NCBI RefSeq assembly: GCF_020085105.1 | Contig: NC_058046.1 | Location: 2,015,175 to 2,079,174 of the forward strand | Reading direction: 5' to 3' | Origin: Siniperca chuatsi | Taxonomy: Eukaryota; Chordata; Actinopteri; Centrarchiformes; Sinipercidae | DNA length: 64,000 nt | In this document: piece after piece, positions 1 to 64,000 of the stretch | Layout: every line of letters starts with the position of its first letter | Numbering within the stretch: position 1 is the stretch's first letter | Notes under the pieces: generated by a model | What the model was told of the DNA's origin: nothing | The model's input: only the letters and a program-made list of their open reading frames with translations | Databases searched by the model: none | Program-made: the position numbers and the translations under genes

Positions 1-12
1 AGGAGTCTTCCT

Positions 13-74
13 GACCTTCTTTTGTTTCCAACCAATCCTCCATTACCGGGCCATCATGGAAACAAAAGAAGGTC
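13..74. repeat. 18-bp perfect inverted repeat (hairpin)
   Basis: Bases 13-30 (GACCTTCTTTTGTTTCCA) are exactly complementary to 57-74, with a 26-base loop. It lies beside the dispersed repeat at 187-275. The related copy near 29.7 kb also sits between inverted arms, so the arms may arise from how this repeat family inserts. Confidence 0.6.
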
Positions 75-186
75 AGTTTCAGGTGAAACTAGGCAGGGTA
101 AACAGCAGACACTCAGGTAGACTCCTCCCTGAGGGCAGGTCTTAAGCAACACAGAGTAGCTTAACTTTCTGAGTTCTCAGACCATT

Positions 187-275
187 TTCACAATTGAGAA
201 TGACTTGAGCCAAAACGTCTTGATTCTGAAAACAGTGTCCAGATGACTACGACTGAAACCCTTTCTACGATTCTT
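187..275 (-). repeat. Dispersed retroelement-like repeat, copy 1
   Basis: The reverse complement of this stretch matches 29668-29735 almost base for base around the core CATCTGGACACTGTTTTC and the phrase CAAGACGTTT. I recognise this core as a widespread teleost interspersed repeat. A link to Penelope-like retroelements is only a suspicion, from the GAAACGTC phrase that resembles part of a hammerhead ribozyme. A perfect 18-bp inverted repeat (13-30 against 57-74) lies just to the left. Confidence 0.5.
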
Positions 276-462
276 TTTTCATTGATTTTTATTTATTTAT
301 ATATCAGTCAACCTGGTTGGTCGGCCCGTGATTTATCTGGTTTATTCAAACCTGACCAATATACATGATTTGATTTGTAATTAATGTAATGATTATCATC
401 TTTATCATCTTAATAAGCTACACTTAACTTGACAGTACATGCGCTATTACTTATTAGTTATA

Positions 463-668
463 TTATTACATTGTATTATAATACAGTACATACTTATCAT
501 CAACTGGCAACAGTACTTTACACTTATTTTAATTTTATACTTATAGCCACCTGGTACTTAATTTATCTTGACTGTATTATAGTGTATTACATTTTGATTG
601 CTTAGTACTTCTATTCCTGTGTGCAAGTTTCCCCTCGGGGATCAATAAAGTATTTCTGATTTCTGATT
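463..668 (+). mobile_element. 3' tail of a non-LTR retrotransposon (LINE) or dependent SINE
   Basis: The stretch ends in the phrase GGGGATCAATAAAGTA followed by a short TTTCTGA duplication, the usual 3' end of a large family of teleost LINE/SINE tails. Its left part (CATACTTATCATCAACTGG, then CACTTGGTACTTAATTTATC with small differences) recurs at 62680-62815, so both are copies of one dispersed family. No coding part is present. The clade cannot be fixed from the tail alone. Confidence 0.6.
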
Positions 669-2280
669 TATGCCAAATACACAACCACCCAGGACACATC
701 CACTTACAACATCAACACACACTTCCACAGTCTTTCACACACACACACATACACACACACAGAGCAAGTGTTCATAGTTTTAGATGAATTGTGCTTTCTT
801 TCTTTTTCTTTTAATCTTATTATTACTCGACGCTTTGGCGATATTGTCTTTGTTACACTCGTGCCAATAAAGCGTACTGAAGTGAACTGAACTGACTGCA
901 AGCGCTCTGCCCATTCTACAGGATTCTGACTTTTGTGTGAAGTTGGGGTTAAAAAGTATCCCAGCATGCATTTCATGACAACTGCAGCACTGGTGGAGGA
1001 AACGAGCCTATAATGTTGCATCCCCCCACATGTGAAGGTGTGACTGATAAATGTGCTGTGTTGCTCTTCAGGCTCTGTGGGCCTCGGCCTCAGTTCCTCC
1101 TCCTCTCTCATGCTATTGCCTGGTGAATTTGGGGACCTGCAGCCAATCACAATCCCTACAGAAAGGCTGAGGAGAGAGTGTTTGTGTACTGCGAGCTGTT
1201 TTGTCAGGACCTAGTGAAGAGCTCTTTTGCATGTTGTTGTCAGGTTGGAAGTGATTGTGCTGTTCGATTTCAGTTCATCAATTATTTTAAGTTAGTTACC
1301 TGTTTTTTGTATCTTAACAACTTCCTTTAACTCCTTGCCAGGAAGCCCCGTAGAGGAGAGCTGCCATTTTAGTTACATTCCCTTTTCTCCTGTTTTTTGT
1401 GTTGACAGGGAGTCAGCTTTAGGATTGTAACTTTGCTTTGTGGGTAGTTTTGAAGTTTTAGATCTAAAACTGAAAAAGCTACTCAACCGGGAGGACCCCC
1501 ACCCGTTGCTCCAGCAGTCTGAGGAAGCAAACGCAAGAGGTCATGTTCCAAAGTTTAGTACAAAGTTCCACCTTTGTGTTAGGATCCCTCCACTGAAGCT
1601 CAGCAAGGAAACACTGTTTGCTGAAGCACAAAGAGGGAGCTTCGTACTAAAGACACCCACGTGTTTTGTCTATCTCAGACCGCTTCGGCTGAACTTGAGA
1701 ATGTAGTGTTATGGTGAACATGATGAAAGTAGACGTAGACAGGAAGTTTCTCTGGGCAGCAGAAACTTCCTGTGACGGGCCTGTCCTGAGAAATGCTCAG
1801 GACAATAATTACCAGTTTGTCCAGATGTTAGAACAGTGATTTGTGTTTCTAATAGATGTGTGACAAGATACTCTCAACTCAAAAGTAAACTTCTTCAGAA
1901 GATTGCAACCACATCCCAGGGCCTTCCTTACTGGTATCAGCTGTAAAGCTCAAACCAATGTCCGACTCACTGTGGGCCTCGTGCACGCAGGTAGCTCTTT
2001 AAGATGTGTCTTTTTTTGGAACAGTACATATTATTATATAGTACAAAGTCCAGGAAATTGTGCAACACCATACTCACAGTGCAAAATCTGCTGTTTGAGG
2101 TGCTCTTCTCACAGGACAGCAACGCTACACACACACGATGACCTTATAGACCATGATGCATTGCTGCAGATGAAACTACCCAACAGTATATAAAGCAGTT
2201 AAAATGAGCTCAACCTGAAACATCTGCAGCAGTAAAATGCAACACACACATGAATGCAGCAGGAATATGAATCCAGAAAC
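669..2280. other. Gene-free stretch, nothing recognised
   Basis: I see no exon with credible splice sites or recognisable protein similarity here. A short CA-rich patch (735-762) is the only simple repeat. The open frame at 1440-1706 has no ATG and no family resemblance. The stretch around 1320-1440 looks repeat-derived to me, but I cannot name it. Confidence 0.4.
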
Positions 2281-2284
2281 ATCA

Positions 2285-2455
2285 GATATAATAAAACACT
2301 GACAAGAGCGTTTTACTGCACAGTGAGCTGATAACACTTCTATACTTTTACTTCAGGGAGGTTTGACTGCAGGACTTTCACTTGTCGGGGAGTGTTTTCA
2401 CAGTGTTAGTACTTTGACTGCAGTAAAGGCTCTGAGTCCTTCCGCCACTGTCTCT
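2285..2455 (-). mobile_element. Partial hAT-like MITE ('CAGTGGTGG' family), inverted
   Basis: Read on the minus strand, it begins with a degraded CAGTGGCGGAAGGA end and carries the family's ACTGCAGTAAAAG / AAAGTCCTGCAG blocks. The same family is longer at 16675-17207 and 54022-54325, with fragments at 5690-5815 and 52410-52640. It is a non-autonomous DNA transposon relic without coding capacity. Confidence 0.55.
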
Positions 2456-2720
2456 GTCCCTCTTTGTATTTCCTTCTCCTTCACATCCTGCAGCTGGTGC
2501 TACAACTCTGCCCTCTGCTGCTGCAAATAAACCAAACTTTCAGGAAGAGCGCCTTCTTTTCCCAGAGAAACTGTATTTTATTCAAAAGAAGCGTGAGAAA
2601 AGAAAAAGCTCACCGATGTTAATATCTTATATTAATGACAAAATATATGACATCATTTTACGTTGCCCCCTGAACTCATTAGGCTACTCACGCCTTTTGT
2701 TCCAGGTGACCGGAAGAAGA

Positions 2721-2728
2721 CCCCCCCC

Positions 2729-2761
<33 letters not shown>
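2721..2761. repeat. Poly-C / (CA)n microsatellite
   Basis: About eleven C residues run directly into roughly fifteen CA units. Confidence 0.95.
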
Positions 2762-2763
<2 letters not shown>

Positions 2764-3090
2764 TTGACCGAGGCGCGCCTGCGGGAGACTTTCAGACACA
2801 GACAGCAGGTATGCAGACGGCTTTTATAACATATCAAATCTTGTTTTTATACTAACATTAAAGGTCTCCTCTGTGCCCCAGATGTTTGTAAAATGTATTC
2901 TGTAGTCCAGATTCCAGCCGGTACCGGTTTACCTGCAGCTTATGTTGGTTAGTTTTATAATAACGGGGCGTCGGAACCAGCACAGTCCTTTCTGCAGATC
3001 CCAAACTGTGAGAGTCCAGACGTCAGGTATGGAAAACATGGACTAGGTCTACGTGTTTGAGTTCACATTATCGCGCTTTTTGTTACAAGT

Positions 3091-3102
3091 GAAAGTGAAA
3101 CT
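3091..3102 (+). promoter_or_regulatory. Interferon-stimulated response element (ISRE) core
   Basis: GAAAGTGAAACT fits the IRF/ISGF3 consensus GAAANNGAAACT exactly. It lies 1.56 kb upstream of the ATG of the V-set gene at 4665, whose first coding exon begins with a splice acceptor (after 4654). The promoter should therefore lie further upstream, which makes this a plausible promoter-proximal site. The minus-strand paralogue has an equally perfect core at 14147-14158. Binding and inducibility are inference. Confidence 0.5.
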
Positions 3103-3388
3103 AAACTCTCCAGCAGTGACGCACACACAGTGCGCACCTTTAGTGTGTGACTGCTGTAAAATAAGGTGCCGCGCCACGATCCGTGATTACGGTTTAAATC
3201 GTCTGCATACATGAGCGAAATGTAGCTCAACGACCAGCAGGGGGCGCAATGGAGCCGCTCTGCTGTCCCACAGGTGGAGGTGAAGCCCTCTGGCCTGCAG
3301 CTCTACCTTCATCTGTGTGTTTGTGTTGTGTCCTTTATGTCCTCTGCTGTATGTGTGAAAACAGGACAAATGGTTTCAGTCATATGTG

Positions 3389-3702
3389 CACTCAGTGACC
3401 GGTTTATTAGGTACACCTGGACAAAAGTAATGCAGTCTAATACAGCAGTCCTGCAGTCCGTCCTCCTTCATGAAGGTTATAATGTTCAGTTTTGGTTTCT
3501 TGTTGAAACTGGCAATAATCTCATTCTAATATTTTGTCCACCCCATTTAAATCAACAAGGATGGACAGAATATTAGACAAACTCCATGACGTTGAATCAA
3601 CCTCTCTAAAACAGTTTGAACACGAAGTTAACATGATAACCTTCAAGAAGGAGGATTCAGAGTGACTGCATTAGGTTGAGCCTGATGTATAAAACTGAGT
3701 GT
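3389..3702 (+). mobile_element. MITE with long imperfect terminal inverted repeats, copy A
   Basis: The 5' end (CACTCAGTGACCGGTTTATT, then AGGTACACC) and the 3' end (closing in AAACTGAGTG) are imperfect inverted repeats. TAATGCAGTC, TCCTCCTTC and GAAGGTTAT on the left reappear complemented in order on the right. A close copy sits at 22865-23222 in sncaip intron 2. 'CACTGGCCACTTTATTAGGTAC' ends are a well-known teleost DNA-transposon signature, and a further end occurs at 27050-27077. No transposase is encoded. Confidence 0.7.
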
Positions 3703-3857
3703 TTCTCCACAGCTGTAACCTACAGCTGCCGAACTGCTTCAGGTTACAATCTGTCTGTACTTAGAGCAACGTAACTGCTACTGCAATGAACTAATATCTA
3801 AATATAACTGCTTTTTACAATTATCTCTCACTCTTTGTTTTTTTGTCCAGTACTCAG

Positions 3858-3936
3858 TACTCTGTCACGTGGCCTCTGAAGAGCATCCCAGAGTTGTCCA
3901 GGAGGAGTGATGGCCAGGAGATCGAGGAGAGACCAG
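3858..3936 (+). pseudogene. Stray copy of sncaip exon 3 with intact splice sites
   Basis: Exon 3 of sncaip (23393-23465, 73 nt) is copied here as 79 nt. The two extra triplets are GG/C after CACGT and AGAT-like after CCAGG, so the frame is unchanged. It reads YSVTWPLKSIPELS then RRSDGQEIEERP, against YSVTSLKSIPELS then RRSDGQAEERP in the real exon. The donor CAG|GTAAC and two possible acceptors (after 3850 and after 3857, created by a TACTCAG repeat) remain. There is no neighbouring sncaip exon, so it cannot make synphilin. It could be spliced into the 5' leader of the V-set gene, whose coding exon 1 follows an acceptor at 4654. Called a pseudo-exon because no transcript can be seen. Confidence 0.8.
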
Positions 3937-4054
3937 GTAACTACAAAGGATTATAGTTATTATTATACTAAGGATAGCTTAGTTAGAATTTTTACTCTGT
4001 TTCTTCTGATTGTTCTGTTTGTGAAGTTGCTCCATGAAGATTATAATGTATAAT

Positions 4055-4212
4055 GTTGATTTAACTTTATGATCATTTTGGAGAATGTAGTTTGTGCTGC
4101 TGTTGAGTCATATTTTTTTCATTTCTATCAATAAGGGGAAGACTAAATAACAAACACTGTACAACAACAACACAAACTACAGCCTCCAAAATGATCGTAC
4201 AGTTGAATCAAC
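4055..4212. mobile_element. Palindromic MITE
   Basis: The arms 4055-4105 and 4164-4212 are imperfect inverted repeats: GTTGATT, ATGATCATTTTGGAG and GTAGTTTGTG on the left are complemented on the right. One arm of the same family sits at 23063-23095 inside the sncaip copy of the other MITE but is missing at the matching place in copy A. The stretch just right of it (4230-4430) is another common teleost repeat, ending in CGTTAGTTGCAGCCCTAC. Confidence 0.65.
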
Positions 4213-4664
4213 ACCTCGAAAACAGAAACGGTCTTTGGGTGTTTTGACTGTTGGTTGGACAAAAGTGGACATTTAGAAACATCACTGGGGCTCTGGGAAA
4301 TTGTGACGGGCATTTTTTACTGTTTCATGACATTTTACAGACATTGACAATGAATCGATTAATCAAGAAAATAATTGGCACATTAATAGATAAAAACTAA
4401 ATAACAATCGTTAGTTGCAGCCCTACTTATTACTTATATTTGGGGTCAAATAGACGGCAGAGAAGTGGAACTCTGTCAGACCGTGTGAACAAACTATTAT
4501 AAAAGTGTGATGAGACGAATATAAATGTACGTATTATGATTTGGGAGAGGTAGTGCTGTGTAAGAAGTACGGTTAATACAAATCACAGATTTGAAGCTTA
4601 ATGAAATAAATGTATTTAACCTAAACTTTTCGTGCTGCTTCGTTTCTGTTTTCAGAACTCCAGG

Positions 4665-7600
4665 ATGCTTCCTGTGAAGGACAGACAGTTTGGTGCCTTC
4701 ACTGTCCTGGTTTTCCACACTGTTGTCTTCCTCGCCCTGATACACTCATGTAGAGGTAAATTACACACCAACAGTCTAGTTTATGTTAACATGTAAAGTT
4801 TAGTCTATAGATGTTGTACTGGAAATCCAGTTTGTTCTCCGAATGACACCATATGGCTGTTTGAAACGAGTGCATTCTGCCTTTGCTGCAGAAATTACAA
4901 TCCAAACACTTTCTCTTCAGGTCAGTCTGAGATTATTGGTCCATCTCAGCCAGTAGTGGCAACAGTTGGTGAGGACATCATTTTGCCGGGTTACCTGGAC
5001 CCTGTCATGAATGCTTTTGACATGACTGTGGAGTGGGCGAGACCTGACCTGGACCCCAGATTTGTCCTCGTGTGGCGTGACGGCGTGGAACTAGAGAGCA
5101 AAAAACATCCGTCCTACGAGGGACGAACATCACTGTTCACTGATGAACTGAAGCACGGAAACATTTCACTGAAACTCTCCAAAGTGAAAATATCTGATGA
5201 GGGAAGATACAGATGCTTCATTCCAACACTGTCTGGAGCCTCTACTGTTCAGCTTGTTGTAGGTACGTGGGCACATTTAGTGATCTTTAATCTTAAGATT
5301 TAAGGATAATAAATCTTGTTTGATAATGTTATTAATAGGAAATGTTGGAACTGAAAGTAAACCAAAAACAATTAAGGTTACAGTATGACATCCGAACAGG
5401 GCAGTGCCTTATCAGAGTCTGTGTAACTTTCCTGTCACTAATTTTATCCTGGTCAGAGTTACAGATTTCAGTCGGAGTTCGGTTCATTGTGACAGTGAAG
5501 GTGCTCATGGACACACTTTATAAATTTGTTATGTTGTTAATGTGTGTTCTGTCGGCTACATCGGCAACCAAATCTAGGTTTATTACAGAAACTGTGCTTG
5601 TGCAGTTGCTAGCTCTTCAACTCCACCTTTCCTACCACCCACAGTGTGTCCGACTCTGAACTTTACAACAAAGCAGTGCCCCGCACTGATTATACTTACA
5701 TACTTTTACTCAAGTAATATTTTCAATGCAGGACTTTTACTTGTAGTGGAGTATTTTCACAGTGTGGTATTAGTATTTTTACTGCAGTGAAGGTTCTGAA
5801 TGCTTCCTCCACCACAGCCATGTGGGTAATAGTGAAACAAGCCCCAAAGCTCCAGTAGACACACACATCCATATTCCAGGTGAATATTGTTTATAAGCTA
5901 ATGATGTGATCACTTAGCTACAGAGTTAATATGAACATGCTGTTCTGTGTTTTATCATTTCTTCATAGTACCCAGTACTCCCGGTACTCCCGGTACTCCT
6001 GATACCACTGGTACTCCTGGTACTCCTGGTACCCCTGGTACCCCTGGTACTCCTGGTAGTCTGTATTTTATTATGGGCTCAACTATTGGCTTTGCTGCTT
6101 TGGTGTCTATTCCTGCTGTTGTCTTTGTTGTGTGGAAATGGAGAAACAAGAAATTCAGTAAGTCACACATTTTTTGACTGATTTTTGAGTTTAATTTCAT
6201 CTGGTGCTATTAAAGTTTAGTTTTGGTGGAAATGTACTCTCATATCATCAATGAAACTGTCAGAAGATCATTTTATTTTGTGTTATTTTGAAATTGAGTT
6301 GATATTCTGTAATACTTAAAATTTCACCAGCTGATGTTTTCAGTAGTGTCCTTTTTCAAATCATTTTCAGTCTTGTAATTTTTTAAGTTTCTTCAGTTTC
6401 ATGCCATTACAAAACACTAACAGAACATTTCATTACAAACTTCACCAGTTTCTCCTGCTTCTCTATTCACACAGAAAACAAGAGGAGGAGCCACGAGGAT
6501 GGACCTGAACAGACCGAGGAAGAAAAGACGGTCACATCTAAGAGTGATAACACAGGATTCCACGCCGTGATGGAAGGAGAAGGAGAAGGTGTACCGCTTA
6601 TGGCAGGAAGACAGGAAGAGACTACTGTGGACAATGGAGGAGAAGAGAAGATCGAATCTCAAAGTGAACGTAAAGTTCCCCAGTTTGTGGCTGAAAGAGA
6701 AACACACCAACATCAGCTCGGGACAAAACCAGAGCCAATAAGGGACATGGACAGGGCAGTAGGAGAGCGGGGAATGAAATCTGTAACTGATGAAAAAGTA
6801 TCTCTTATTCCAGCAGAAGGAGAAACACACCTAAAGCAGGACATGATAGGAAGACAAGTACAAAATGATGGGGACAAAGGTGAAGGAGAGCAGACGATGA
6901 AACCAGTAAAGGGAGATTCAGGACTTCCAATGGTACTGGTTGGAGAAGGACAAAAAGAGCAGCTACACAATCTCCACACTGATCAGGAAGTACACAAACA
7001 GCAAGAGCCAATGAATGATGTGGACAAGAAAGAGGCAAACATTAAGAAAAAGAACAAGCAGGAGCGAGCGAAAAAAGGAGGTTCTGGATCGACGGGACAG
7101 AAGAAGCAACGGGAGAACCAGAGAGAACAAATGCAACTGGAGGCAGAACATGAGGATAAGAAAGGAAAAGATCGAGATGGAAAAAAGAGTAACATGACGA
7201 GAACAACAGAAAGGAAAGCAGAGAACCAAAAGCAGCAAAGTAAAGAGAAATTGGAAGAGACAAAAGACGAGAAAGTGGAACATGAGAGGGAGCTTCAAAC
7301 AGAGACGCAAGAAAAAATAAAGAGGGATAAAGAGAGGACAGAGCTCAAAACACAGAAAGGAAATGGCAACCAGCATGTTTTAGATGCCAGCAAACAAGAA
7401 ACAGAACTGGAGGATAAGAAAGGAAAAGATCGGGAGGGAAACCAGAGTAACATTACCAGAATGACGGAAAGGAAAGCAGAGAACCAAAAGCAGCAGATCA
7501 ATGAGAAATTGGAGGAGGCAGAGGAAAAGAGGGATGGGAGAGAGAATAAGTTTTCATCAGACCTCAAAACACATCCAGAAAGAGCAGAGAGAAAAAACCA

Positions 7601-7856
7601 AGAGCCCCAAGAAGAGAACGAGCTCCAGGCAGAGAAGCAACAGGAAAAATCTCTGCGAAATCAGGAAGAAACCAAAGAGCAGCCAGAGCGATCCACCAAC
7701 AGGGTAAAGGAAGAGTGTAAAGGAAGACAGGAAGAGACTACTGTGGACAATGGAGGAGAAGAGAAGATCGAATCTCAAAGTGAAGTAAAGTTCCCCAGTT
7801 TGTGGCTGAAAGAGAAACACACCAACATCAGCTCGGGACAAAACCAGAGCCAATAA
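4665..7856 (+). CDS. Butyrophilin/B7-like membrane protein: single V-set domain, Pro-Gly-Thr stalk, Lys/Glu-rich tail
   Basis: Coding exons are 4665-4755, 4921-5262, 5969-6157 and 6475-7856, all joined in phase 1 (667 codons plus stop). Exon 1 encodes a signal peptide (MLPVKDRQFG, then a hydrophobic run). Residues 31-144 form a V-set domain with the DEGRYRC F-strand motif. The B-strand cysteine is replaced by glycine (ILPGYLDP, paralogue ILPCHSLP), so the usual disulfide cannot form. A stalk of about nine GTP triplets and one membrane helix (about residues 175-199, then WKWRNKK) follow. The tail of some 460 residues is nearly all K, E, Q, R and D and contains internal duplications. There is no C-type Ig or B30.2 domain. 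Family members act at the cell surface as immune co-regulators; the function here is unknown. A frame change in the second tail repeat ends the protein early. An intron hidden in the tail cannot be excluded. Confidence 0.75.
5690..5815 (-). mobile_element. Fragment of hAT-like MITE ('CAGTGGTGG' family) in intron 2 of the V-set gene
   Basis: Read on the minus strand, it contains the family's blocks of GTAAAAGTCCTGC-type sequence and ends near the degraded GTGGTGGAGGAAG end. It lies in the V-set gene's intron between 5263 and 5968, where a paralogue would carry its C-type Ig exon. I see no remnant of that exon there. Confidence 0.55.
5981..6058 (+). repeat. 9-bp coding minisatellite (Gly-Thr-Pro stalk)
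   Basis: Tandem GGTACTCCT-type units encode repeated Gly-Thr-Pro, interrupted once by Asp-Thr-Thr. It lies in the exon for stalk and membrane helix. Such arrays change length easily, so stalk length may vary between individuals. Thr/Pro-rich stalks are often O-glycosylated; a collagen-like Gly-X-Y reading is also possible. Confidence 0.8.
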
Positions 7857-8100
7857 GGGACATGGACAGGGCAGAAGGAGAGAAATCTGTAACTGATGAA
7901 AAAGTATCTCTTATTACAGCAGAAGGAGAAACACACCTAAAGCAGGACATGATAGGAAGACAAGTACAAAATGATGGGGACAAAGGTGAAGGAGAGCAGA
8001 CGATGAAACCAGTAAAGGGAGATTCAGGACTTCCAATGGTACTGGTTGGAGAAGGACAAAAAGAGCAGCTACACAATCTCCACACTGATCAGGAAGTACA
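6605..8100 (+). repeat. Tandem duplication of 390 bp within the tail region (units 6605-6994 and 7721-8100)
   Basis: The two units are nearly identical at an offset of 1116 bases. The second lacks one base after TCAAAGTGAA (near 7784) and nine bases in the GGAGAGCGGGGAATG region. The interval between them holds a second pair of related units, near 7150-7260 and 7410-7515 (AGGATAAGAAAGGAAAAGAT and following). A third array of about 42-base units encoding EGEANxEQExKMxV lies at 8327-8466. Confidence 0.9.
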
Positions 8101-8557
8101 GAAAGAAGAAGAGACACAAAAGCAAGGACAGCTGCAGGCAGTGCAACAACCGAACAGAAGACCGCAAACTCAAACAAATGTCAAGAGAGGAGAAAAAGGA
8201 CAACTACAAGAGAAAGAGCTCCATGTGGATCAACAACAGGCAGTCAGGAAGAGGAGGCGTCAGGAAGAAGGCAAAGAGGAGACACAGAAGACTAAAAAGC
8301 CAAAAGAACAAAATAAAGGAGAAACTAACATAGAGCAAGATGTAAAGATGGAGGTTGAAGGAGAAGCTAACACAGAGCAAGAAAAAAAGATGGATGTTGA
8401 AGGAGAAGCTAACAGAGAGCAAGAAGAAAAGATGGAGGTTGAAGCTAACAGAGAGCAAGAAGTAAAAGATGAACCTCAAAAATGTGATATGAATTCACAA
8501 CTGGGTCAAGCACACGTGTGTCAGGAAAACCAACAGGTGGAGCCGATGGACTCTTAG
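7857..8557 (+). pseudogene. Open continuation of the Lys/Glu-rich tail in another frame
   Basis: Because the second unit of the tandem duplication lacks one base, the main frame stops at 7856. The frame that continues the repeat's original reading stays open to a TAG at 8555-8557. It encodes the same kind of residues (QKEEETQKQGQ, then the EGEANxEQE array, ending QQVEPMDS). Some 700 open bases with matching composition show that this was coding until recently. It may still be so in other alleles, through an unrecognised intron, or if the missing base is a sequence error. Confidence 0.6.
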
Positions 8558-10890
8558 GAAACATTAGGAAACTCGAACAAGAAGGAGGAAGCTGTCTAAC
8601 TCTATGCAGATGTTCTAGTTGAACTGGTCACTTCAGCCATAAAAAATATAGCTGAATGCAATATTATTTAATCTCAGGACCAGAGTATAAAAACCAACAA
8701 ACTAGCGACTCCTCCTCACTCTCTGAGCTCTATCTTTATCAAGATTTATCATGTATTAAAATATATTTTGTCCATGCAAACAACCTTTTGTCAAAAAGTG
8801 CAGACAATGTCTAAATCAAGTTTTAGAAAAACTCTATAAAGCTTAGGAACTTTCACAGTAAAAGTCTACCACTTCATTTCATGTCACCACTGCATTTATT
8901 GTGAATGATATGCAGGAAGTGGCAAAGTGTCAGCGATAGCTTTATGTAAATCAATGGAGTGGAAAAGAAAGCTGTGTTTTAAGTGGACTGGTGACGGATC
9001 TGCTTAATAAGGTCAGCATCGGCGCTGATACTGATCCAATTGATCAGAACTGTGCTTGTGTGTTGTATGGGTGCATCAAAAGCCTCAGTGATATGTGTAA
9101 ATTGGTATAAAATGGTAATTTGGAGTTTTAAGTTGCTATTTTTGTTTCTACTGTTGTGTGTTTTGAATATATTTTTCTATTGTTACATGTTTGTCTTATT
9201 CCTGCAAGAGAATTAATACAGGGCTCTCATGCCTTCCATCTTGTATGTGCAGTGTGAGATCAGGTCATGAGTTAGTGTTGCAGGTTTTATACATGTGTTG
9301 TATGGAAAACATTTTAATTATTTGTATCTGTCACTTTCTGTGCCATTTGCAAATATAGATTTGTTCACAAAAACAAAAGTTAGTACATGTATGACAAAGT
9401 AAAGCCAGTGCTGAAATCATTGTATTTATACTGTATTTATTTATTTATTATAAATTTGTCATGTTGATTTAGATTTTTCTGCAGTCTGACTCCAGAGAGA
9501 TTTTTCCCTGATGTTGTCAAACAGCCTGTCGAGTGTAGATCTGTTTTCCTGGCTATGAAAACTCCCTGGTGCTGGCTCATACTGTATATGCACCTGTATT
9601 TACGTGCTCTCTGCTGCAGTCGATTTGCTGGAGTGAATCTGGTTCTGAAGCAGCTTTGTTTTGTTGTCTTTGTTGTCTTTCACTGACAGTTTCTTTATTT
9701 GTGATGCGTTTGCAAAGAAACATGACAAAAGCAGCCTGTTAAACTTGGCCACTCACCACAACGCCTGCAGGACACGAAAGCTAGCGTAGCTCCGTTTTCA
9801 GCCTAGCCTATTAGATGAGCCTGACCTCTGCCTGCACTGCAACCTTTCCTCAGAATGGATGTTTCCAGTGTGGCTTCATTTGCTTGGCACAAGTAAGTAA
9901 ATGAAATCATTAAAAATACAAACTACTTGTGTTCATTCACCTGTAAGTTATTGCTTAATGCTAATTACGACCTACTACAGCCATGGTATCGCCTAATTCT
10001 ACTTAGCTAGATGTTTGGCTGCCTGCCGCGTAATATTCTCTTTATGAAACTATTCATAAAGTCAGTCTGACATTTGATCGTGTGGTCACTTATAGTTGAC
10101 TAAAGTATGTAAACTTGCCACCATACAGCGGTTACATAATGTTCACACGTGTACGCATGCGCCCATCATCTGGAAGTTAAAGAAATAGCACTTCACACCT
10201 CTGCAGACATCCATGGTGCCCAGAGGCTGAAGCCTACCTTCAGGCTGGTCAGTTGTGAAAGGGAACACAAATGATGGAAACATCTCCAACACAACATGGA
10301 GGTTCAACAGACTTGTTCAGATTCTCTGCCAGACTGTCACTTTTTGCAGTTAATGGTGGTGGCCACTAGAAATGGCCGAAGAACTACCTTTCAGAAGTTG
10401 CACAAGAGGTTATTGTATAGGCAGGAGACATTTGGCCCTGAATTTAGAAAGTCTTAATTCCCAGGTTGTGTACAATAAGCAAAAATCAAGATCCATAAAT
10501 CCAGTGATTATTATTAACCTTTTGACAGACGAAATGCTGTTTTATATTGCACTTTTATGTGGACTGGGGTTTCTTTAAAACAAAAATATACACATATAGA
10601 CAAACTTATACTATTCTAGACTGTTTGCAATACTCTATATGCACACACCGATTCATTTTCAGTTTCCAGTCCAGAGGATATAATGAATAAATTAAGTACA
10701 AAAAAGAGGAAGAAAAAAAAACACATACACATTTAAAAACGGGAAAACAATGAAAAAACTACACAAAACAAACAATACACTAACATTAGACTGTTTGCAA
10801 TACTCTTCATCCACACTGTATCAACCAGCACTAACTGTGATAGCAAATACAAAATCTCTTAAGTAGGATTAGCTCTGAATCTGTAAATGA
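8558..10890. other. Intergenic region between the two convergent Ig-superfamily genes
   Basis: It must hold the 3' ends of both genes. A weak poly(A) signal, ATTAAA at 8755-8760, is about 200 bases past the tail frame of the plus gene. No exon, RNA gene or named repeat was recognised. The short phrase AGTTAATGGTGGTGGC near 10350 recurs near 11684. Confidence 0.4.
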
Positions 10891-13800
10891 TTAGAACAAC
10901 AACAGCAACAACAACAACGATGAAGATCCAACAACAGTTGAGAGACCACCAGTCAGGACCAAGTTGCAATTAGCTGAAATAAGAGAACACAAAACAGCAT
11001 TGTATTTAAATAGCAATATACCTCAGCTGTATACAGTTAACAAAGTGAGCATGAAATGAATTGGTAAGCCATGTTTACCTGGAATGCGGATCTGTGTCTC
11101 TCTGGTCTGCTTGATTTTCTGCTGTTGGATTCTACAAGTGAAGATGTTGCTGTTGCTCTTCTTCACAGTGAGCCTGCTGCTGACAGCATAGAGGCCATCA
11201 GGACCACAGGGTGTCTCTGAAGATCCAGCAGGGAGGAGGTTTTCCTCACCGTCCAGCCAAAACACCTCAGGCTTTGGATACCAGCCTTTAGACTCACACT
11301 GTAAAACCACTCCAGAGTTGGTTCTTTCAACAGCCACTGTGACACGTGAGGGGACAGCACCTGGTGATAAGAGAGATTAGAAACTCCAGTGACTGTCTTG
11401 AACTGAAAATTCAACATTTAGGCTCAGTAAATATTACCTGCCTGTATTAACATTATATTCTGATTACTGTACCATCAATATTAGTGGGTTAGTGGAATAT
11501 AATCAGAATCAGAATCAGAATGATGCCTCTGTATGAGTTGTTCATGGGACTTTTACATCAAATATACATTTGATATTGTTCTATTTTGGTTTTTATCTAT
11601 AAATACTTTCTTGAGACTTGAGGGTCCAAATGAAATACCAGGACTGAATCAGATCCGTAATCTCAGCTGTGAAAGTCACAGTTAATGGTGGTGGCGTGGG
11701 GTCAGTCAACTGCACAGATCAATGCCAAATGTAACTCTTCACTTTATGTTCTTTCCTCTTCTAACGACCACCGTTCTTCTGCCCATTAAGAATACATTCA
11801 TCCCTTTAGTTGAGCTGTTGCGGGGCTCTTAGTTCTGAGCACAGTGCATTTCAAAATGGTTGCATGTAAATAACCAAACAAACAAATGCATGCACTAGAA
11901 ACATATACATCCACTTACCAACAACAAGCTCAACAACAGAGATTAGACCCTTTGTTGAAAGTGAGCAGCTGTATGTTCCCTCATCACAAGTTGTCACGTT
12001 GGAGAGTTTCATTGAAAAGTCTCCATACTTCAGCCGGTCACCGAACAGTGATGTTCTATTGTAGAATGGATGTTTTTGATAATGATATCCCACATTAAAA
12101 GGCCACTCAAGGAGTTTAGTGCCTGCTGCCCACCACTCCAATTTTGTGCCACGAGCAGGTAGGCTGTGACAAGGCAAGATGACGTCATCGCGAACTGTTG
12201 CCACTATTGTCTCAGATGAAGGAATAGATGGAGACTGAACTGTGAAGAAACAAATGTGTTTTTTAATTCCTGCTGTGTGAAAAGTCTTTTCAGCACTACA
12301 AGACTGTGTCCACCATCTTTGTTTTATGGTTCAAGATCTCCAAAATCCTATAACATATTCTAATATATTGTAAAAAAAAAAACTCATGTGCTCGTGGCTG
12401 TGGGACAACAAACAAACAGACAGAGCCATTAAAAGCACAATATAGACTAAAGTGACAGGGTCTTAAGGTTAACACCTGCATTATTACATAATCTGGACTC
12501 CCAGTCTTGTAGAGGGCCGCCAAGTTAAAATCTAGTTTTAAAGCCTTCTTAATTTCACAACATCTTGTGTTTACGTGGCATATAGTCCTAAATATATTTG
12601 AGCTTAATCAAGTTACCACAAATGAATTAATAATAACTAAAAAATGTTTACACAATGCCCAGAGAGTGACAGAAACGAGGGTGCCAGCAGGGACCCACAG
12701 CTTAATTCTGGCCCAGGGCCCCTATAGGGTTAATCTGGTTAATATGGTTATGTTTATTCACTCACAGCACTTGGTAAAGATTAGGGAAAGATTATGGTCC
12801 TGGTTAAATACTGAAATAGTCAACAGTGACTTGAAGCACAAGACAGGACATGTTTCATTTTTTCAAGTGTTGTTGCAGCCTAAACTGAACAGGAAGCAAA
12901 CCAGGGTCTCTGGTGTCGTAGTCCTGTGTGGCAGAAGGACGACGCCAGTAAACATATTTGCAGAGGAGAAATACATTTCCTTTAAATTGTATTTGGCAAA
13001 ACAAATTAGTACTATAGAAATGTAAATCCTAAGAGGCCAGCCATATGGCTGGGTGGTGAGAATTTCTCCTATAGTTATTAATGTGGTGTCACTTGATATG
13101 ACTTATTGTCTCAAAAGGCTCAACCGGTGGACTTTGTTTCCTTGCAACAAACAGAGCAGAGCTGCCTTATCAGGAAATGAAGCAAAGCAACAGACATACA
13201 GAGCTCTAACCTGCGCCTGTTTATTTCCTCGCACCGGTTTATGCATTTACACTGACAGACCACCAAAGGTTGATATTTAAAGATGATATTTTACTGTATA
13301 ACCACACACATAGACACAAACAAGGTATTTCTGTCACAAGCGTCTCCTGATTGAACTGGAAAACCGCTGTGTTATGTAGAAATTTTGGTAGAAGTCAAAA
13401 TGGATTATTCAAGGATTTTTTAAACAAGTCAAACTTTTCAGTTATTTGTATGAATATATCTGGTACTGAAATGATAAAAGAATATACTGATTGTCAGAAT
13501 TGACTCTGGGTTCTTATTAAACCGGTCAGGGTCAAAGTGCAGCGAGGATCAGAACTGGGCCCAGCACCAACACTGTGGTTGTGTGTGTTGAAGCGTGGCT
13601 GTAAAGGTTTAGTAGCAGTAACAGTAGCAAACACAACAAAATAAGAGCACAAGAATAAATAAGAAGCAGCTGTGAAGACATATGAACCATTCAACGTAGT
13701 TTTTACTCAGTGAGGCGCAGTGTTGCAGTAGCGTGGGTGTAGTGAAACAGATTACACTGACTTCAAATGTTATCACAACTCTCTGCTGTGGATGGTTTAC

Positions 13801-13959
13801 AGATTAATTACTTTTTTTAAATGATGAAAAATCCAATTGTGTCCAATTTTGCCTTTAAATACACACAGTGAAATGTATATTACCTGCAGACAGCTGGAGG
13901 AAGATGAAAGGGAGGAAGATGAAGCTGCAATGAATCACTCGATCACTCAGGTGAACCAT
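10891..13959 (-). CDS. Butyrophilin/B7-like protein: V-set + C-type Ig domains, hydrophobic C-terminus
   Basis: Coding exons on the minus strand are 13959-13884, 12239-11919, 11360-11079 and 10973-10891, all phase 1 (253 codons plus stop). Exon 1 encodes a signal peptide (MVHLSDRVIHC, then a Phe/Leu run). The V-set domain (about 26-132) has both cysteines: VILPCHSLP and DEGTYSC. The C-type domain (about 133-226) carries the hallmark CESKGWYPKPEVFWLDG and LYAVSSRLTV motifs of butyrophilin/B7 proteins. The last exon reads ANCNLVLTGGLSTVVG, then SSSLLLLLLLF and stop, so no cytoplasmic residues follow the hydrophobic run. It is either a tailless membrane anchor or a GPI-attachment signal. No B30.2 domain is present. 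The phrase CAGAACTCCAGG just before the ATG is shared with the plus-strand gene, marking them as paralogues. The role is presumably an immune ligand or receptor at the cell surface. Confidence 0.85.
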
Positions 13960-14146
13960 CCTGGAGTTCTGAAACTGATGAAAGAAAATAAACGTCTTTG
14001 AATAAGAAATGAAGTGATCAGTCAGCAGGTGAAACGAGATGCTGGATCGAGGCTGTAAATTTCATGTTGCAAGGGGAAGTTTGTCTGCAGCTCTCTCATA
14101 ACTTTTCTAACCCCATCCGGGGTCTAACCAGAAAAAACTGCAGAAA

Positions 14147-14158
14147 GAAAGAGAAACT
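14147..14158 (-). promoter_or_regulatory. ISRE core upstream of the V-C Ig gene
   Basis: GAAAGAGAAACT on the plus strand (AGTTTCTCTTTC on the coding strand) fits the IRF/ISGF3 consensus exactly. It lies 188 bases upstream of the ATG at 13959, in the region expected for the promoter or 5' leader. Together with the core at 3091-3102 it suggests that both paralogues respond to interferon. Confidence 0.55.
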
Positions 14159-14299
14159 AAATGAATCTCCCCCTCTCTCCTGAGAGCAGTTTTCTTTTCT
14201 AAAGGCTACTAGTTGCCTCTTCTTCTTTTCCCCTCTTGCTTGAACGCAGTTTTCTTTATTTATATCACCAAGATTTAAAAAGTAACTCTGGCCTAGCTC

Positions 14300-16670
14300 G
14301 TTGTTTCCGTGGAAGCAACAACTAAGGAGAGTTTTACAATGAATTTACTTTCCCTCTTGTTTTTTCTGCAGACACGCTCACTGCAATAATGCAGCTTCAG
14401 TTATTCTGAGGCTGTGTTCGCAGCATGTGAGCTGTGCACAGTGGCTTGTCCAGTGATTGAGTGACTGATTTGTAGTGCTCATAACTTTACATGTTTCATA
14501 TCTAAACGTTACAATAAATCTGTAGCTGTTAGGCCCCTTTTTAGTTAATGATATAATGATAAAACACCTTTACTTTTTTTTTTTTTACAAAGTAGCAGTT
14601 CTTTCACTTGAGTACAGTTTTTGGCTACTCTACCCACCTCTGCTCTGCTCATATGATATTTCTGATTAGATCATTTTTCCTTTAATAATATCAATTTATC
14701 CCCCAGAATATAGTATTGTAAAATGTTTCTAAAGCTGAAACTGTAGTTAGCGAAGCATCAGAAACACTGCCTATTCTTTTGTGGCAGCTGGTAAATGAAA
14801 TGCATGTGTAGTATAGTATGTCTTGCTGCCAAACCCTGTTCATGCCCTCAGGAAGGCCTCGGGCTTCATCAGCAATGATGTGTTAATGAAATATAAAGCT
14901 GCACTGACAGGATTGGCGGTTTTCTTAAATTTAAATGAACAACTGCCCCAAATGAGACTAAAGCAGGATAATGAGATAGGCTAATTAATATATTTCATAA
15001 CCGTATGAGTCTGATAAAGTTTTACTGATAATCACAAGTTGGTGTTCTCCTTTGAACATCCTGTTTAAGCCAGTGACGCCACTAGGTGGCCCTGTTGAGA
15101 TTAGAATGAGCTGATGAACGTTAAACCACAGGGGACCAAAGCAGAGCTACACAGGCTGTTATTATGGAAACACAGAGTACATTTATAGACTCGACTGTGG
15201 TGCTTTTCTCCTGACAGACTAAAAGTTACATAACTGACTGTATGATGTCAAACGTCTGCTTTTGGAGGATGAATTGAGCCCCCTGACATGGGGAACTGTA
15301 TTGCTACTACTGACAATAGTACAGCTACTAACTGCTTTCACCATATTACTGTTATTAGTGATAATGCTGATAAAGCAGCTAGCTCTTTAATCCGAACCCA
15401 GACTCTAAAGTGCTCTGCAAGGAGTTTAAAAAAAGCAAGTAAGTTTGATTTTAATGTATTAAAACATTTTAAGAGATTAAAAAAGACAGTTTTTAATGAA
15501 TGGTTTATTTTTACATCATTTTCATTGTCCTGGCCAGATGTTAACACCCTCAAAGACAACAGTAGTTCAAAAACAAAGACATGAACGGTAATTTAAAATA
15601 AAATAAAACGTTATTTTTCCATCTGTGCAGAATGCATGCGTGTTAGAATGAGAAATAAATCCTCCTGCGAGCAGAAGTTGTGCTGTAGTTTTTATTCTAA
15701 GGACAACAGACCGGTGTAAGGGCTCCACTTCCTCTGGCTGAGGCTGCCCTCTTTAAAGATCGTCTGTTTGGGAAGATGAATCATCAGAAGCAAAAAAAAA
15801 AAGGAAACCTTTCAGTCTGGGACAGGGGGGCGTGACACAGTCCGACTGCAGCTTTACCTTCCACAGAGGTGGAATAAATGCTATCAAACTGGATGCTGCA
15901 GCCCACATTATCGACGCAGGCTCATTCAAATACCAAACTGTAAATACTCATAAAATGAAGAACAAAGTTTATGCAGTTTGAAAAGTGAAAGTGTGTTTAA
16001 TTTTGCACGAAAACGGGCCATCCCTCATGCATTTTCAATCCCAGGCTGTAAAAATGATCTGCTGCCGATCCCAACGCATCAGGCTTTCATGTCCACAGCC
16101 TACAAAGCACCCTGCTGTCATAAAACCACAGTGCATCTGATCAGGTTGCCAGGTATTTCACACAGTTGCCATTGGCAACAATAAGTTATATCTTTACAAA
16201 ATCAATCCTCTTCAATAATGTCACATCCACCGGAAGAAATGACAACGAACAAACAAACAAAAGCCTGTAAATATATTAGTTGGGTAGAAGTTCATTTCAA
16301 GTGAAGGAGGTTTCACACGGTACCATCTTTATAAACCGTCTATGCACCGTACACTGGAAAATACAGAATTATTATTTATATATCTTATTAACTCATACTG
16401 ATTAACCGAAACCTTACAAATGACAAAAAAATAACACTAACGTTAAGTCAAAATTTTGCTCATTTAATTAAATAATTTTGACTTTATCATATAATTTGTA
16501 TTTAATTATTTTTGACTTACCATGTCACCGTATTTATATTTAGAGCGTTCATAACTTTTACTTTAAAGAATCAAAGGTTTGACATTTTATCTCATAGTTA
16601 TGAATAATATCATAGTTTTGACTTACCACAAGTATTTGTATTATTCCTAACTCTGCACTTTTCTACCTGC
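14300..16670. other. Gene-free stretch
   Basis: I find no exon or named repeat. AT-rich sequence and a few homopolymer runs (for example T at 14574-14586) are all that stand out. The open frame at 15288-15584 has no family resemblance and ordinary AT-rich composition. Confidence 0.35.
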
Positions 16671-16674
16671 TGTC

Positions 16675-17207
16675 CAGTGGTGGAAGAAGTAGGCTACTAA
16701 GATCTTTTACTTAAGTAACAACACCACAGTGCAGAAATACTCTGTTGTAAAAGTCCTGCATTAAAAATGTTACTTGAGTTAAAGTGCACAAGTATAATCA
16801 TCAAAACATACCAAAAGTAAAAGTACTCGTCCTGCAGAACGGCCCATTTCAGAACAATATATATTATATTATTAATATTAACATATTATTAATGTTGCAG
16901 ATGGTAAAGGTGGAGCTCATTTTAATGACTTTATATACTTCTGGGTAGCTTCATCTATAACAGCACATCGTCATGTATTAGTTGATTTGTATTTTGCATT
17001 AATATTTAATTAATTAATATTAATATTGCAGAGAAACTAATGTTATCAAATAAATGTAGTGGAGTAAAAAGTGCAATACTGGCTGCCAAAGTTTAGTGGA
17101 GTAGAAGCAGAAAGTAGCATAAAATGGAAATACTCAAGTAAAGTACAAGTACCTCAAAGTTGTAGGACAGTACTTGAGTAAATGTGCTTTGTTACATTAC
17201 AGCACTA
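16675..17207 (+). mobile_element. hAT-like MITE ('CAGTGGTGGAAGAAGTA' family), near full length
   Basis: It starts with CAGTGGTGGAAGAAGTAGG and contains the blocks TTTTACTTAAGTAA and AAAAGTCCTGCATT. It finishes with the family's AAGTACAAGTACCTCAAA and GTACTTGAGTAAATGTGCTT end. This is one of the commonest non-autonomous DNA transposons of percomorph genomes. A younger-looking partial copy is at 54022. Confidence 0.75.
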
Positions 17208-17231
17208 CCTACCATACTTTACATTTTGCAC

Positions 17232-17745
17232 TTTAAACTCAGCTGCAGGCTGTAAACCAGGACCCAGAGCTGCGACCACATCACACCTGGTTCAGCCTCT
17301 TTACATCGGCTCCCTGTTGGTTTCAGGATCGACTTTAAGATCTTGTTGATGACTTTTAAGGCTCTTCATGGCTCCAGACTGTATCTTAGACCTTGTAGTC
17401 CCTTATGAACCTTCACCTTCTGTCTGTTCCTGAGTCCAGGATGGAAACTAAGGGGGACAGAGCTTTGGCCATCAGGGCCCCGAGGCTCTGGAACAACCTG
17501 CCCGAAGACATCAGGCTGTCTGAGTCAGAGTCTTCGTTTAAGTCTCGTCTCAAAACACATTTTTATCTGAAAGCAGATCCTGATTTTACCTGAACTGGCT
17601 GCTTATTTTATTGCTTTTATGTATTTTATTTCTTTATATTTCATCATTCACTGTGGTGTTTTATTTCTCTTGTTGTGAAGCACTTTGTACTTTTGATAAG
17701 TGCTCTATAAATAAAGTTTTCTCATTATTATTATTATTATTATTA
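17232..17745 (+). mobile_element. 5'-truncated L2-like LINE, 3' end with (ATT)n tail
   Basis: The plus strand carries the C-terminal remnant of a non-LTR reverse-transcriptase protein. It reads GDRALAIRAPRLWNNLP then EDIRLSESESSFKSRLKTH, ending ADPDFT with a stop at 17591-17593. The family's 3' untranslated sequence follows (CACTTTGTACTTTTGATAAG, ATAAATAAAG) and then a tail of ATT triplets. The conserved GDRAF-x-x-APRLWN-x-LP motif is standard for L2/CR1-type fish LINEs. Everything upstream of the last part of ORF2 is missing. Confidence 0.85.
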
Positions 17746-18129
17746 AATTACTATATAAATAAACTGTAAAACAGAATGTGTTAAAAACTCACCAAAAACA
17801 GTTACAGAACAAACAATTACATATTTTTTTAAAGACAAATTAAATGAACTTCATGACAGAAAGGAAAGGCTCCCAAAATTATTATCACAAATGTCAGTGA
17901 GGTCTTGAATGTAGATTTCTTACATCTGGAACAGAACCTGCAAGGTCAGGACCCGAGGGTGAGTATCCAAATTTCATTTTATTTCCATAAATAAAGTTTT
18001 ATTGTTATAATTATTATTATTACATTCATTACATAGTGCTTTGGCATTCACACACACACACACAGTTAAGTTAAAAGTGTAGTTCTTCCCTTTGTATGGG
18101 GAACATGGTGCTGAGAAACGTGCTCAGAG

Positions 18130-18314
18130 TGAGTGCTCCTCTCGCTGCCTCCTCTCTGCGCTCCCATATGTCAAAGTCTTTGTGCTTTTCAAGACAGAGA
18201 GGCGACAGAAGGAAAAAAACAGCTGGATCCAAGGGTCCTTCCAGCTAGCGGCTCGGCTAGCTGTAGCAGCTCCTCAAGCCAGCGCTTTCCCCTCGGCCCC
18301 CTGACTTCCATAAG
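18130..18314 (+). promoter_or_regulatory. sncaip: Probable promoter and 5' untranslated exon of sncaip
   Basis: This short GC-richer stretch in AT-rich surroundings ends at a good donor (ATAAG|GTACCG after 18314). It lies 4.1 kb upstream of the acceptor of the ATG exon (CTGTCTGCAG, ending 22432). The ATG exon begins with 21 untranslated bases, so an upstream non-coding exon must exist and this is the best candidate. The transcription start cannot be seen. Confidence 0.45.
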
Positions 18315-21300
18315 GTACCGTATCACGCCAGTGTCCGTTAACCCTGAAGAAACAGCTCTTTTTTTTTCCTCGTTTTGTACCTGAGCTTTTCTGTTTTGAC
18401 CTGATTTTTTCCCCCCAACTGCCTGGCTAGTCAGTTAGCTTCCACATTAGCTTCCCTGGATGCTGATTAGCGAGCTAGCTTAACGTTAGCTAATTAGCGT
18501 CACTGCTGCTTCACCAGCAGGTTATCAGCGGATTAAACTATCGAGAATAAAGAGAGGACAAACCCACCTAAACTCACTCCACATTCATTGTTTTTATTTG
18601 TAAAACTGAAATTACGTTGCTTCCTTAGCTACTGGAAGTCTGTTTGCTACTAATTCTCATCTAGTAACTAAGATAGTGTCAAGAATTGTTTTTTAATTAT
18701 AGAAAAATGAAGCAATAATCACAAACATGTTGGTCTCAAATGTTGTTTTATTTTTCTTTCATCCGCCTGCGGGTGTTTTCCTTTCAGTGCTTCCTCACAG
18801 AAATGTAATGTTCCCCACATTTTTTGTCTTTAAAACAGAAATGATCAAAGTAGATTTTAAGCAGAATAACTTGGAGAGTATATAATTATATACACTTTAA
18901 GTTAAAAGGGACTTGCTGGTAGCTGCTGCCATGTGCACATTCATTACTTTCAGTGCTCAGCTTGTCATTTTTCAAGCGTTTGTTTAAATACAAATTAAGG
19001 GCGAGGTGATACAGTTGAAATAAATATCACAATATTAATATGATTATTGTTTTATTATTGATTTATATCGTGATGTGGCAAATGTATACCCTGTCAAATA
19101 CAAAGTAATCAAACTTAATGTTCAGTGCAGTGACTGCACTATTACGATTTACATCAGACAACTGAATTTTGTTAGTTTTTAAATACATTTTGCCTTGAAA
19201 TGTTAATTTGGACGTCACAATTTAGTAAAATGATAAAATCACCATGACCACAGCATCGTGTGTGTAATAAAACCTCTGCTCTTTTTGTCTCTAAAGGTTA
19301 ATTTTTAATTTCATAGAAGTGTAATCTGTATGAAGTTGAGTCTGAGGTGATGCTGACCTGCAGGAAACCGTCATATTATAATTATAATATAATAATATAT
19401 TATATTATATTATAATAATACAAAGTCACTCAGCCCTCTAAACTTGGGTGAGAAGTTCTTACAAATAAAATCACATGTACCACATTATTTTGTAACCATC
19501 TGACCAAACATAAGGTCTCAGTCCTGTGACATGTTGAGTCTGATGTCAGCCCTTATTGCCACTTTTACTTGGAAATGCGGATTAAAATCGTGACAGCTGA
19601 CGTTGAAATAAGCGAGCGAAGCCGCAGCACAGTCTGGCCGACACTAATGAGATTTAAACTGGCCACCGTCCAGTCTGCAGGTCCTAATGTCTGTAATCAG
19701 GTGCCGGTCTGAATGACACTATAGATGCTGGAGAAAGCTCAGGACTTACAGACAGTAAACATTTAGTTTGTTGATTCTGTCTGATACCAGCAGTTATCAC
19801 TGTCCAGTGGTTATTTTTTAACTGTGTGCGTGCTGTATATCTAAAAACACTATTACCTGACTCGGGTCTTTACTGAACATCGCGCTGTTTCCGCAGTCTG
19901 AAGTAGGAGAGCACAATTTACTTCAACTCGAAGTCAGAGAAAACATCACGTTGAATGTTTTTGAATGTCATGTTTTATTGAGCAGTACGAACTAAATGCT
20001 CCATTTGAAACTGGGTGGAGACGGAAATCGCAAAAACCTGGACAAATAAAACCCAGAAGTATGTTGACGGAGAGACACCACTAGGGGCATTTGGATGAAC
20101 CGACCCTTTAAAGGAACAGACATTTTGGTAAATAGTCGTGTTTTACACCAGAATCAGATACGAAGACCAACCTCAGTTTCATTTCTGTGCGTCCAGGACG
20201 CGTCTGGTTCACATATTTTATCTCGTTAGCTACCAGGCTAGTCAGCGGTCCATCCTGACAGCTGGGTGTAGTTGACAGTAGAGTTAGGACAGACCTGGCA
20301 ACCCCACTCTGAGTTCAGGACGCTGCACCCATTTCTGTTTCTACTGTTCAATAAACAAGCTACAACATGTAAATCAGACAGACCAAGAGTTGTTGGTAGG
20401 TGGGTTTTTTTCTTTTTTGAGTTTCACCTGACCTCTGAGGGAAGTGTGCAGATCTAATTTCAAAGAGTTATCGAATCGCTCTGAAAACTCCCGTCCTTGT
20501 TTCTTGACTTTGCTGCAAAACAACATCTCTGATTGTTTTCGTGTCCCGTTGCCTGGAAGGATTTGGACTCGTCAGCTGTTCACATAAACACAGAAAGCAG
20601 ACGTCCTCCTCTTTTTTTTTTTTAATTCAGTCTTATTTTTGTCTGGTTTCAGGCCTAAACTGTTGTTATCAAGGATGTTAGGCTCGACTGTTTCTCAAAG
20701 CTGCAATCAGAGGTTTTATTTTGACCAGTTTAGTCCTGCGGTCACTCCCACACAGTCTGAAAACAGCTCGACTCTTACATGAAAGCTCCACAGTTTGCTG
20801 CTTTCTGAACATCCTGTGAACATGAATGGAAGTTCGCTTATTTCGAAACATAAAGAAACCTAATCAGAATGTATGTCATGTTACGATACAGCCTGAAAAA
20901 TCGCCATCAACACCTCTGACCAAAACCAAACAATTGCAGCAGTGTGGCTGTTATTTTTGATCTCGACACTGTTTAAACACTGTGAGCCTTCATTGATTTA
21001 CTGTAGGGAAATTACTTACTGCCTAAGTGTCTTTTAGCAAGGCACTGGGCCTTTAACAGCACAGCGGTGTTGCTCTGTAGCTGACCTCTGACCTCTGTGC
21101 AACAGAAAAGGCAATTTTACTGTAGCTGCAGTTTAAAGGCAAGGCTATTTTATTTATATAGCACATTTCGTGACTCAGTGTGCACAGATGCACACACACA
21201 GTAACTAGCTTTTGACTGTGGACACACAGTTGTGACAGACCTGTAGGTACCACCTGATGACGCGAGCGTCTGACTGGACTGTATTATTCAGTAGTGGTTG

Positions 21301-22432
21301 CAATTAAAGCAGGTTCTTGTGATTCTCTCAGGGCTCGATTAATCTGTGGATTATTTTTCAGAAAATAGTAAAAAAACAATCCAGCACAGTTTCCCAGAGC
21401 CCAACATGACGTTCGACCAGCAGACCAAAACCCAAAAGATATTCAGTTTACAGTTATGTCAAACAGACATTGGGATTATCAAAAGTGTTGCAGATTAAAT
21501 TTCTGTCAATTAATCGACTAATGTGTGATAGTTATAGTGATAGCAGCCTGACGGATAATGGATTATATTACTGCTAACGAAAATTGAGATTTTAAAAAAA
21601 AAATACGATATTTGTTTTCTAACATGAACAACCATAGTTGATGAGGATCCCTAAATGTGACTATTTTGTTGTGACACTGAGTTATCAGTGCTAAGTGTCC
21701 GTCAGCGGGATCGGGTCTTGCTCTGGTGTTGGTTCAGGTTGCGTCTTTACATCTTTGTGCGCGCTGTGAGTCACGCTGCCCTCTGATTAGTTGTGATTAT
21801 CCTGCTGTTTGTTGCCTTTGATCACAACAGCTCAACAGCGTTTTAAGCCTCCAGTATTACTGAGCAGATTTGATTTTCTTCAAACGACACGTTTTACATT
21901 GGGCCTTTGTTAGCTGGTAAGAGTGAAAATCCTCCTTAAAATAGAAATCCAGTTTGTTATTTCCACAGTTTCCCCTTTATTCCCTGAGCAGCAGTTTGTC
22001 CTCTCAGTTAGAAAAAGATTAACAAAAACACAGAAAACACTTTCACGCAAGTTTTCAACAGGGCTGTTCTCAGTTTCCTGCTGCTACTTCCTGTGTTTTA
22101 TTCCTGCTGATCATATCACTGCAACATTAAAGTGTTTTTCTGTATCATATTTGTGGATATGATGCTGCTACACAGAAGGTACGAGCAAAGGGTGTTATGG
22201 CTTTAGTCATTCAATGGTTACCACATTATCCGTGTTGACTGATTTTCTTCAAGGTCAGAACCTTCAAGTAACTTATAAAACAGAAGAAAGAAAGTATTCT
22301 CCCCGACTAACACAAGAGTTAATTGTATGTCATAGATTTTTGTCATGTAAATTGATCCCACGACTTTGAAAAGTGGCTTCATGATGTTTATGACAGTGTT
22401 AACGACGTGTTACTGTCTGCAGCTGGTGGTGA
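18315..22432. other. Intron 1 of sncaip: repeats only
   Basis: It holds fragments of common teleost repeats: a 'GGGCGAGGTGATA' type at 18988-19070, an AT-dinucleotide patch at 19373-19424, an AAAGGAACAG-type element near 20110-20260, and an inverted 'TTAATCGACTAAT' element at 21330-21530. No coding exon was recognised. Confidence 0.4.
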
Positions 22433-22453
22433 GGCTGATGATGTGGTGTGAAG

Positions 22454-25400
22454 ATGGAGGCTCCTGAATACCTGGACCTGGATGAGATCGACTTCTCAGA
22501 TGATTCAGTGGTCAGTATGATATAAACAAGCTAACAGCTGCCTACTGCTACACAACCGCTAACTACACCTACTTAACTGATAGAGTCCACTAAAAATGTC
22601 TCCATCTGCCCCAAGCTTGATCCGATGGATCAGGGTGGGAGTATCCTTACTTTAGAGTCTCTAGGAGGCCTAACTACGCACTTGCAACAGCCTCTCCTCT
22701 ACCTATAGCCACCACCTCTGTAGGAGCATACAGCTGCCAACAGTAGTGTGTAACAAACAACAGCTTAGGAGCTGCATATCTAACAAACAGCAACAACAAC
22801 CTAAACCTGGCCGAACAATCCAAGTAGGGTGCATCCTGCCTGCCACATACAATGCAGATGCTATTCAGTGTCCAGTTTATTAGGTACACCTAGATAAAAC
22901 TAATGCAGTCTAATACAACAGTCCTGCAATAAACCCCTACCTGCATGAAGGTTATAATGTTCAGTTTTGGTCAGAAGTGGCAATCCTAAAAGTTTGTCCA
23001 CCCCATTTAAATCAACAAGGATAGACTGAATATTAGAAAAACTTCTCCTTTATAACACAATATGATTCAACAGCAGCACAAACTACAGCCTCCAAAAAAA
23101 AAAACATGACGTCGGATCAACCTCTCTAAAACAGTTTGAACACGAAGTTAACATGATAACCTTCAAGAAGGAGGATTCAGAGTGACTGCATTAGGTTCAG
23201 CCTGATGTATAAAACTGAGTGTTTCTCCACAGCTGTAACCTACAGCTGCCGAACTGCTTCAGGTTACAATCTGTCTGTACTTAGAGCAACGTAACTGCTA
23301 CTGCAATGAACTAATATCTAAATATAACTGCTTTGCACAGCTGCTGAGCTGCTGTGCACAATTATCTCTCACTCTTTGTTTTTGTCCCGCAGTACTCTGT
23401 CACGTCTCTGAAGAGCATCCCAGAGTTGTCCAGGAGGAGTGATGGCCAGGCCGAGGAGAGACCAGGTAACTACGAATTATAAAAGGATAGCTTAGTTAGA
23501 ATTTTTACTCTGCTTTTGAACTAAAACTGTGTAGCAGTTTCTTCTGATTGTTCTGTTTGTGTAATTGTTTTAAAATTAATACCAGACCTCAACAATACAG
23601 AACATGTTGTCCTTTATACATCTGAACTTCAACAAGGCCTAGTTAAATCTCTGTGAAACTAAACTACGTTATTTAAACTCAGCTGTTCTCTTATCACCAC
23701 CTCCTGCAGCTCCAGCCATCAACTGGAGTCGTGGCGTTTCCTCCCACAGCGGCGGGGGAATCAAACCCACGGGGCTCGCTGAGGTCCACAGCAAGTTCCG
23801 GCCGGTGAAGAGGGTCTCCCCTCTCAAACACCAACCAGAGACCACCGACTCTGACTCTGATGGTAAAGTCCAGGGGCTGGGGCTGGGGCTGGGGGAGCCG
23901 GCGGAGGCCAGTAAGGACGACTCCAGCTCTGACAAACCGACCCATGCCTCCACCTCCTCTGACGGTACAGAAGGGAAGGCGAAGGCCCTGGGCGGCGGCG
24001 TTGGTGTTGGTGGAGGGAACAACCCCCAGGCTCTGTTCGGGGAGCTGGAGCACTACGATCTGGACATGGACGAGATCCTGGACGTGCCTTATATCAAGTC
24101 CAGTCAGCAGATGTCCACGCTGCCTCGCGTCCCCCACGACAAGCGTTCGGTGACAGGGAGCAACCTGGGCGGAGGCACCCTGGAGAGGAGCCGGGGAGGA
24201 GGGCTGAAGAGCTCCGCTTTACCCCACAGCGAGCCTCTGAGCTTGGGCAGTGGCAGCTCACAGACTCAGGTACACACTGATCAACTTCAAAACAAGTTCT
24301 TTAAATATTTTAGAATATTATAAAGGGTACGGTCTAGGCTCTATAGGAAAAGTGCAATGAGATAACTTCTGTTATATATTGGTGCTATATAAATACATAA
24401 TATTGAATTGAATATTTTTCATTTGTGAATCCATCGTTTTTATTTTCTATTTAACTCTTTTTAAGTGTATTTAAATGTCTTTTTAGATTGTCCTATGTTA
24501 CTTTTAAGTTTTATGTAAAGCACTTTGAATTGCCTTGTTGTTGAAATGTGCTATACAACTAAACTTGCCTTGCCTTCAGTCCACAGAGGGTGACCTCGTA
24601 GGAAAACATTATGTGGAAGTCATTGCGCATGGATTACTAAACTAAGCACACAGTTTAGTAAACTGTAAAGGGAATTTTTTAGCAACACTTGTGGAATATA
24701 CACCTGGCCTTCAGAGGAAAAAAGCATGAAGTATTTAACATTTAATTGTCATACCAGCTAAATGACGCACAGGCAAATTGGGGATAAGATGCATAATAGA
24801 AGTTTCACGACTACTTATTCTTACTAGTCGTGAGGTTTTGCAAAATAGTCGTTCATTAGTCAACTATTGTTGACTATATTAAAATGTATTTTACACCACA
24901 CCTGAATCAACGTAACAGAAACTATGTAAATATAAACAAGCATTGATGTTTTACACATTAACTGCTGTAAATGTGGTGATGCTGGGTAAAATCATCCACA
25001 AGTAGTCGACTACTGTCCACAGCACTGACTCTAGTGGTTTTAGTAGTCGAATAGATGTGCACATACTGTGATATTCTGTATGCTGCACTTAAAGGACTGA
25101 CAGTATTTGAGCATACTGCCGAGGTAATATCCAGCTAAAAGTGAGCTAAATTGGTAAAATTGTCTATAGAAGAAATATAAATTTAAATATTAGTCTAAAC
25201 CATTGCAATTAAAACATTTTTACAATTACCTTTGTCTAAAATATATTGGAAATTGTAAAGTATATTTACAGTATGTTCATATATTCGTGCAGCCATTTAG
25301 TTTCCTTTCACTGTAAATTTTGCCAGTTAGGTTTTCCAGTTTAGTTAAAGGTTCCCTGTTGAGTTTTAGACCTCCAGCAGCGCTATGGAGCTGTATTTCT

Positions 25401-26563
25401 GTGAGTGGGTCCCCGTTTAGCATGCGTTCGAGGACGCACGCAGCTGACACAATGCACAATCCTACCAGTGGTTTCCACTGATCTACAGGTGCCAAGAAAC
25501 GCAGCAATGCACCAGCAAAGGCAGGGAAGAAGAAGACTGTAAGCTAGTCAACATGGATGTAAACAATGCTGGTTTACAGTTGTAATTCATATGTTTTCTG
25601 CAGTATTGTGTTCTGTCTCCGGTGAAGTGGTCAGACCTGAGGAAGTCCAAGTCGATGGATCCAGACCTCCACCACCTCCACCGCTCCCCAGCTGGTGGAG
25701 GGTACCAGTCAGAGTTGCTCTCCTCCGGACTCCTCAGCTGCTCCTCCTCCCTCTCTTCTTTCTCTGATGCAGGTACGACCTAAAAACGCTGTCAACTTTT
25801 CTGTTTTACTCTTATGGTGGACAAAAACACTGTCGTAACATTGTGTAAAGGTAAGATGTGATGTGATGTGATAGGACTTGTTTGAATAACGACTTCCAGA
25901 CAAGCTGCTGTCTGCGCGGGTCTACCCAGACTCCCAGAGCCAGAGGCCAGGCGTGGAGCCTGCCGGGGGCCCGGCGCTGATGTTCCCCCTGCCAGGAAGC
26001 AGCGTGGGCAGGCAGGACGCTTCCAAGCCCTGGCCTCCTGGACCAGGAGGAGGAGGTGGAGGCAGCGGTGGGCCGAGGGGGTTTGGAGGAGGTGGAGGAG
26101 CAGGAGGGGAGGTGGACGAAGAGACAAAGAAGAACCAGAACATCATCAACATCGTCAGAGAGGGACAGATCTCTTTGCTGGTGAGTGGGAGGTCCCGACC
26201 AATAGAAGAGTAGGAGGTGGGCGATCTAACATTTGCAAACCACATCTGATGTTGTATCCACCTCTTCTTTCTCCTTCTTTTCCTCCTCCTCACCTCCCTC
26301 CTCTGTTTGCTCCTGCTCCTCTTCGTGTTTTTTCCCTCTCCTTCTTCTTCCTCCTCTCCCTCCTCCACTTCTCCTCCTCATGCAGCCTCACCTGGCGGCA
26401 GATAACCTGGAGCTGATCAGAGACGAGGACGCAAACAACCTGCTGCACATCTCGGCCTCTCAGGGTCATGCCGACTGCCTGCAGCATCTCACCTCTCTGA
26501 TGGGAGAGGACGGCCTCAACGAACGCAACAACCAGCAGCTCACCCCTGCTGGTCTGGGAGTCA

Positions 26564-26600
<37 letters not shown>

Positions 26601-27926
26601 AACTATAGACTCAAAGTGTGTGTTTACTCCCAAAATAACGTGTTTACTTTAAGATGTGGTGTTGCGCAGATATTAGCTTTTTATTTAGTTATTCCTTCAA
26701 TGTTGTTTTGACAGATATATGAAGCAGTTTGAATGTTTAAATTAAGTCACTGGTTATTTGTTTACTGTAGAACTGCTCACTAACACTGTCTGTAAGAAAC
26801 TGTTAAAGAAAAAAAGATTTTGATTAGGGTAATTTAATATTTTACAGATTCTTCTGATGATTAGTGGAGTAATCAGATAAGAATACTTGGTATTTTTGGA
26901 AATAGCAAGAGTAAATCTGAGAAAAATCAAGCCGACCAGGTCTCCTTTTAAAATGAACAAATACAGGATTCCTTGTGTAAAAAATATATATATTGAAAGG
27001 TGTTTCTAATATTTTTTCCACTGGGGCAAAAGATTAGAAGCACCTTTCAATATAATGTACCTAATAAAGTGGCCAGTGTGTGTACAAGGTGTAGTGATTG
27101 GGAAGCTTAAAATCGCTCAAAGAATCCATAACCCATGAGAGATATTTTTCATTTAATATCTTTAAAAAATATATATGAATGGATGTTTATTGTGCACTTT
27201 CATCCTTCACCTTTTCTTAGCTGCGTATTCACCCTGCCTGATGTAAATATATTTGCACCTGCAGGTGGAAATATTAGTCCTTAAAGAAAACAAAAACATC
27301 TGTAAGCTAATAAGGACATGCAGACATTTGATTGGCTGTTGGCAGCTGGTCAGTGAGGTCATAAAGTATCAAGATGGAGGTTTCTGATAAAATGATTTAA
27401 ACTTTTACATCAGCTCTGTTGGCAGCAGCAGGATGTTCAAAATGAGTCTCTGGAATGAAACCGAGGAAAGTGAATACCGTAAATACTGAGTAGGTCCTGT
27501 TTAGTCTGCCCTGCTGTGGAAACCAGGCTCTTGATTGGCTGCCAGACAGGAAATGTGTTATCTAGAGACAAGCTGGGCAGCTGTGTCCTGATTGGCTCTT
27601 ATCAACAAGCCTCTTGTTTATTCACTCAGTTTAATGGGATGACAGATTTCCAACCACCTGGTCCTTACTCTGTGTGTGCGCGCGTGCATGCGTGTGTTTC
27701 ATGTTCTTATATCCCGGTGGGGATTTTAACCTGAATGTACACTAACCCATGGGGACTTGTGTCACCGTGGGGACAAAAAATGACGTCCCCATGGTGGTAG
27801 AGACTGCTTTTAGAGGGTTAAGACTTGGTTTTAGGGTTCAGGTTACAATTAGGTTAGGGTTAGGCATTTAGTTGTGATGGTTAGGGGCTGGGGAAAGCAT
27901 TATGTCAATGACACAATGTCAGTGAA

Positions 27927-27981
<55 letters not shown>

Positions 27982-30900
27982 GCAGAACGGTCATCTGGAG
28001 TGTGTGAGGTGGATGGTGAGTGAGACAGAGGCCATTGCAGAACTGAGCTGCACCAGAGAACATCCCAGTCTGATCCATTACGCTGCCCGCTATGGACAGG
28101 TAACACACACACACACTATATATTTTATACTTATACCTGCACTGCCTACTGTAACTGCTGCACATGCTCATACTGTACATATCTTAGCCTATTCAAATCT
28201 ACCCCTCACTGTTATTTATATTACTCTGCACTTTACAGCTTTTTGCACTTCTGGTTAGATGCTAAACTGCATTTCGTTGTCTCGGTACTTGTACTCTGTG
28301 CAATGACAATAAAGTTGAATCTAATCTAAAAATATAAAAACACACCAGCAAGCTTGAATATCCACAGGTCCTTGAAAAGTCTTAAGCATGTGTCACATCA
28401 GAGCATCAAGCAGTAAATCATCTCATTTCCCACCACTTGCGTTCATCAAACATTACACATCGACACTTCTGTCAACCAGACGATGATGGAAGTACCTTTC
28501 CCAGTTTTGATTGACGTCTGTTAACCTCGAGAGTTCTCATTAACAGTCCAGCTTAGACTGACCGAGGCTGAGACAGCTCTGACCGAGCTGACCCCGGCGA
28601 GCTGAGTCTGTGGGTGCGTTCACACCTAACCTGTTTAAAAGGAACTGTTGCATTTTGCAGTTTTAGTGCAGTTCGTTTGGGCTGGTGTGAAAGCTTTTAG
28701 CATAAATTAAAAATCTATGCTGCTATTAAATCCATCTGCTGGTCGTGAACTGTAAAGGAAGCCATCTCCAGATCTGTACAGACAATAAAGCCTGATCTTA
28801 TCTTATTTTGTAACCATGGCAACACACATGCGCATCACGACGAGTGCGGAGATTTTCCCAGATGCATCAGAAAGTGAGAAGAGTTAAAACGGGTCCCCAC
28901 ACAGTAACTATCCTCCCGTTATATCATCATTAGATTTTCACTGTTTATGATATTCAGTTGGTCCATGCTTATAATCTATCAGTGATTTCTGATGACACCA
29001 GAGAAGGATGACATCAGACTGACCTGCTGTCAGTCACCAGAACTGTCCAATGTAGGATGACATCATTTGAACTGTCCAATCAAGTCAGTTACCGGTCAGT
29101 CCTATGACTTTATGTTTACTCGTCTGGGTTTGTTGTAAAAAAAAAAGTCAGTGTGAACACGAACTGGACCAGAACTGAAAGGCAACAATGGATCATTTTT
29201 CCCCTTGGGTCGGACCAAATGAACTGGACTACAGGTGTGAAAGCACCCTATAAAATAATTATTGTAAATATAAAAATAAAATGAAAGCACCTTGAGATGT
29301 CTTACAAGGCCACTGTACAGAGGACAAACCCTTTTTATTTAAGCAAAAACAAGGCACCACCCTCAGGACAACCTTTACACGTGTGTGTGTGTGTGTGAGT
29401 GCTGGGTAAGATTGGAGTGTGGTTGGTTGACTTGTTTTAATAAAAATAAAAATCTCCCTCTGTCTGTCTCTCCAGGAGAAGGTCTTGTTGTGGTTGCTTC
29501 AGTTCATGCAGGAACAGGCAATCTCTCTGGACGAAGTCGACCAGAACGGAAACACTGCAGTCCACGTAGCAGCTCAGTACGGACACCTCACCTGTATACA
29601 GGTGTGTACTGCTGGAAAGTAACAATTACTACCAAGACGGTGTAGTCCCTCATTCGTCCAGGAGTGTTCCATCGTAGAAAAGGTTTCAGTCGCAGTCATC
29701 TGGACACTGTTTTCAGAATCAAGACGTTTCGGCCGAAACGATGGAACATTCCTGGACGAATGAGGGACTACACCGTCTAATTACTACCAACTTAACTATC
29801 ACTATTTCCAGTTTTCCTGACATCCCCTCCATCTCTTCCCCTCAACACGTGCTGATACCTTGGTAGCACCACAGGTCATGCAGATTAGGAGCGGGGCCTG
29901 AGGGGAGCAGAGACCCTTCAGCAGTCTTATAATAATTTAGAGTTTTGGGTAGATGTTCCCCTGAAGGGTCGATGTCACATAAATCCACTTCAGACTATTG
30001 GAGCACTAATAGAGCCCTGCTAAAGATTGTGTTCTAGTAATTCTTAACCTACAGCTCAGTAATACAGAACATGATTTAGAGCCACACTTAATATTATCAT
30101 TTCAATATTTCAACGATGTAAACTTGAAGTAGTGTTCTAAACCTTTATTTTTCCTGCTGGCGTGACGACCCCGACGTTCTGTTGTTCAGGAACATCCTGC
30201 TTCAGTTACTCTGCCCCTACTTATCATGGCAAAACACACATTTATTATAAAATGTGTTTTACAACCTGAAGCTGCTTTTCCTACATTGGAAGCTGAGTGT
30301 TTTTTTATTCCTGGTAGGTGGCACACCCTGCTGAAGGAGAGGCGGATATTATCAGTCTTGTCTGCTTCCTGTTGGCCAGCCAGGCCGACAATCAAAATAC
30401 TGATAGTAACCCTAACCCTAATAATCTGTTTTAGATAAAACAGCTGCTTTTTCTCAGCAGAGCCAAGTAGATCTGTACTGTGGGGAAAACAATTTTCTTA
30501 CACAGAGGCAGAAGTACTAATAACTGAGCTACTGCTGGAAATAATAATGTTGCTGTTTTGAATCCTAACTTGGAAACAAGCATCATCATGTCAACGTGTC
30601 AATCTTGCCAAGAGCCAGATCTCACAGCAGTAATGGTTTAAATCTCTGTATCCAGACTCTGGTGGAGTACGGCTCTAACGTGACGGTCCAGAACCTGCAG
30701 GGGGAACGGCCTTCCCAGAGTGCCGAGCGGCAGGGACACACCACCTGCGCTCGATACCTGGTCGTCGTGGAAACCTGCATGTCATTGGCCTCGCAGGTTG
30801 TTAAACTCACCAAACAGCTCAATGAGTAAGTTACAGTATTTTATTTTTACTGATGAAGTTACAGGGTTTTTTTTCAGGTACAGTTACTTTAATGGATTGT

Positions 30901-33488
30901 GTAGTTTCTTTGTAGTTTCTCAGTTATTGTTATTCTTATAGTTCCTATTTCTGTCGCCAGTATTTAAAAGGTTTTAGTTGTTTAAACTGGAGATTTATCA
31001 ACATATCTGTCCTGCTGCCTTTTAATGGCCTTACTTTAATTAGAAGGAGAAAGTTTTCATACTGTATGAAGCAACTGTACCGAGTGAAGTGGAGGACATT
31101 TTTTTAACCAATGTTCCTGCTTTAATTTCATCAAACTTTTTCTGATTCTAATTTAATTTAGGTGTTTTTATTTATACATTTTTATTTACATTTTTCAGCA
31201 TGACGCCATCATTTCTACACATTACCTCTACACAGTATTTAGTTTGCAACATGTTGGCAGAATCACCAAATTACTTCGCGCCATAAACAGACATAGGTCT
31301 GAAATGTCTATTCCCAGCGCAACGTCCCATTTCAACCAAAATAACAGAAACTTACTTTTCACTGCCTAATTTGACTAAAACTCCTACCTGCTTGCGCCTC
31401 TCCTTCCACCTGCACGCTGTGCTGGACATGAAGTAACCAAACGTGTGTGTTGTTTGTCATGCAGACAGGCAACAGAGAGGATGGCTCTACAGAAACAACT
31501 GCAGAGACTGATGGACCCCAACAAGGCAGAGGGGACACCTTCCAGATCACCCAAGTAAGACAAGCACATATAGGGCCCTCGCTTTACACACTCAGAAACT
31601 ATGTCTCTATAGTGGTATTTTACAACCACAACTATGGCTCCCATGAGTCTTGAGTTGTATTATTTTTATAATGTTGGAAATGGGACTGCAGTGTAAGACA
31701 AGCTATCATGTGACACAGAGAAGTCAAGGTGTAGTAGCCAAGATGCGCTAATCAAGGGAGTGAGTCTGAAAAAATGCTGCTTTTCTGGAGTGTCAGTGCT
31801 GGAAAACAGCGCAGTCGCCGTAGCGATAGTTATCCCTCGCCGCAAGAATACACCAGTCTCAGTACAGCAGAGTTTGGCGAGTGATGATGGTAACCTACAC
31901 TGAGAAGAACTTATACTCAGAGCCTCAGATACGAGCGGCGGCGGCAGCAGTAGTGAAAGCAAGTGATCGCAGCATTTACAGCAGTTTTCAGGTGAGCAGC
32001 ACAAAAGACGTGGCTTAAAATACACCACCTGCACCAGCTCTCAGGGTTTCTACTGTGGGGTTGGAGGCAGGTGGAAAGCAAGCAGGCCAAGAAGTACAGT
32101 GGGACTTGTGGTCTACTCTGTATCATTCATTACAATTATTGCAGTTTTTAGTTTTTTTTTTCTTATTTAATACAATCATTTTAGCTGTAGATAGGCTGAA
32201 ATGAGTTTAACTTTGTTTAACCAATATTACCAATATAGTATAGTACTAGCTGTTGCAGTAGTAGCAGTAGGAAGAGTTGCAGTAGTTGCATAAAAAGCAG
32301 TAGTGGTACAAGTACAAAAAGCAAGTCCTACTATTGGTAATAGTAGTATTAGTATGTAGTAATGGGAGTAGAAGTAGCAGCAGGGCGGGAGTTGGTCTTA
32401 GTAGTTAATAGTTGTGGTAGTGATTAAAGTCATTAACAGCATACACACTAAAAAACAAAAGTAAAGGATAATGTCTGTCTTCCTCTCTGGACTCCAGCTC
32501 CCATCAGCCCTCAGTGGAGGCGTGGCCAGAGATGTTGTTGACAGCGGAGGGGACTCCGGGTGATGGTCAATGGTTGGTTCGTCAGGGAGGGGTGGGTCCA
32601 GACTCGGTGCTGCGGCAGCTGCTGGGGAAGGACATGTCAGACTCGCTGTGTTCCAGGGAGAGGCTGCCTCCAGGGGGTAGCCTGAGCAGAGAGGGCCCCG
32701 GGGCCCCTGGGGCCCGCAGGACGGGACTGGTGGAGAGGAGAGAGCTCAAACTAGCGAGACTCAAACAGATCATGCAGCGCTCTCTGAGTGAATCAGATTC
32801 GGACGGTTATCCACCAGAGGAAGGTAAAAATCAAGGAGCCCCGGCCTCAAACACACTGCGACCTGATAGGCCGTCCCACCTGCCAATCACAGAGGAGGAG
32901 CCAGTGTCAAACCACCTTAACCTGATGATGAGGCAGCACCTCCCCTCCTCCTCTTCTTCCACAGCTGAGAGGAAGCTGGCGTTTTCTCTCAGCGGGTCAA
33001 AGTCAGCGGACAGCGCCGGTTACAACCCCTCCCCCACCTCCAGCGACCCTGAGGCCGCAGACGGTAAAACGCCAGACGTTTCCGGCGACTTCCACGACGC
33101 CGCAAACGGCCAGAAAGTTGCCACCAGTCCCAAGAGCGCCCTGAAGTCACCCTCGTCTCGCAGAAAGACGTCTCAGAACCTCAAACTGAGGGTCACCTTC
33201 GACGAGCAGGTCCACAAGAGCTCCAATCAGGAGGCAGAGCAGACCAAAGGGCATCATGGGAAGGAGAGGACTCCAACAGGAAGTTCTGAAAGCAAGCGAC
33301 CGTTCGGGGCGTTCCGCTCCATCATGGAGACACTGAGCGGAAACACAAACCACAACAACAACAGCGGTGGTCAGTCAGGCTCTGCTGTTAAACTGTCCAC
33401 CTGTCAGAACTCACCTGGCAGGAAGTCGGAGAGTAAAGGCAGCCCGGGAGGAGGAGCCAAGGGCAAGAGCAAAACCAGTAACGTTTAA
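22454..33488 (+). CDS. sncaip: Synphilin-1 (alpha-synuclein-interacting protein)
   Basis: Coding exons are 22454-22510, 23393-23465, 23710-24269, 25604-25772, 25900-26180, 26386-26565, 27986-28099, 29476-29601, 30656-30825, 31465-31554 and 32498-33488, all with consistent phases. This gives 936 codons plus TAA; human synphilin-1 has 919 residues. The protein starts MEAPEYLDLDEIDFSDDSV, has a Gly-rich insert (about 335-360), ankyrin repeats (about 381-560: LLHISASQGHADCLQHLTSL, NTAVHVAAQYGH) and a coiled coil (about 560-600: SLASQVVKLTKQLNEQ). The conserved C-terminal blocks are ELKLARLKQIMQRSLSESDS, VATSPKSALKSPS, SQNLKLRVTFDEQ and KRPFGAFRSIMETLSGN. Synphilin-1 is a neuronal cytoplasmic scaffold that binds alpha-synuclein and ubiquitin ligases such as parkin and SIAH, and collects in Lewy bodies. 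The acceptor of exon 8 and the donor of exon 7 abut GT arrays. Exon 3 is copied at 3858-3936. Confidence 0.96.
22865..23222 (+). mobile_element. MITE copy B, in sncaip intron 2
   Basis: It matches the MITE at 3389-3702 from TCAGTG/TTTATTAGGTACACC to AAACTGAGTG. It carries about 45 extra bases, including one arm (23063-23095) of the palindromic MITE found at 4055-4212 and an A-rich run. It lies 170 bases upstream of sncaip exon 3 and was duplicated together with it. Confidence 0.75.
24335..24577 (+). mobile_element. Two LINE 3' tails back to back in sncaip intron 4
   Basis: The first (24335-24415) has AGTGCAATGAGATAACTTCT, TTGGTGCTATATAAATA and a GAATTGAAT tail. The second (24460-24577) has TGTAAAGCACTTTGAATTGC, GTGCTATACAACTAAA and a CTTGC tail. 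Both patterns are standard 3' ends of fish L2/RTE-like LINEs or their SINEs. No coding sequence is left. Confidence 0.6.
26566..26598 (+). repeat. (GT)16 directly at the exon 7 donor of sncaip
   Basis: The exon ends GTCAAG at 26565 and the intron begins at once with the GT array, so the array supplies the donor dinucleotide and a ladder of near-identical alternatives. UG-rich RNA is the binding site of TDP-43 and CELF proteins, which could affect splicing. Confidence 0.95.
26993..27077. mobile_element. Hairpin and DNA-transposon end
   Basis: ATTGAAAGGTGTTTCTAAT (from about 26994) pairs with ATTAGAAGCACCTTTCAAT, ending near 27051, one mismatch in 19. The following bases TACCTAATAAAGTGGCCAGTG are the complement of the 'CACTGGCCACTTTATTAGGTA' transposon end also seen at 3389 and 22865. 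This is a relic with no coding content. Confidence 0.55.
27700..27980 (+). mobile_element. 'GTCCCCA' dispersed repeat with TTAGGG-like core and (GT)24 tail
   Basis: It contains GTGGGGACAAAAAATGACG, several copies of TTAGGGTT-like sequence, then CATTATGTCAATGACACAA, AACAAACGT and 24 GT units (27933-27980). I recognise this order from many fish introns. Its GT tail ends five bases before sncaip exon 8, so the insertion provides the acceptor region of that exon (TGTGTTGCAG). Confidence 0.65.
28116..28330 (+). mobile_element. LINE/SINE 3' tail in sncaip intron 8
   Basis: It contains CTGCACTTTACAGCTTTTTG, GCATTTCGTTGTCTCGGTAC, TGCAATGACAATAAAGTTGA and an ATCTA tail, a very common teleost retroposon end. 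There is no coding part. Confidence 0.7.
28613..29251. mobile_element. Non-autonomous DNA transposon with ~20-bp terminal inverted repeats
   Basis: The left end GGGTGCGTTCACACCT is complemented at the right end AGGTGTGAAAGCACCC, about 640 bases apart, and inner AGTTCGTTTGG / CCAAATGAACTG blocks also pair. No transposase frame is present. It lies in sncaip intron 8. Confidence 0.65.
29637..29780. repeat. Snap-back repeat: dispersed core between 40-bp inverted arms
   Basis: The arms 29637-29677 and 29739-29780 are almost perfectly complementary (GACGGTGTAGTCCCTCATTC paired with its complement at the right end). The core between them (CATCTGGACACTGTTTTC, CAAGACGTTTCGGCCGAAAC) is the family also seen inverted at 187-275. 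It lies in sncaip intron 9. Confidence 0.75.
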
Positions 33489-33725
33489 CCAACTAGTGCC
33501 TACTGAAGGGCAGAGAGCACATAACAAACAGACCACAACAAAGAGCAAACCGCAAGAGGCAGCGAACATGAGAAATTTATAGCGATTAACCTGATTGACA
33601 CATTTTGTGTCAACAATTGTACCCGTTCTTCTCCGTTTCATAAATTTATCAAAACTGAACACATCATGTGACATTTACTTTTCCAGTGGTAGAAGTGATA
33701 TCTCCGATGTTTAGAAATCAATAAA
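33489..33725 (+). terminator. sncaip: sncaip 3' untranslated region to first poly(A) signal
   Basis: AATAAA at 33720-33725 lies 232 bases after the stop. Further signals near 38262 and 38280 (GAAATAAACTG, GAATAAATC) could end a much longer 3' untranslated region. The sequence alone does not decide between them. Confidence 0.4.
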
Positions 33726-36700
33726 AAAAAACCAACCTTAAATATAGGCAAAAAAACAGTGTCCAGGTGTATCCCATAGCCAAGTTACTGACTCCATGGT
33801 AACATTATACTTCCTGTTTACATCACCCAAAGTATCATGGGAACTGTAGTGCCAAAACTCAAAACATATAAATCCCAAATTGGGGATATATATATAATTT
33901 CATGCAAAGATGCATCCCAAAGTGCTTAACAAAGCAAGATCTGATGAAAATAAACAATAATAGCAAAGATACTCTCCTCTATCATTCATATACAGATATT
34001 TAGTGTGTTGAAAATCTGTGAACATAAAAACTCAATTTTAAATGATGTAAAGATTTTTTTCATAAATACTGTCCTAGAACATATACAGTGTGATAAATAC
34101 ATGTTCTAGGATAACATGAATGATGACATTTGTAAGTGGGTTAACCTCACAACAATCTATGACATGTAAGTATGCCATAAACCTTACAGGCTTCAGGCTT
34201 CACAAGGCCAGTAAACTACAGCAGCATACAAAAAACACCAGACACGTCATAGTTTAACAACTCGATTAGATGATTAATATAAAATTGGACTTCAAGTGAC
34301 CAAATCAAGAGTGTGACCGACCACCTTTTGGTCATTTGAAGATAAGACTCTCCAGCTAGTTTTGTTTATTTGGTCCGAACCACAGTGGTGGAAAAGCTGA
34401 CTTTGCTTAATTTTTGTATTTGGTTTGGAAACAGTCGCATCAGCTGATCACAGGCGGACCAGGTCCTGTAAACGGTTTGTTTAATGTTTCTGACTTGTCA
34501 TCCTTCCAGTTTGACCGCTGGAGACTTCATTTATTTGTTCAAAGTAAAATAGTGAACGTGACTTTCAGACTGCACACAGAGACAATCTGACTCTGCGTGA
34601 GAGAAGTCAACATCTGTTCTCTTTTACCCATAATCCCTAGTTAATCACTACCACAAACAAACTTGGTCATATACTAAATTAGTCAGTAAAATAAACGTCC
34701 CAGTCAAAGCCTGTTATTTTTTGACAAAATAATCTTTACTCAACATCCACTTACTAGCTTTTTGTGGTGCTTTTAACAGTATCTTAACGTTTTCATCAGT
34801 GGATGGAGTTTGCTTAGTTAACTGTTTGCTAAAGTAAACTGACGGTGAGTTAAGATTATTTAGTCAAACTACCATTCTCAAGGTCATGAACTTCATCCAG
34901 CGAGCAGTTTAATTTCAGTGATGAGCAACGGTGTTTCCTCACACTTTTCTTTCTGTTCTTTTGTTACTTATACTGCAGTTTTTATACTTGCTAACCGCAA
35001 AGTTTCTCATGTTCTTTGCCTCTAATGTTTGAGTTGTAATGGTTTTTACACAGGCCTGAAAGACAAAAACAGAAGCTCTCAGCTCTGTTACCGTCTGTTA
35101 AAATGTATTTGATGCCGTTATTCAGACAGCAGTCACTACAAAGTGAATGAGAAGAACCTGTGTGTTTTTAATGAGACTGAAGCAATCGTTTTTATTGACA
35201 GACTGAAGGAAATGAGTGTATTAATCAGTGTCCTGCAGAAACCTCACATCTCCATAATGCAACTTTTGATACAGTTTTAGTTTTGTCACATTTAGTTTGA
35301 TTGTGTATCAGATTACAGAGCCATCCCAGAGTTCAGTGGTCTGCTAAAACAATTTTTTTAAAAAATGTCAAAACTGAATCTTTCTAAATGGAGATAAAAG
35401 GTTTCTGGTTCTCTGCCACTCTTGTTACTGTACTCTGAAATACACTAAAGATGATCTTATGAAATATTAGTATTTATGTTTATGCACACAGTTATGTGAT
35501 TTGAAAGTTTTTAAATGTGGTTATAATCACGCACGTGGTTAACGTGCACCAGCACAACAAATACTTTTAAAACCACTGTATATGTAGTAGTATTTAATTT
35601 TTTTTTCTCTCATCATATTCCACACATTTTTTTATTTTATTTCCATGGTTATTATCTATGCAGTATTTTTGGCATGAAGTAGACGTTAGTTGTGTGATGT
35701 GTTTGAGACGGGGAGGTTTAAGGATGCTCCTTCTACGGCGGCTGAAAAACAGGCTGAAAGAAGGAGAAGTTGAAACAGAGATTTTATACAGCTTTCAGGA
35801 GATTGTGAACATTGACAAACTGTCTCAAAGCTGGAAACTAGACGACTAAGGCTGTAATCTGATGCTCTCATCCAGTGATCGAATTCCAGCGTACCAAATA
35901 TTAAAAACAGATTTTTTTTAAAAATGTATTCACCACTTTGAGACGTTCAGCACAGAGTGACGGGAGTTTTGACTTTTTTAATCATATTTCTTATATCATT
36001 CATTTTAGGTTTAGAAATGCTACTATATAAATGTTGATCAGTTTAAACAGTTGATTGATCCTTGCTCCCCAATAATTCAAAAACTGCTGCTATCTGTAAT
36101 TTTCTGGACCTTTTGATGGTGAATACAGACACTGCAGCCTCACTAGCAGCCCCAAGAGGCTGCGGTGTTCATTACACCTCGTGATTTACCGGGGTTGGAC
36201 AGGTCAAACGTTGTTTACAGTATTGGGGATCAAAATGTAATATTTTTTCCTGAGTGTGGTGCTAGAGGAAAGGTCAAAGGGTTCCTCAAACTCATTAGGA
36301 ATCATCCAGCAGCATATCTCTTTGGTCGTTGGATGGACCGACTGCCGTCCTAAAAGAAAACTCTTAACGTTTTAGGACATTTGCTGTCTTTATAGAGTTT
36401 GATTAGAAGATTAATTTATATCATCTGCTTCATGTCTGTGCAGGACTAACCTCGGAGGCATGTTTAACCTAGCTTAGCACGAAGACGTGTAGCAAGTTAG
36501 ACAAAATGCCAGAATATTCATTTTAGCCTCACCGCTGAAGAGGCAAAAATCTCCCAGTTGCCGTTTTAGTTTTATTGCGTCGGCAGTGTGAAAACACTCC
36601 TAACAGAGTCACAGATTACAGCCTCGGCTCTCTAATTTGTAGCTTTGGGAGAAACTGGATCACATCTGTCATTATTTTGATGCATGTTTACGTTAATAGA

Positions 36701-37011
36701 AATACTGTTTCTGGTTCTGATGCAGCAGAATATTTCTAATCCAGACTGATCGTTGTTGGACATCAGTCTGCAGAGATTTTCTTTCACATTCCTGTATGTT
36801 TAAACATCTGTAGTTTGGATCGGTGAGATTCTGCTGTGCAGTTTCCTCATCTGGTTTCCAAACACCTTGCTGCAGTTTATCATTTTTATTCTGGTTTACA
36901 CACACTTCAGCTGTTGTTCTTGAGTGTGCAGGTGTTGATGGTGGATATCTTTTAAGGCAGTGCAGTCTGGGAGGATTTACCTGCATCCAGTCAGCTGATT
37001 TGATCTGACTT
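33726..37011. other. Gene-free stretch downstream of sncaip
   Basis: No exon is recognised; it may be a long sncaip 3' untranslated region. A common fish repeat (AGAGGAAAGGTCAAAGG, CTCATTAGGAATCATCC) occupies about 36210-36355. Small AT repeats occur near 33885. Confidence 0.35.
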
Positions 37012-37332
37012 GTTAAAGGAACAGTCCACCATATTAGTGTCTTCCCCAGAGTCAGATGAGACAGTGATTAGCAGCTTCATCGCTTTAGGTCCAGTACAGA
37101 TACACTACTTGGTCGGCCACTGATGTTGGGTGACAAGGTCTGGCTCACAGTCGGTGTTCCAGTTCATCCCAAAGGGATGTACGTTTGGCCATGCAGAAAA
37201 GGCTGATTTAAAAAGACAAAAAGTAGGTGTCCACATACTTATGGCCATAGTGATGCACATCAATCCTCTCGTCTCAAAATAATTTAATGCAAACACGTGT
37301 ATTTCCCAGAAAGTTGGACTGTTCCTTTAAAC
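37012..37332. mobile_element. MITE with AAAGGAACAGTCCA ends and a nested Tc1-type MITE
   Basis: The left end TTAAAGGAACAGTCCACC is complemented at the right end TTGGACTGTTCCTTTAA. The inner stretch from about 37100 to 37260 (ACTACTTGGTCGGCCACTG to CACATACTTATGGCCATAGTG) belongs to another fish repeat, so one element sits inside another. Confidence 0.65.
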
Positions 37333-39370
37333 ACTGGTACTGTTGTATAATTCAGAGAGCTGAGCAGTAGGAAAACATGGGCATCAAGTTAAAACTTTCT
37401 GTTATGTGCAAAAATGTCGAATTTGTCGTCAGGCAAGCAAATAATTCAACATTTTAAAGAATCCATTTTCTAATAATAAAAGAATATGAATAGATATTTA
37501 CTTAGTTTTTAAATAAACTCGACAACAAATTCTAAACTCCATATAACTCAAATAACAGAGCACTGACTATATTTTCCAGTTAGTTTTTGATTTGATTTAT
37601 TTGACATATCAAAAATATATAACTGCGACAAATATATATTCATTGAGAGTGTCGAGGATAACACACTATAGTTAAAGATAAACTTATTTCCATTGTGGTC
37701 CTCTTTCCAGGAAGACAAATTAATTAGTTAATCAGTTCTTTCCAAGAGACATGCATGCAAGTTAGTAGGAAATGACTAACTTACAAGACTCGTAAAATAA
37801 AGTGTAACCAACAGTTTTAAGAGTTTTCCAAGGTGGCTGGAGTTGCCAGGTAAAGTTCCCGCCTTCATTGCCTCAAAATATGCTGCCAAAACAGTGTTCT
37901 GTCTGTGGGCTGAGTGTGTTGATGAGATTGTTTCTGAATGGCAGTTTGTTTTATTTGCAGTGTCTTTATCGTAAGCGCTCCTTCAGGACAAAGGAAAGGA
38001 GTAGACAAAGTGAACTCTACCTGTTCGTTGTGTTTTTAATGAACTCTTCAGATGGACAGTGTTGCTGCATCGACTCGGATGTTTACTCTCAATGCAATGC
38101 AAAAAAAAAAAAAGAAATAAAATGAGACGCAATATCAGTGAATGTTGGAGGAGACCGTCTGATCCGGATTTAGTTTTTTTTTACTGACCAGCGTGTACAG
38201 AGACAGACGGCTGCTCTTCCGTCCTTCTGTTATTGAAGCTGTTGTGAAGAAAAACTGAAATAAACTGTTACTTTGAGCGAATAAATCTTATCCTGTTTTT
38301 TATAAACTGAAGATGCTGAAGAAGAGCTTCATGATCACGGCAATATTTCCTAAATTGCAATCAAGATTTTTAAACATTGACTTTACTGGACCTCTCCATA
38401 GATCCTTTTTGTACATAGTGACTTACCTTTGTTATTGGACATTAAAGCACCATACAAGTGTCTTTGCATGTTTTAACTCCTTCACTGACCTCATTGCTGT
38501 TTCCTGATGAAGGTCTACGTAAAAAACCTTTTCAGTTTAGCACTGATGGTGTGCTACAGTCACTGCTTTGTAACCCGCTTAACTAAAATCACTTTACATT
38601 ACTGATCATTTTCTAAAACGTGTCTTTGAATGCATTTTTCCTTCCTGCAGGACTTGAAACTTCCTTCTGTCCGCTGCCTTGTCACACAACAGTTTTGCAG
38701 TATTGGACCTTTCATATGGAACTGAGTGTTCAGAAAAGACGCATCTGTACTTTTACTTAAGTACTTTTTATGTTTTTGGAAAATATTTGAGTCAAAAAAC
38801 AGTTCACAGTAGTCTACCTGATACAGGTGGAAATTCTGAATCATTTTGCTGATTCAGATTGTTTCCTTCAGTTCAAAGATTCATAGTCACTGCTCTGTTT
38901 TTTCAACCTAACTCTTATGTTAGTGACATTATGGCGCTGCCTCTGACTGTCTTCAGTGTGATTAAGTCACAGTCACCAGTTAGATGAGCTCCAAAGCTAA
39001 AAGCTACTTAGCACTGGAGCTCACCTGAGAACACCTGACGCAGTGACACTAAACATTCAGTAGCCTAAACTCAGTTCAGCTTGAGGATTTGGTGTTAAAG
39101 ACTTATAACATATATTACATATAACATATTCAACACGTTTACTAGTTCAGTAACGTTAAAGTCAGAAAGTGTCTGTTGATGTGAAGGAAAACATACCTCG
39201 TTAAAATGAGTCAGGTGCCACATTAACTGAGCAGCATCAGACAAGACGAACAGATGACAAAGCAAACCCTAAATGCGATGTCAGAGTTGGTTCAGAGATA
39301 CGAGTTCATTCCTAAACTAGACCTGAACGATCAACCAGAAAATCAGATGTGAGATATTTGATTGATTACA
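37333..39370. other. Gene-free stretch, AT-rich
   Basis: I recognise no exon. Candidate poly(A) signals near 38262 and 38280 could belong to a long sncaip 3' untranslated region. A small fragment of the 'GTACTTTTACTTAAGTA' MITE family is at 38745-38770. Confidence 0.35.
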
Positions 39371-39379
39371 AAGTTCAAA

Positions 39380-40680
39380 GCCGAGTGAAGCTGTCTTTAC
39401 TGTCGCTGAGACCTCTTCCAACACTGTCAGAGGCCCTCTGCAGGTCCCCGGCCCCCACTTTTGACCACCGCTGATCGAGATGGATGCCGTGTGTGAATTG
39501 TGCTCTCTGGTAATTTAATGGACAATACATAACGGAGCATATATTTATTTCCGTGCGCCTCAGCGGCATCAAAAACAGTCACTTAACGGGGCAGGATTTA
39601 TGGTGTTTGGGTAGCAAATTGGCCTTTGATGGTTCCCACGCAGGGTCGGCTGCTTCCCCATGGAGTCTAATGGGGTTTGCTCTAATAGCGTCCTTCAATC
39701 ATCGCTGCGAATATGAAACATGAGCTCACTGGCTCACAATTAGCAAAACAACACAGAGCTACGAGGACATGAAACGTGAAGAATCCAGGATTTATCAGGA
39801 TTTTCCAAACTCTCTTTGCCAGTTCATGTAACAAAAAACAAGAGCTATTTGTTTTCTTTTTTCCACCCTTTCTCTTCCTCTTTCCTCCTTTTCTTTCAGG
39901 GGGGTGGGTGGGGGGGTGAAGTTAAACTGATAAATTAGACCTCATTTATTGGACAACAGTTTGAGTCGATACCCAGGGGCCTCTGCTCCGCAGCGTGGAC
40001 GAGGCTCCAGAGCCGCTAATTGGTTCGCTCTGTGTGGATGGAGGGGGTGTTCGGTGGGGGCGGCTGGCGAGGCGGGCGGGGCAGACGGGACGAGCGGTGC
40101 GTTTGGCCGGCGCTGATGCTCACACACACATCTTGTCTTGCTGCGGATGTCCGCGGCACACGCCACGAAAACCGACGAGACAAGCGCTTGATTTGACAGC
40201 CGGGGCGGAGGGGTAGAGAGGTGGAGGAGGGGAGGGGGTGGAGGAGTCATGTATAGATTTTTGTGTCTGTTGTTTTGGCTTATTTGTGTGCTTCTTTTAC
40301 TCAGTCAATCAAATTTAATTGACACCGCTGGGCTGGGGCCGGGGGGCCCGCGGCATGCTGGGATGACAGGCCTTTAATGCCAAAGAGAGGAGAGGAGGTT
40401 CTTCTGCCTGTGAAGGATGGAGGGGGGGTGAGGAGGTGAGGGCGGGGAGGAGGGGCTGAGGGTGACAATTCCTCAGCCCGTCAACAGCATTAATTGATGT
40501 AACAACAGCGATGATGGATACTAATAAATACAACCTTTAAGAAAAAAAGTAATTAGATGGCGTCCTGGTCAAACCGCCGCCGCTGACTCCAGACTGATAA
40601 ACACCATTCGTCTTCCGCGGAGGCCTTCAGACGGACACGAGGCGTCATTTACATGCAGAGCAAACTCAGCATTTGCATGT
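39380..40680. promoter_or_regulatory. Candidate conserved non-coding (enhancer-like) cluster
   Basis: No exon or repeat fits this stretch. It is not AT-rich like its surroundings and has blocks typical of developmental enhancers: TAATTTAATGGACAATACAT, GGCCTTTGATGG, AGCCGCTAATTGG, TTTGACAGCC, AATCAAATTTAATTGACA, GCATTAATTGATGTAACA and AAGTAATTAGATGG (homeobox, TALE and TCF-like sites). Poly-G/GGAGG runs separate them. Conservation cannot be tested here; the call rests on resemblance. Confidence 0.35.
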
Positions 40681-40939
40681 CGGCCTCAACGCGGAGACAG
40701 CAGAGCGCTCACAAGTCCTTCAGTTCGTTTTCCTACAAAGAGCCAAACTGGGCCTTCGATGTTCTTCATCATGAGCTGAAGCTTCTTCTCCGTGTCCGTC
40801 GTTCATTACCTGTCTCCTCTCGTCCACAGGTGTGCACCTGTTGGCATCACGCAGTGTGGATCTTACTGACCTTTCAAAGCGCATCCAGTCAGGCTACAGA
40901 TTAAAGGTGGACAAGACGTTTAGAAGATGAATCTTGCCC

Positions 40940-41600
40940 GCCCCTCATTAGACCCTGAGCTAGAGTTCTGCATGGGCCTAAAACTAAGATCGGAACCCAG
41001 TAGGAACCCACGTCTTTACGAACCGACCCGACTGAACCCAAATGGTACTGCCAGAACTTTAGACCCAAAGCCTACCCGAGACCAGAAGTAATATTTCTGC
41101 TTTATGTCATCCATAACTGGCCGTTTCTTCGCCAGGCTGAGGCTTAAATTATCCTCAAGACCCACATAAGCGTCTTTGCAGGTCCACGCAGAGAAGGGTG
41201 TTATGGGTAATATTAGGTTGCAGAGGCTCACAGAGGAGCCGACATGCACAAGTTTTAAATCTTGACAATGTGTCGTTTGGACCTGAGCGTCAAACAGGCT
41301 GACTGGCTGATCCAAGTCCTGTCGGGACATGGGTTCAAAAGCAAAAACATGTAGATGTTGTTCTTAAAATCCGTGCAAGTATTAAAGAAACAGACACGCA
41401 GAAGTCTCTTCCCACTGGGCATCGTGCATTTACTTGCATGTACACGTGACACACACTGATGCAGACGAGAAAGAGAGACACTTCTTAAAAAATGGCACAA
41501 TCACAGAGAGGAGAGAGAGCCTGAAGCTTTACGCAAGAAAACCATTCAACCCAGACCTGAACCCGACGAGTCCTGACAATGAAAGACAGCATTGCTCTCA
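40940..41600. mobile_element. Possible DNA-transposon relic with GACCCGA-type ends
   Basis: TAGAGTTCTGCATGGGCCTA and ACCGACCCGACTGAACCC at the left, and ACCCAGACCTGAACCCGACG at the right, resemble a vertebrate repeat that carries arrays of 'acccgacccg' near its ends. The limits are uncertain. Confidence 0.35.
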
Positions 41601-41833
41601 GTTAAAGGAGAATCTGGGAACAGCTGGGGTGACGTCTCCGTGTTCCCAGATCTCTGATATTAACTTGGTGACAATGATATTAATATGGAAATTAAAATAA
41701 GATTCAAGTTGTAATAAACCTGAATTATCCCAACTCAACTCAAATGACTATTCACAACATTAAAACCAAAGCTAAGCTGCAGCTAAGCCACAGAAATCGA
41801 AGCTGTGTGTTACTTACACTTTGAAATAAAATG

Positions 41834-41834
<1 letters not shown>

Positions 41835-41881
<47 letters not shown>
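41835..41881. repeat. (CA)23 microsatellite
   Basis: This is an uninterrupted CA array in the gene-free interval downstream of sncaip. Confidence 0.97.
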
Positions 41882-41882
<1 letters not shown>

Positions 41883-43599
41883 GGTGGGGCACAGGTGTTT
41901 CCAGGTTCCCCATCAGAAAGAGAAACGCTTAACGAGTTGACGCAGGTCTTTAATGTTGATCAGAAATGAGGATTGAAATCTGAAGGCGTTAAACCGCTTT
42001 AGTTTTTGTCGTAACATCAGAAACTGTCTTTATGAAACGCTGCTGATCAGTAATTACAGGAATATCCACAAATAATTGAACTGTTGAAATTCTATACAAA
42101 AGTACATTTTGTGTGTTTGTGAGCTGATCATAATATCAACCTGTTACAGATATTACAAACATTTAACGCGCTTATTAGACTTATGCACTTTACTGTATTA
42201 GAAGACCTGGTTTGCGACCTTTTTGTTTGCATTTGGATCTCAGGTTGTGTCTTTAAGGGAGTGACATCATCGGTTTTTGGCTTTTATTGTGTGTCTGTGT
42301 TTTCTATTTGATTTGAACTCATATCAGTGAGAAGAAAGTGAGCACACAATCATGAATTACATTGAGAGGTTTTATTGTATTTTTGACCAGTTATAATCTG
42401 ACCTCGGCTCAGCCTGTTAGTGAAGTTCAGCGTTTATATCGTGAACACAGTATTTATAATGCAGCTGTAATATTGGCAGGTGAACAGATAGCATCAGTAC
42501 TCAGAGGCATTGGAGGGCTCAAAGCTGAAAACTACCATCTGTTGTAGTCGGATTACACTGACACTTCAGACTGATGAAGCTCTGTGAGCTCGGAGAAAGA
42601 AAAGACAAAACTGTTTATCATCAACATGGCTGGCTTTTTCTGCTCAGTACTTCATCCTCTGCATGCTGCATGTCTGCTGTATACATTTCTAATGGAAACA
42701 TAATAGATTTAGCTGTTCTTCAATTTTTATATTAACATCAGCATCAGTCTGTATTTTGACCTGCAGATTTCTGTAAGTGAATCAAACAAGAACCACATCC
42801 ATCCAGAAATCAGAACTTTGATATTTGATCAACATGATTAATAAGTGTTTCACCTCATCAAATGATTAATAAGAATTTATGACTAATTCTATCTTTAATA
42901 AATGACCAAATGTGATTAATAACCACTGAGAATCAAACATTAAAACACAAGTAAAGATGAGCACTGACCCAGTTTATGTTTTCACCGTATTCACGTTTTT
43001 TAGTTACATGCTGAATGTACATGGACTTTTTTTAATCATTTTTGCCTACATTTTATACTTTATATATATTTCATTTTATTTATTTTAATATAGTGTACAT
43101 TTTCACAAATTAGTTTTTCTTTCTCGCTGTATTAGCCAGCTGCTCCAATTCATATATTTTTACTCAATAAGTTCTTCACATGCTGTAATTTTCAGTTGTG
43201 TTGCATCATCTTTGCTTTATTTGTACTTTTATTCTAATTTCCTTTACTTCATCCATATTTGTCTTTGCTAATGAATCACTTCCCTGGAATATTCAACTCC
43301 ATAACAATAATATACTTTTCAATAATATCAAATCAAATGGAGAACTTACAGGTAACAAAATATGTAAACTGGACTGGAACAAAGTAGGTAAAACCAATTC
43401 CAGTAATATAAGATCAAAGAAATCAAGAGACAATTCAAGTAAAATTAAGTTTTAAAAAATATGTTTTAATGAAAGGTTTAAAAGATGATACTGACTCAGC
43501 TTCATCTTCCCTTTGCCGTAACACATCAGGATGTATTCGTTATTATATTAGATGAGTTTCGGTTAAAGGTCTTATGATGCAAAGAGTAAACTGAGGCGT

Positions 43600-43990
43600 T
43601 TGTTGTGTTTGTCTCTGCTGCTGTCTGCTGGTCTGTAGTTCCCCTGCAGGGTCAGCGGAGGGCAGCATTGCAGTTTCTAACCTGCTGCTGCAGAAACAAA
43701 CAGATCTCCAGCAGCAGCAGCAGCAGTTTTGCTCTTTAGCAGCCGTTTGGCATTTAGCTCTTCTGTCACGCAGTCGATTTTGTTGATTCTGAGCATGAAA
43801 ACAGCAGCGGCACCTTGTTAAAGTGTTTGTTTGGCCTTCAGACTGTTTGTCCCCGGAGGACAAACACACTGAGAGCACATATCATGAATAACCTGCAGCA
43901 AAGTGGTGTCTTATTTTAATTTGCCTCTGTAATTGACAGTAGGCTCCGCTTCCTTCTGAGAGCAGAAACAGTTCGTGACCCCGGAGACGA
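43600..43990. promoter_or_regulatory. Candidate conserved non-coding element
   Basis: This unique-looking stretch contains a CAG run (43713-43728), CATATCATGAATAACCTGCA and TTATTTTAATTTGCCTCTGT followed by AATTGACAG (homeobox/TALE-like). It has no frame resembling a protein family and no repeat match that I know. The call is by resemblance only. Confidence 0.25.
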
Positions 43991-44574
43991 GGCCCAGTGT
44001 TGACGATGTTCTGTAAAATGTCAGAAATACACGAGTGTTAAACTCAAAGAGATGATTGATTTTTCCCCCCCGATTTCTTAAAAGTTGTTGTCTGTGTGGA
44101 GGCAGGAGGTTTTCAGCAGAGATGTTCTTTAATAAACTGCTGCTTTTCTCTCCTCATACAGACAACAGCTCGTTTACATTTCTGTGTTTTTACCCCCGGG
44201 GAGACTGACGGGACTGAGACACGGATTCTGTGGTGACTTTTAGGACAGAAAAACCGGGCCACGCCGAAAGCTGAAGTTTATTGGTGATGTGTGTGGTTGC
44301 TAAAACGTTTTCTGTTTTGTGAAAGAAATTGCTCCAGTCTCACAACGTTTCCAGAAACATCTCCGTCTTATCGAGTCATTTCTATGTCACTTAACAACGT
44401 GTTAAGTGTTTTACGGAGGACTTTTCCTTTAAACGGACCGTACGGATCACAACATGGATCCTCATGAAAGTTTGGGAGCAGGGAGGACTTTGTCTGTCAG
44501 TTATTGTTTCGTAGAGACTCAAACCTCTGATCGCTCATTCTCACTCCTCCTGAATGAAATAATAGTCAAATAAA

Positions 44575-44775
44575 ACTCTCTCATTTCGCTGAGGGGTCCT
44601 CCGGGAGCCTCTTAGGGGCCCCCGAGGGTCCCCAGACCCCACTTTGGGAGCGGTCGGTCGGGCCCACGTTTACAGGCTGCGGTAATGATGCTTGTTTGTC
44701 CGGCGGTCTGTAAATCACACCGACATTAGAGCTGTCACAGGATCCACTGGAGACACAGCAGACCATCACTAATAC
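44575..44775. promoter_or_regulatory. Candidate conserved non-coding element, GC-rich
   Basis: This isolated GC-rich island (GGGGCCCCCGAGGGTCCCC and neighbours) is followed by GGTAATGATGCTTG, CTGTAAATCACACC and AGAGCTGTCACAGG. It has no convincing coding frame and no repeat match. A CpG-rich enhancer or a small unannotated promoter are the options. Confidence 0.25.
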
Positions 44776-46017
44776 CCCGAACCCTGGAGACGCTCCCCGC
44801 CGGATCTATAACACCAGCCAGAAAAGAAACCCGCTGCAGTGAGCCTGCAGAGATAAAAGTAGTTTTAAACCAATACAGACCATCTTTAACAGGAACCTCT
44901 GGAGGTCCAACTGCAAACTGCAGTTACACAGCAGATCATGTAGGATAAACAGTTTCAACTGTACAGAGAGGAAGGAGGAATGTATTTGTGGTTAAGTTGT
45001 CTTTATTTCACTTTTCTACTAATGTCACCACTTCAGTCTGTCAGATTGTTTTCATGCTCTCTGGGCCTCTGGATTTACAGACTGACATAGGTAACGGTGT
45101 GACAACGAGAGAGTTTTGGGGTAAAGTTCAACCACGTGTGAAATAGCTGGAACTAGAAGCTTCACTGGGACGTAGTGACTCCTCACGGCGCTCATTAACT
45201 ACTGTAGCTGCTGAGCAGAAGATGCTAACGCTAATTAGTCACAATAGCTTTCCTGCCGAGAAGCTTCACTAGAAGTCCTACTGACATCACATTTGCTCAT
45301 CCCTTTCTGTAGGTTGTAAATGTACTGTTGATTGATTTTTATCAGTAAAAGGAAGCCGGCTAGAGGGGCGTGTCCCTGTCTGTGTTTGATTGACAGCAGG
45401 TGGCCAGAGTGCCCGTGTTACACCGTAGGGAACCGAACACTGACGGTGCACAGGTGCAGGACGAGACGTGTTCATGTTTGTAAGTTAGACAGGAAGGAGC
45501 CTTTAGCAGGAAGCTAACCTGGGTTGTTGTTCAGAGTCTGAGGCTCTTGTGTTGTGTAGCAGGCTGCTGATTGGCTTAGTGTGACCGTCCGCTCTGCCTA
45601 TGATACAATGCTGACGTCACTGCTTTATGCAAGACTGTGTGTGTATCGAAATATAGTATTCTGTCGAATTAATGCAAAACTAAGGGGCTCATTCATGAAA
45701 CCAAAACACTTCTGCGTTTTGGTTTCTGATTTTTTCTCAGAGGAGAACACAGGACTAGTGATTTACAGAGCAGATATGTAGCTGTAACAGACTTCTGAGG
45801 GTGGAGTAAATCCATGCGAATTGATTTTGCCACAAAATTTCGGTGTTGTACGGTGTATAAGTTGGCCTTAAAATCACAACCTGTTGTTTTTACATTTCTG
45901 TTTTTTCGAACAGATGAAACCAACAAGATTCGTTAATCAGCTTTAGAGGTGTTGCGAGGTGCCAGGCAGTTATTTCCCCCTCCTTCCAGTCTTTACCTTA
46001 CCCCACCTGTGTGCTTA

Positions 46018-46320
46018 AAGGAATAGTTCAACTTATTTCCGAGCGCGAGACGATCGATACCAATCTCGTGTGTGTTTGGGAGCCAAGAAATTCATATTAA
46101 ATACAACTGCCACTTGCTATCTAGCGAGAAGTAATACTAATGTCACATTTATGTCGCTTGTTAATCAAGAATTGTTATTTGCCAGCAGTCAGGATCTAAC
46201 TGTCGGTAGAAACACGTGCATTTTCTCATTCTGGCTCATGCTGATTTCAGATGAAGGGACTTCAATGCAGATAAACACTTTAGCTAAACACTCTGAATTG
46301 ATGCCTTGAAGCCGGTGCTA
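46018..46320. mobile_element. AAAGGAATAGTTCA-type fish repeat, copy 1
   Basis: TAAAGGAATAGTTCAACTTA, CGATACCAATCTCGTGTGTG and following blocks match the family better preserved at 47165-47400. Confidence 0.5.
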
Positions 46321-47164
46321 GTCACTTTTAGATACAACCTGACCGAACCCAAGTTGTATTGCCAAATGTGAGACCCTCAGAGAGAAAACCCCTCCTGCCT
46401 CTCAGGACTGAATCCTCCTGCAGAGCCTCACAGTCTCTCTGATTTCTTCCAGCAACCTCTCCACCTTCCGCAGCATTTTGTCTTTATTTTCCGCAGCGTC
46501 CTTCATTCATTACAGCAGCTTTACTGGGAGACGAGCAGCTTTTATTGGCACTGCTGCCTGTAAAATTGGTCAGAGCCGGCCGAGAGACTAACCTTTAAAC
46601 TGAGAGAGAGAGAGGGAGTGTTTGTTAGAGGAAAGATGGATGTTCAGACAGTAAACAGGAAGCAGTCCACAAATACACACACACACTGTCATTATTTCAC
46701 ACACACAGACTGCAGATAGACACATTTTCAGCACTCTGCACTGTGTGTGTGTTCTGATATTATTGGGAAGCGACGGCTCCTTTAACCTCGCCCATCGACC
46801 GCCCAACGCTCCCATTAAGGCTGACTGGGATGTCCACAGGGAGAGAGAATGGGAGTGTGTGTGTGTGTTTGGCCTGGAGGGGAATCTTTAAAAGCCAATA
46901 GGTTGTTTCTTGGAGTGTTTATGGGCTGATATAACCATCTGAGTGTTTGTGTGTGTGTATTTATAGTGAAGTATACTGTAAGTGCAGTAGTGGGCAGCCA
47001 AGGCCTTAATTTAGCTCATCACAAGAGAAATCCAGGTCTTTATTTCAGACAGTCTATTATGAGAGATATGCCTTTACTTGTTATTTTTGGTTTTATATGT
47101 ATAACCGATCATATTTCAAATGTTTTCTGATGTTTACTGTTAATACAATCTCAAATCTTCACAT

Positions 47165-47400
47165 TAAAGAAATAGTTCACATTTAGGAAAATTAGCTTAT
47201 TTCCTTTCTTTCCAAGACTGAATGAGAAATTTGACATAAATCTCACGTCTGTGTATTAAGTAGTCAGGATGGAGTTAGCATAGCTTAGCATAAAGAGTGG
47301 AAGCAGGGGGGAAACAGCTAGCATGGCTGTCTAAAGTGGAATAAATGCACCTACCAACACCTCTAAAGCTCATTAACACGTGTCTCATTCATAAGCTGCT
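47165..47400. mobile_element. AAAGGAACAGTTCA-type fish repeat, copy 2
   Basis: AAAGAAATAGTTCACATTTA, GGAGTTAGCATAGCTTAGCA, GGGGGGAAACAGCTAGC and CACCTCTAAAGCTCATTAAC occur in the order known from a very abundant teleost repeat. It has no coding content. Confidence 0.65.
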
Positions 47401-47773
47401 GTTGGATCTCGTCTCACTATCAAAAAGAAGCTGACTGTAACATGTTCATGCTAGCATTAGCACATTGCACTAGCTAAATGTTCTAGTAGTGTGTCAATAT
47501 TTACACTTCTCTCAAACTGTCAAGTAGTGAAAGTTAGCATTACATGTTTGGTTATTTATTTATTCTTTGATATATTTCCTGATCAAAATCACAACTTTCC
47601 CGATATAAGACAATTCAAACTCAAACTAAAGTATTGGGAAAAAAAGTATCACTCAGGTTTTTGTTTTCCAATGATACCCAGCCCTAATTAGCATGTTACC
47701 GTGTTAAAATTAACATGTTGCTAGCATGCTCTTGTTTTATTACAATTCACTCCTTTACTTTTCTTTAATGATC

Positions 47774-47779
47774 TTTATT
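47774..47779 (-). terminator. Poly(A) signal of the RNF214-like gene
   Basis: AATAAA on the minus strand lies 118-123 bases beyond the stop codon at 47897-47899, a normal distance for a short 3' untranslated region. Confidence 0.6.
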
Positions 47780-47896
47780 GTAGGTTGTATTTTACAAAAA
47801 ACATCGGTGGTAAACAGAACCTGAACATATAAAAGTCATTTTTGGAATGTCGCTGATTAGAGTCATGGTTGAAGTTTCACCACCTGGTGTTCTCCG

Positions 47897-50800
47897 TCAC
47901 TTCCCCGGGCAGAAGGGACAGGAGTTGTTCTTGCTGGACTGCAGCCACACTCTGATGCAGTCTTTGTGGATGGTGTGGGAGCAGCTCAGTGGGTGGCGGC
48001 TCTCTGGATCCACGTGGTTCTGGCACATCAGGCAGAGTTTACGGGCCCCGACAGCCTGACCTCCACCTGCTGCTGCTCTCTGCGAGGGAGGTGCGGGCCT
48101 CTGGATGGGGCCCGGGGGTGTGGGCCGGCTGATGGGCCCCGGGGCCACCCTCTCGTTCTGTACCAGCTTGAAGCCGACCTGCTCGATGACCTCCTCCATG
48201 GACATGCCAGCCAGCGTACCGCGGGAGCTCTTCACCTGCTGGAGCAGCGACGTCAGCTGAGCCCTGTTGCACTGTGGGAACCGAGCCCCGAGCTTCTCCA
48301 GGACCTTGTCTAGTTTGCCGGTGGGGGCGGCGGTGGCAGCGACAGCAGTGGCAGGGGGAGGCGGGGAAGGACCTACAGGGTGGACGGGCTGAACAGGAGG
48401 GGACGGAGAGAGACTGAGAGGGGGAGTCATCACCCTCATTGGAGCTTGGATGTGGGGCTGTAACTGGTGTGGAGGTTGGTGTTGGGGTGGGAGGGGGGGT
48501 TGGAACTGGTGTTGGAGTGGTGGGTGGTGGTAGCGGTGACGGTACTGGGGATTGTGAGGAGGCGGGTACTGTTGCTGGTAATAGTGCGGGTGTCTCTGGG
48601 GAGGGAGGGGTCGGTTCACTGGGTTTGGAGGAGGAGGGGGCATGAACTGAGGGCCGACCAGCGGCTGCATCACCTGACTGAATCTCAGGTCAGCCTGTGG
48701 GAGAAAAGAAGTGTCGCTAAAGTTAAATAAGAGAAACCCCTTGAACCCTGATATACCGTTAAAAAAGCTTCAACATTATACAAGAAATATTTTGATAATC
48801 AATTAATTGTTCAAGTCATTTTTAAAGCAAACATTCTCTGGTTCCAGCGTCTAAAATGTGAAGATTTGCTGCTTCTCTCTTTTTTAAATCTGTTGTAAAT
48901 GTGTTAAATCTGATGTGTATCTTTAGACTGTTTTCCAGAAAAGCCACAAAAGAAAACGTGATTTAATGCACATTTCCATCCACTGCTGTATGCAAATATT
49001 AGTAGTTTAGCGCATCGAGATAAACCGCGGGTGGAGTTAATTCTCCAGTCGGCGCCATTAAACCACTGCAGAAGAAGACATAACGAGATGATGTCATTAA
49101 AAGAGCTCCAGTCAAAGCTCAAACATTGGGAAACCATGTGGGAAACATGGCATTTTTGTTAGTTTCATGTATTAATGTGAAGAAGGTTACGGCCTCCTCA
49201 TCGCTCCACACACATCTGAGGTTTTCAGCTCTTCACTTGAAGCGTCGGTGGAGTTTCAGTCACGTTTCAGTCACGTCAGTAAGTCTGTTTCCATTTGGTT
49301 TTATTCACACATCAACTTTTACACCTCAGACAAGGCGAAAATCATTTTTGCGATATTTAGACATGTTTTTAAAATTTCCGGTGAATGCAAACACACTTGG
49401 TGCCGCGTTGGGCTCTGGGAGCGTTTTTCAGTATTATCTCACACTGCCTTAAATATTATATTGTGATATTGATATGTATTGTGATACAGTCTTTATATTT
49501 TATGTTTATGATAACCAGACAGTCTGTTTTGGCTAAGTGTAGTGAATTAAGTACCTGAAAAATAAAGGCACTGCATACACAGATGCAAAAATCCAGTAAT
49601 TTATTTAATGTTGCTATAAAACAGTCCTGCTCACTGATTTGCACACAATGGTCTAATATGCCCTCGTAGTTCCTTGTTGTTCTTATGGAGGTTTAATGAA
49701 CATATTACGAGTCACTTTGAACAAACGCGTCTGCCACATTAATGTAACAATCAGAGATATTGAAGAGAAAGCTACCTCAGTATAAACAATACGGCAAAAT
49801 CAACATATACGCCAACCCTGTGTACAACACTGTTACATAATATAGTATATCTGTATCTGCTCACTCCAGTGATTCAGTAAAGTGGTCTTACCGTGGGGAC
49901 GTGCGGCAGAGACGGCACGTTGATCCTGGGGAGGGACTCTAACTCTCGACCCTGCTGGAGCTGCTGCAGGACCTCCTGGAAACGGCTCTGGAGCTCGGCC
50001 TGGTTCCTCCGGACCGCGCCTTCCTTTTTCTCCCACTTCTGCCTCTCAAAAGGGTACTGCTGCGGAAACTCCACCCTGAGAGCGTTCAGGTACTGTCCCA
50101 CCTGGGACAGGTAACCACAAGATCAACGTCAGAGCGGCTGCAGGGCTTCATGCTCCATGTCTGGCTTTTCTGGACAGTTATTCGTGTCTATCATTGGCTT
50201 TATATCACATGATTTTGGCATAAAAACAAAATTTACAGTCAGTGAATATCAGATCAGAGCTTTTACTGTTGATCACAACGTTCTGATGTCTACTTCTCTC
50301 AGCCAGGCCTCGATGCGAGCCATGGCGACGTCTCTCTGCTTTTCCACGGCAGCGATCTCATCCTGTAAGGTCAGCAGCTCGGCCTCCTGCGCCTCCTTCC
50401 TCACTCGCTCCATCTCCTGCCTCAGCTCGTCCAGCTCCTCCTGCCACCTCCTCTGCTCCTCGCTCTGCTCCTCTGTGAGAGCCGTCAGCTTCCTCTCGTT
50501 CTCCTCCAGCTCCTTGGCCAGCCTGGAGAGAGGAGGGAAGACGAAGGAGAGTGGGAGTTCTCATGTTTCTCAGTTCTAACCATCTAAGTGTTTGAACATG
50601 TATTGTTGTTTTTAGATTTTACAGAATTATCTTTCTGTAATTGTCCTCTCTTTTAGTGTAAAGTGCATTGAGACACTGCGATTTTACACTCCTAATTAAC
50701 TTATTTACTCACTAATAGAGTTGCATCGATTAGGCAATTAATCAATCATTTGCCCAACAGCTATTTTGATAACTGACTAATCGTTTTGAGTCATTTGTTT

Positions 50801-51583
50801 AAAGAATAAATGCCCAAATTCTCTGGTTCCAGCTTCTCAAATGTGAATATGTTCTGGTTTCCTTCGTCTTCTATGATAGTCAACTGAATATCTTTGACTG
50901 TCCTCGGTTTCCATCACCCGTCTTTATTTCTCACTACAGTTTGGTATTTTTGGCTTGTAAAAGTTTAAAGCCTGTCACGCCGTTCTCCTGCTTTGCTCTG
51001 TGTATAATAACACAGCGAAAAGACAAAAAAATAGCAGAGATTCGACTCGAAGACACAGCGGTCTGCGCTGACCCTCACGGACATGGGCAGATGATGAAAT
51101 TTACATCGCGTGGACTCTTGTATCTCTAATGTATTCAAGGGGCTCAATAATTATTGGCACTTCTGGGAGGCTTTTATTGTGAAGCAGCTGCAGGTACATG
51201 AAGTACACGGTGGTGTTGGGTAAAAGTCCCCTGTGGCTGACTTGTTGCTCGATGTAGAAAAGAGTTCCAAAAGTTACACATGAATAGGCCTCGTCAAAAG
51301 ATATCACTCAAAACAAATGCCACCGTCCCTCGTCATTTCATTTATTTTCACTTTGTTCTTGGTTTTTACCTGTTCCTCTCCTCCTCCGCTCTGTTCTTCT
51401 CTGAGGTAATTTCCTGTTTCTTGGCTAAGAAGTTCTTCCTGGTGGCCTTGGAGTTGTTCAGTTGCAGTTTAACTCGCAGAGACTCCAGTTTGTCCAGAAG
51501 AGCCTGAAAACACAGTCACAGTCTGATGGCACTTGTGTTATTGTGTCCTGTTTGTGACCACAGCACCAGACAGTACCTTTAGA

Positions 51584-51616
<33 letters not shown>

Positions 51617-53060
51617 TCACCTGGTGCTGGCGGGTGGCCTCCTCCTTCTTCTTCTGCAGTTGTTGTTTGTGTTTCTCGTGTGACGCCTCCTCCTCGTCCT
51701 GCTTCCTTATCAGACTGTCGTACTGCTCCGTCAGGCTGGAGCTGTACTCCAACATGGCCGCCACCTGACTCTCCCAGTCCGGCTCCGTGTTGACGCCCAA
51801 CTCTTTTGTCGTGCTGTCCGTCTGCACAGCCTGCACCTTCTGCAGCAGGTCTAGCAAAGGAAACAAGCAGGGGACAAAACCAGTAAACAAGAGTGGAAAA
51901 TGGGGGAAAATGGCTCAAAAGAGTGTGAAAACTGTCAGTAAACAAAGAGGTTATGATCGGTAAACAAGGGGGAACAACAACTGACTAAATAAGATAACAT
52001 TACAATGATTTCAAGTCTGCATGGATTCTTCTTCAGAGGAACAGCCACCGAGGCTCATGGGTATTTAGAGACAAGAACAGCATGCATCACATAGTTTAAG
52101 TGGCGAGATCAGCTTGCCCTCTCCATCCTCTGTATGGAGAGTGTGAGCTTTCATCTCTATCAAACTGTTAAATGCTCAGGACGAGTCAGCTGATCCCTCT
52201 CTTATAAAATTGGTGCGGCAGATGTTTTAACCACTGACGTTTGGGTGGGATAACGTCACTCAGTGTACTTTATTTTTAATTTTTATGTGAGCTTGCCTTG
52301 CATGGTGAGTTTTGGCATATTTTTATTACATGTTTTATGTATTTCTTCTGTTTAAGTCCTTGTGTGTTCTGGCCACCAGTTTCCCCTTCAGACAAAAAGG
52401 TTAAAGCTGAAAGGCTATATGATATTATTATATTATTATTAATGCATTAACATTTAAGCAGCAATGTCTTATTGCAGCTGGTTAAAGTGGAGCTAACTTT
52501 ATAATACTATATACACACACTACTATTTTCCCCTCTGAAATGTAAAGAGGGATTTATAAAGCAGCATAAATGGAAATACTCGAAGTACAAGTACCTAAAA
52601 GTTTAACTTAAGTACAGTAACTAACTTCAGCAAATGTGTAAAAGCAGCATCATAACCTGTAAAGTATATAAAACACCAAAATCAAGAAAGCATATTTGGT
52701 GACTGATTTAACTGCTGTCAGTATCTTGTGCCCTGTTTTCACGCCACAGCAGGAGCATCGTGACCGCGAGCTGGTAAAAATCTGCCGGACTTCCTGTTTA
52801 ATTCCGGGAAATCTGGAAACGGTCTGGGTCTAACTTAACGTTGCTTCTCAGGTTGTGTCTCTGCTATTTACCTTTAATGACAAGAAAGTAGTTCAACTAA
52901 ATAATGAAAGTTAGATAAAGAGTGACATGACGTTACCTTCCACTGTCATGTTTGCTAACGCTAGCTCCAGGTCCTCCTCTTCCTCCTGGGTTAGCTGCTG
53001 GACTTCGTACTCTTCCTCTGAGACCATGCTAACGTTAGCTGTCTCCCCGCTAGCGTCCAT
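47897..53060 (-). CDS. rnf214: RING finger protein 214 (probable E3 ubiquitin ligase)
   Basis: Minus-strand exons are 53060-52937, 51850-51621, 51503-51370, 50522-50294, 50101-49892 and 48694-47897, with matching phases (574 codons plus stop). The N-terminus is acidic ([19 protein letters not shown]) and followed by QAVQTDS and GVNTEPDWE, which match the human AVQTD/EVNTD segment. Residues about 80-300 are a long coiled coil, followed by a Pro/His/Gln-rich stretch. The region [29 protein letters not shown] and a C-terminal RING-H2 (about 530-572: [18 protein letters not shown], all eight ligands present) are diagnostic. Human RNF214 has 703 residues; the fish form lacks most of the long acidic N-terminal part. 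RING-H2 proteins of this kind act as ubiquitin ligases; substrates are not deducible. The donor after 50294 (GAA|GTAGAC) is weak. The ATG at 53060 has a good context (AGCATGG). Confidence 0.88.
48775..48900. mobile_element. Fragments of 'TCTCTGGTTCCAGC' fish repeat
   Basis: TAATCAATTAATTG, TTCTCTGGTTCCAGCGTCT and AAATGTGAAGATTTGCTG match a very common teleost repeat. A second copy lies at 50725-50910 in another rnf214 intron, and inverted or partial relatives are at 4230-4430 and 21330-21530. Confidence 0.6.
50725..50910. mobile_element. 'GTTGCATCGATTAG' fish repeat in rnf214 intron
   Basis: It runs from AGTTGCATCGATTAGG through TCTCTGGTTCCAGCTTCTC to ACTGAATATCTTTGACTG, the usual order of this abundant non-coding element. 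Confidence 0.6.
52410..52640. mobile_element. Partial hAT-like MITE in rnf214 intron 1
   Basis: AAATGGAAATACTCGAAGTA, CAAGTACCTAAAAGTTTAAC and GTACAGTAACTAAC are the 3' half of the 'CAGTGGTGG' family. Confidence 0.55.
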
Positions 53061-53277
53061 GCTAACAGAACTACAGAACTGAAACTTAAAAGATAAACCC
53101 TGCTTGGTTAGATTTTCTGGCTCCGACCAGAGCCGATATAAACACAGCGACAGCGGTAACTCTCTCAGCACCAAAAACGCTCTTTAAAATAACATTTTAG
53201 CTATGTTAGCTGCTGTTAAACTCCAGTTTACAGTTAGCGCCACTGCACGCAAATTCCAAAAATTCGGTGATCCGGGT

Positions 53278-53900
53278 ATTTCTTCTTCTTCTTCTTGATG
53301 TTTTATGGCGGTTGGCAAACAACGTTACGGTGCATTACCGCCACCAACTGGACTGGAGTGGATCGGGACTCTTAACTATACATTCACTAATTCTAATAAA
53401 CAAAAAGAAAATGAGAAAAAATAAAATTAAGAAAATAAAGTTATATTCTCTCTATCAAGTTCGTTCTCCTAAGGTGTTAAAACAAAAATAATTAACACTT
53501 CCCCCTAAAACTTATTTGTAAAAGATCACGTAAATCAAAGCTCAGCTTCACTCCTTTCAGGTTCAGTGTCAGTCCTCTTCTCTCAGCATCATATTTTGGA
53601 CAGCAAAGCATACCGAGTTTCTTCTTGATCACAAAATTCACTCCTTCCTGTATTATTTTAAATAGTGTTTAATCCTGTATGACCGAAGCGGAGCCTGGAT
53701 ATTATAGTTATATTATTATCATACCTACTTTTCTTTAAAGTTCCTTCCTGTTCTCTCTTCTTCTCCACTGCTTTCGCCATCTTTCTTTCAACTTATGCTT
53801 AGTTGTGGTCTTCATTTCCGTTTTTCCTAAAGGTTACTGTGATTAGTTTTTCATTTCCTTTGATTCCTATATGTGCTGGTAATGATCCGGCTATGCAAAA
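53278..53900. mobile_element. Dispersed fish repeat upstream of rnf214
   Basis: It begins (TTCTTC)n then TTTTATGGCGGTTGGCAA and GGTGCATTACCGCCACCAAC, which I recognise as the end of a widespread teleost retroposon. It continues with AGCATCATATTTTGGACAGC. The far end and the clade are uncertain. Confidence 0.45.
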
Positions 53901-54021
53901 TGTATCAAGAACCTTATTGAATGTTGCAGAACGTTAGCAGCTGTAGAATTAAACATAAAGTTCACAGTGGAACAGAAAAAGTATAAAGAATAGTAATAAA
54001 AAATAAACAGAGATTGTTTAG

Positions 54022-54325
54022 CAGTGGTGGACGAAGTATTCCAATCATTTAGCTACTTAAGTAAAAGTAGTGATACCACATAGAAATACTCAGTTACAAA
54101 TAAAAGTCCTGCATTCAAAGTAAAAGTATCAAAAGTAAAAGTATTCGTTCGTCAGATTGGGCTCCGTCAGTGTCATATCATTATATTACTGGACCGTTAT
54201 TATGGATGCATCAATATGTAAACTGTACGTTAATGTTAGTTAATCTATAACACAGCATCATGTCTTATATTGTGATCATCATCTGAAAACTAACCAGTAA
54301 CTAAAGCTGTCAAATAAAAAAGGGG
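54022..54325 (+). mobile_element. hAT-like MITE ('CAGTGGTGG' family), partial
   Basis: CAGTGGTGGACGAAGTATTC, CTACTTAAGTAAAAGTAGTG, TACTCAGTTACAAATAAAAG and AGTCCTGCATTCAAAGTAAA are close to the family consensus as I know it. The 3' end is lost. It lies between rnf214 and snx2. Confidence 0.7.
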
Positions 54326-55391
54326 AGTAAAAGTCTGAGCAGATAAAAACAAAACCAAAGTATTTAGAAAAATAAATGAAGCAACTAAAAATGAACTGTC
54401 CAGATGGTTTTTTGGGGAATAAAAAGTACGATATTAAGATTTACAAAATGACCATATTCAGAATTTACTTATGATTTATTTTTTTAACTTACGAATTTTA
54501 TCCAATTACACGGACAAAAGTTATTCAGCTTGGATATATGTTAATGGCATTGGCTTTATTTATTATTTAAAGTTTTACTTCCAATCATCTTTTCTTCTTC
54601 TTTTGTGTGCAACATGTTCGCTGGGGTGATGAACTATTTAAAAGGGGAAAAGATTCAAAGTTCATTAGTCCAAAAACCCCCCCAACGAAACTGCAGCCCA
54701 CTGAAAACTCTAAGTGATGGTCTACAAGAGTCCTCCGCACAGTGCCATGGATATAATGCTATATAATTAGGAAAAATACTAAATTGTTTGAACCTTTTAA
54801 TCATTTTATTTAATGTTTAGCCGATTTTTAAAATTTAATTGTTTTTACATAGTCTATCTTTTAATCATTTTATTCAGTGTATAAAATGTAATCGGTTTAG
54901 TCTATCTTTTAATTGTTTTATTTTATTTAGGTTTTATTATAAACATTTAAAGTAACTTCATTATTATTGTGTAAATTCTTTAAAAAAAACAACCTAAAAA
55001 CTAAAAACGGCCAAATTTGGAGATAGTGAGTAGTTTTTGAAAACAAAACAAAACAAAAAAAACCGTGTAATTTGTGTGAATTTGTAAAAAAGTAAACGCC
55101 TCCTAAGATCAGGGTTAAACCCGAAACAGGACACGTGTTCATGTTTTTCTTTATTAGACCTGGAAACGTTTCGGTACCAGGAAAGAGCGGCGGAGTGAGA
55201 CCTCTTCTCTTTGCCTCCTCTCTGGCTCCCGTCAGGACTCCAGTCAGTCACATGACAGCGCTGGGAAAACCTCCTGACTCCCCGCTCCTCCTCCTCCTCC
55301 TCCTCACTCTGTCAGTGTGTGTGTATATGTGTGTGTGTGTCTGTTAGTTAGCTAGCTGTTAGCTCTCATCAACCGCAGGAACGACGCGAAC

Positions 55392-55923
55392 ATGGCGGAC
55401 ACAGCCAGGGACCCTCCGCCGGAGCACACCAACTTCCATGAGCTGGAGGACGGGGAGGACCTGTTCCTGGAGCCGGCTGCCGCACAGGAGGTGAGGAGGA
55501 GGAGGAGGTGGAGGTGATGAAGGGAGGCCGAGGGGAGCTGAGGCAGGCAGGGCGTGATGCTTCCAGCTGACAACAGATGAAAACTTAAGAGGAGGGGGAG
55601 CGGGCAGGGAGGAGACCTTTCAGACCGTTAACGTTCATTTTTTTGAATGAGGTTTGGTGTAGAAGCTTCTTTCTGTTTTATTCAGCCCAGCATTCAGCAA
55701 AACCGCCGTTTAAACGCATACATGCAGTATGTAACAACACTAACGGTGGCCTTCAAAGCGACAGTCACGGGAGCCGAGGAGGGTCATGTTTGCGCAGAGA
55801 AAAACGCAGAATAGGTGTGTGTTGCTCGCCGTCAGGTGACAGTCACACAGGTGCTGGCGATGCATTCAGGGCAGACTGGAAAAATGGGAAAACCAGAACA
55901 GTTAAGCAGATTAAAGTCTCTCC

Positions 55924-56000
<77 letters not shown>

Positions 56001-57745
56001 GTATGCCTTTTTGTATATTTGAACTAATTAAAGACAGGTTGAAGTTTGGAAGTTGCAATAATAGTTTTTATAAGTCATGGTGGAAGCCACAGAAAAAGCA
56101 GATAATCCAGCGGGTAGTTGTGTCCTCACAGTGTTTTAACACAGTGTTATGATGACTCTCTCTCTCTCTCTCAAAGTTAAAAGTTAAAAAAATACTCAAA
56201 ACGACAAAAAGTGGCCAAATATCAAGAGCACATTTCAGTAAAATGCAACACAACAAACTGCAGCCGTACACATTCCCTTGGACTTGAATCCCTAACCTTT
56301 ATTACACAGTCTGAATAAAACTAAACAGCAAAGGCTTCACAAAGGTAGTTTCTTCTGCGGGGTTGTTGTGCTGGATTGGGCTTAGATTGGTGTCCGCGCC
56401 CTCGGTACAGCCCTTGGCTTTGTAAAACTATGTTTTGCATTGTTGGGGAGAGAATCGGTGCCACAAAAACTGCCCGTGTGATGAAAACTGTTCATTTTAT
56501 TGACTTTCTTTTGACAGAAAATCTCAGGAGCACGTTTCAGCTTTTCGGAAACCCTGTGTGAGGAAGATGCATTGACTCAAAATCAACTTTATTGGCCAAA
56601 AGAGCAGTGTACTGACCAGTTAGTTAAGCAGAACCAAGTCTCACTACTAATATATGCAGATGACAACCAGTTAGTTGTTCTTGTAGATCAGCACCCAAAG
56701 GATCAAAATGGGGTTTTCTGATCTGCTTCACAGTTAAAAGGAATTTAACAGTGGCCGTTATACGGAGGTGGGACGTGAACCACGGCTTCCTCTGTCTAAG
56801 TCACATGCTTGTGCTCGGGCATCGCTGCTGCTAGCATGAAGTTAATAGCACTGGTGTAACTTTTATTTTTTTATTTTTTGTGTCCTCAGTGCCTCCATCA
56901 AGCTCCCTAAAGCAGATGTTTAGGTGTGGATATTAGATAAGTGGTGGTTTACAAATGGTCGGTCGGAGGAGAGATACTGTCTGTACAGGGCATCTTTTGA
57001 AATTGCAAAAGTTCAGATATTTGATTGATTTAATACAGAGAAGCCGCGCTAACTGGTAAAAGGTTGACTTTTCTTTTGTGGTTGAAAAACATTTTCCCTA
57101 GAAGAGCGTCGTGTTTTTTTATCTGATGCAATGTGTTCTCCATAAATACAACACATGCACACGTTTAACTGCAGTCACGTTGACTTTGCGCTCCTGCTGG
57201 CTTGCGTTAGCTAACCGGGCTTGTTGGAGGACTGACGGAGGACCTAGAGCACTGCTGCAGTTTCTTCTGGAAATCTCAGCTTCTGCTTTTGAGTTTTAGT
57301 GGTTTAGAATTTTTAAAACTTGCGTTTATTTCTTCCGCCAACATTAACGCCTGAACCCACCACGACGCCCAGATGTTTACGTCTGGCCCGTGAGAGTAAC
57401 CCTCCAAACAGGAGTAAGCGGATACAGAAACATGAATGAATGAACAGTTTGGTTCAGAACAAGATATCTCAACCACAGTGTTTTGTTTGCAGTGTCAGCG
57501 CACTAAATTACAAGAGGAAACCTATACGTGTGGCTAGATATGTTAGTGAAAATGCTTTTTTTTTTTTTGCTTGTGATTTGGGTGAATTAACCCTTTAGGA
57601 GGAGGAGTGAGACCTCTGTCTCTGAAAATATCTCAGATTTAAAACAGTTTAAAACAGTTTTCTTATTTGGAAAAAAAAAAAAGTTCTTCAACTGTGTTGT
57701 AACTTCAGCTCAGAAACAAACCGGCGCCAGGCTGCAACACTTTCA

Positions 57746-57793
<48 letters not shown>

Positions 57794-57883
57794 CCTGTTT
57801 TTCTCTTTTCGTCATGTCAGCACTCTGGATTTCATTCCTGGTGATATTGTTTTCCTTGAGTGTCACAACAGCTCTCTTCAATG

Positions 57884-57949
<66 letters not shown>

Positions 57950-58517
57950 CAGTCATCCACTTCCCCTGTAAGGAACAGAATGAGGCTGGTGTGTTTTCAT
58001 GACCGACACGCTGCTTCACAAGGACCAATAAACAGATGAAGGATGTTGAACACACACACACACACACTCTCTTACAGTCTGAGCACTTTAAGGTGGACTG
58101 GGGTTAAGTGGAGTGTTTAATAACCTCTGACTCGTTAGCATTTAAGGTTTTAACAGTTACACTGCCGTTTGTCTGACCCGGACTCTGGCCTGAGTGGTCG
58201 GCTGGACTCTTGGTTAGACGTCACTGGTTTCTGTAGCTGTTCCCAGTTTACTTTATATGTGATTCAGACACTTTATTAATAGAGAATTGAGTGAAGTTGG
58301 GTCAGTAAGAGATTCGTAATGCTCAAAGTTTGATATTTAAAAGTGTCAACGGTTTATTAGTTTTCTCTTTGTTGAATCCAGATCAGATTTTAGAGGTTCG
58401 ACCTGCGTTCTGTCTGTTTTACTGAAACCAGGTGGACTGGATCTGACTTTTCCTATCAAATTCGTTTGTAGCTTCACAGTTTTCTTTAACTGTCTTAATT
58501 TTGGTTTTTGGAGTGTC

Positions 58518-58562
<45 letters not shown>

Positions 58563-58752
58563 AGTGTTTCCTCTGACCTCTTTGTGTGTTTGCTGAGTAA
58601 GGAGAGAGGAAGCTCCTCGTTATCATCACTCATTTCCTCTTCCTCCACACTCTCCTCCATCCTCTCCTCTTTCTATCCACTCAGCGAAAATCTTCCTCCG
58701 CTCCAGCTGTGAACGGGGCTGTGAGTTTGTCCGTTCAGATGTTTTTATGAAG

Positions 58753-58830
<78 letters not shown>

Positions 58831-59552
58831 AAGCTGACCAGAGAAACCTCCAAAGTTTCATTTCACAGGCTTCATCTAAAGTCCGATATTTAGCCCAAAA
58901 ACGGAGCCGGTTTGTACGTTTTACCTCATGCAGCGGTCTGTTTTGTCATGTCACGTTTTATCTTACTTGTGGATGTTAAATAATTTTCTTTATAAATGAT
59001 TACAAACTGGACAAAAAAGTATTTTCGTCGTTCACTTTTAACGGAAACTCGACTGACACTCAACAACTGGCCGTCGGTTACAAAACAGCTTTTTAACAGC
59101 GGCTTTTTGCTGCAAAAACATGCAGGACTTATACACTAGTTTTAAAAATGTATCATGGGGTGAATATTGTGTCGAAAACACGAGACAGATGCTGAACCTT
59201 TATCTTCAGGCTGTAAAGGTGTCAAATTTTGTAGTTATTAACAGGTGCTGGTGTTTCCTCATATTGATTGTAGATTGTCCTTCACAGTTTGGTGCAGAAA
59301 TGACTTCTGTGCTTAAAGAAAGACGTGACTAAAGTACAAGATACAGTGAATAAGATTATTTGGGGAAATTTCAAATGTTTTTTTGTTTTGTTTTTTTTTT
59401 TCTTCCAGGTTAAATTCCCAGGTGTGCAGCCAATGGCAACGCACGAAACACAGATGAGTTCGATGTAACGAGCTTCAGTCAGAGTGTTAGAGTGTTAGAA
59501 TTAGTTCTTTGAGGTTGTAACTCGTAATCAATGTTCAGAAAGCTCTCCAGTC

Positions 59553-59594
<42 letters not shown>

Positions 59595-61860
59595 AAAGTT
59601 GCGACACACTCTGCACATGTGATTCAGTAACTGTCGACTGCTTTGTGCAGATGTGCAACAGAGAAGGAATGTCTGAAGTTGGTTTCCAGTTGTTGGTTCC
59701 CTTCTGGAGTTTGAGTTTGGAGCTGGTTGTTCACCGGCTCGGGGGTTTAGTGCCCTGCTGACGTTGTTGCAGGAGATTGAAAATAAAGAAGTGGTTCTCC
59801 GCTGTTCTCGCATTAGGCTTCACATTTCACCTTTCCAGTTGTTCAGTCCAAAAATAGCACTGCATTAAAAAACCGTGAGGGGCTGCGTGGGTGGGGGCAC
59901 GTTGCTGTATGTACTGATGAGACATTGAGAGTAATTGACCCATGAATCTGAAGGCTTATCAGAGGGCAAAACAAACACTGCACAGAGGTTTCTAACACTG
60001 TGAGGCCGGATTTTACTGCTCTGGATTAGTTTATCCTACGTCTATGTGGTTGTCATGTAAACAGCAGAAACACAGCGCTCATGTTGCAAAGAGATCGACC
60101 CGGAATGTGAGCTCGCACATTTTTGATCGGCTAAGTGCGTCGCCCAATAAAGTTGAGCCGGGTTCACACTGAAGTACCTGCGATCGGTCGCAGAGGAGAA
60201 CAGTACGGACACTGTTTGTGCAGAAATGAACATTATGTAAGTCGTCTTCATGTATCCGCAGCGTTTTCATTCAGCAGCTGGGTTTTGCATGTTTTTTTTT
60301 TTTTTTTCTGTTGTTTTACTTTTTATCCTTGATTGGCCCCTAATCCCCCCCGTTGGTGTGAAGGGGCACCGGATGCTCGCTGTTTGTGCTCGCTGTTTGT
60401 GTGTGCTTTAGTGGTTAGCGTTAGAGTAATTTGCAGTCATTGTTTTTCTATCATATATTGTTATTTTCTCTTTTGGAGACTACAGCCATACTCGCGCTCA
60501 GAGTCATCCTGCCACTGGCACGTATATGTCTTTGACTGGAATCATATCCATATCTGCCGACCTAGCCTTTAGTTATAACTAGAGATTTTGGTTTCTTTAA
60601 AACAAATCTGTAATCAGTACTTTACTTTAATGATCTCTGAGAATTACTTTGATGAAAACCTGCTTGAACCTGTTCATCCTCGGATGCAGTAGCAGCTACA
60701 AACACATTTCCACAGGCTGCTCAATGCGCTAAAGCATGAATGTGATCAGTAAATGTCGTTGAAATCTGGCCAGAAGTTTTCAAGATGTCTTGTCAAAGTG
60801 GGCGTGCACCTTTAAACCACACAGACACGATCCTTCTGTGTCATTTTATTTGGAAGAAAACCCACAGGCTCTGCTGCTGTCACTTTGCTGCTGTAACTGT
60901 TATTATCTGGAATATTTGTGCTGCTTGCGCAGTATGACTGATTACACCGAACTCCCTCTGATGTCATAGCGTTAGTGAGTCATTCCTGATCTGCTTCCCT
61001 GGAAGGAGCTGTGCGATGTCACATGATCAGGGCCTCGCCGCTGATGATCGATCAGTTTTACCTTCAGTGTTTGTGGAGCAGCTGGCAGGCAGGAAGTTCT
61101 GTGGTCCAGCAGGATGGATGACACAAGCTGCTGGGAGCTTTTTTCCTTCTTCTTCTGTAGAATCTGTTGAGTCTGCACAGCTCCTGTACAGATGTGACCG
61201 CTGCTCTGCTTCCTCCGCTGCTGTAAAGGGGTCAAAGTTGAGATACTTTGCTGTGACGGTGAAATAATGCAGCTCGGGTACTGTGGGCCTCAGAGGACGG
61301 GAAATAATCTAGAATAATGAAGTTTAAATGTCAGCGTGCATGTTCAGCTACCGATGAATATTTAAAGGGGAGTCCTGTGGCCCTCGCTTCATAGATGCAG
61401 AATGGAGGACTTCTACTATGGCTGCATTCAGTAAACTTTTAATTGATAAAGTGCCTTAATAATGAAGTGATAGCCTATCCGTGATTGTAGAAGGTCAGCT
61501 CTTACTACACCAGACCTGTAGAAATGTATTATCTAATTATAGAAACTGACCAAACTTCACCAAAACAGACAAATGTTAGTAACAGTCAAGGATAAAACAC
61601 CAAATACAATGTCAGCATCACATAAACAATCTATCAGAGATGAAGTAAAGGATTTAAAATATCTGTGCGCAATAAACTCTTCCTACTAATGATCTGCACG
61701 AGGAGTGACATATATTTGTGTGTGTGTGTGTGTGTGTGTGTACAGTCAGAACCAGAACCAGAACCAGCCAGTCTACCTGCTGAAGACATCAGCACCAACT
61801 CAAACGGACCCAAACTGGATTCACTGTTCGATGACGATCCAGAGGACCTGTTTGCAGGTA

Positions 61861-61895
<35 letters not shown>

Positions 61896-63160
61896 GCTCA
61901 CACACACATACACACTAGGGCTGGGCAAATGTGTATATACTGTATAGATATCGATATTTTTATATATATATATACAGTAATTCTTTTAAACTTAAACAAT
62001 TACTGTGATAAACGAGGTAAAAAGACATTGGTGGTTTATGTTGATGCTTCAGTGACGTGACGTTTGGCACAAAACAGATGAGCAAACTATATCAGAACAT
62101 TAAAAGAGACTAAAAGTCTTCTCCTCAACAAGGTCAAATGTGTAGATACTCACGTGACGTCACGTGTCTACAGCAGCACACGGAAAGGCGAAGCAGGAAA
62201 AGCTGTACGGGACTGTACAGCACGTGTGTCATTTTCTACTTGCTTCTCATTCTTGTCACCTTTTGTAAATACGTTGGGTTTTCACTTTCTGAATCTTCCA
62301 CTGGGGAACGTTAAGCTTAAGTAATTCTTTAAGCTCGGCAGAAGTACTGCCTTAGTTTACGTCATGACATGTGGAATCCCACAGCCTTTGTGTTTGTCCT
62401 GTCACAGAGGCCACAGAGGAGGTTTCGTTGGACAGTCCAGGGAGAGACGTCCTGCTGTCTGACGGCCCGTCACCCGCCATCACCCCCATCACCCCTCCCA
62501 CCTCCGTCATCACCCCTCGCATTGGCTTCGCCCACGACGACATGTTCACACACTCCTCCTTCGACGAGGTGACTGCACTCACACACTCACGCCGGCATGT
62601 TTGCAAAGAAACACTTAGATTTGTTTTATTGTGAATCAAAGTTCGCCCAGATTTGGAGACATTTTGCTGAAACCAGAATTACTTGTATCATTACAATGTA
62701 TTATTATACTGTACATACTTATCATCAACTGGTTAATCCACTTTGTACTTTACACTTAATTTTATACTCATTTTATAATAAAGTATACCCACTTGGTACT
62801 TAATTTATCTGACCTGTACCCCATTATGCTGCTTGTTAAGCTGCTCTGAAGCGTGACAGTTAGCTGTTTTAACTTCCAAGAGTTTGTTTTAGATTTTGCT
62901 AATCAATAATTTAATGATCTGACTCTGATACTTTCACAATTACATTCTTCATATACATATAAAGCGAGAAAGAGAAAAAGTGTATTTTTCTTCATTTAAG
63001 ATTTCTTGTTGTGTAGCTGCTGTCATTATATACTGACTGAACTTTGCTGTAGGAAAACATGCAGCGACCCTGTTTTGTTCGTGTTTTCCGCAGATTGAAG
63101 AGGAGGAGGGCGGCGATTCATTCGACATGCACATATCAGTGTCTGACCCTGAGAAAGTTG
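55392..63160 (+). CDS. snx2: Sorting nexin 2, first five coding exons (gene runs off the right edge)
   Basis: Coding exons are 55392-55490, 58685-58720 (a 36-nt mini-exon), 61746-61857, 62408-62568 and 63094-63160, phases 0-0-1-0-1, giving 158 residues so far. The start MADTARDPPPEHTNFHELEDGEDLF parallels human SNX2 (FEDLEDGEDLF). The blocks EPEPASLPAEDIS-NSNGPK, EDLFAEATEEVSLDSPGRD, SPAITPITPPTSVITPRI and VSDPEKVG match SNX2 rather than SNX1. This is the acidic N-terminal region before the PX domain; PX and BAR domains lie outside the window. SNX2 pairs with SNX5/6 on endosomes, binding PI3P and tubulating membrane for retromer-linked retrieval. The 36-nt exon reads RKSSSAPAVNGA, has a strong acceptor and donor, and could be optional. 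Exons 2 and 3 are each bracketed by complementary GT and CA arrays. Confidence 0.93.
55930..56001. repeat. (GT)35 microsatellite in snx2 intron 1
   Basis: This GT array has one TT interruption near 55980. A CT-repeat patch follows at 56155-56174. Confidence 0.95.
57747..57944. repeat. Opposed (CA)22 and (GT)29 arrays
   Basis: A CA array at 57747-57791 and a GT array at 57887-57944 face each other across 95 bases. In RNA or single-stranded DNA they could fold into a long hairpin. No exon lies between them. Confidence 0.95.
58522..58560. repeat. (GT)19 upstream of snx2 mini-exon
   Basis: The array ends 124 bases before the 36-nt exon at 58685. The complementary CA array follows the exon at 58756-58828. 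Confidence 0.95.
58756..58828. repeat. (CA)36 downstream of snx2 mini-exon
   Basis: An uninterrupted CA array starts 36 bases after the mini-exon donor. It is complementary to the GT array at 58522-58560. Confidence 0.97.
59555..59590. repeat. (GT)18 microsatellite
   Basis: A simple GT array in snx2 intron 2, not next to an exon. Confidence 0.97.
61717..61741. repeat. (GT)12 at the acceptor of snx2 exon 3
   Basis: The array ends four bases before the exon and replaces the usual pyrimidine tract (TGTGTGTACAG). The complementary (CA)14 lies at 61865-61893, seven bases after the exon. Confidence 0.95.
61865..61893. repeat. (CA)14 after the donor of snx2 exon 3
   Basis: The array follows the donor CAG|GTACAAA almost at once and is complementary to the GT array at 61717-61741 on the other side of the exon. 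Confidence 0.95.
62680..62815 (+). mobile_element. LINE/SINE 3' tail fragment, relative of 463-668
   Basis: CATACTTATCATCAACTGG, TGTACTTTACACTTAATTTT and CACTTGGTACTTAATTTATC match the tail at the left edge of the window. It lies in snx2 intron 4. Confidence 0.55.
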
Positions 63161-64000
63161 GTGAGTACACAATGATTTCACATCCCTGTAGTCCTTGGAA
63201 TATCCTGGATCATCCTGGATTATCCTGGAGCAATGAGAGGTGTGTTTCAGACAAGGAAAGATCAGAGAAATCCCACTAACATCAGTGAATTTTACAGTTT
63301 TTACTGCAAAATGAGAAAAAGGGTTTCCCAATTAGTTTCTTGAAGTTGATGATTTCCCTCATTTACCGGGGACATTCTCAGTCAGTGCTTGTGTTTCTAC
63401 AAACTAAGACTACATTTCCCATCACCCCCCATTTTCTTCTTGTCCTGCCTCTCCCCTCCCTGAAGATAATAAACATGTTGGAGGTGATATTTTACATCAG
63501 CTTTTCTCTCTTCATCTGCAGTCAGCAGAAACTCTGAAAGGGAGGAGGTAAAATGCAGAGTAGACAGTGACGGAGGCCAGCGGTCTGCTCACTCGGTCAT
63601 CACACTTTATTATTGTGCTAATGGTTTATTGATGTAACACTGAAGCGCTGCAGCCCCGCGAGTTCCCCCTGCAGGCTCTAATGTGTCATTACAGGCCGTA
63701 AGCCAAAAGTGTTGGACAGCACAAACGCCACACTGATGATTTAGCGGTTTGGAGCTAAAAACATGAAATCAGTCCTGGGGGTTATAAACCATCAGTATGT
63801 GAGCTGACTGTACAGGACTTTCACTTGATGTTCAGCAGGCCGTGCAGCTGTTAATTACTCAGCTTGCTTGACGGTCCCTTTATGTAAATAACCAACGAGG
63901 TCACAAAGAGACAGTAAATAAAGCTGTTGAAACACTCAAGAAAACACATGTAACCAGTTTAACCAGTTTGATGTCTGAGCTGAGTGTATTCCTGTTTCAA
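63161..64000. other. Start of snx2 intron 5, no exon recognised
   Basis: The next expected snx2 peptide (G-DGMNAYMAY in human) is not found before the right edge. The stretch 63640-63800 is unique-looking and moderately GC-rich, but nothing identifies it. Confidence 0.4.

Follow-up and report, generated by a model that had tools for sequence, protein, structure and literature searches.

Several ways in which break repair or transposition can place a piece of gene sequence elsewhere in a genome have been described. Repair-mediated duplications, as presented by Pace et al. (2009; PMC2671141), are short insertions of at least 50 bp at transposable elements with a donor on the same chromosome and no poly(A), and they may contain an exon together with introns. 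Their breakpoints are marked by microhomology, filler, or deletion. The account given there includes 824 human cases with a donor within 5 kb and 80 zebrafish cases, the proximal ones measuring up to 619 bp, as well as 58 same-chromosome cases beyond 5 kb, which are called less certain, the donors at <5 kb forming the confident class. In two of the human duplications a complete exon is present along with some intron to its left and right, and a fusion transcript appears to arise from one of the two (PMC2671141). Class 2 templated sequence insertions (TSIPs; PMC5110952) are patches of distant genomic sequence at a break, with no target-site duplication or poly(A), for which the review favours RNA templates. 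Break-induced replication, during which frameshifts rise 25- to 2,800-fold in yeast according to the report in PMC3039667, and MMBIR (PMC2621351) share one-ended invasion, frameshift-prone copying, and a non-homologous exit. Pack-TYPE and transduplication elements, as characterized in PMC8903248 and PMC2572040, carry a gene fragment beside a terminal repeat.

The window analysed here is a stretch of 64 kb from Siniperca chuatsi, and its gene content is what one would expect of a teleost locus. It contains sncaip on the + strand, with exon 2 at 22454, exon 3 at 23393–23465, and the remainder of the gene extending onward toward 33488. The first residues of exon 2 agree at 17/17 positions with the human sequence, and the large + strand frame ending at 33488 is presumably the end of sncaip. 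A gene on the − strand downstream of sncaip (47897–48769) matched a RING finger and a TTC3-type helical domain and is probably rnf214-like. A 142-base dispersed repeat, 79.6% identical between its copies at 453–576 and 62678–62818, lies near both window ends.

sncaip exon 3, with flanking intron, is duplicated ahead of a + strand butyrophilin-like gene: the sequence of 23105–23561 is repeated at 3585–4023 in the same orientation, 19,520 bases away from start to start (Table 1). When the window was compared with itself by BLAST, 3585–3944 aligned to 23105–23473 (90.0% identity, 462 bits, E = 8e-132), 3999–4023 aligned to 23537–23561 with 25/25 bases identical, and 3392–3583 aligned to 22865–23043 (81.4%, E = 1e-35). 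In 3585–4022, 388 of the 438 bases fell into nine exact colinear blocks of at least 8 bases, the last of which extends one base further, to 4023, in the BLAST alignment. The top score of 200 shuffles of 3596–4022 against the window was 34.4 bits, and the copied segment matched one other place in the 64 kb. An earlier note on this DNA had read 3389–4022 as a colinear repeat of the sncaip exon 3 region, and the alignments, exact blocks, and shuffles bear out that the duplication is real.

Table 1. Features of the sncaip exon 3 copy, its donor, and the surrounding genes (window positions)
Feature	Position	Strand	Details
ISRE-type motif GAAAGTGAAACT, upstream of the copy	3091..3102	+	pattern GAAANNGAAACT
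Left part of the resident MITE, ahead of the start exon of the butyrophilin-like gene; diverged relative to the MITE in sncaip	3393..3583	+	alignment; inverted-repeat arms
Inferred switch from resident MITE to sncaip-derived sequence	3584..3596	+	alignment and letters at 3593/3595
Young copy: end of sncaip intron 2, exon 3, start of intron 3	3585..4023	+	BLAST, alignment, exact blocks
TACTCAG stretch giving two possible acceptors	3851..3857	+	AG 3849–3850 and AG 3856–3857
Copy of exon 3 (79 nt), open in the frame of sncaip, YSVTWPLKSIPELSRRSDGQEIEERP	3858..3936	+	donor GTAACT at 3937
ATG in the copied exon, context GTGATGG	3910..3912	+	in frame with ATG 4665 if 3936 is spliced to 4656
Second, truncated MITE piece just right of the copy (limits approximate)	4030..4228	+	52-base inverted-repeat arms, 87% complementary
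Candidate start-codon/signal-peptide exon, butyrophilin-like gene	4656..4755	+	acceptor AG 4654–4655, ATG 4665, donor 4756
Ig V-set exon, butyrophilin-like gene	4921..5262	+	V-set E = 3.3e-7
sncaip exon 2 coding start, MEAPEYLDLDEIDFSDD	22454..22504	+	
MITE in sncaip intron 2 (right end approximate)	22865..23222	+	
Donor segment of the copy	23105..23561	+	BLAST, alignment, exact blocks
Inverted repeat in sncaip, 8-bp stem, nearly all missing from the copy	23334..23358	+	
Native sncaip exon 3, 73 nt, YSVTSLKSIPELSRRSDGQAEERP	23393..23465	+	
Inverted repeat, 5-bp stem, surrounding 25 bases that the copy lacks	23510..23537	+	

The gene behind the copy is called butyrophilin-like because its V-set exon resembles that of a second upstream Ig gene on the − strand (approximately 11000–12330; 76% identity over 173 bases), which combines a V-set exon with a butyrophilin-type C domain (C2-set_3, E = 2.5e-17). 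The pattern GAAANNGAAACT matched twice in the window, where 0.30 matches were expected, and at least two matches occurred in 4 of 100 shuffles. The second match, GAAAGAGAAACT at 14147–14158, lies about 1.8 kb past the V-set exon of the − strand gene, on its upstream side. The copy sits, as had been noted before, between an ISRE-type motif (3091–3102) and an Ig V-set gene with a candidate start exon (4656–4755). Judging from the acceptor before that start exon, the copy probably lies in the leader intron of the gene. Donor sites were scored over 2000–4640 with a simple matrix; the copied donor was the highest of the three scoring >4 (4.56, against 4.37 and 4.45 for those at 2809 and 3027), and the first exon of the butyrophilin-like gene is uncertain because no donor >4 lies between the motif and the copied exon. 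Behind the V-set exon, long K/E/Q-rich open frames contain a 394-base direct repeat (6605–6998 and 7721–8104, 96.7% identical), and 42-base tandem units occur in the same K/E/Q-rich region at 8316–8471; these frames gave no Pfam match.

The similarity between the two places is divided into two levels of divergence. Against the sncaip MITE, the left part of the resident MITE (3393–3583) has 153 identical and 23 substituted bases (23/176 aligned) and 3 gaps, whereas the right part (3585–3702) has 3/118 substitutions (Fisher p = 0.0014) and the whole of 3585–4022 has 14/410 (Fisher p = 5e-5), 11 of the 14 standing beside gaps. The 107 MITE bases at 3596–3702 hold one mismatch, and the probability of zero or one at a divergence of 13% is 6e-6. 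From 3596 on, there are one isolated mismatch and six indel events. The single mismatch previously counted in 3596–3813 was found at 3678. The accompanying view of 3389–4022 as one young copy is right from 3596 on, but the region is not one young block, because the MITE part at 3393–3583 is far more diverged than the rest. The switch in identity falls at 3584–3596, within the MITE. The copy agrees with the second MITE piece (TTGAATC, 4203–4209) at positions 3593 and 3595, where sncaip reads TCGGATC (23112–23118). CATGACG at 3585–3591 is common to the copy and sncaip and is absent from the other MITE piece, so the switch could also lie at 3584/3585, with the letters at 3593 and 3595 explained as later changes in sncaip.

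The copied exon is flanked by intron on both sides and retains a donor and acceptors. The TACTCAG repeat gives it two acceptors, in agreement with the earlier note, and the 20 bases ahead of them contain 17 and 15 pyrimidines, compared with 16 at the sncaip acceptor. The donor GTAACT is identical in the native and copied exons. Splicing from the second acceptor gives an exon of 79 nt rather than 73 nt and keeps the sncaip frame, whereas the first acceptor gives 86 nt and shifts the frame, so that of an exon described as having an intact frame and donor, the donor is unchanged and the frame is kept from the second acceptor only. Similarly, the exon had been said to differ by two insertions of exactly three bases; the first is indeed a plain +3 insertion, but the second is a replacement of CC by AGATC (net +3), which changes the codon GCC to GAG ATC. 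Constraint is only weakly indicated by two net +3 changes, for which a naive estimate gives a chance of about 1 in 9. Selection on the exon triplets was considered and set aside, two changes being too few to support it, and no sign of selection on the copy was seen in its sequence.

The copy is rich in indels and poor in substitutions. Three isolated substitutions (3593, 3595, and 3678) stand against six indel or complex events in 3585–4022, and of the four events outside the exon, two make the copy shorter than sncaip by net 21 and 25 bases and two make it longer by net 6 and 16. At least six indels among nine events have a probability of 6e-4 if the indel share is 15%, 3e-3 if it is 20%, and 0.025 if it is 30%, the usual share in this reckoning being taken from general background. 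Both stretches that the copy lacks fall on inverted repeats in sncaip, which were sought after the data had been seen: stems of at least 8 bp occurred in 0.2% of 20,000 random 24-base intervals, and stems of at least 5 bp in 5.9% of 20,000 random 25-base intervals, so that the 5-bp stem is unremarkable alone. Short direct repeats lie within three of the four inserted bits (TACTC, AGGAG, and AAGGA), with none at GGC. Indels placed at inverted and direct repeats fit what slipping, single-strand-templated synthesis would leave, and a copy with many indels and few substitutions is compatible with error-prone synthesis. The polarity of the indels is taken from the human protein for the exon only, and their direction is uncertain outside it. 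The sequence at 23334–23358 is an imperfect palindrome, TGCACAGC...GCTGTGCA, in sncaip intron 2 close to the exon 3 acceptor, and sncaip may just as well have gained it later.

At the left, similarity stops at the end of the MITE in both copies, whereas at the right edge (4023/4024) there is no clear homology between the two places. The copy of about 439 bp has MITE sequence on both sides, in two pieces that may or may not be halves of a single element; because the right piece starts earlier in the element than the left piece ends, the pre-insertion site was not a simple split MITE. Neither edge carries poly(A), and the left flank shares no word of at least 4 bases with the right edge (4017–4030) that could be a target-site duplication. 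The left terminal repeats matched the right end of the sncaip MITE, where shuffles did as well in 0 of 500 trials for the sncaip repeat and 4 of 500 for that of the other copy, and were unmatched in 3940–4260, where 494 and 430 of 500 shuffles, respectively, did as well. In searches for relatives of the MITE, two patterns had no match in a collection of viral contigs and one had none in a collection of genome contigs, and two 15-base terminal-repeat strings were found in no paper of the searched literature. Rfam at gathering thresholds gave 0 matches and ARAGORN 0 genes. The earlier reading of a DNA-level event is consistent with the intron on both sides and with edges that lack poly(A) and a target-site duplication of at least 4 bases. 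Its term segmental duplication names the wrong class, because about 430 bases were copied, starting in a MITE family present at both sites and ending without homology, which fits templated break repair. Segmental duplications usually measure at least 1 kb at an identity of at least 90%, a length of which the copy falls short.

We consider it probable that this is a repair-mediated duplication primed by MITE homology, which carried approximately 430 bases from sncaip into the region upstream of the butyrophilin-like gene. Break repair by strand invasion from MITE to MITE, followed by end joining, is favoured because homology is present at one end and absent at the other, the copying was rich in errors, and the tract is short. 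A double-strand break or stalled fork would have arisen in the MITE upstream of the butyrophilin-like start exon, and its 3' end would have annealed to the related MITE that lies 19.5 kb off, in the same orientation, within sncaip intron 2. A low-fidelity polymerase would then have copied the remainder of the MITE, the end of intron 2, exon 3, and the start of intron 3, after which the new strand would have come free and been attached to the opposite end of the break at about 4023 with no need for long homology. The copy with its limits, the identity switch within the MITE, and the lack of homology on the right are observed; the break, the strand invasion, and the error-prone synthesis are what we infer from these traces. 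Against this reading stand the CATGACG common to the copy and sncaip, the dependence of the indel excess on the assumed share, the order of the two MITE pieces, and the 19.5 kb to the donor.

The copy shares with the duplications described by Pace et al. (PMC2671141) its short length, its same-chromosome donor, and the absence of retrotransposition marks (unspliced intron on both sides and no poly(A)), it may like them have been inserted at a transposable element, and zebrafish cases are among those listed. Unlike the proximal class, its donor is not within 5 kb but 19,520 bases away, farther than in most known cases; its left junction lies in a shared MITE, where that account describes 2–9 nt of microhomology; and it is rich in indels. 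It resembles the class 2 TSIPs of PMC5110952 in the features listed above but is unspliced DNA derived from the same region, and homology is present at one of its ends. On the proposed reading, it also has the one-ended invasion, error-prone copying, and non-homologous exit described for break-induced replication and MMBIR (PMC3039667, PMC2621351), although the tract is only about 430 bp and therefore nearer to synthesis-dependent strand annealing. Human transposable-element rearrangements involve elements approximately 80% alike, as stated in PMC9675761, and the left MITE part is 81% identical here. Most likely, the sncaip exon copy is an unusual example of an already known kind of repair accident. 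A limited literature search, judged by title, found no earlier report of a sncaip exon copy near a butyrophilin gene.

Other origins were weighed against the same observations. The whole block 3392–4023 might be an older duplication, part of which, from about 3596, was later reset by gene conversion from sncaip; the colinear order of MITE, intron, and exon and the left edge at the MITE end in both copies would agree with this. Such a history is unlikely, however, since it requires two events, must spare the left part of the MITE exactly at a point inside the element, and leaves indels that would have to survive the conversion or postdate it. That the assembler took a false path through the MITE repeat and so put sncaip sequence before the butyrophilin-like gene is quite unlikely: MITE sequence does lie on both sides of the copy, where assemblers err, but the copy is not verbatim, and its six indel events of net 3–25 bases, two of them in the exon, count against an artefact because a false path or homopolymer noise would not give them unless another allele was used. 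We regard as very unlikely a capture in the Pack-TYPE or transduplication style, in which the MITE would have used its own left terminal repeat together with a spurious right end past exon 3 and so taken the exon along. The left edge of similarity at the MITE terminus speaks for it and resembles the fragment beside a terminal repeat seen in those elements (PMC8903248, PMC2572040); against it are the uneven divergence across the unit and, in place of two terminal inverted repeats and a target-site duplication of at least 4 bases, no second terminal repeat in 3940–4260 and no such duplication. Two further candidates were rejected. A tandem exon duplication in sncaip intron 2, of the kind that gives mutually exclusive exons, conflicts with sncaip exon 2 at 22454, which lies downstream of the copy; the copy may still lie in sncaip intron 1 if the gene has a far-upstream noncoding exon 1. 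A processed retrocopy conflicts with the intron on both sides of the copied exon.

Whatever the origin of the copy, it might function as an exon if it were spliced into the leader of the butyrophilin-like gene, where it would provide a new start codon. Besides the intact donor and the acceptors, the ATG at 3910 has G at −3 and +4 and opens a frame through 4656, and the predicted 3936–4656 join would read MARRSRRDQNSR ahead of the normal start MLPVKDRQFG. We nonetheless hold functional exonisation to be highly improbable and no more than a testable possibility, because a frame match is expected by chance about 1 time in 3 and the first exon is unsettled, no donor >4 lying between the ISRE-type motif and the copied exon. 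More improbable still is the full chain, in which MITE-primed repair would have brought a complete sncaip exon, ready for splicing, to the leader of the butyrophilin-like gene that has the ISRE-type motif, and splicing of that exon would add a new start codon and with it a basic N-terminal extension of 12 residues; if true, a single young allele, perhaps still polymorphic, would show exon shuffling in progress. Most likely, the copied exon is a young and neutral insertion, perhaps polymorphic, with weak splicing at most, and of the outcomes that the earlier note had offered, a neutral relic is the likeliest.

As a repair-mediated duplication, the locus shows cleanly, on a small scale, the way in which an entire exon, splice sites included, could reach a nearby gene through break repair between dispersed repeats, and its uneven divergence shows where the copying probably began. 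The many indels and few substitutions of the copy may be a natural record of the inaccuracy of repair synthesis. If the copied exon is spliced, it would offer a testable early stage of exon shuffling.
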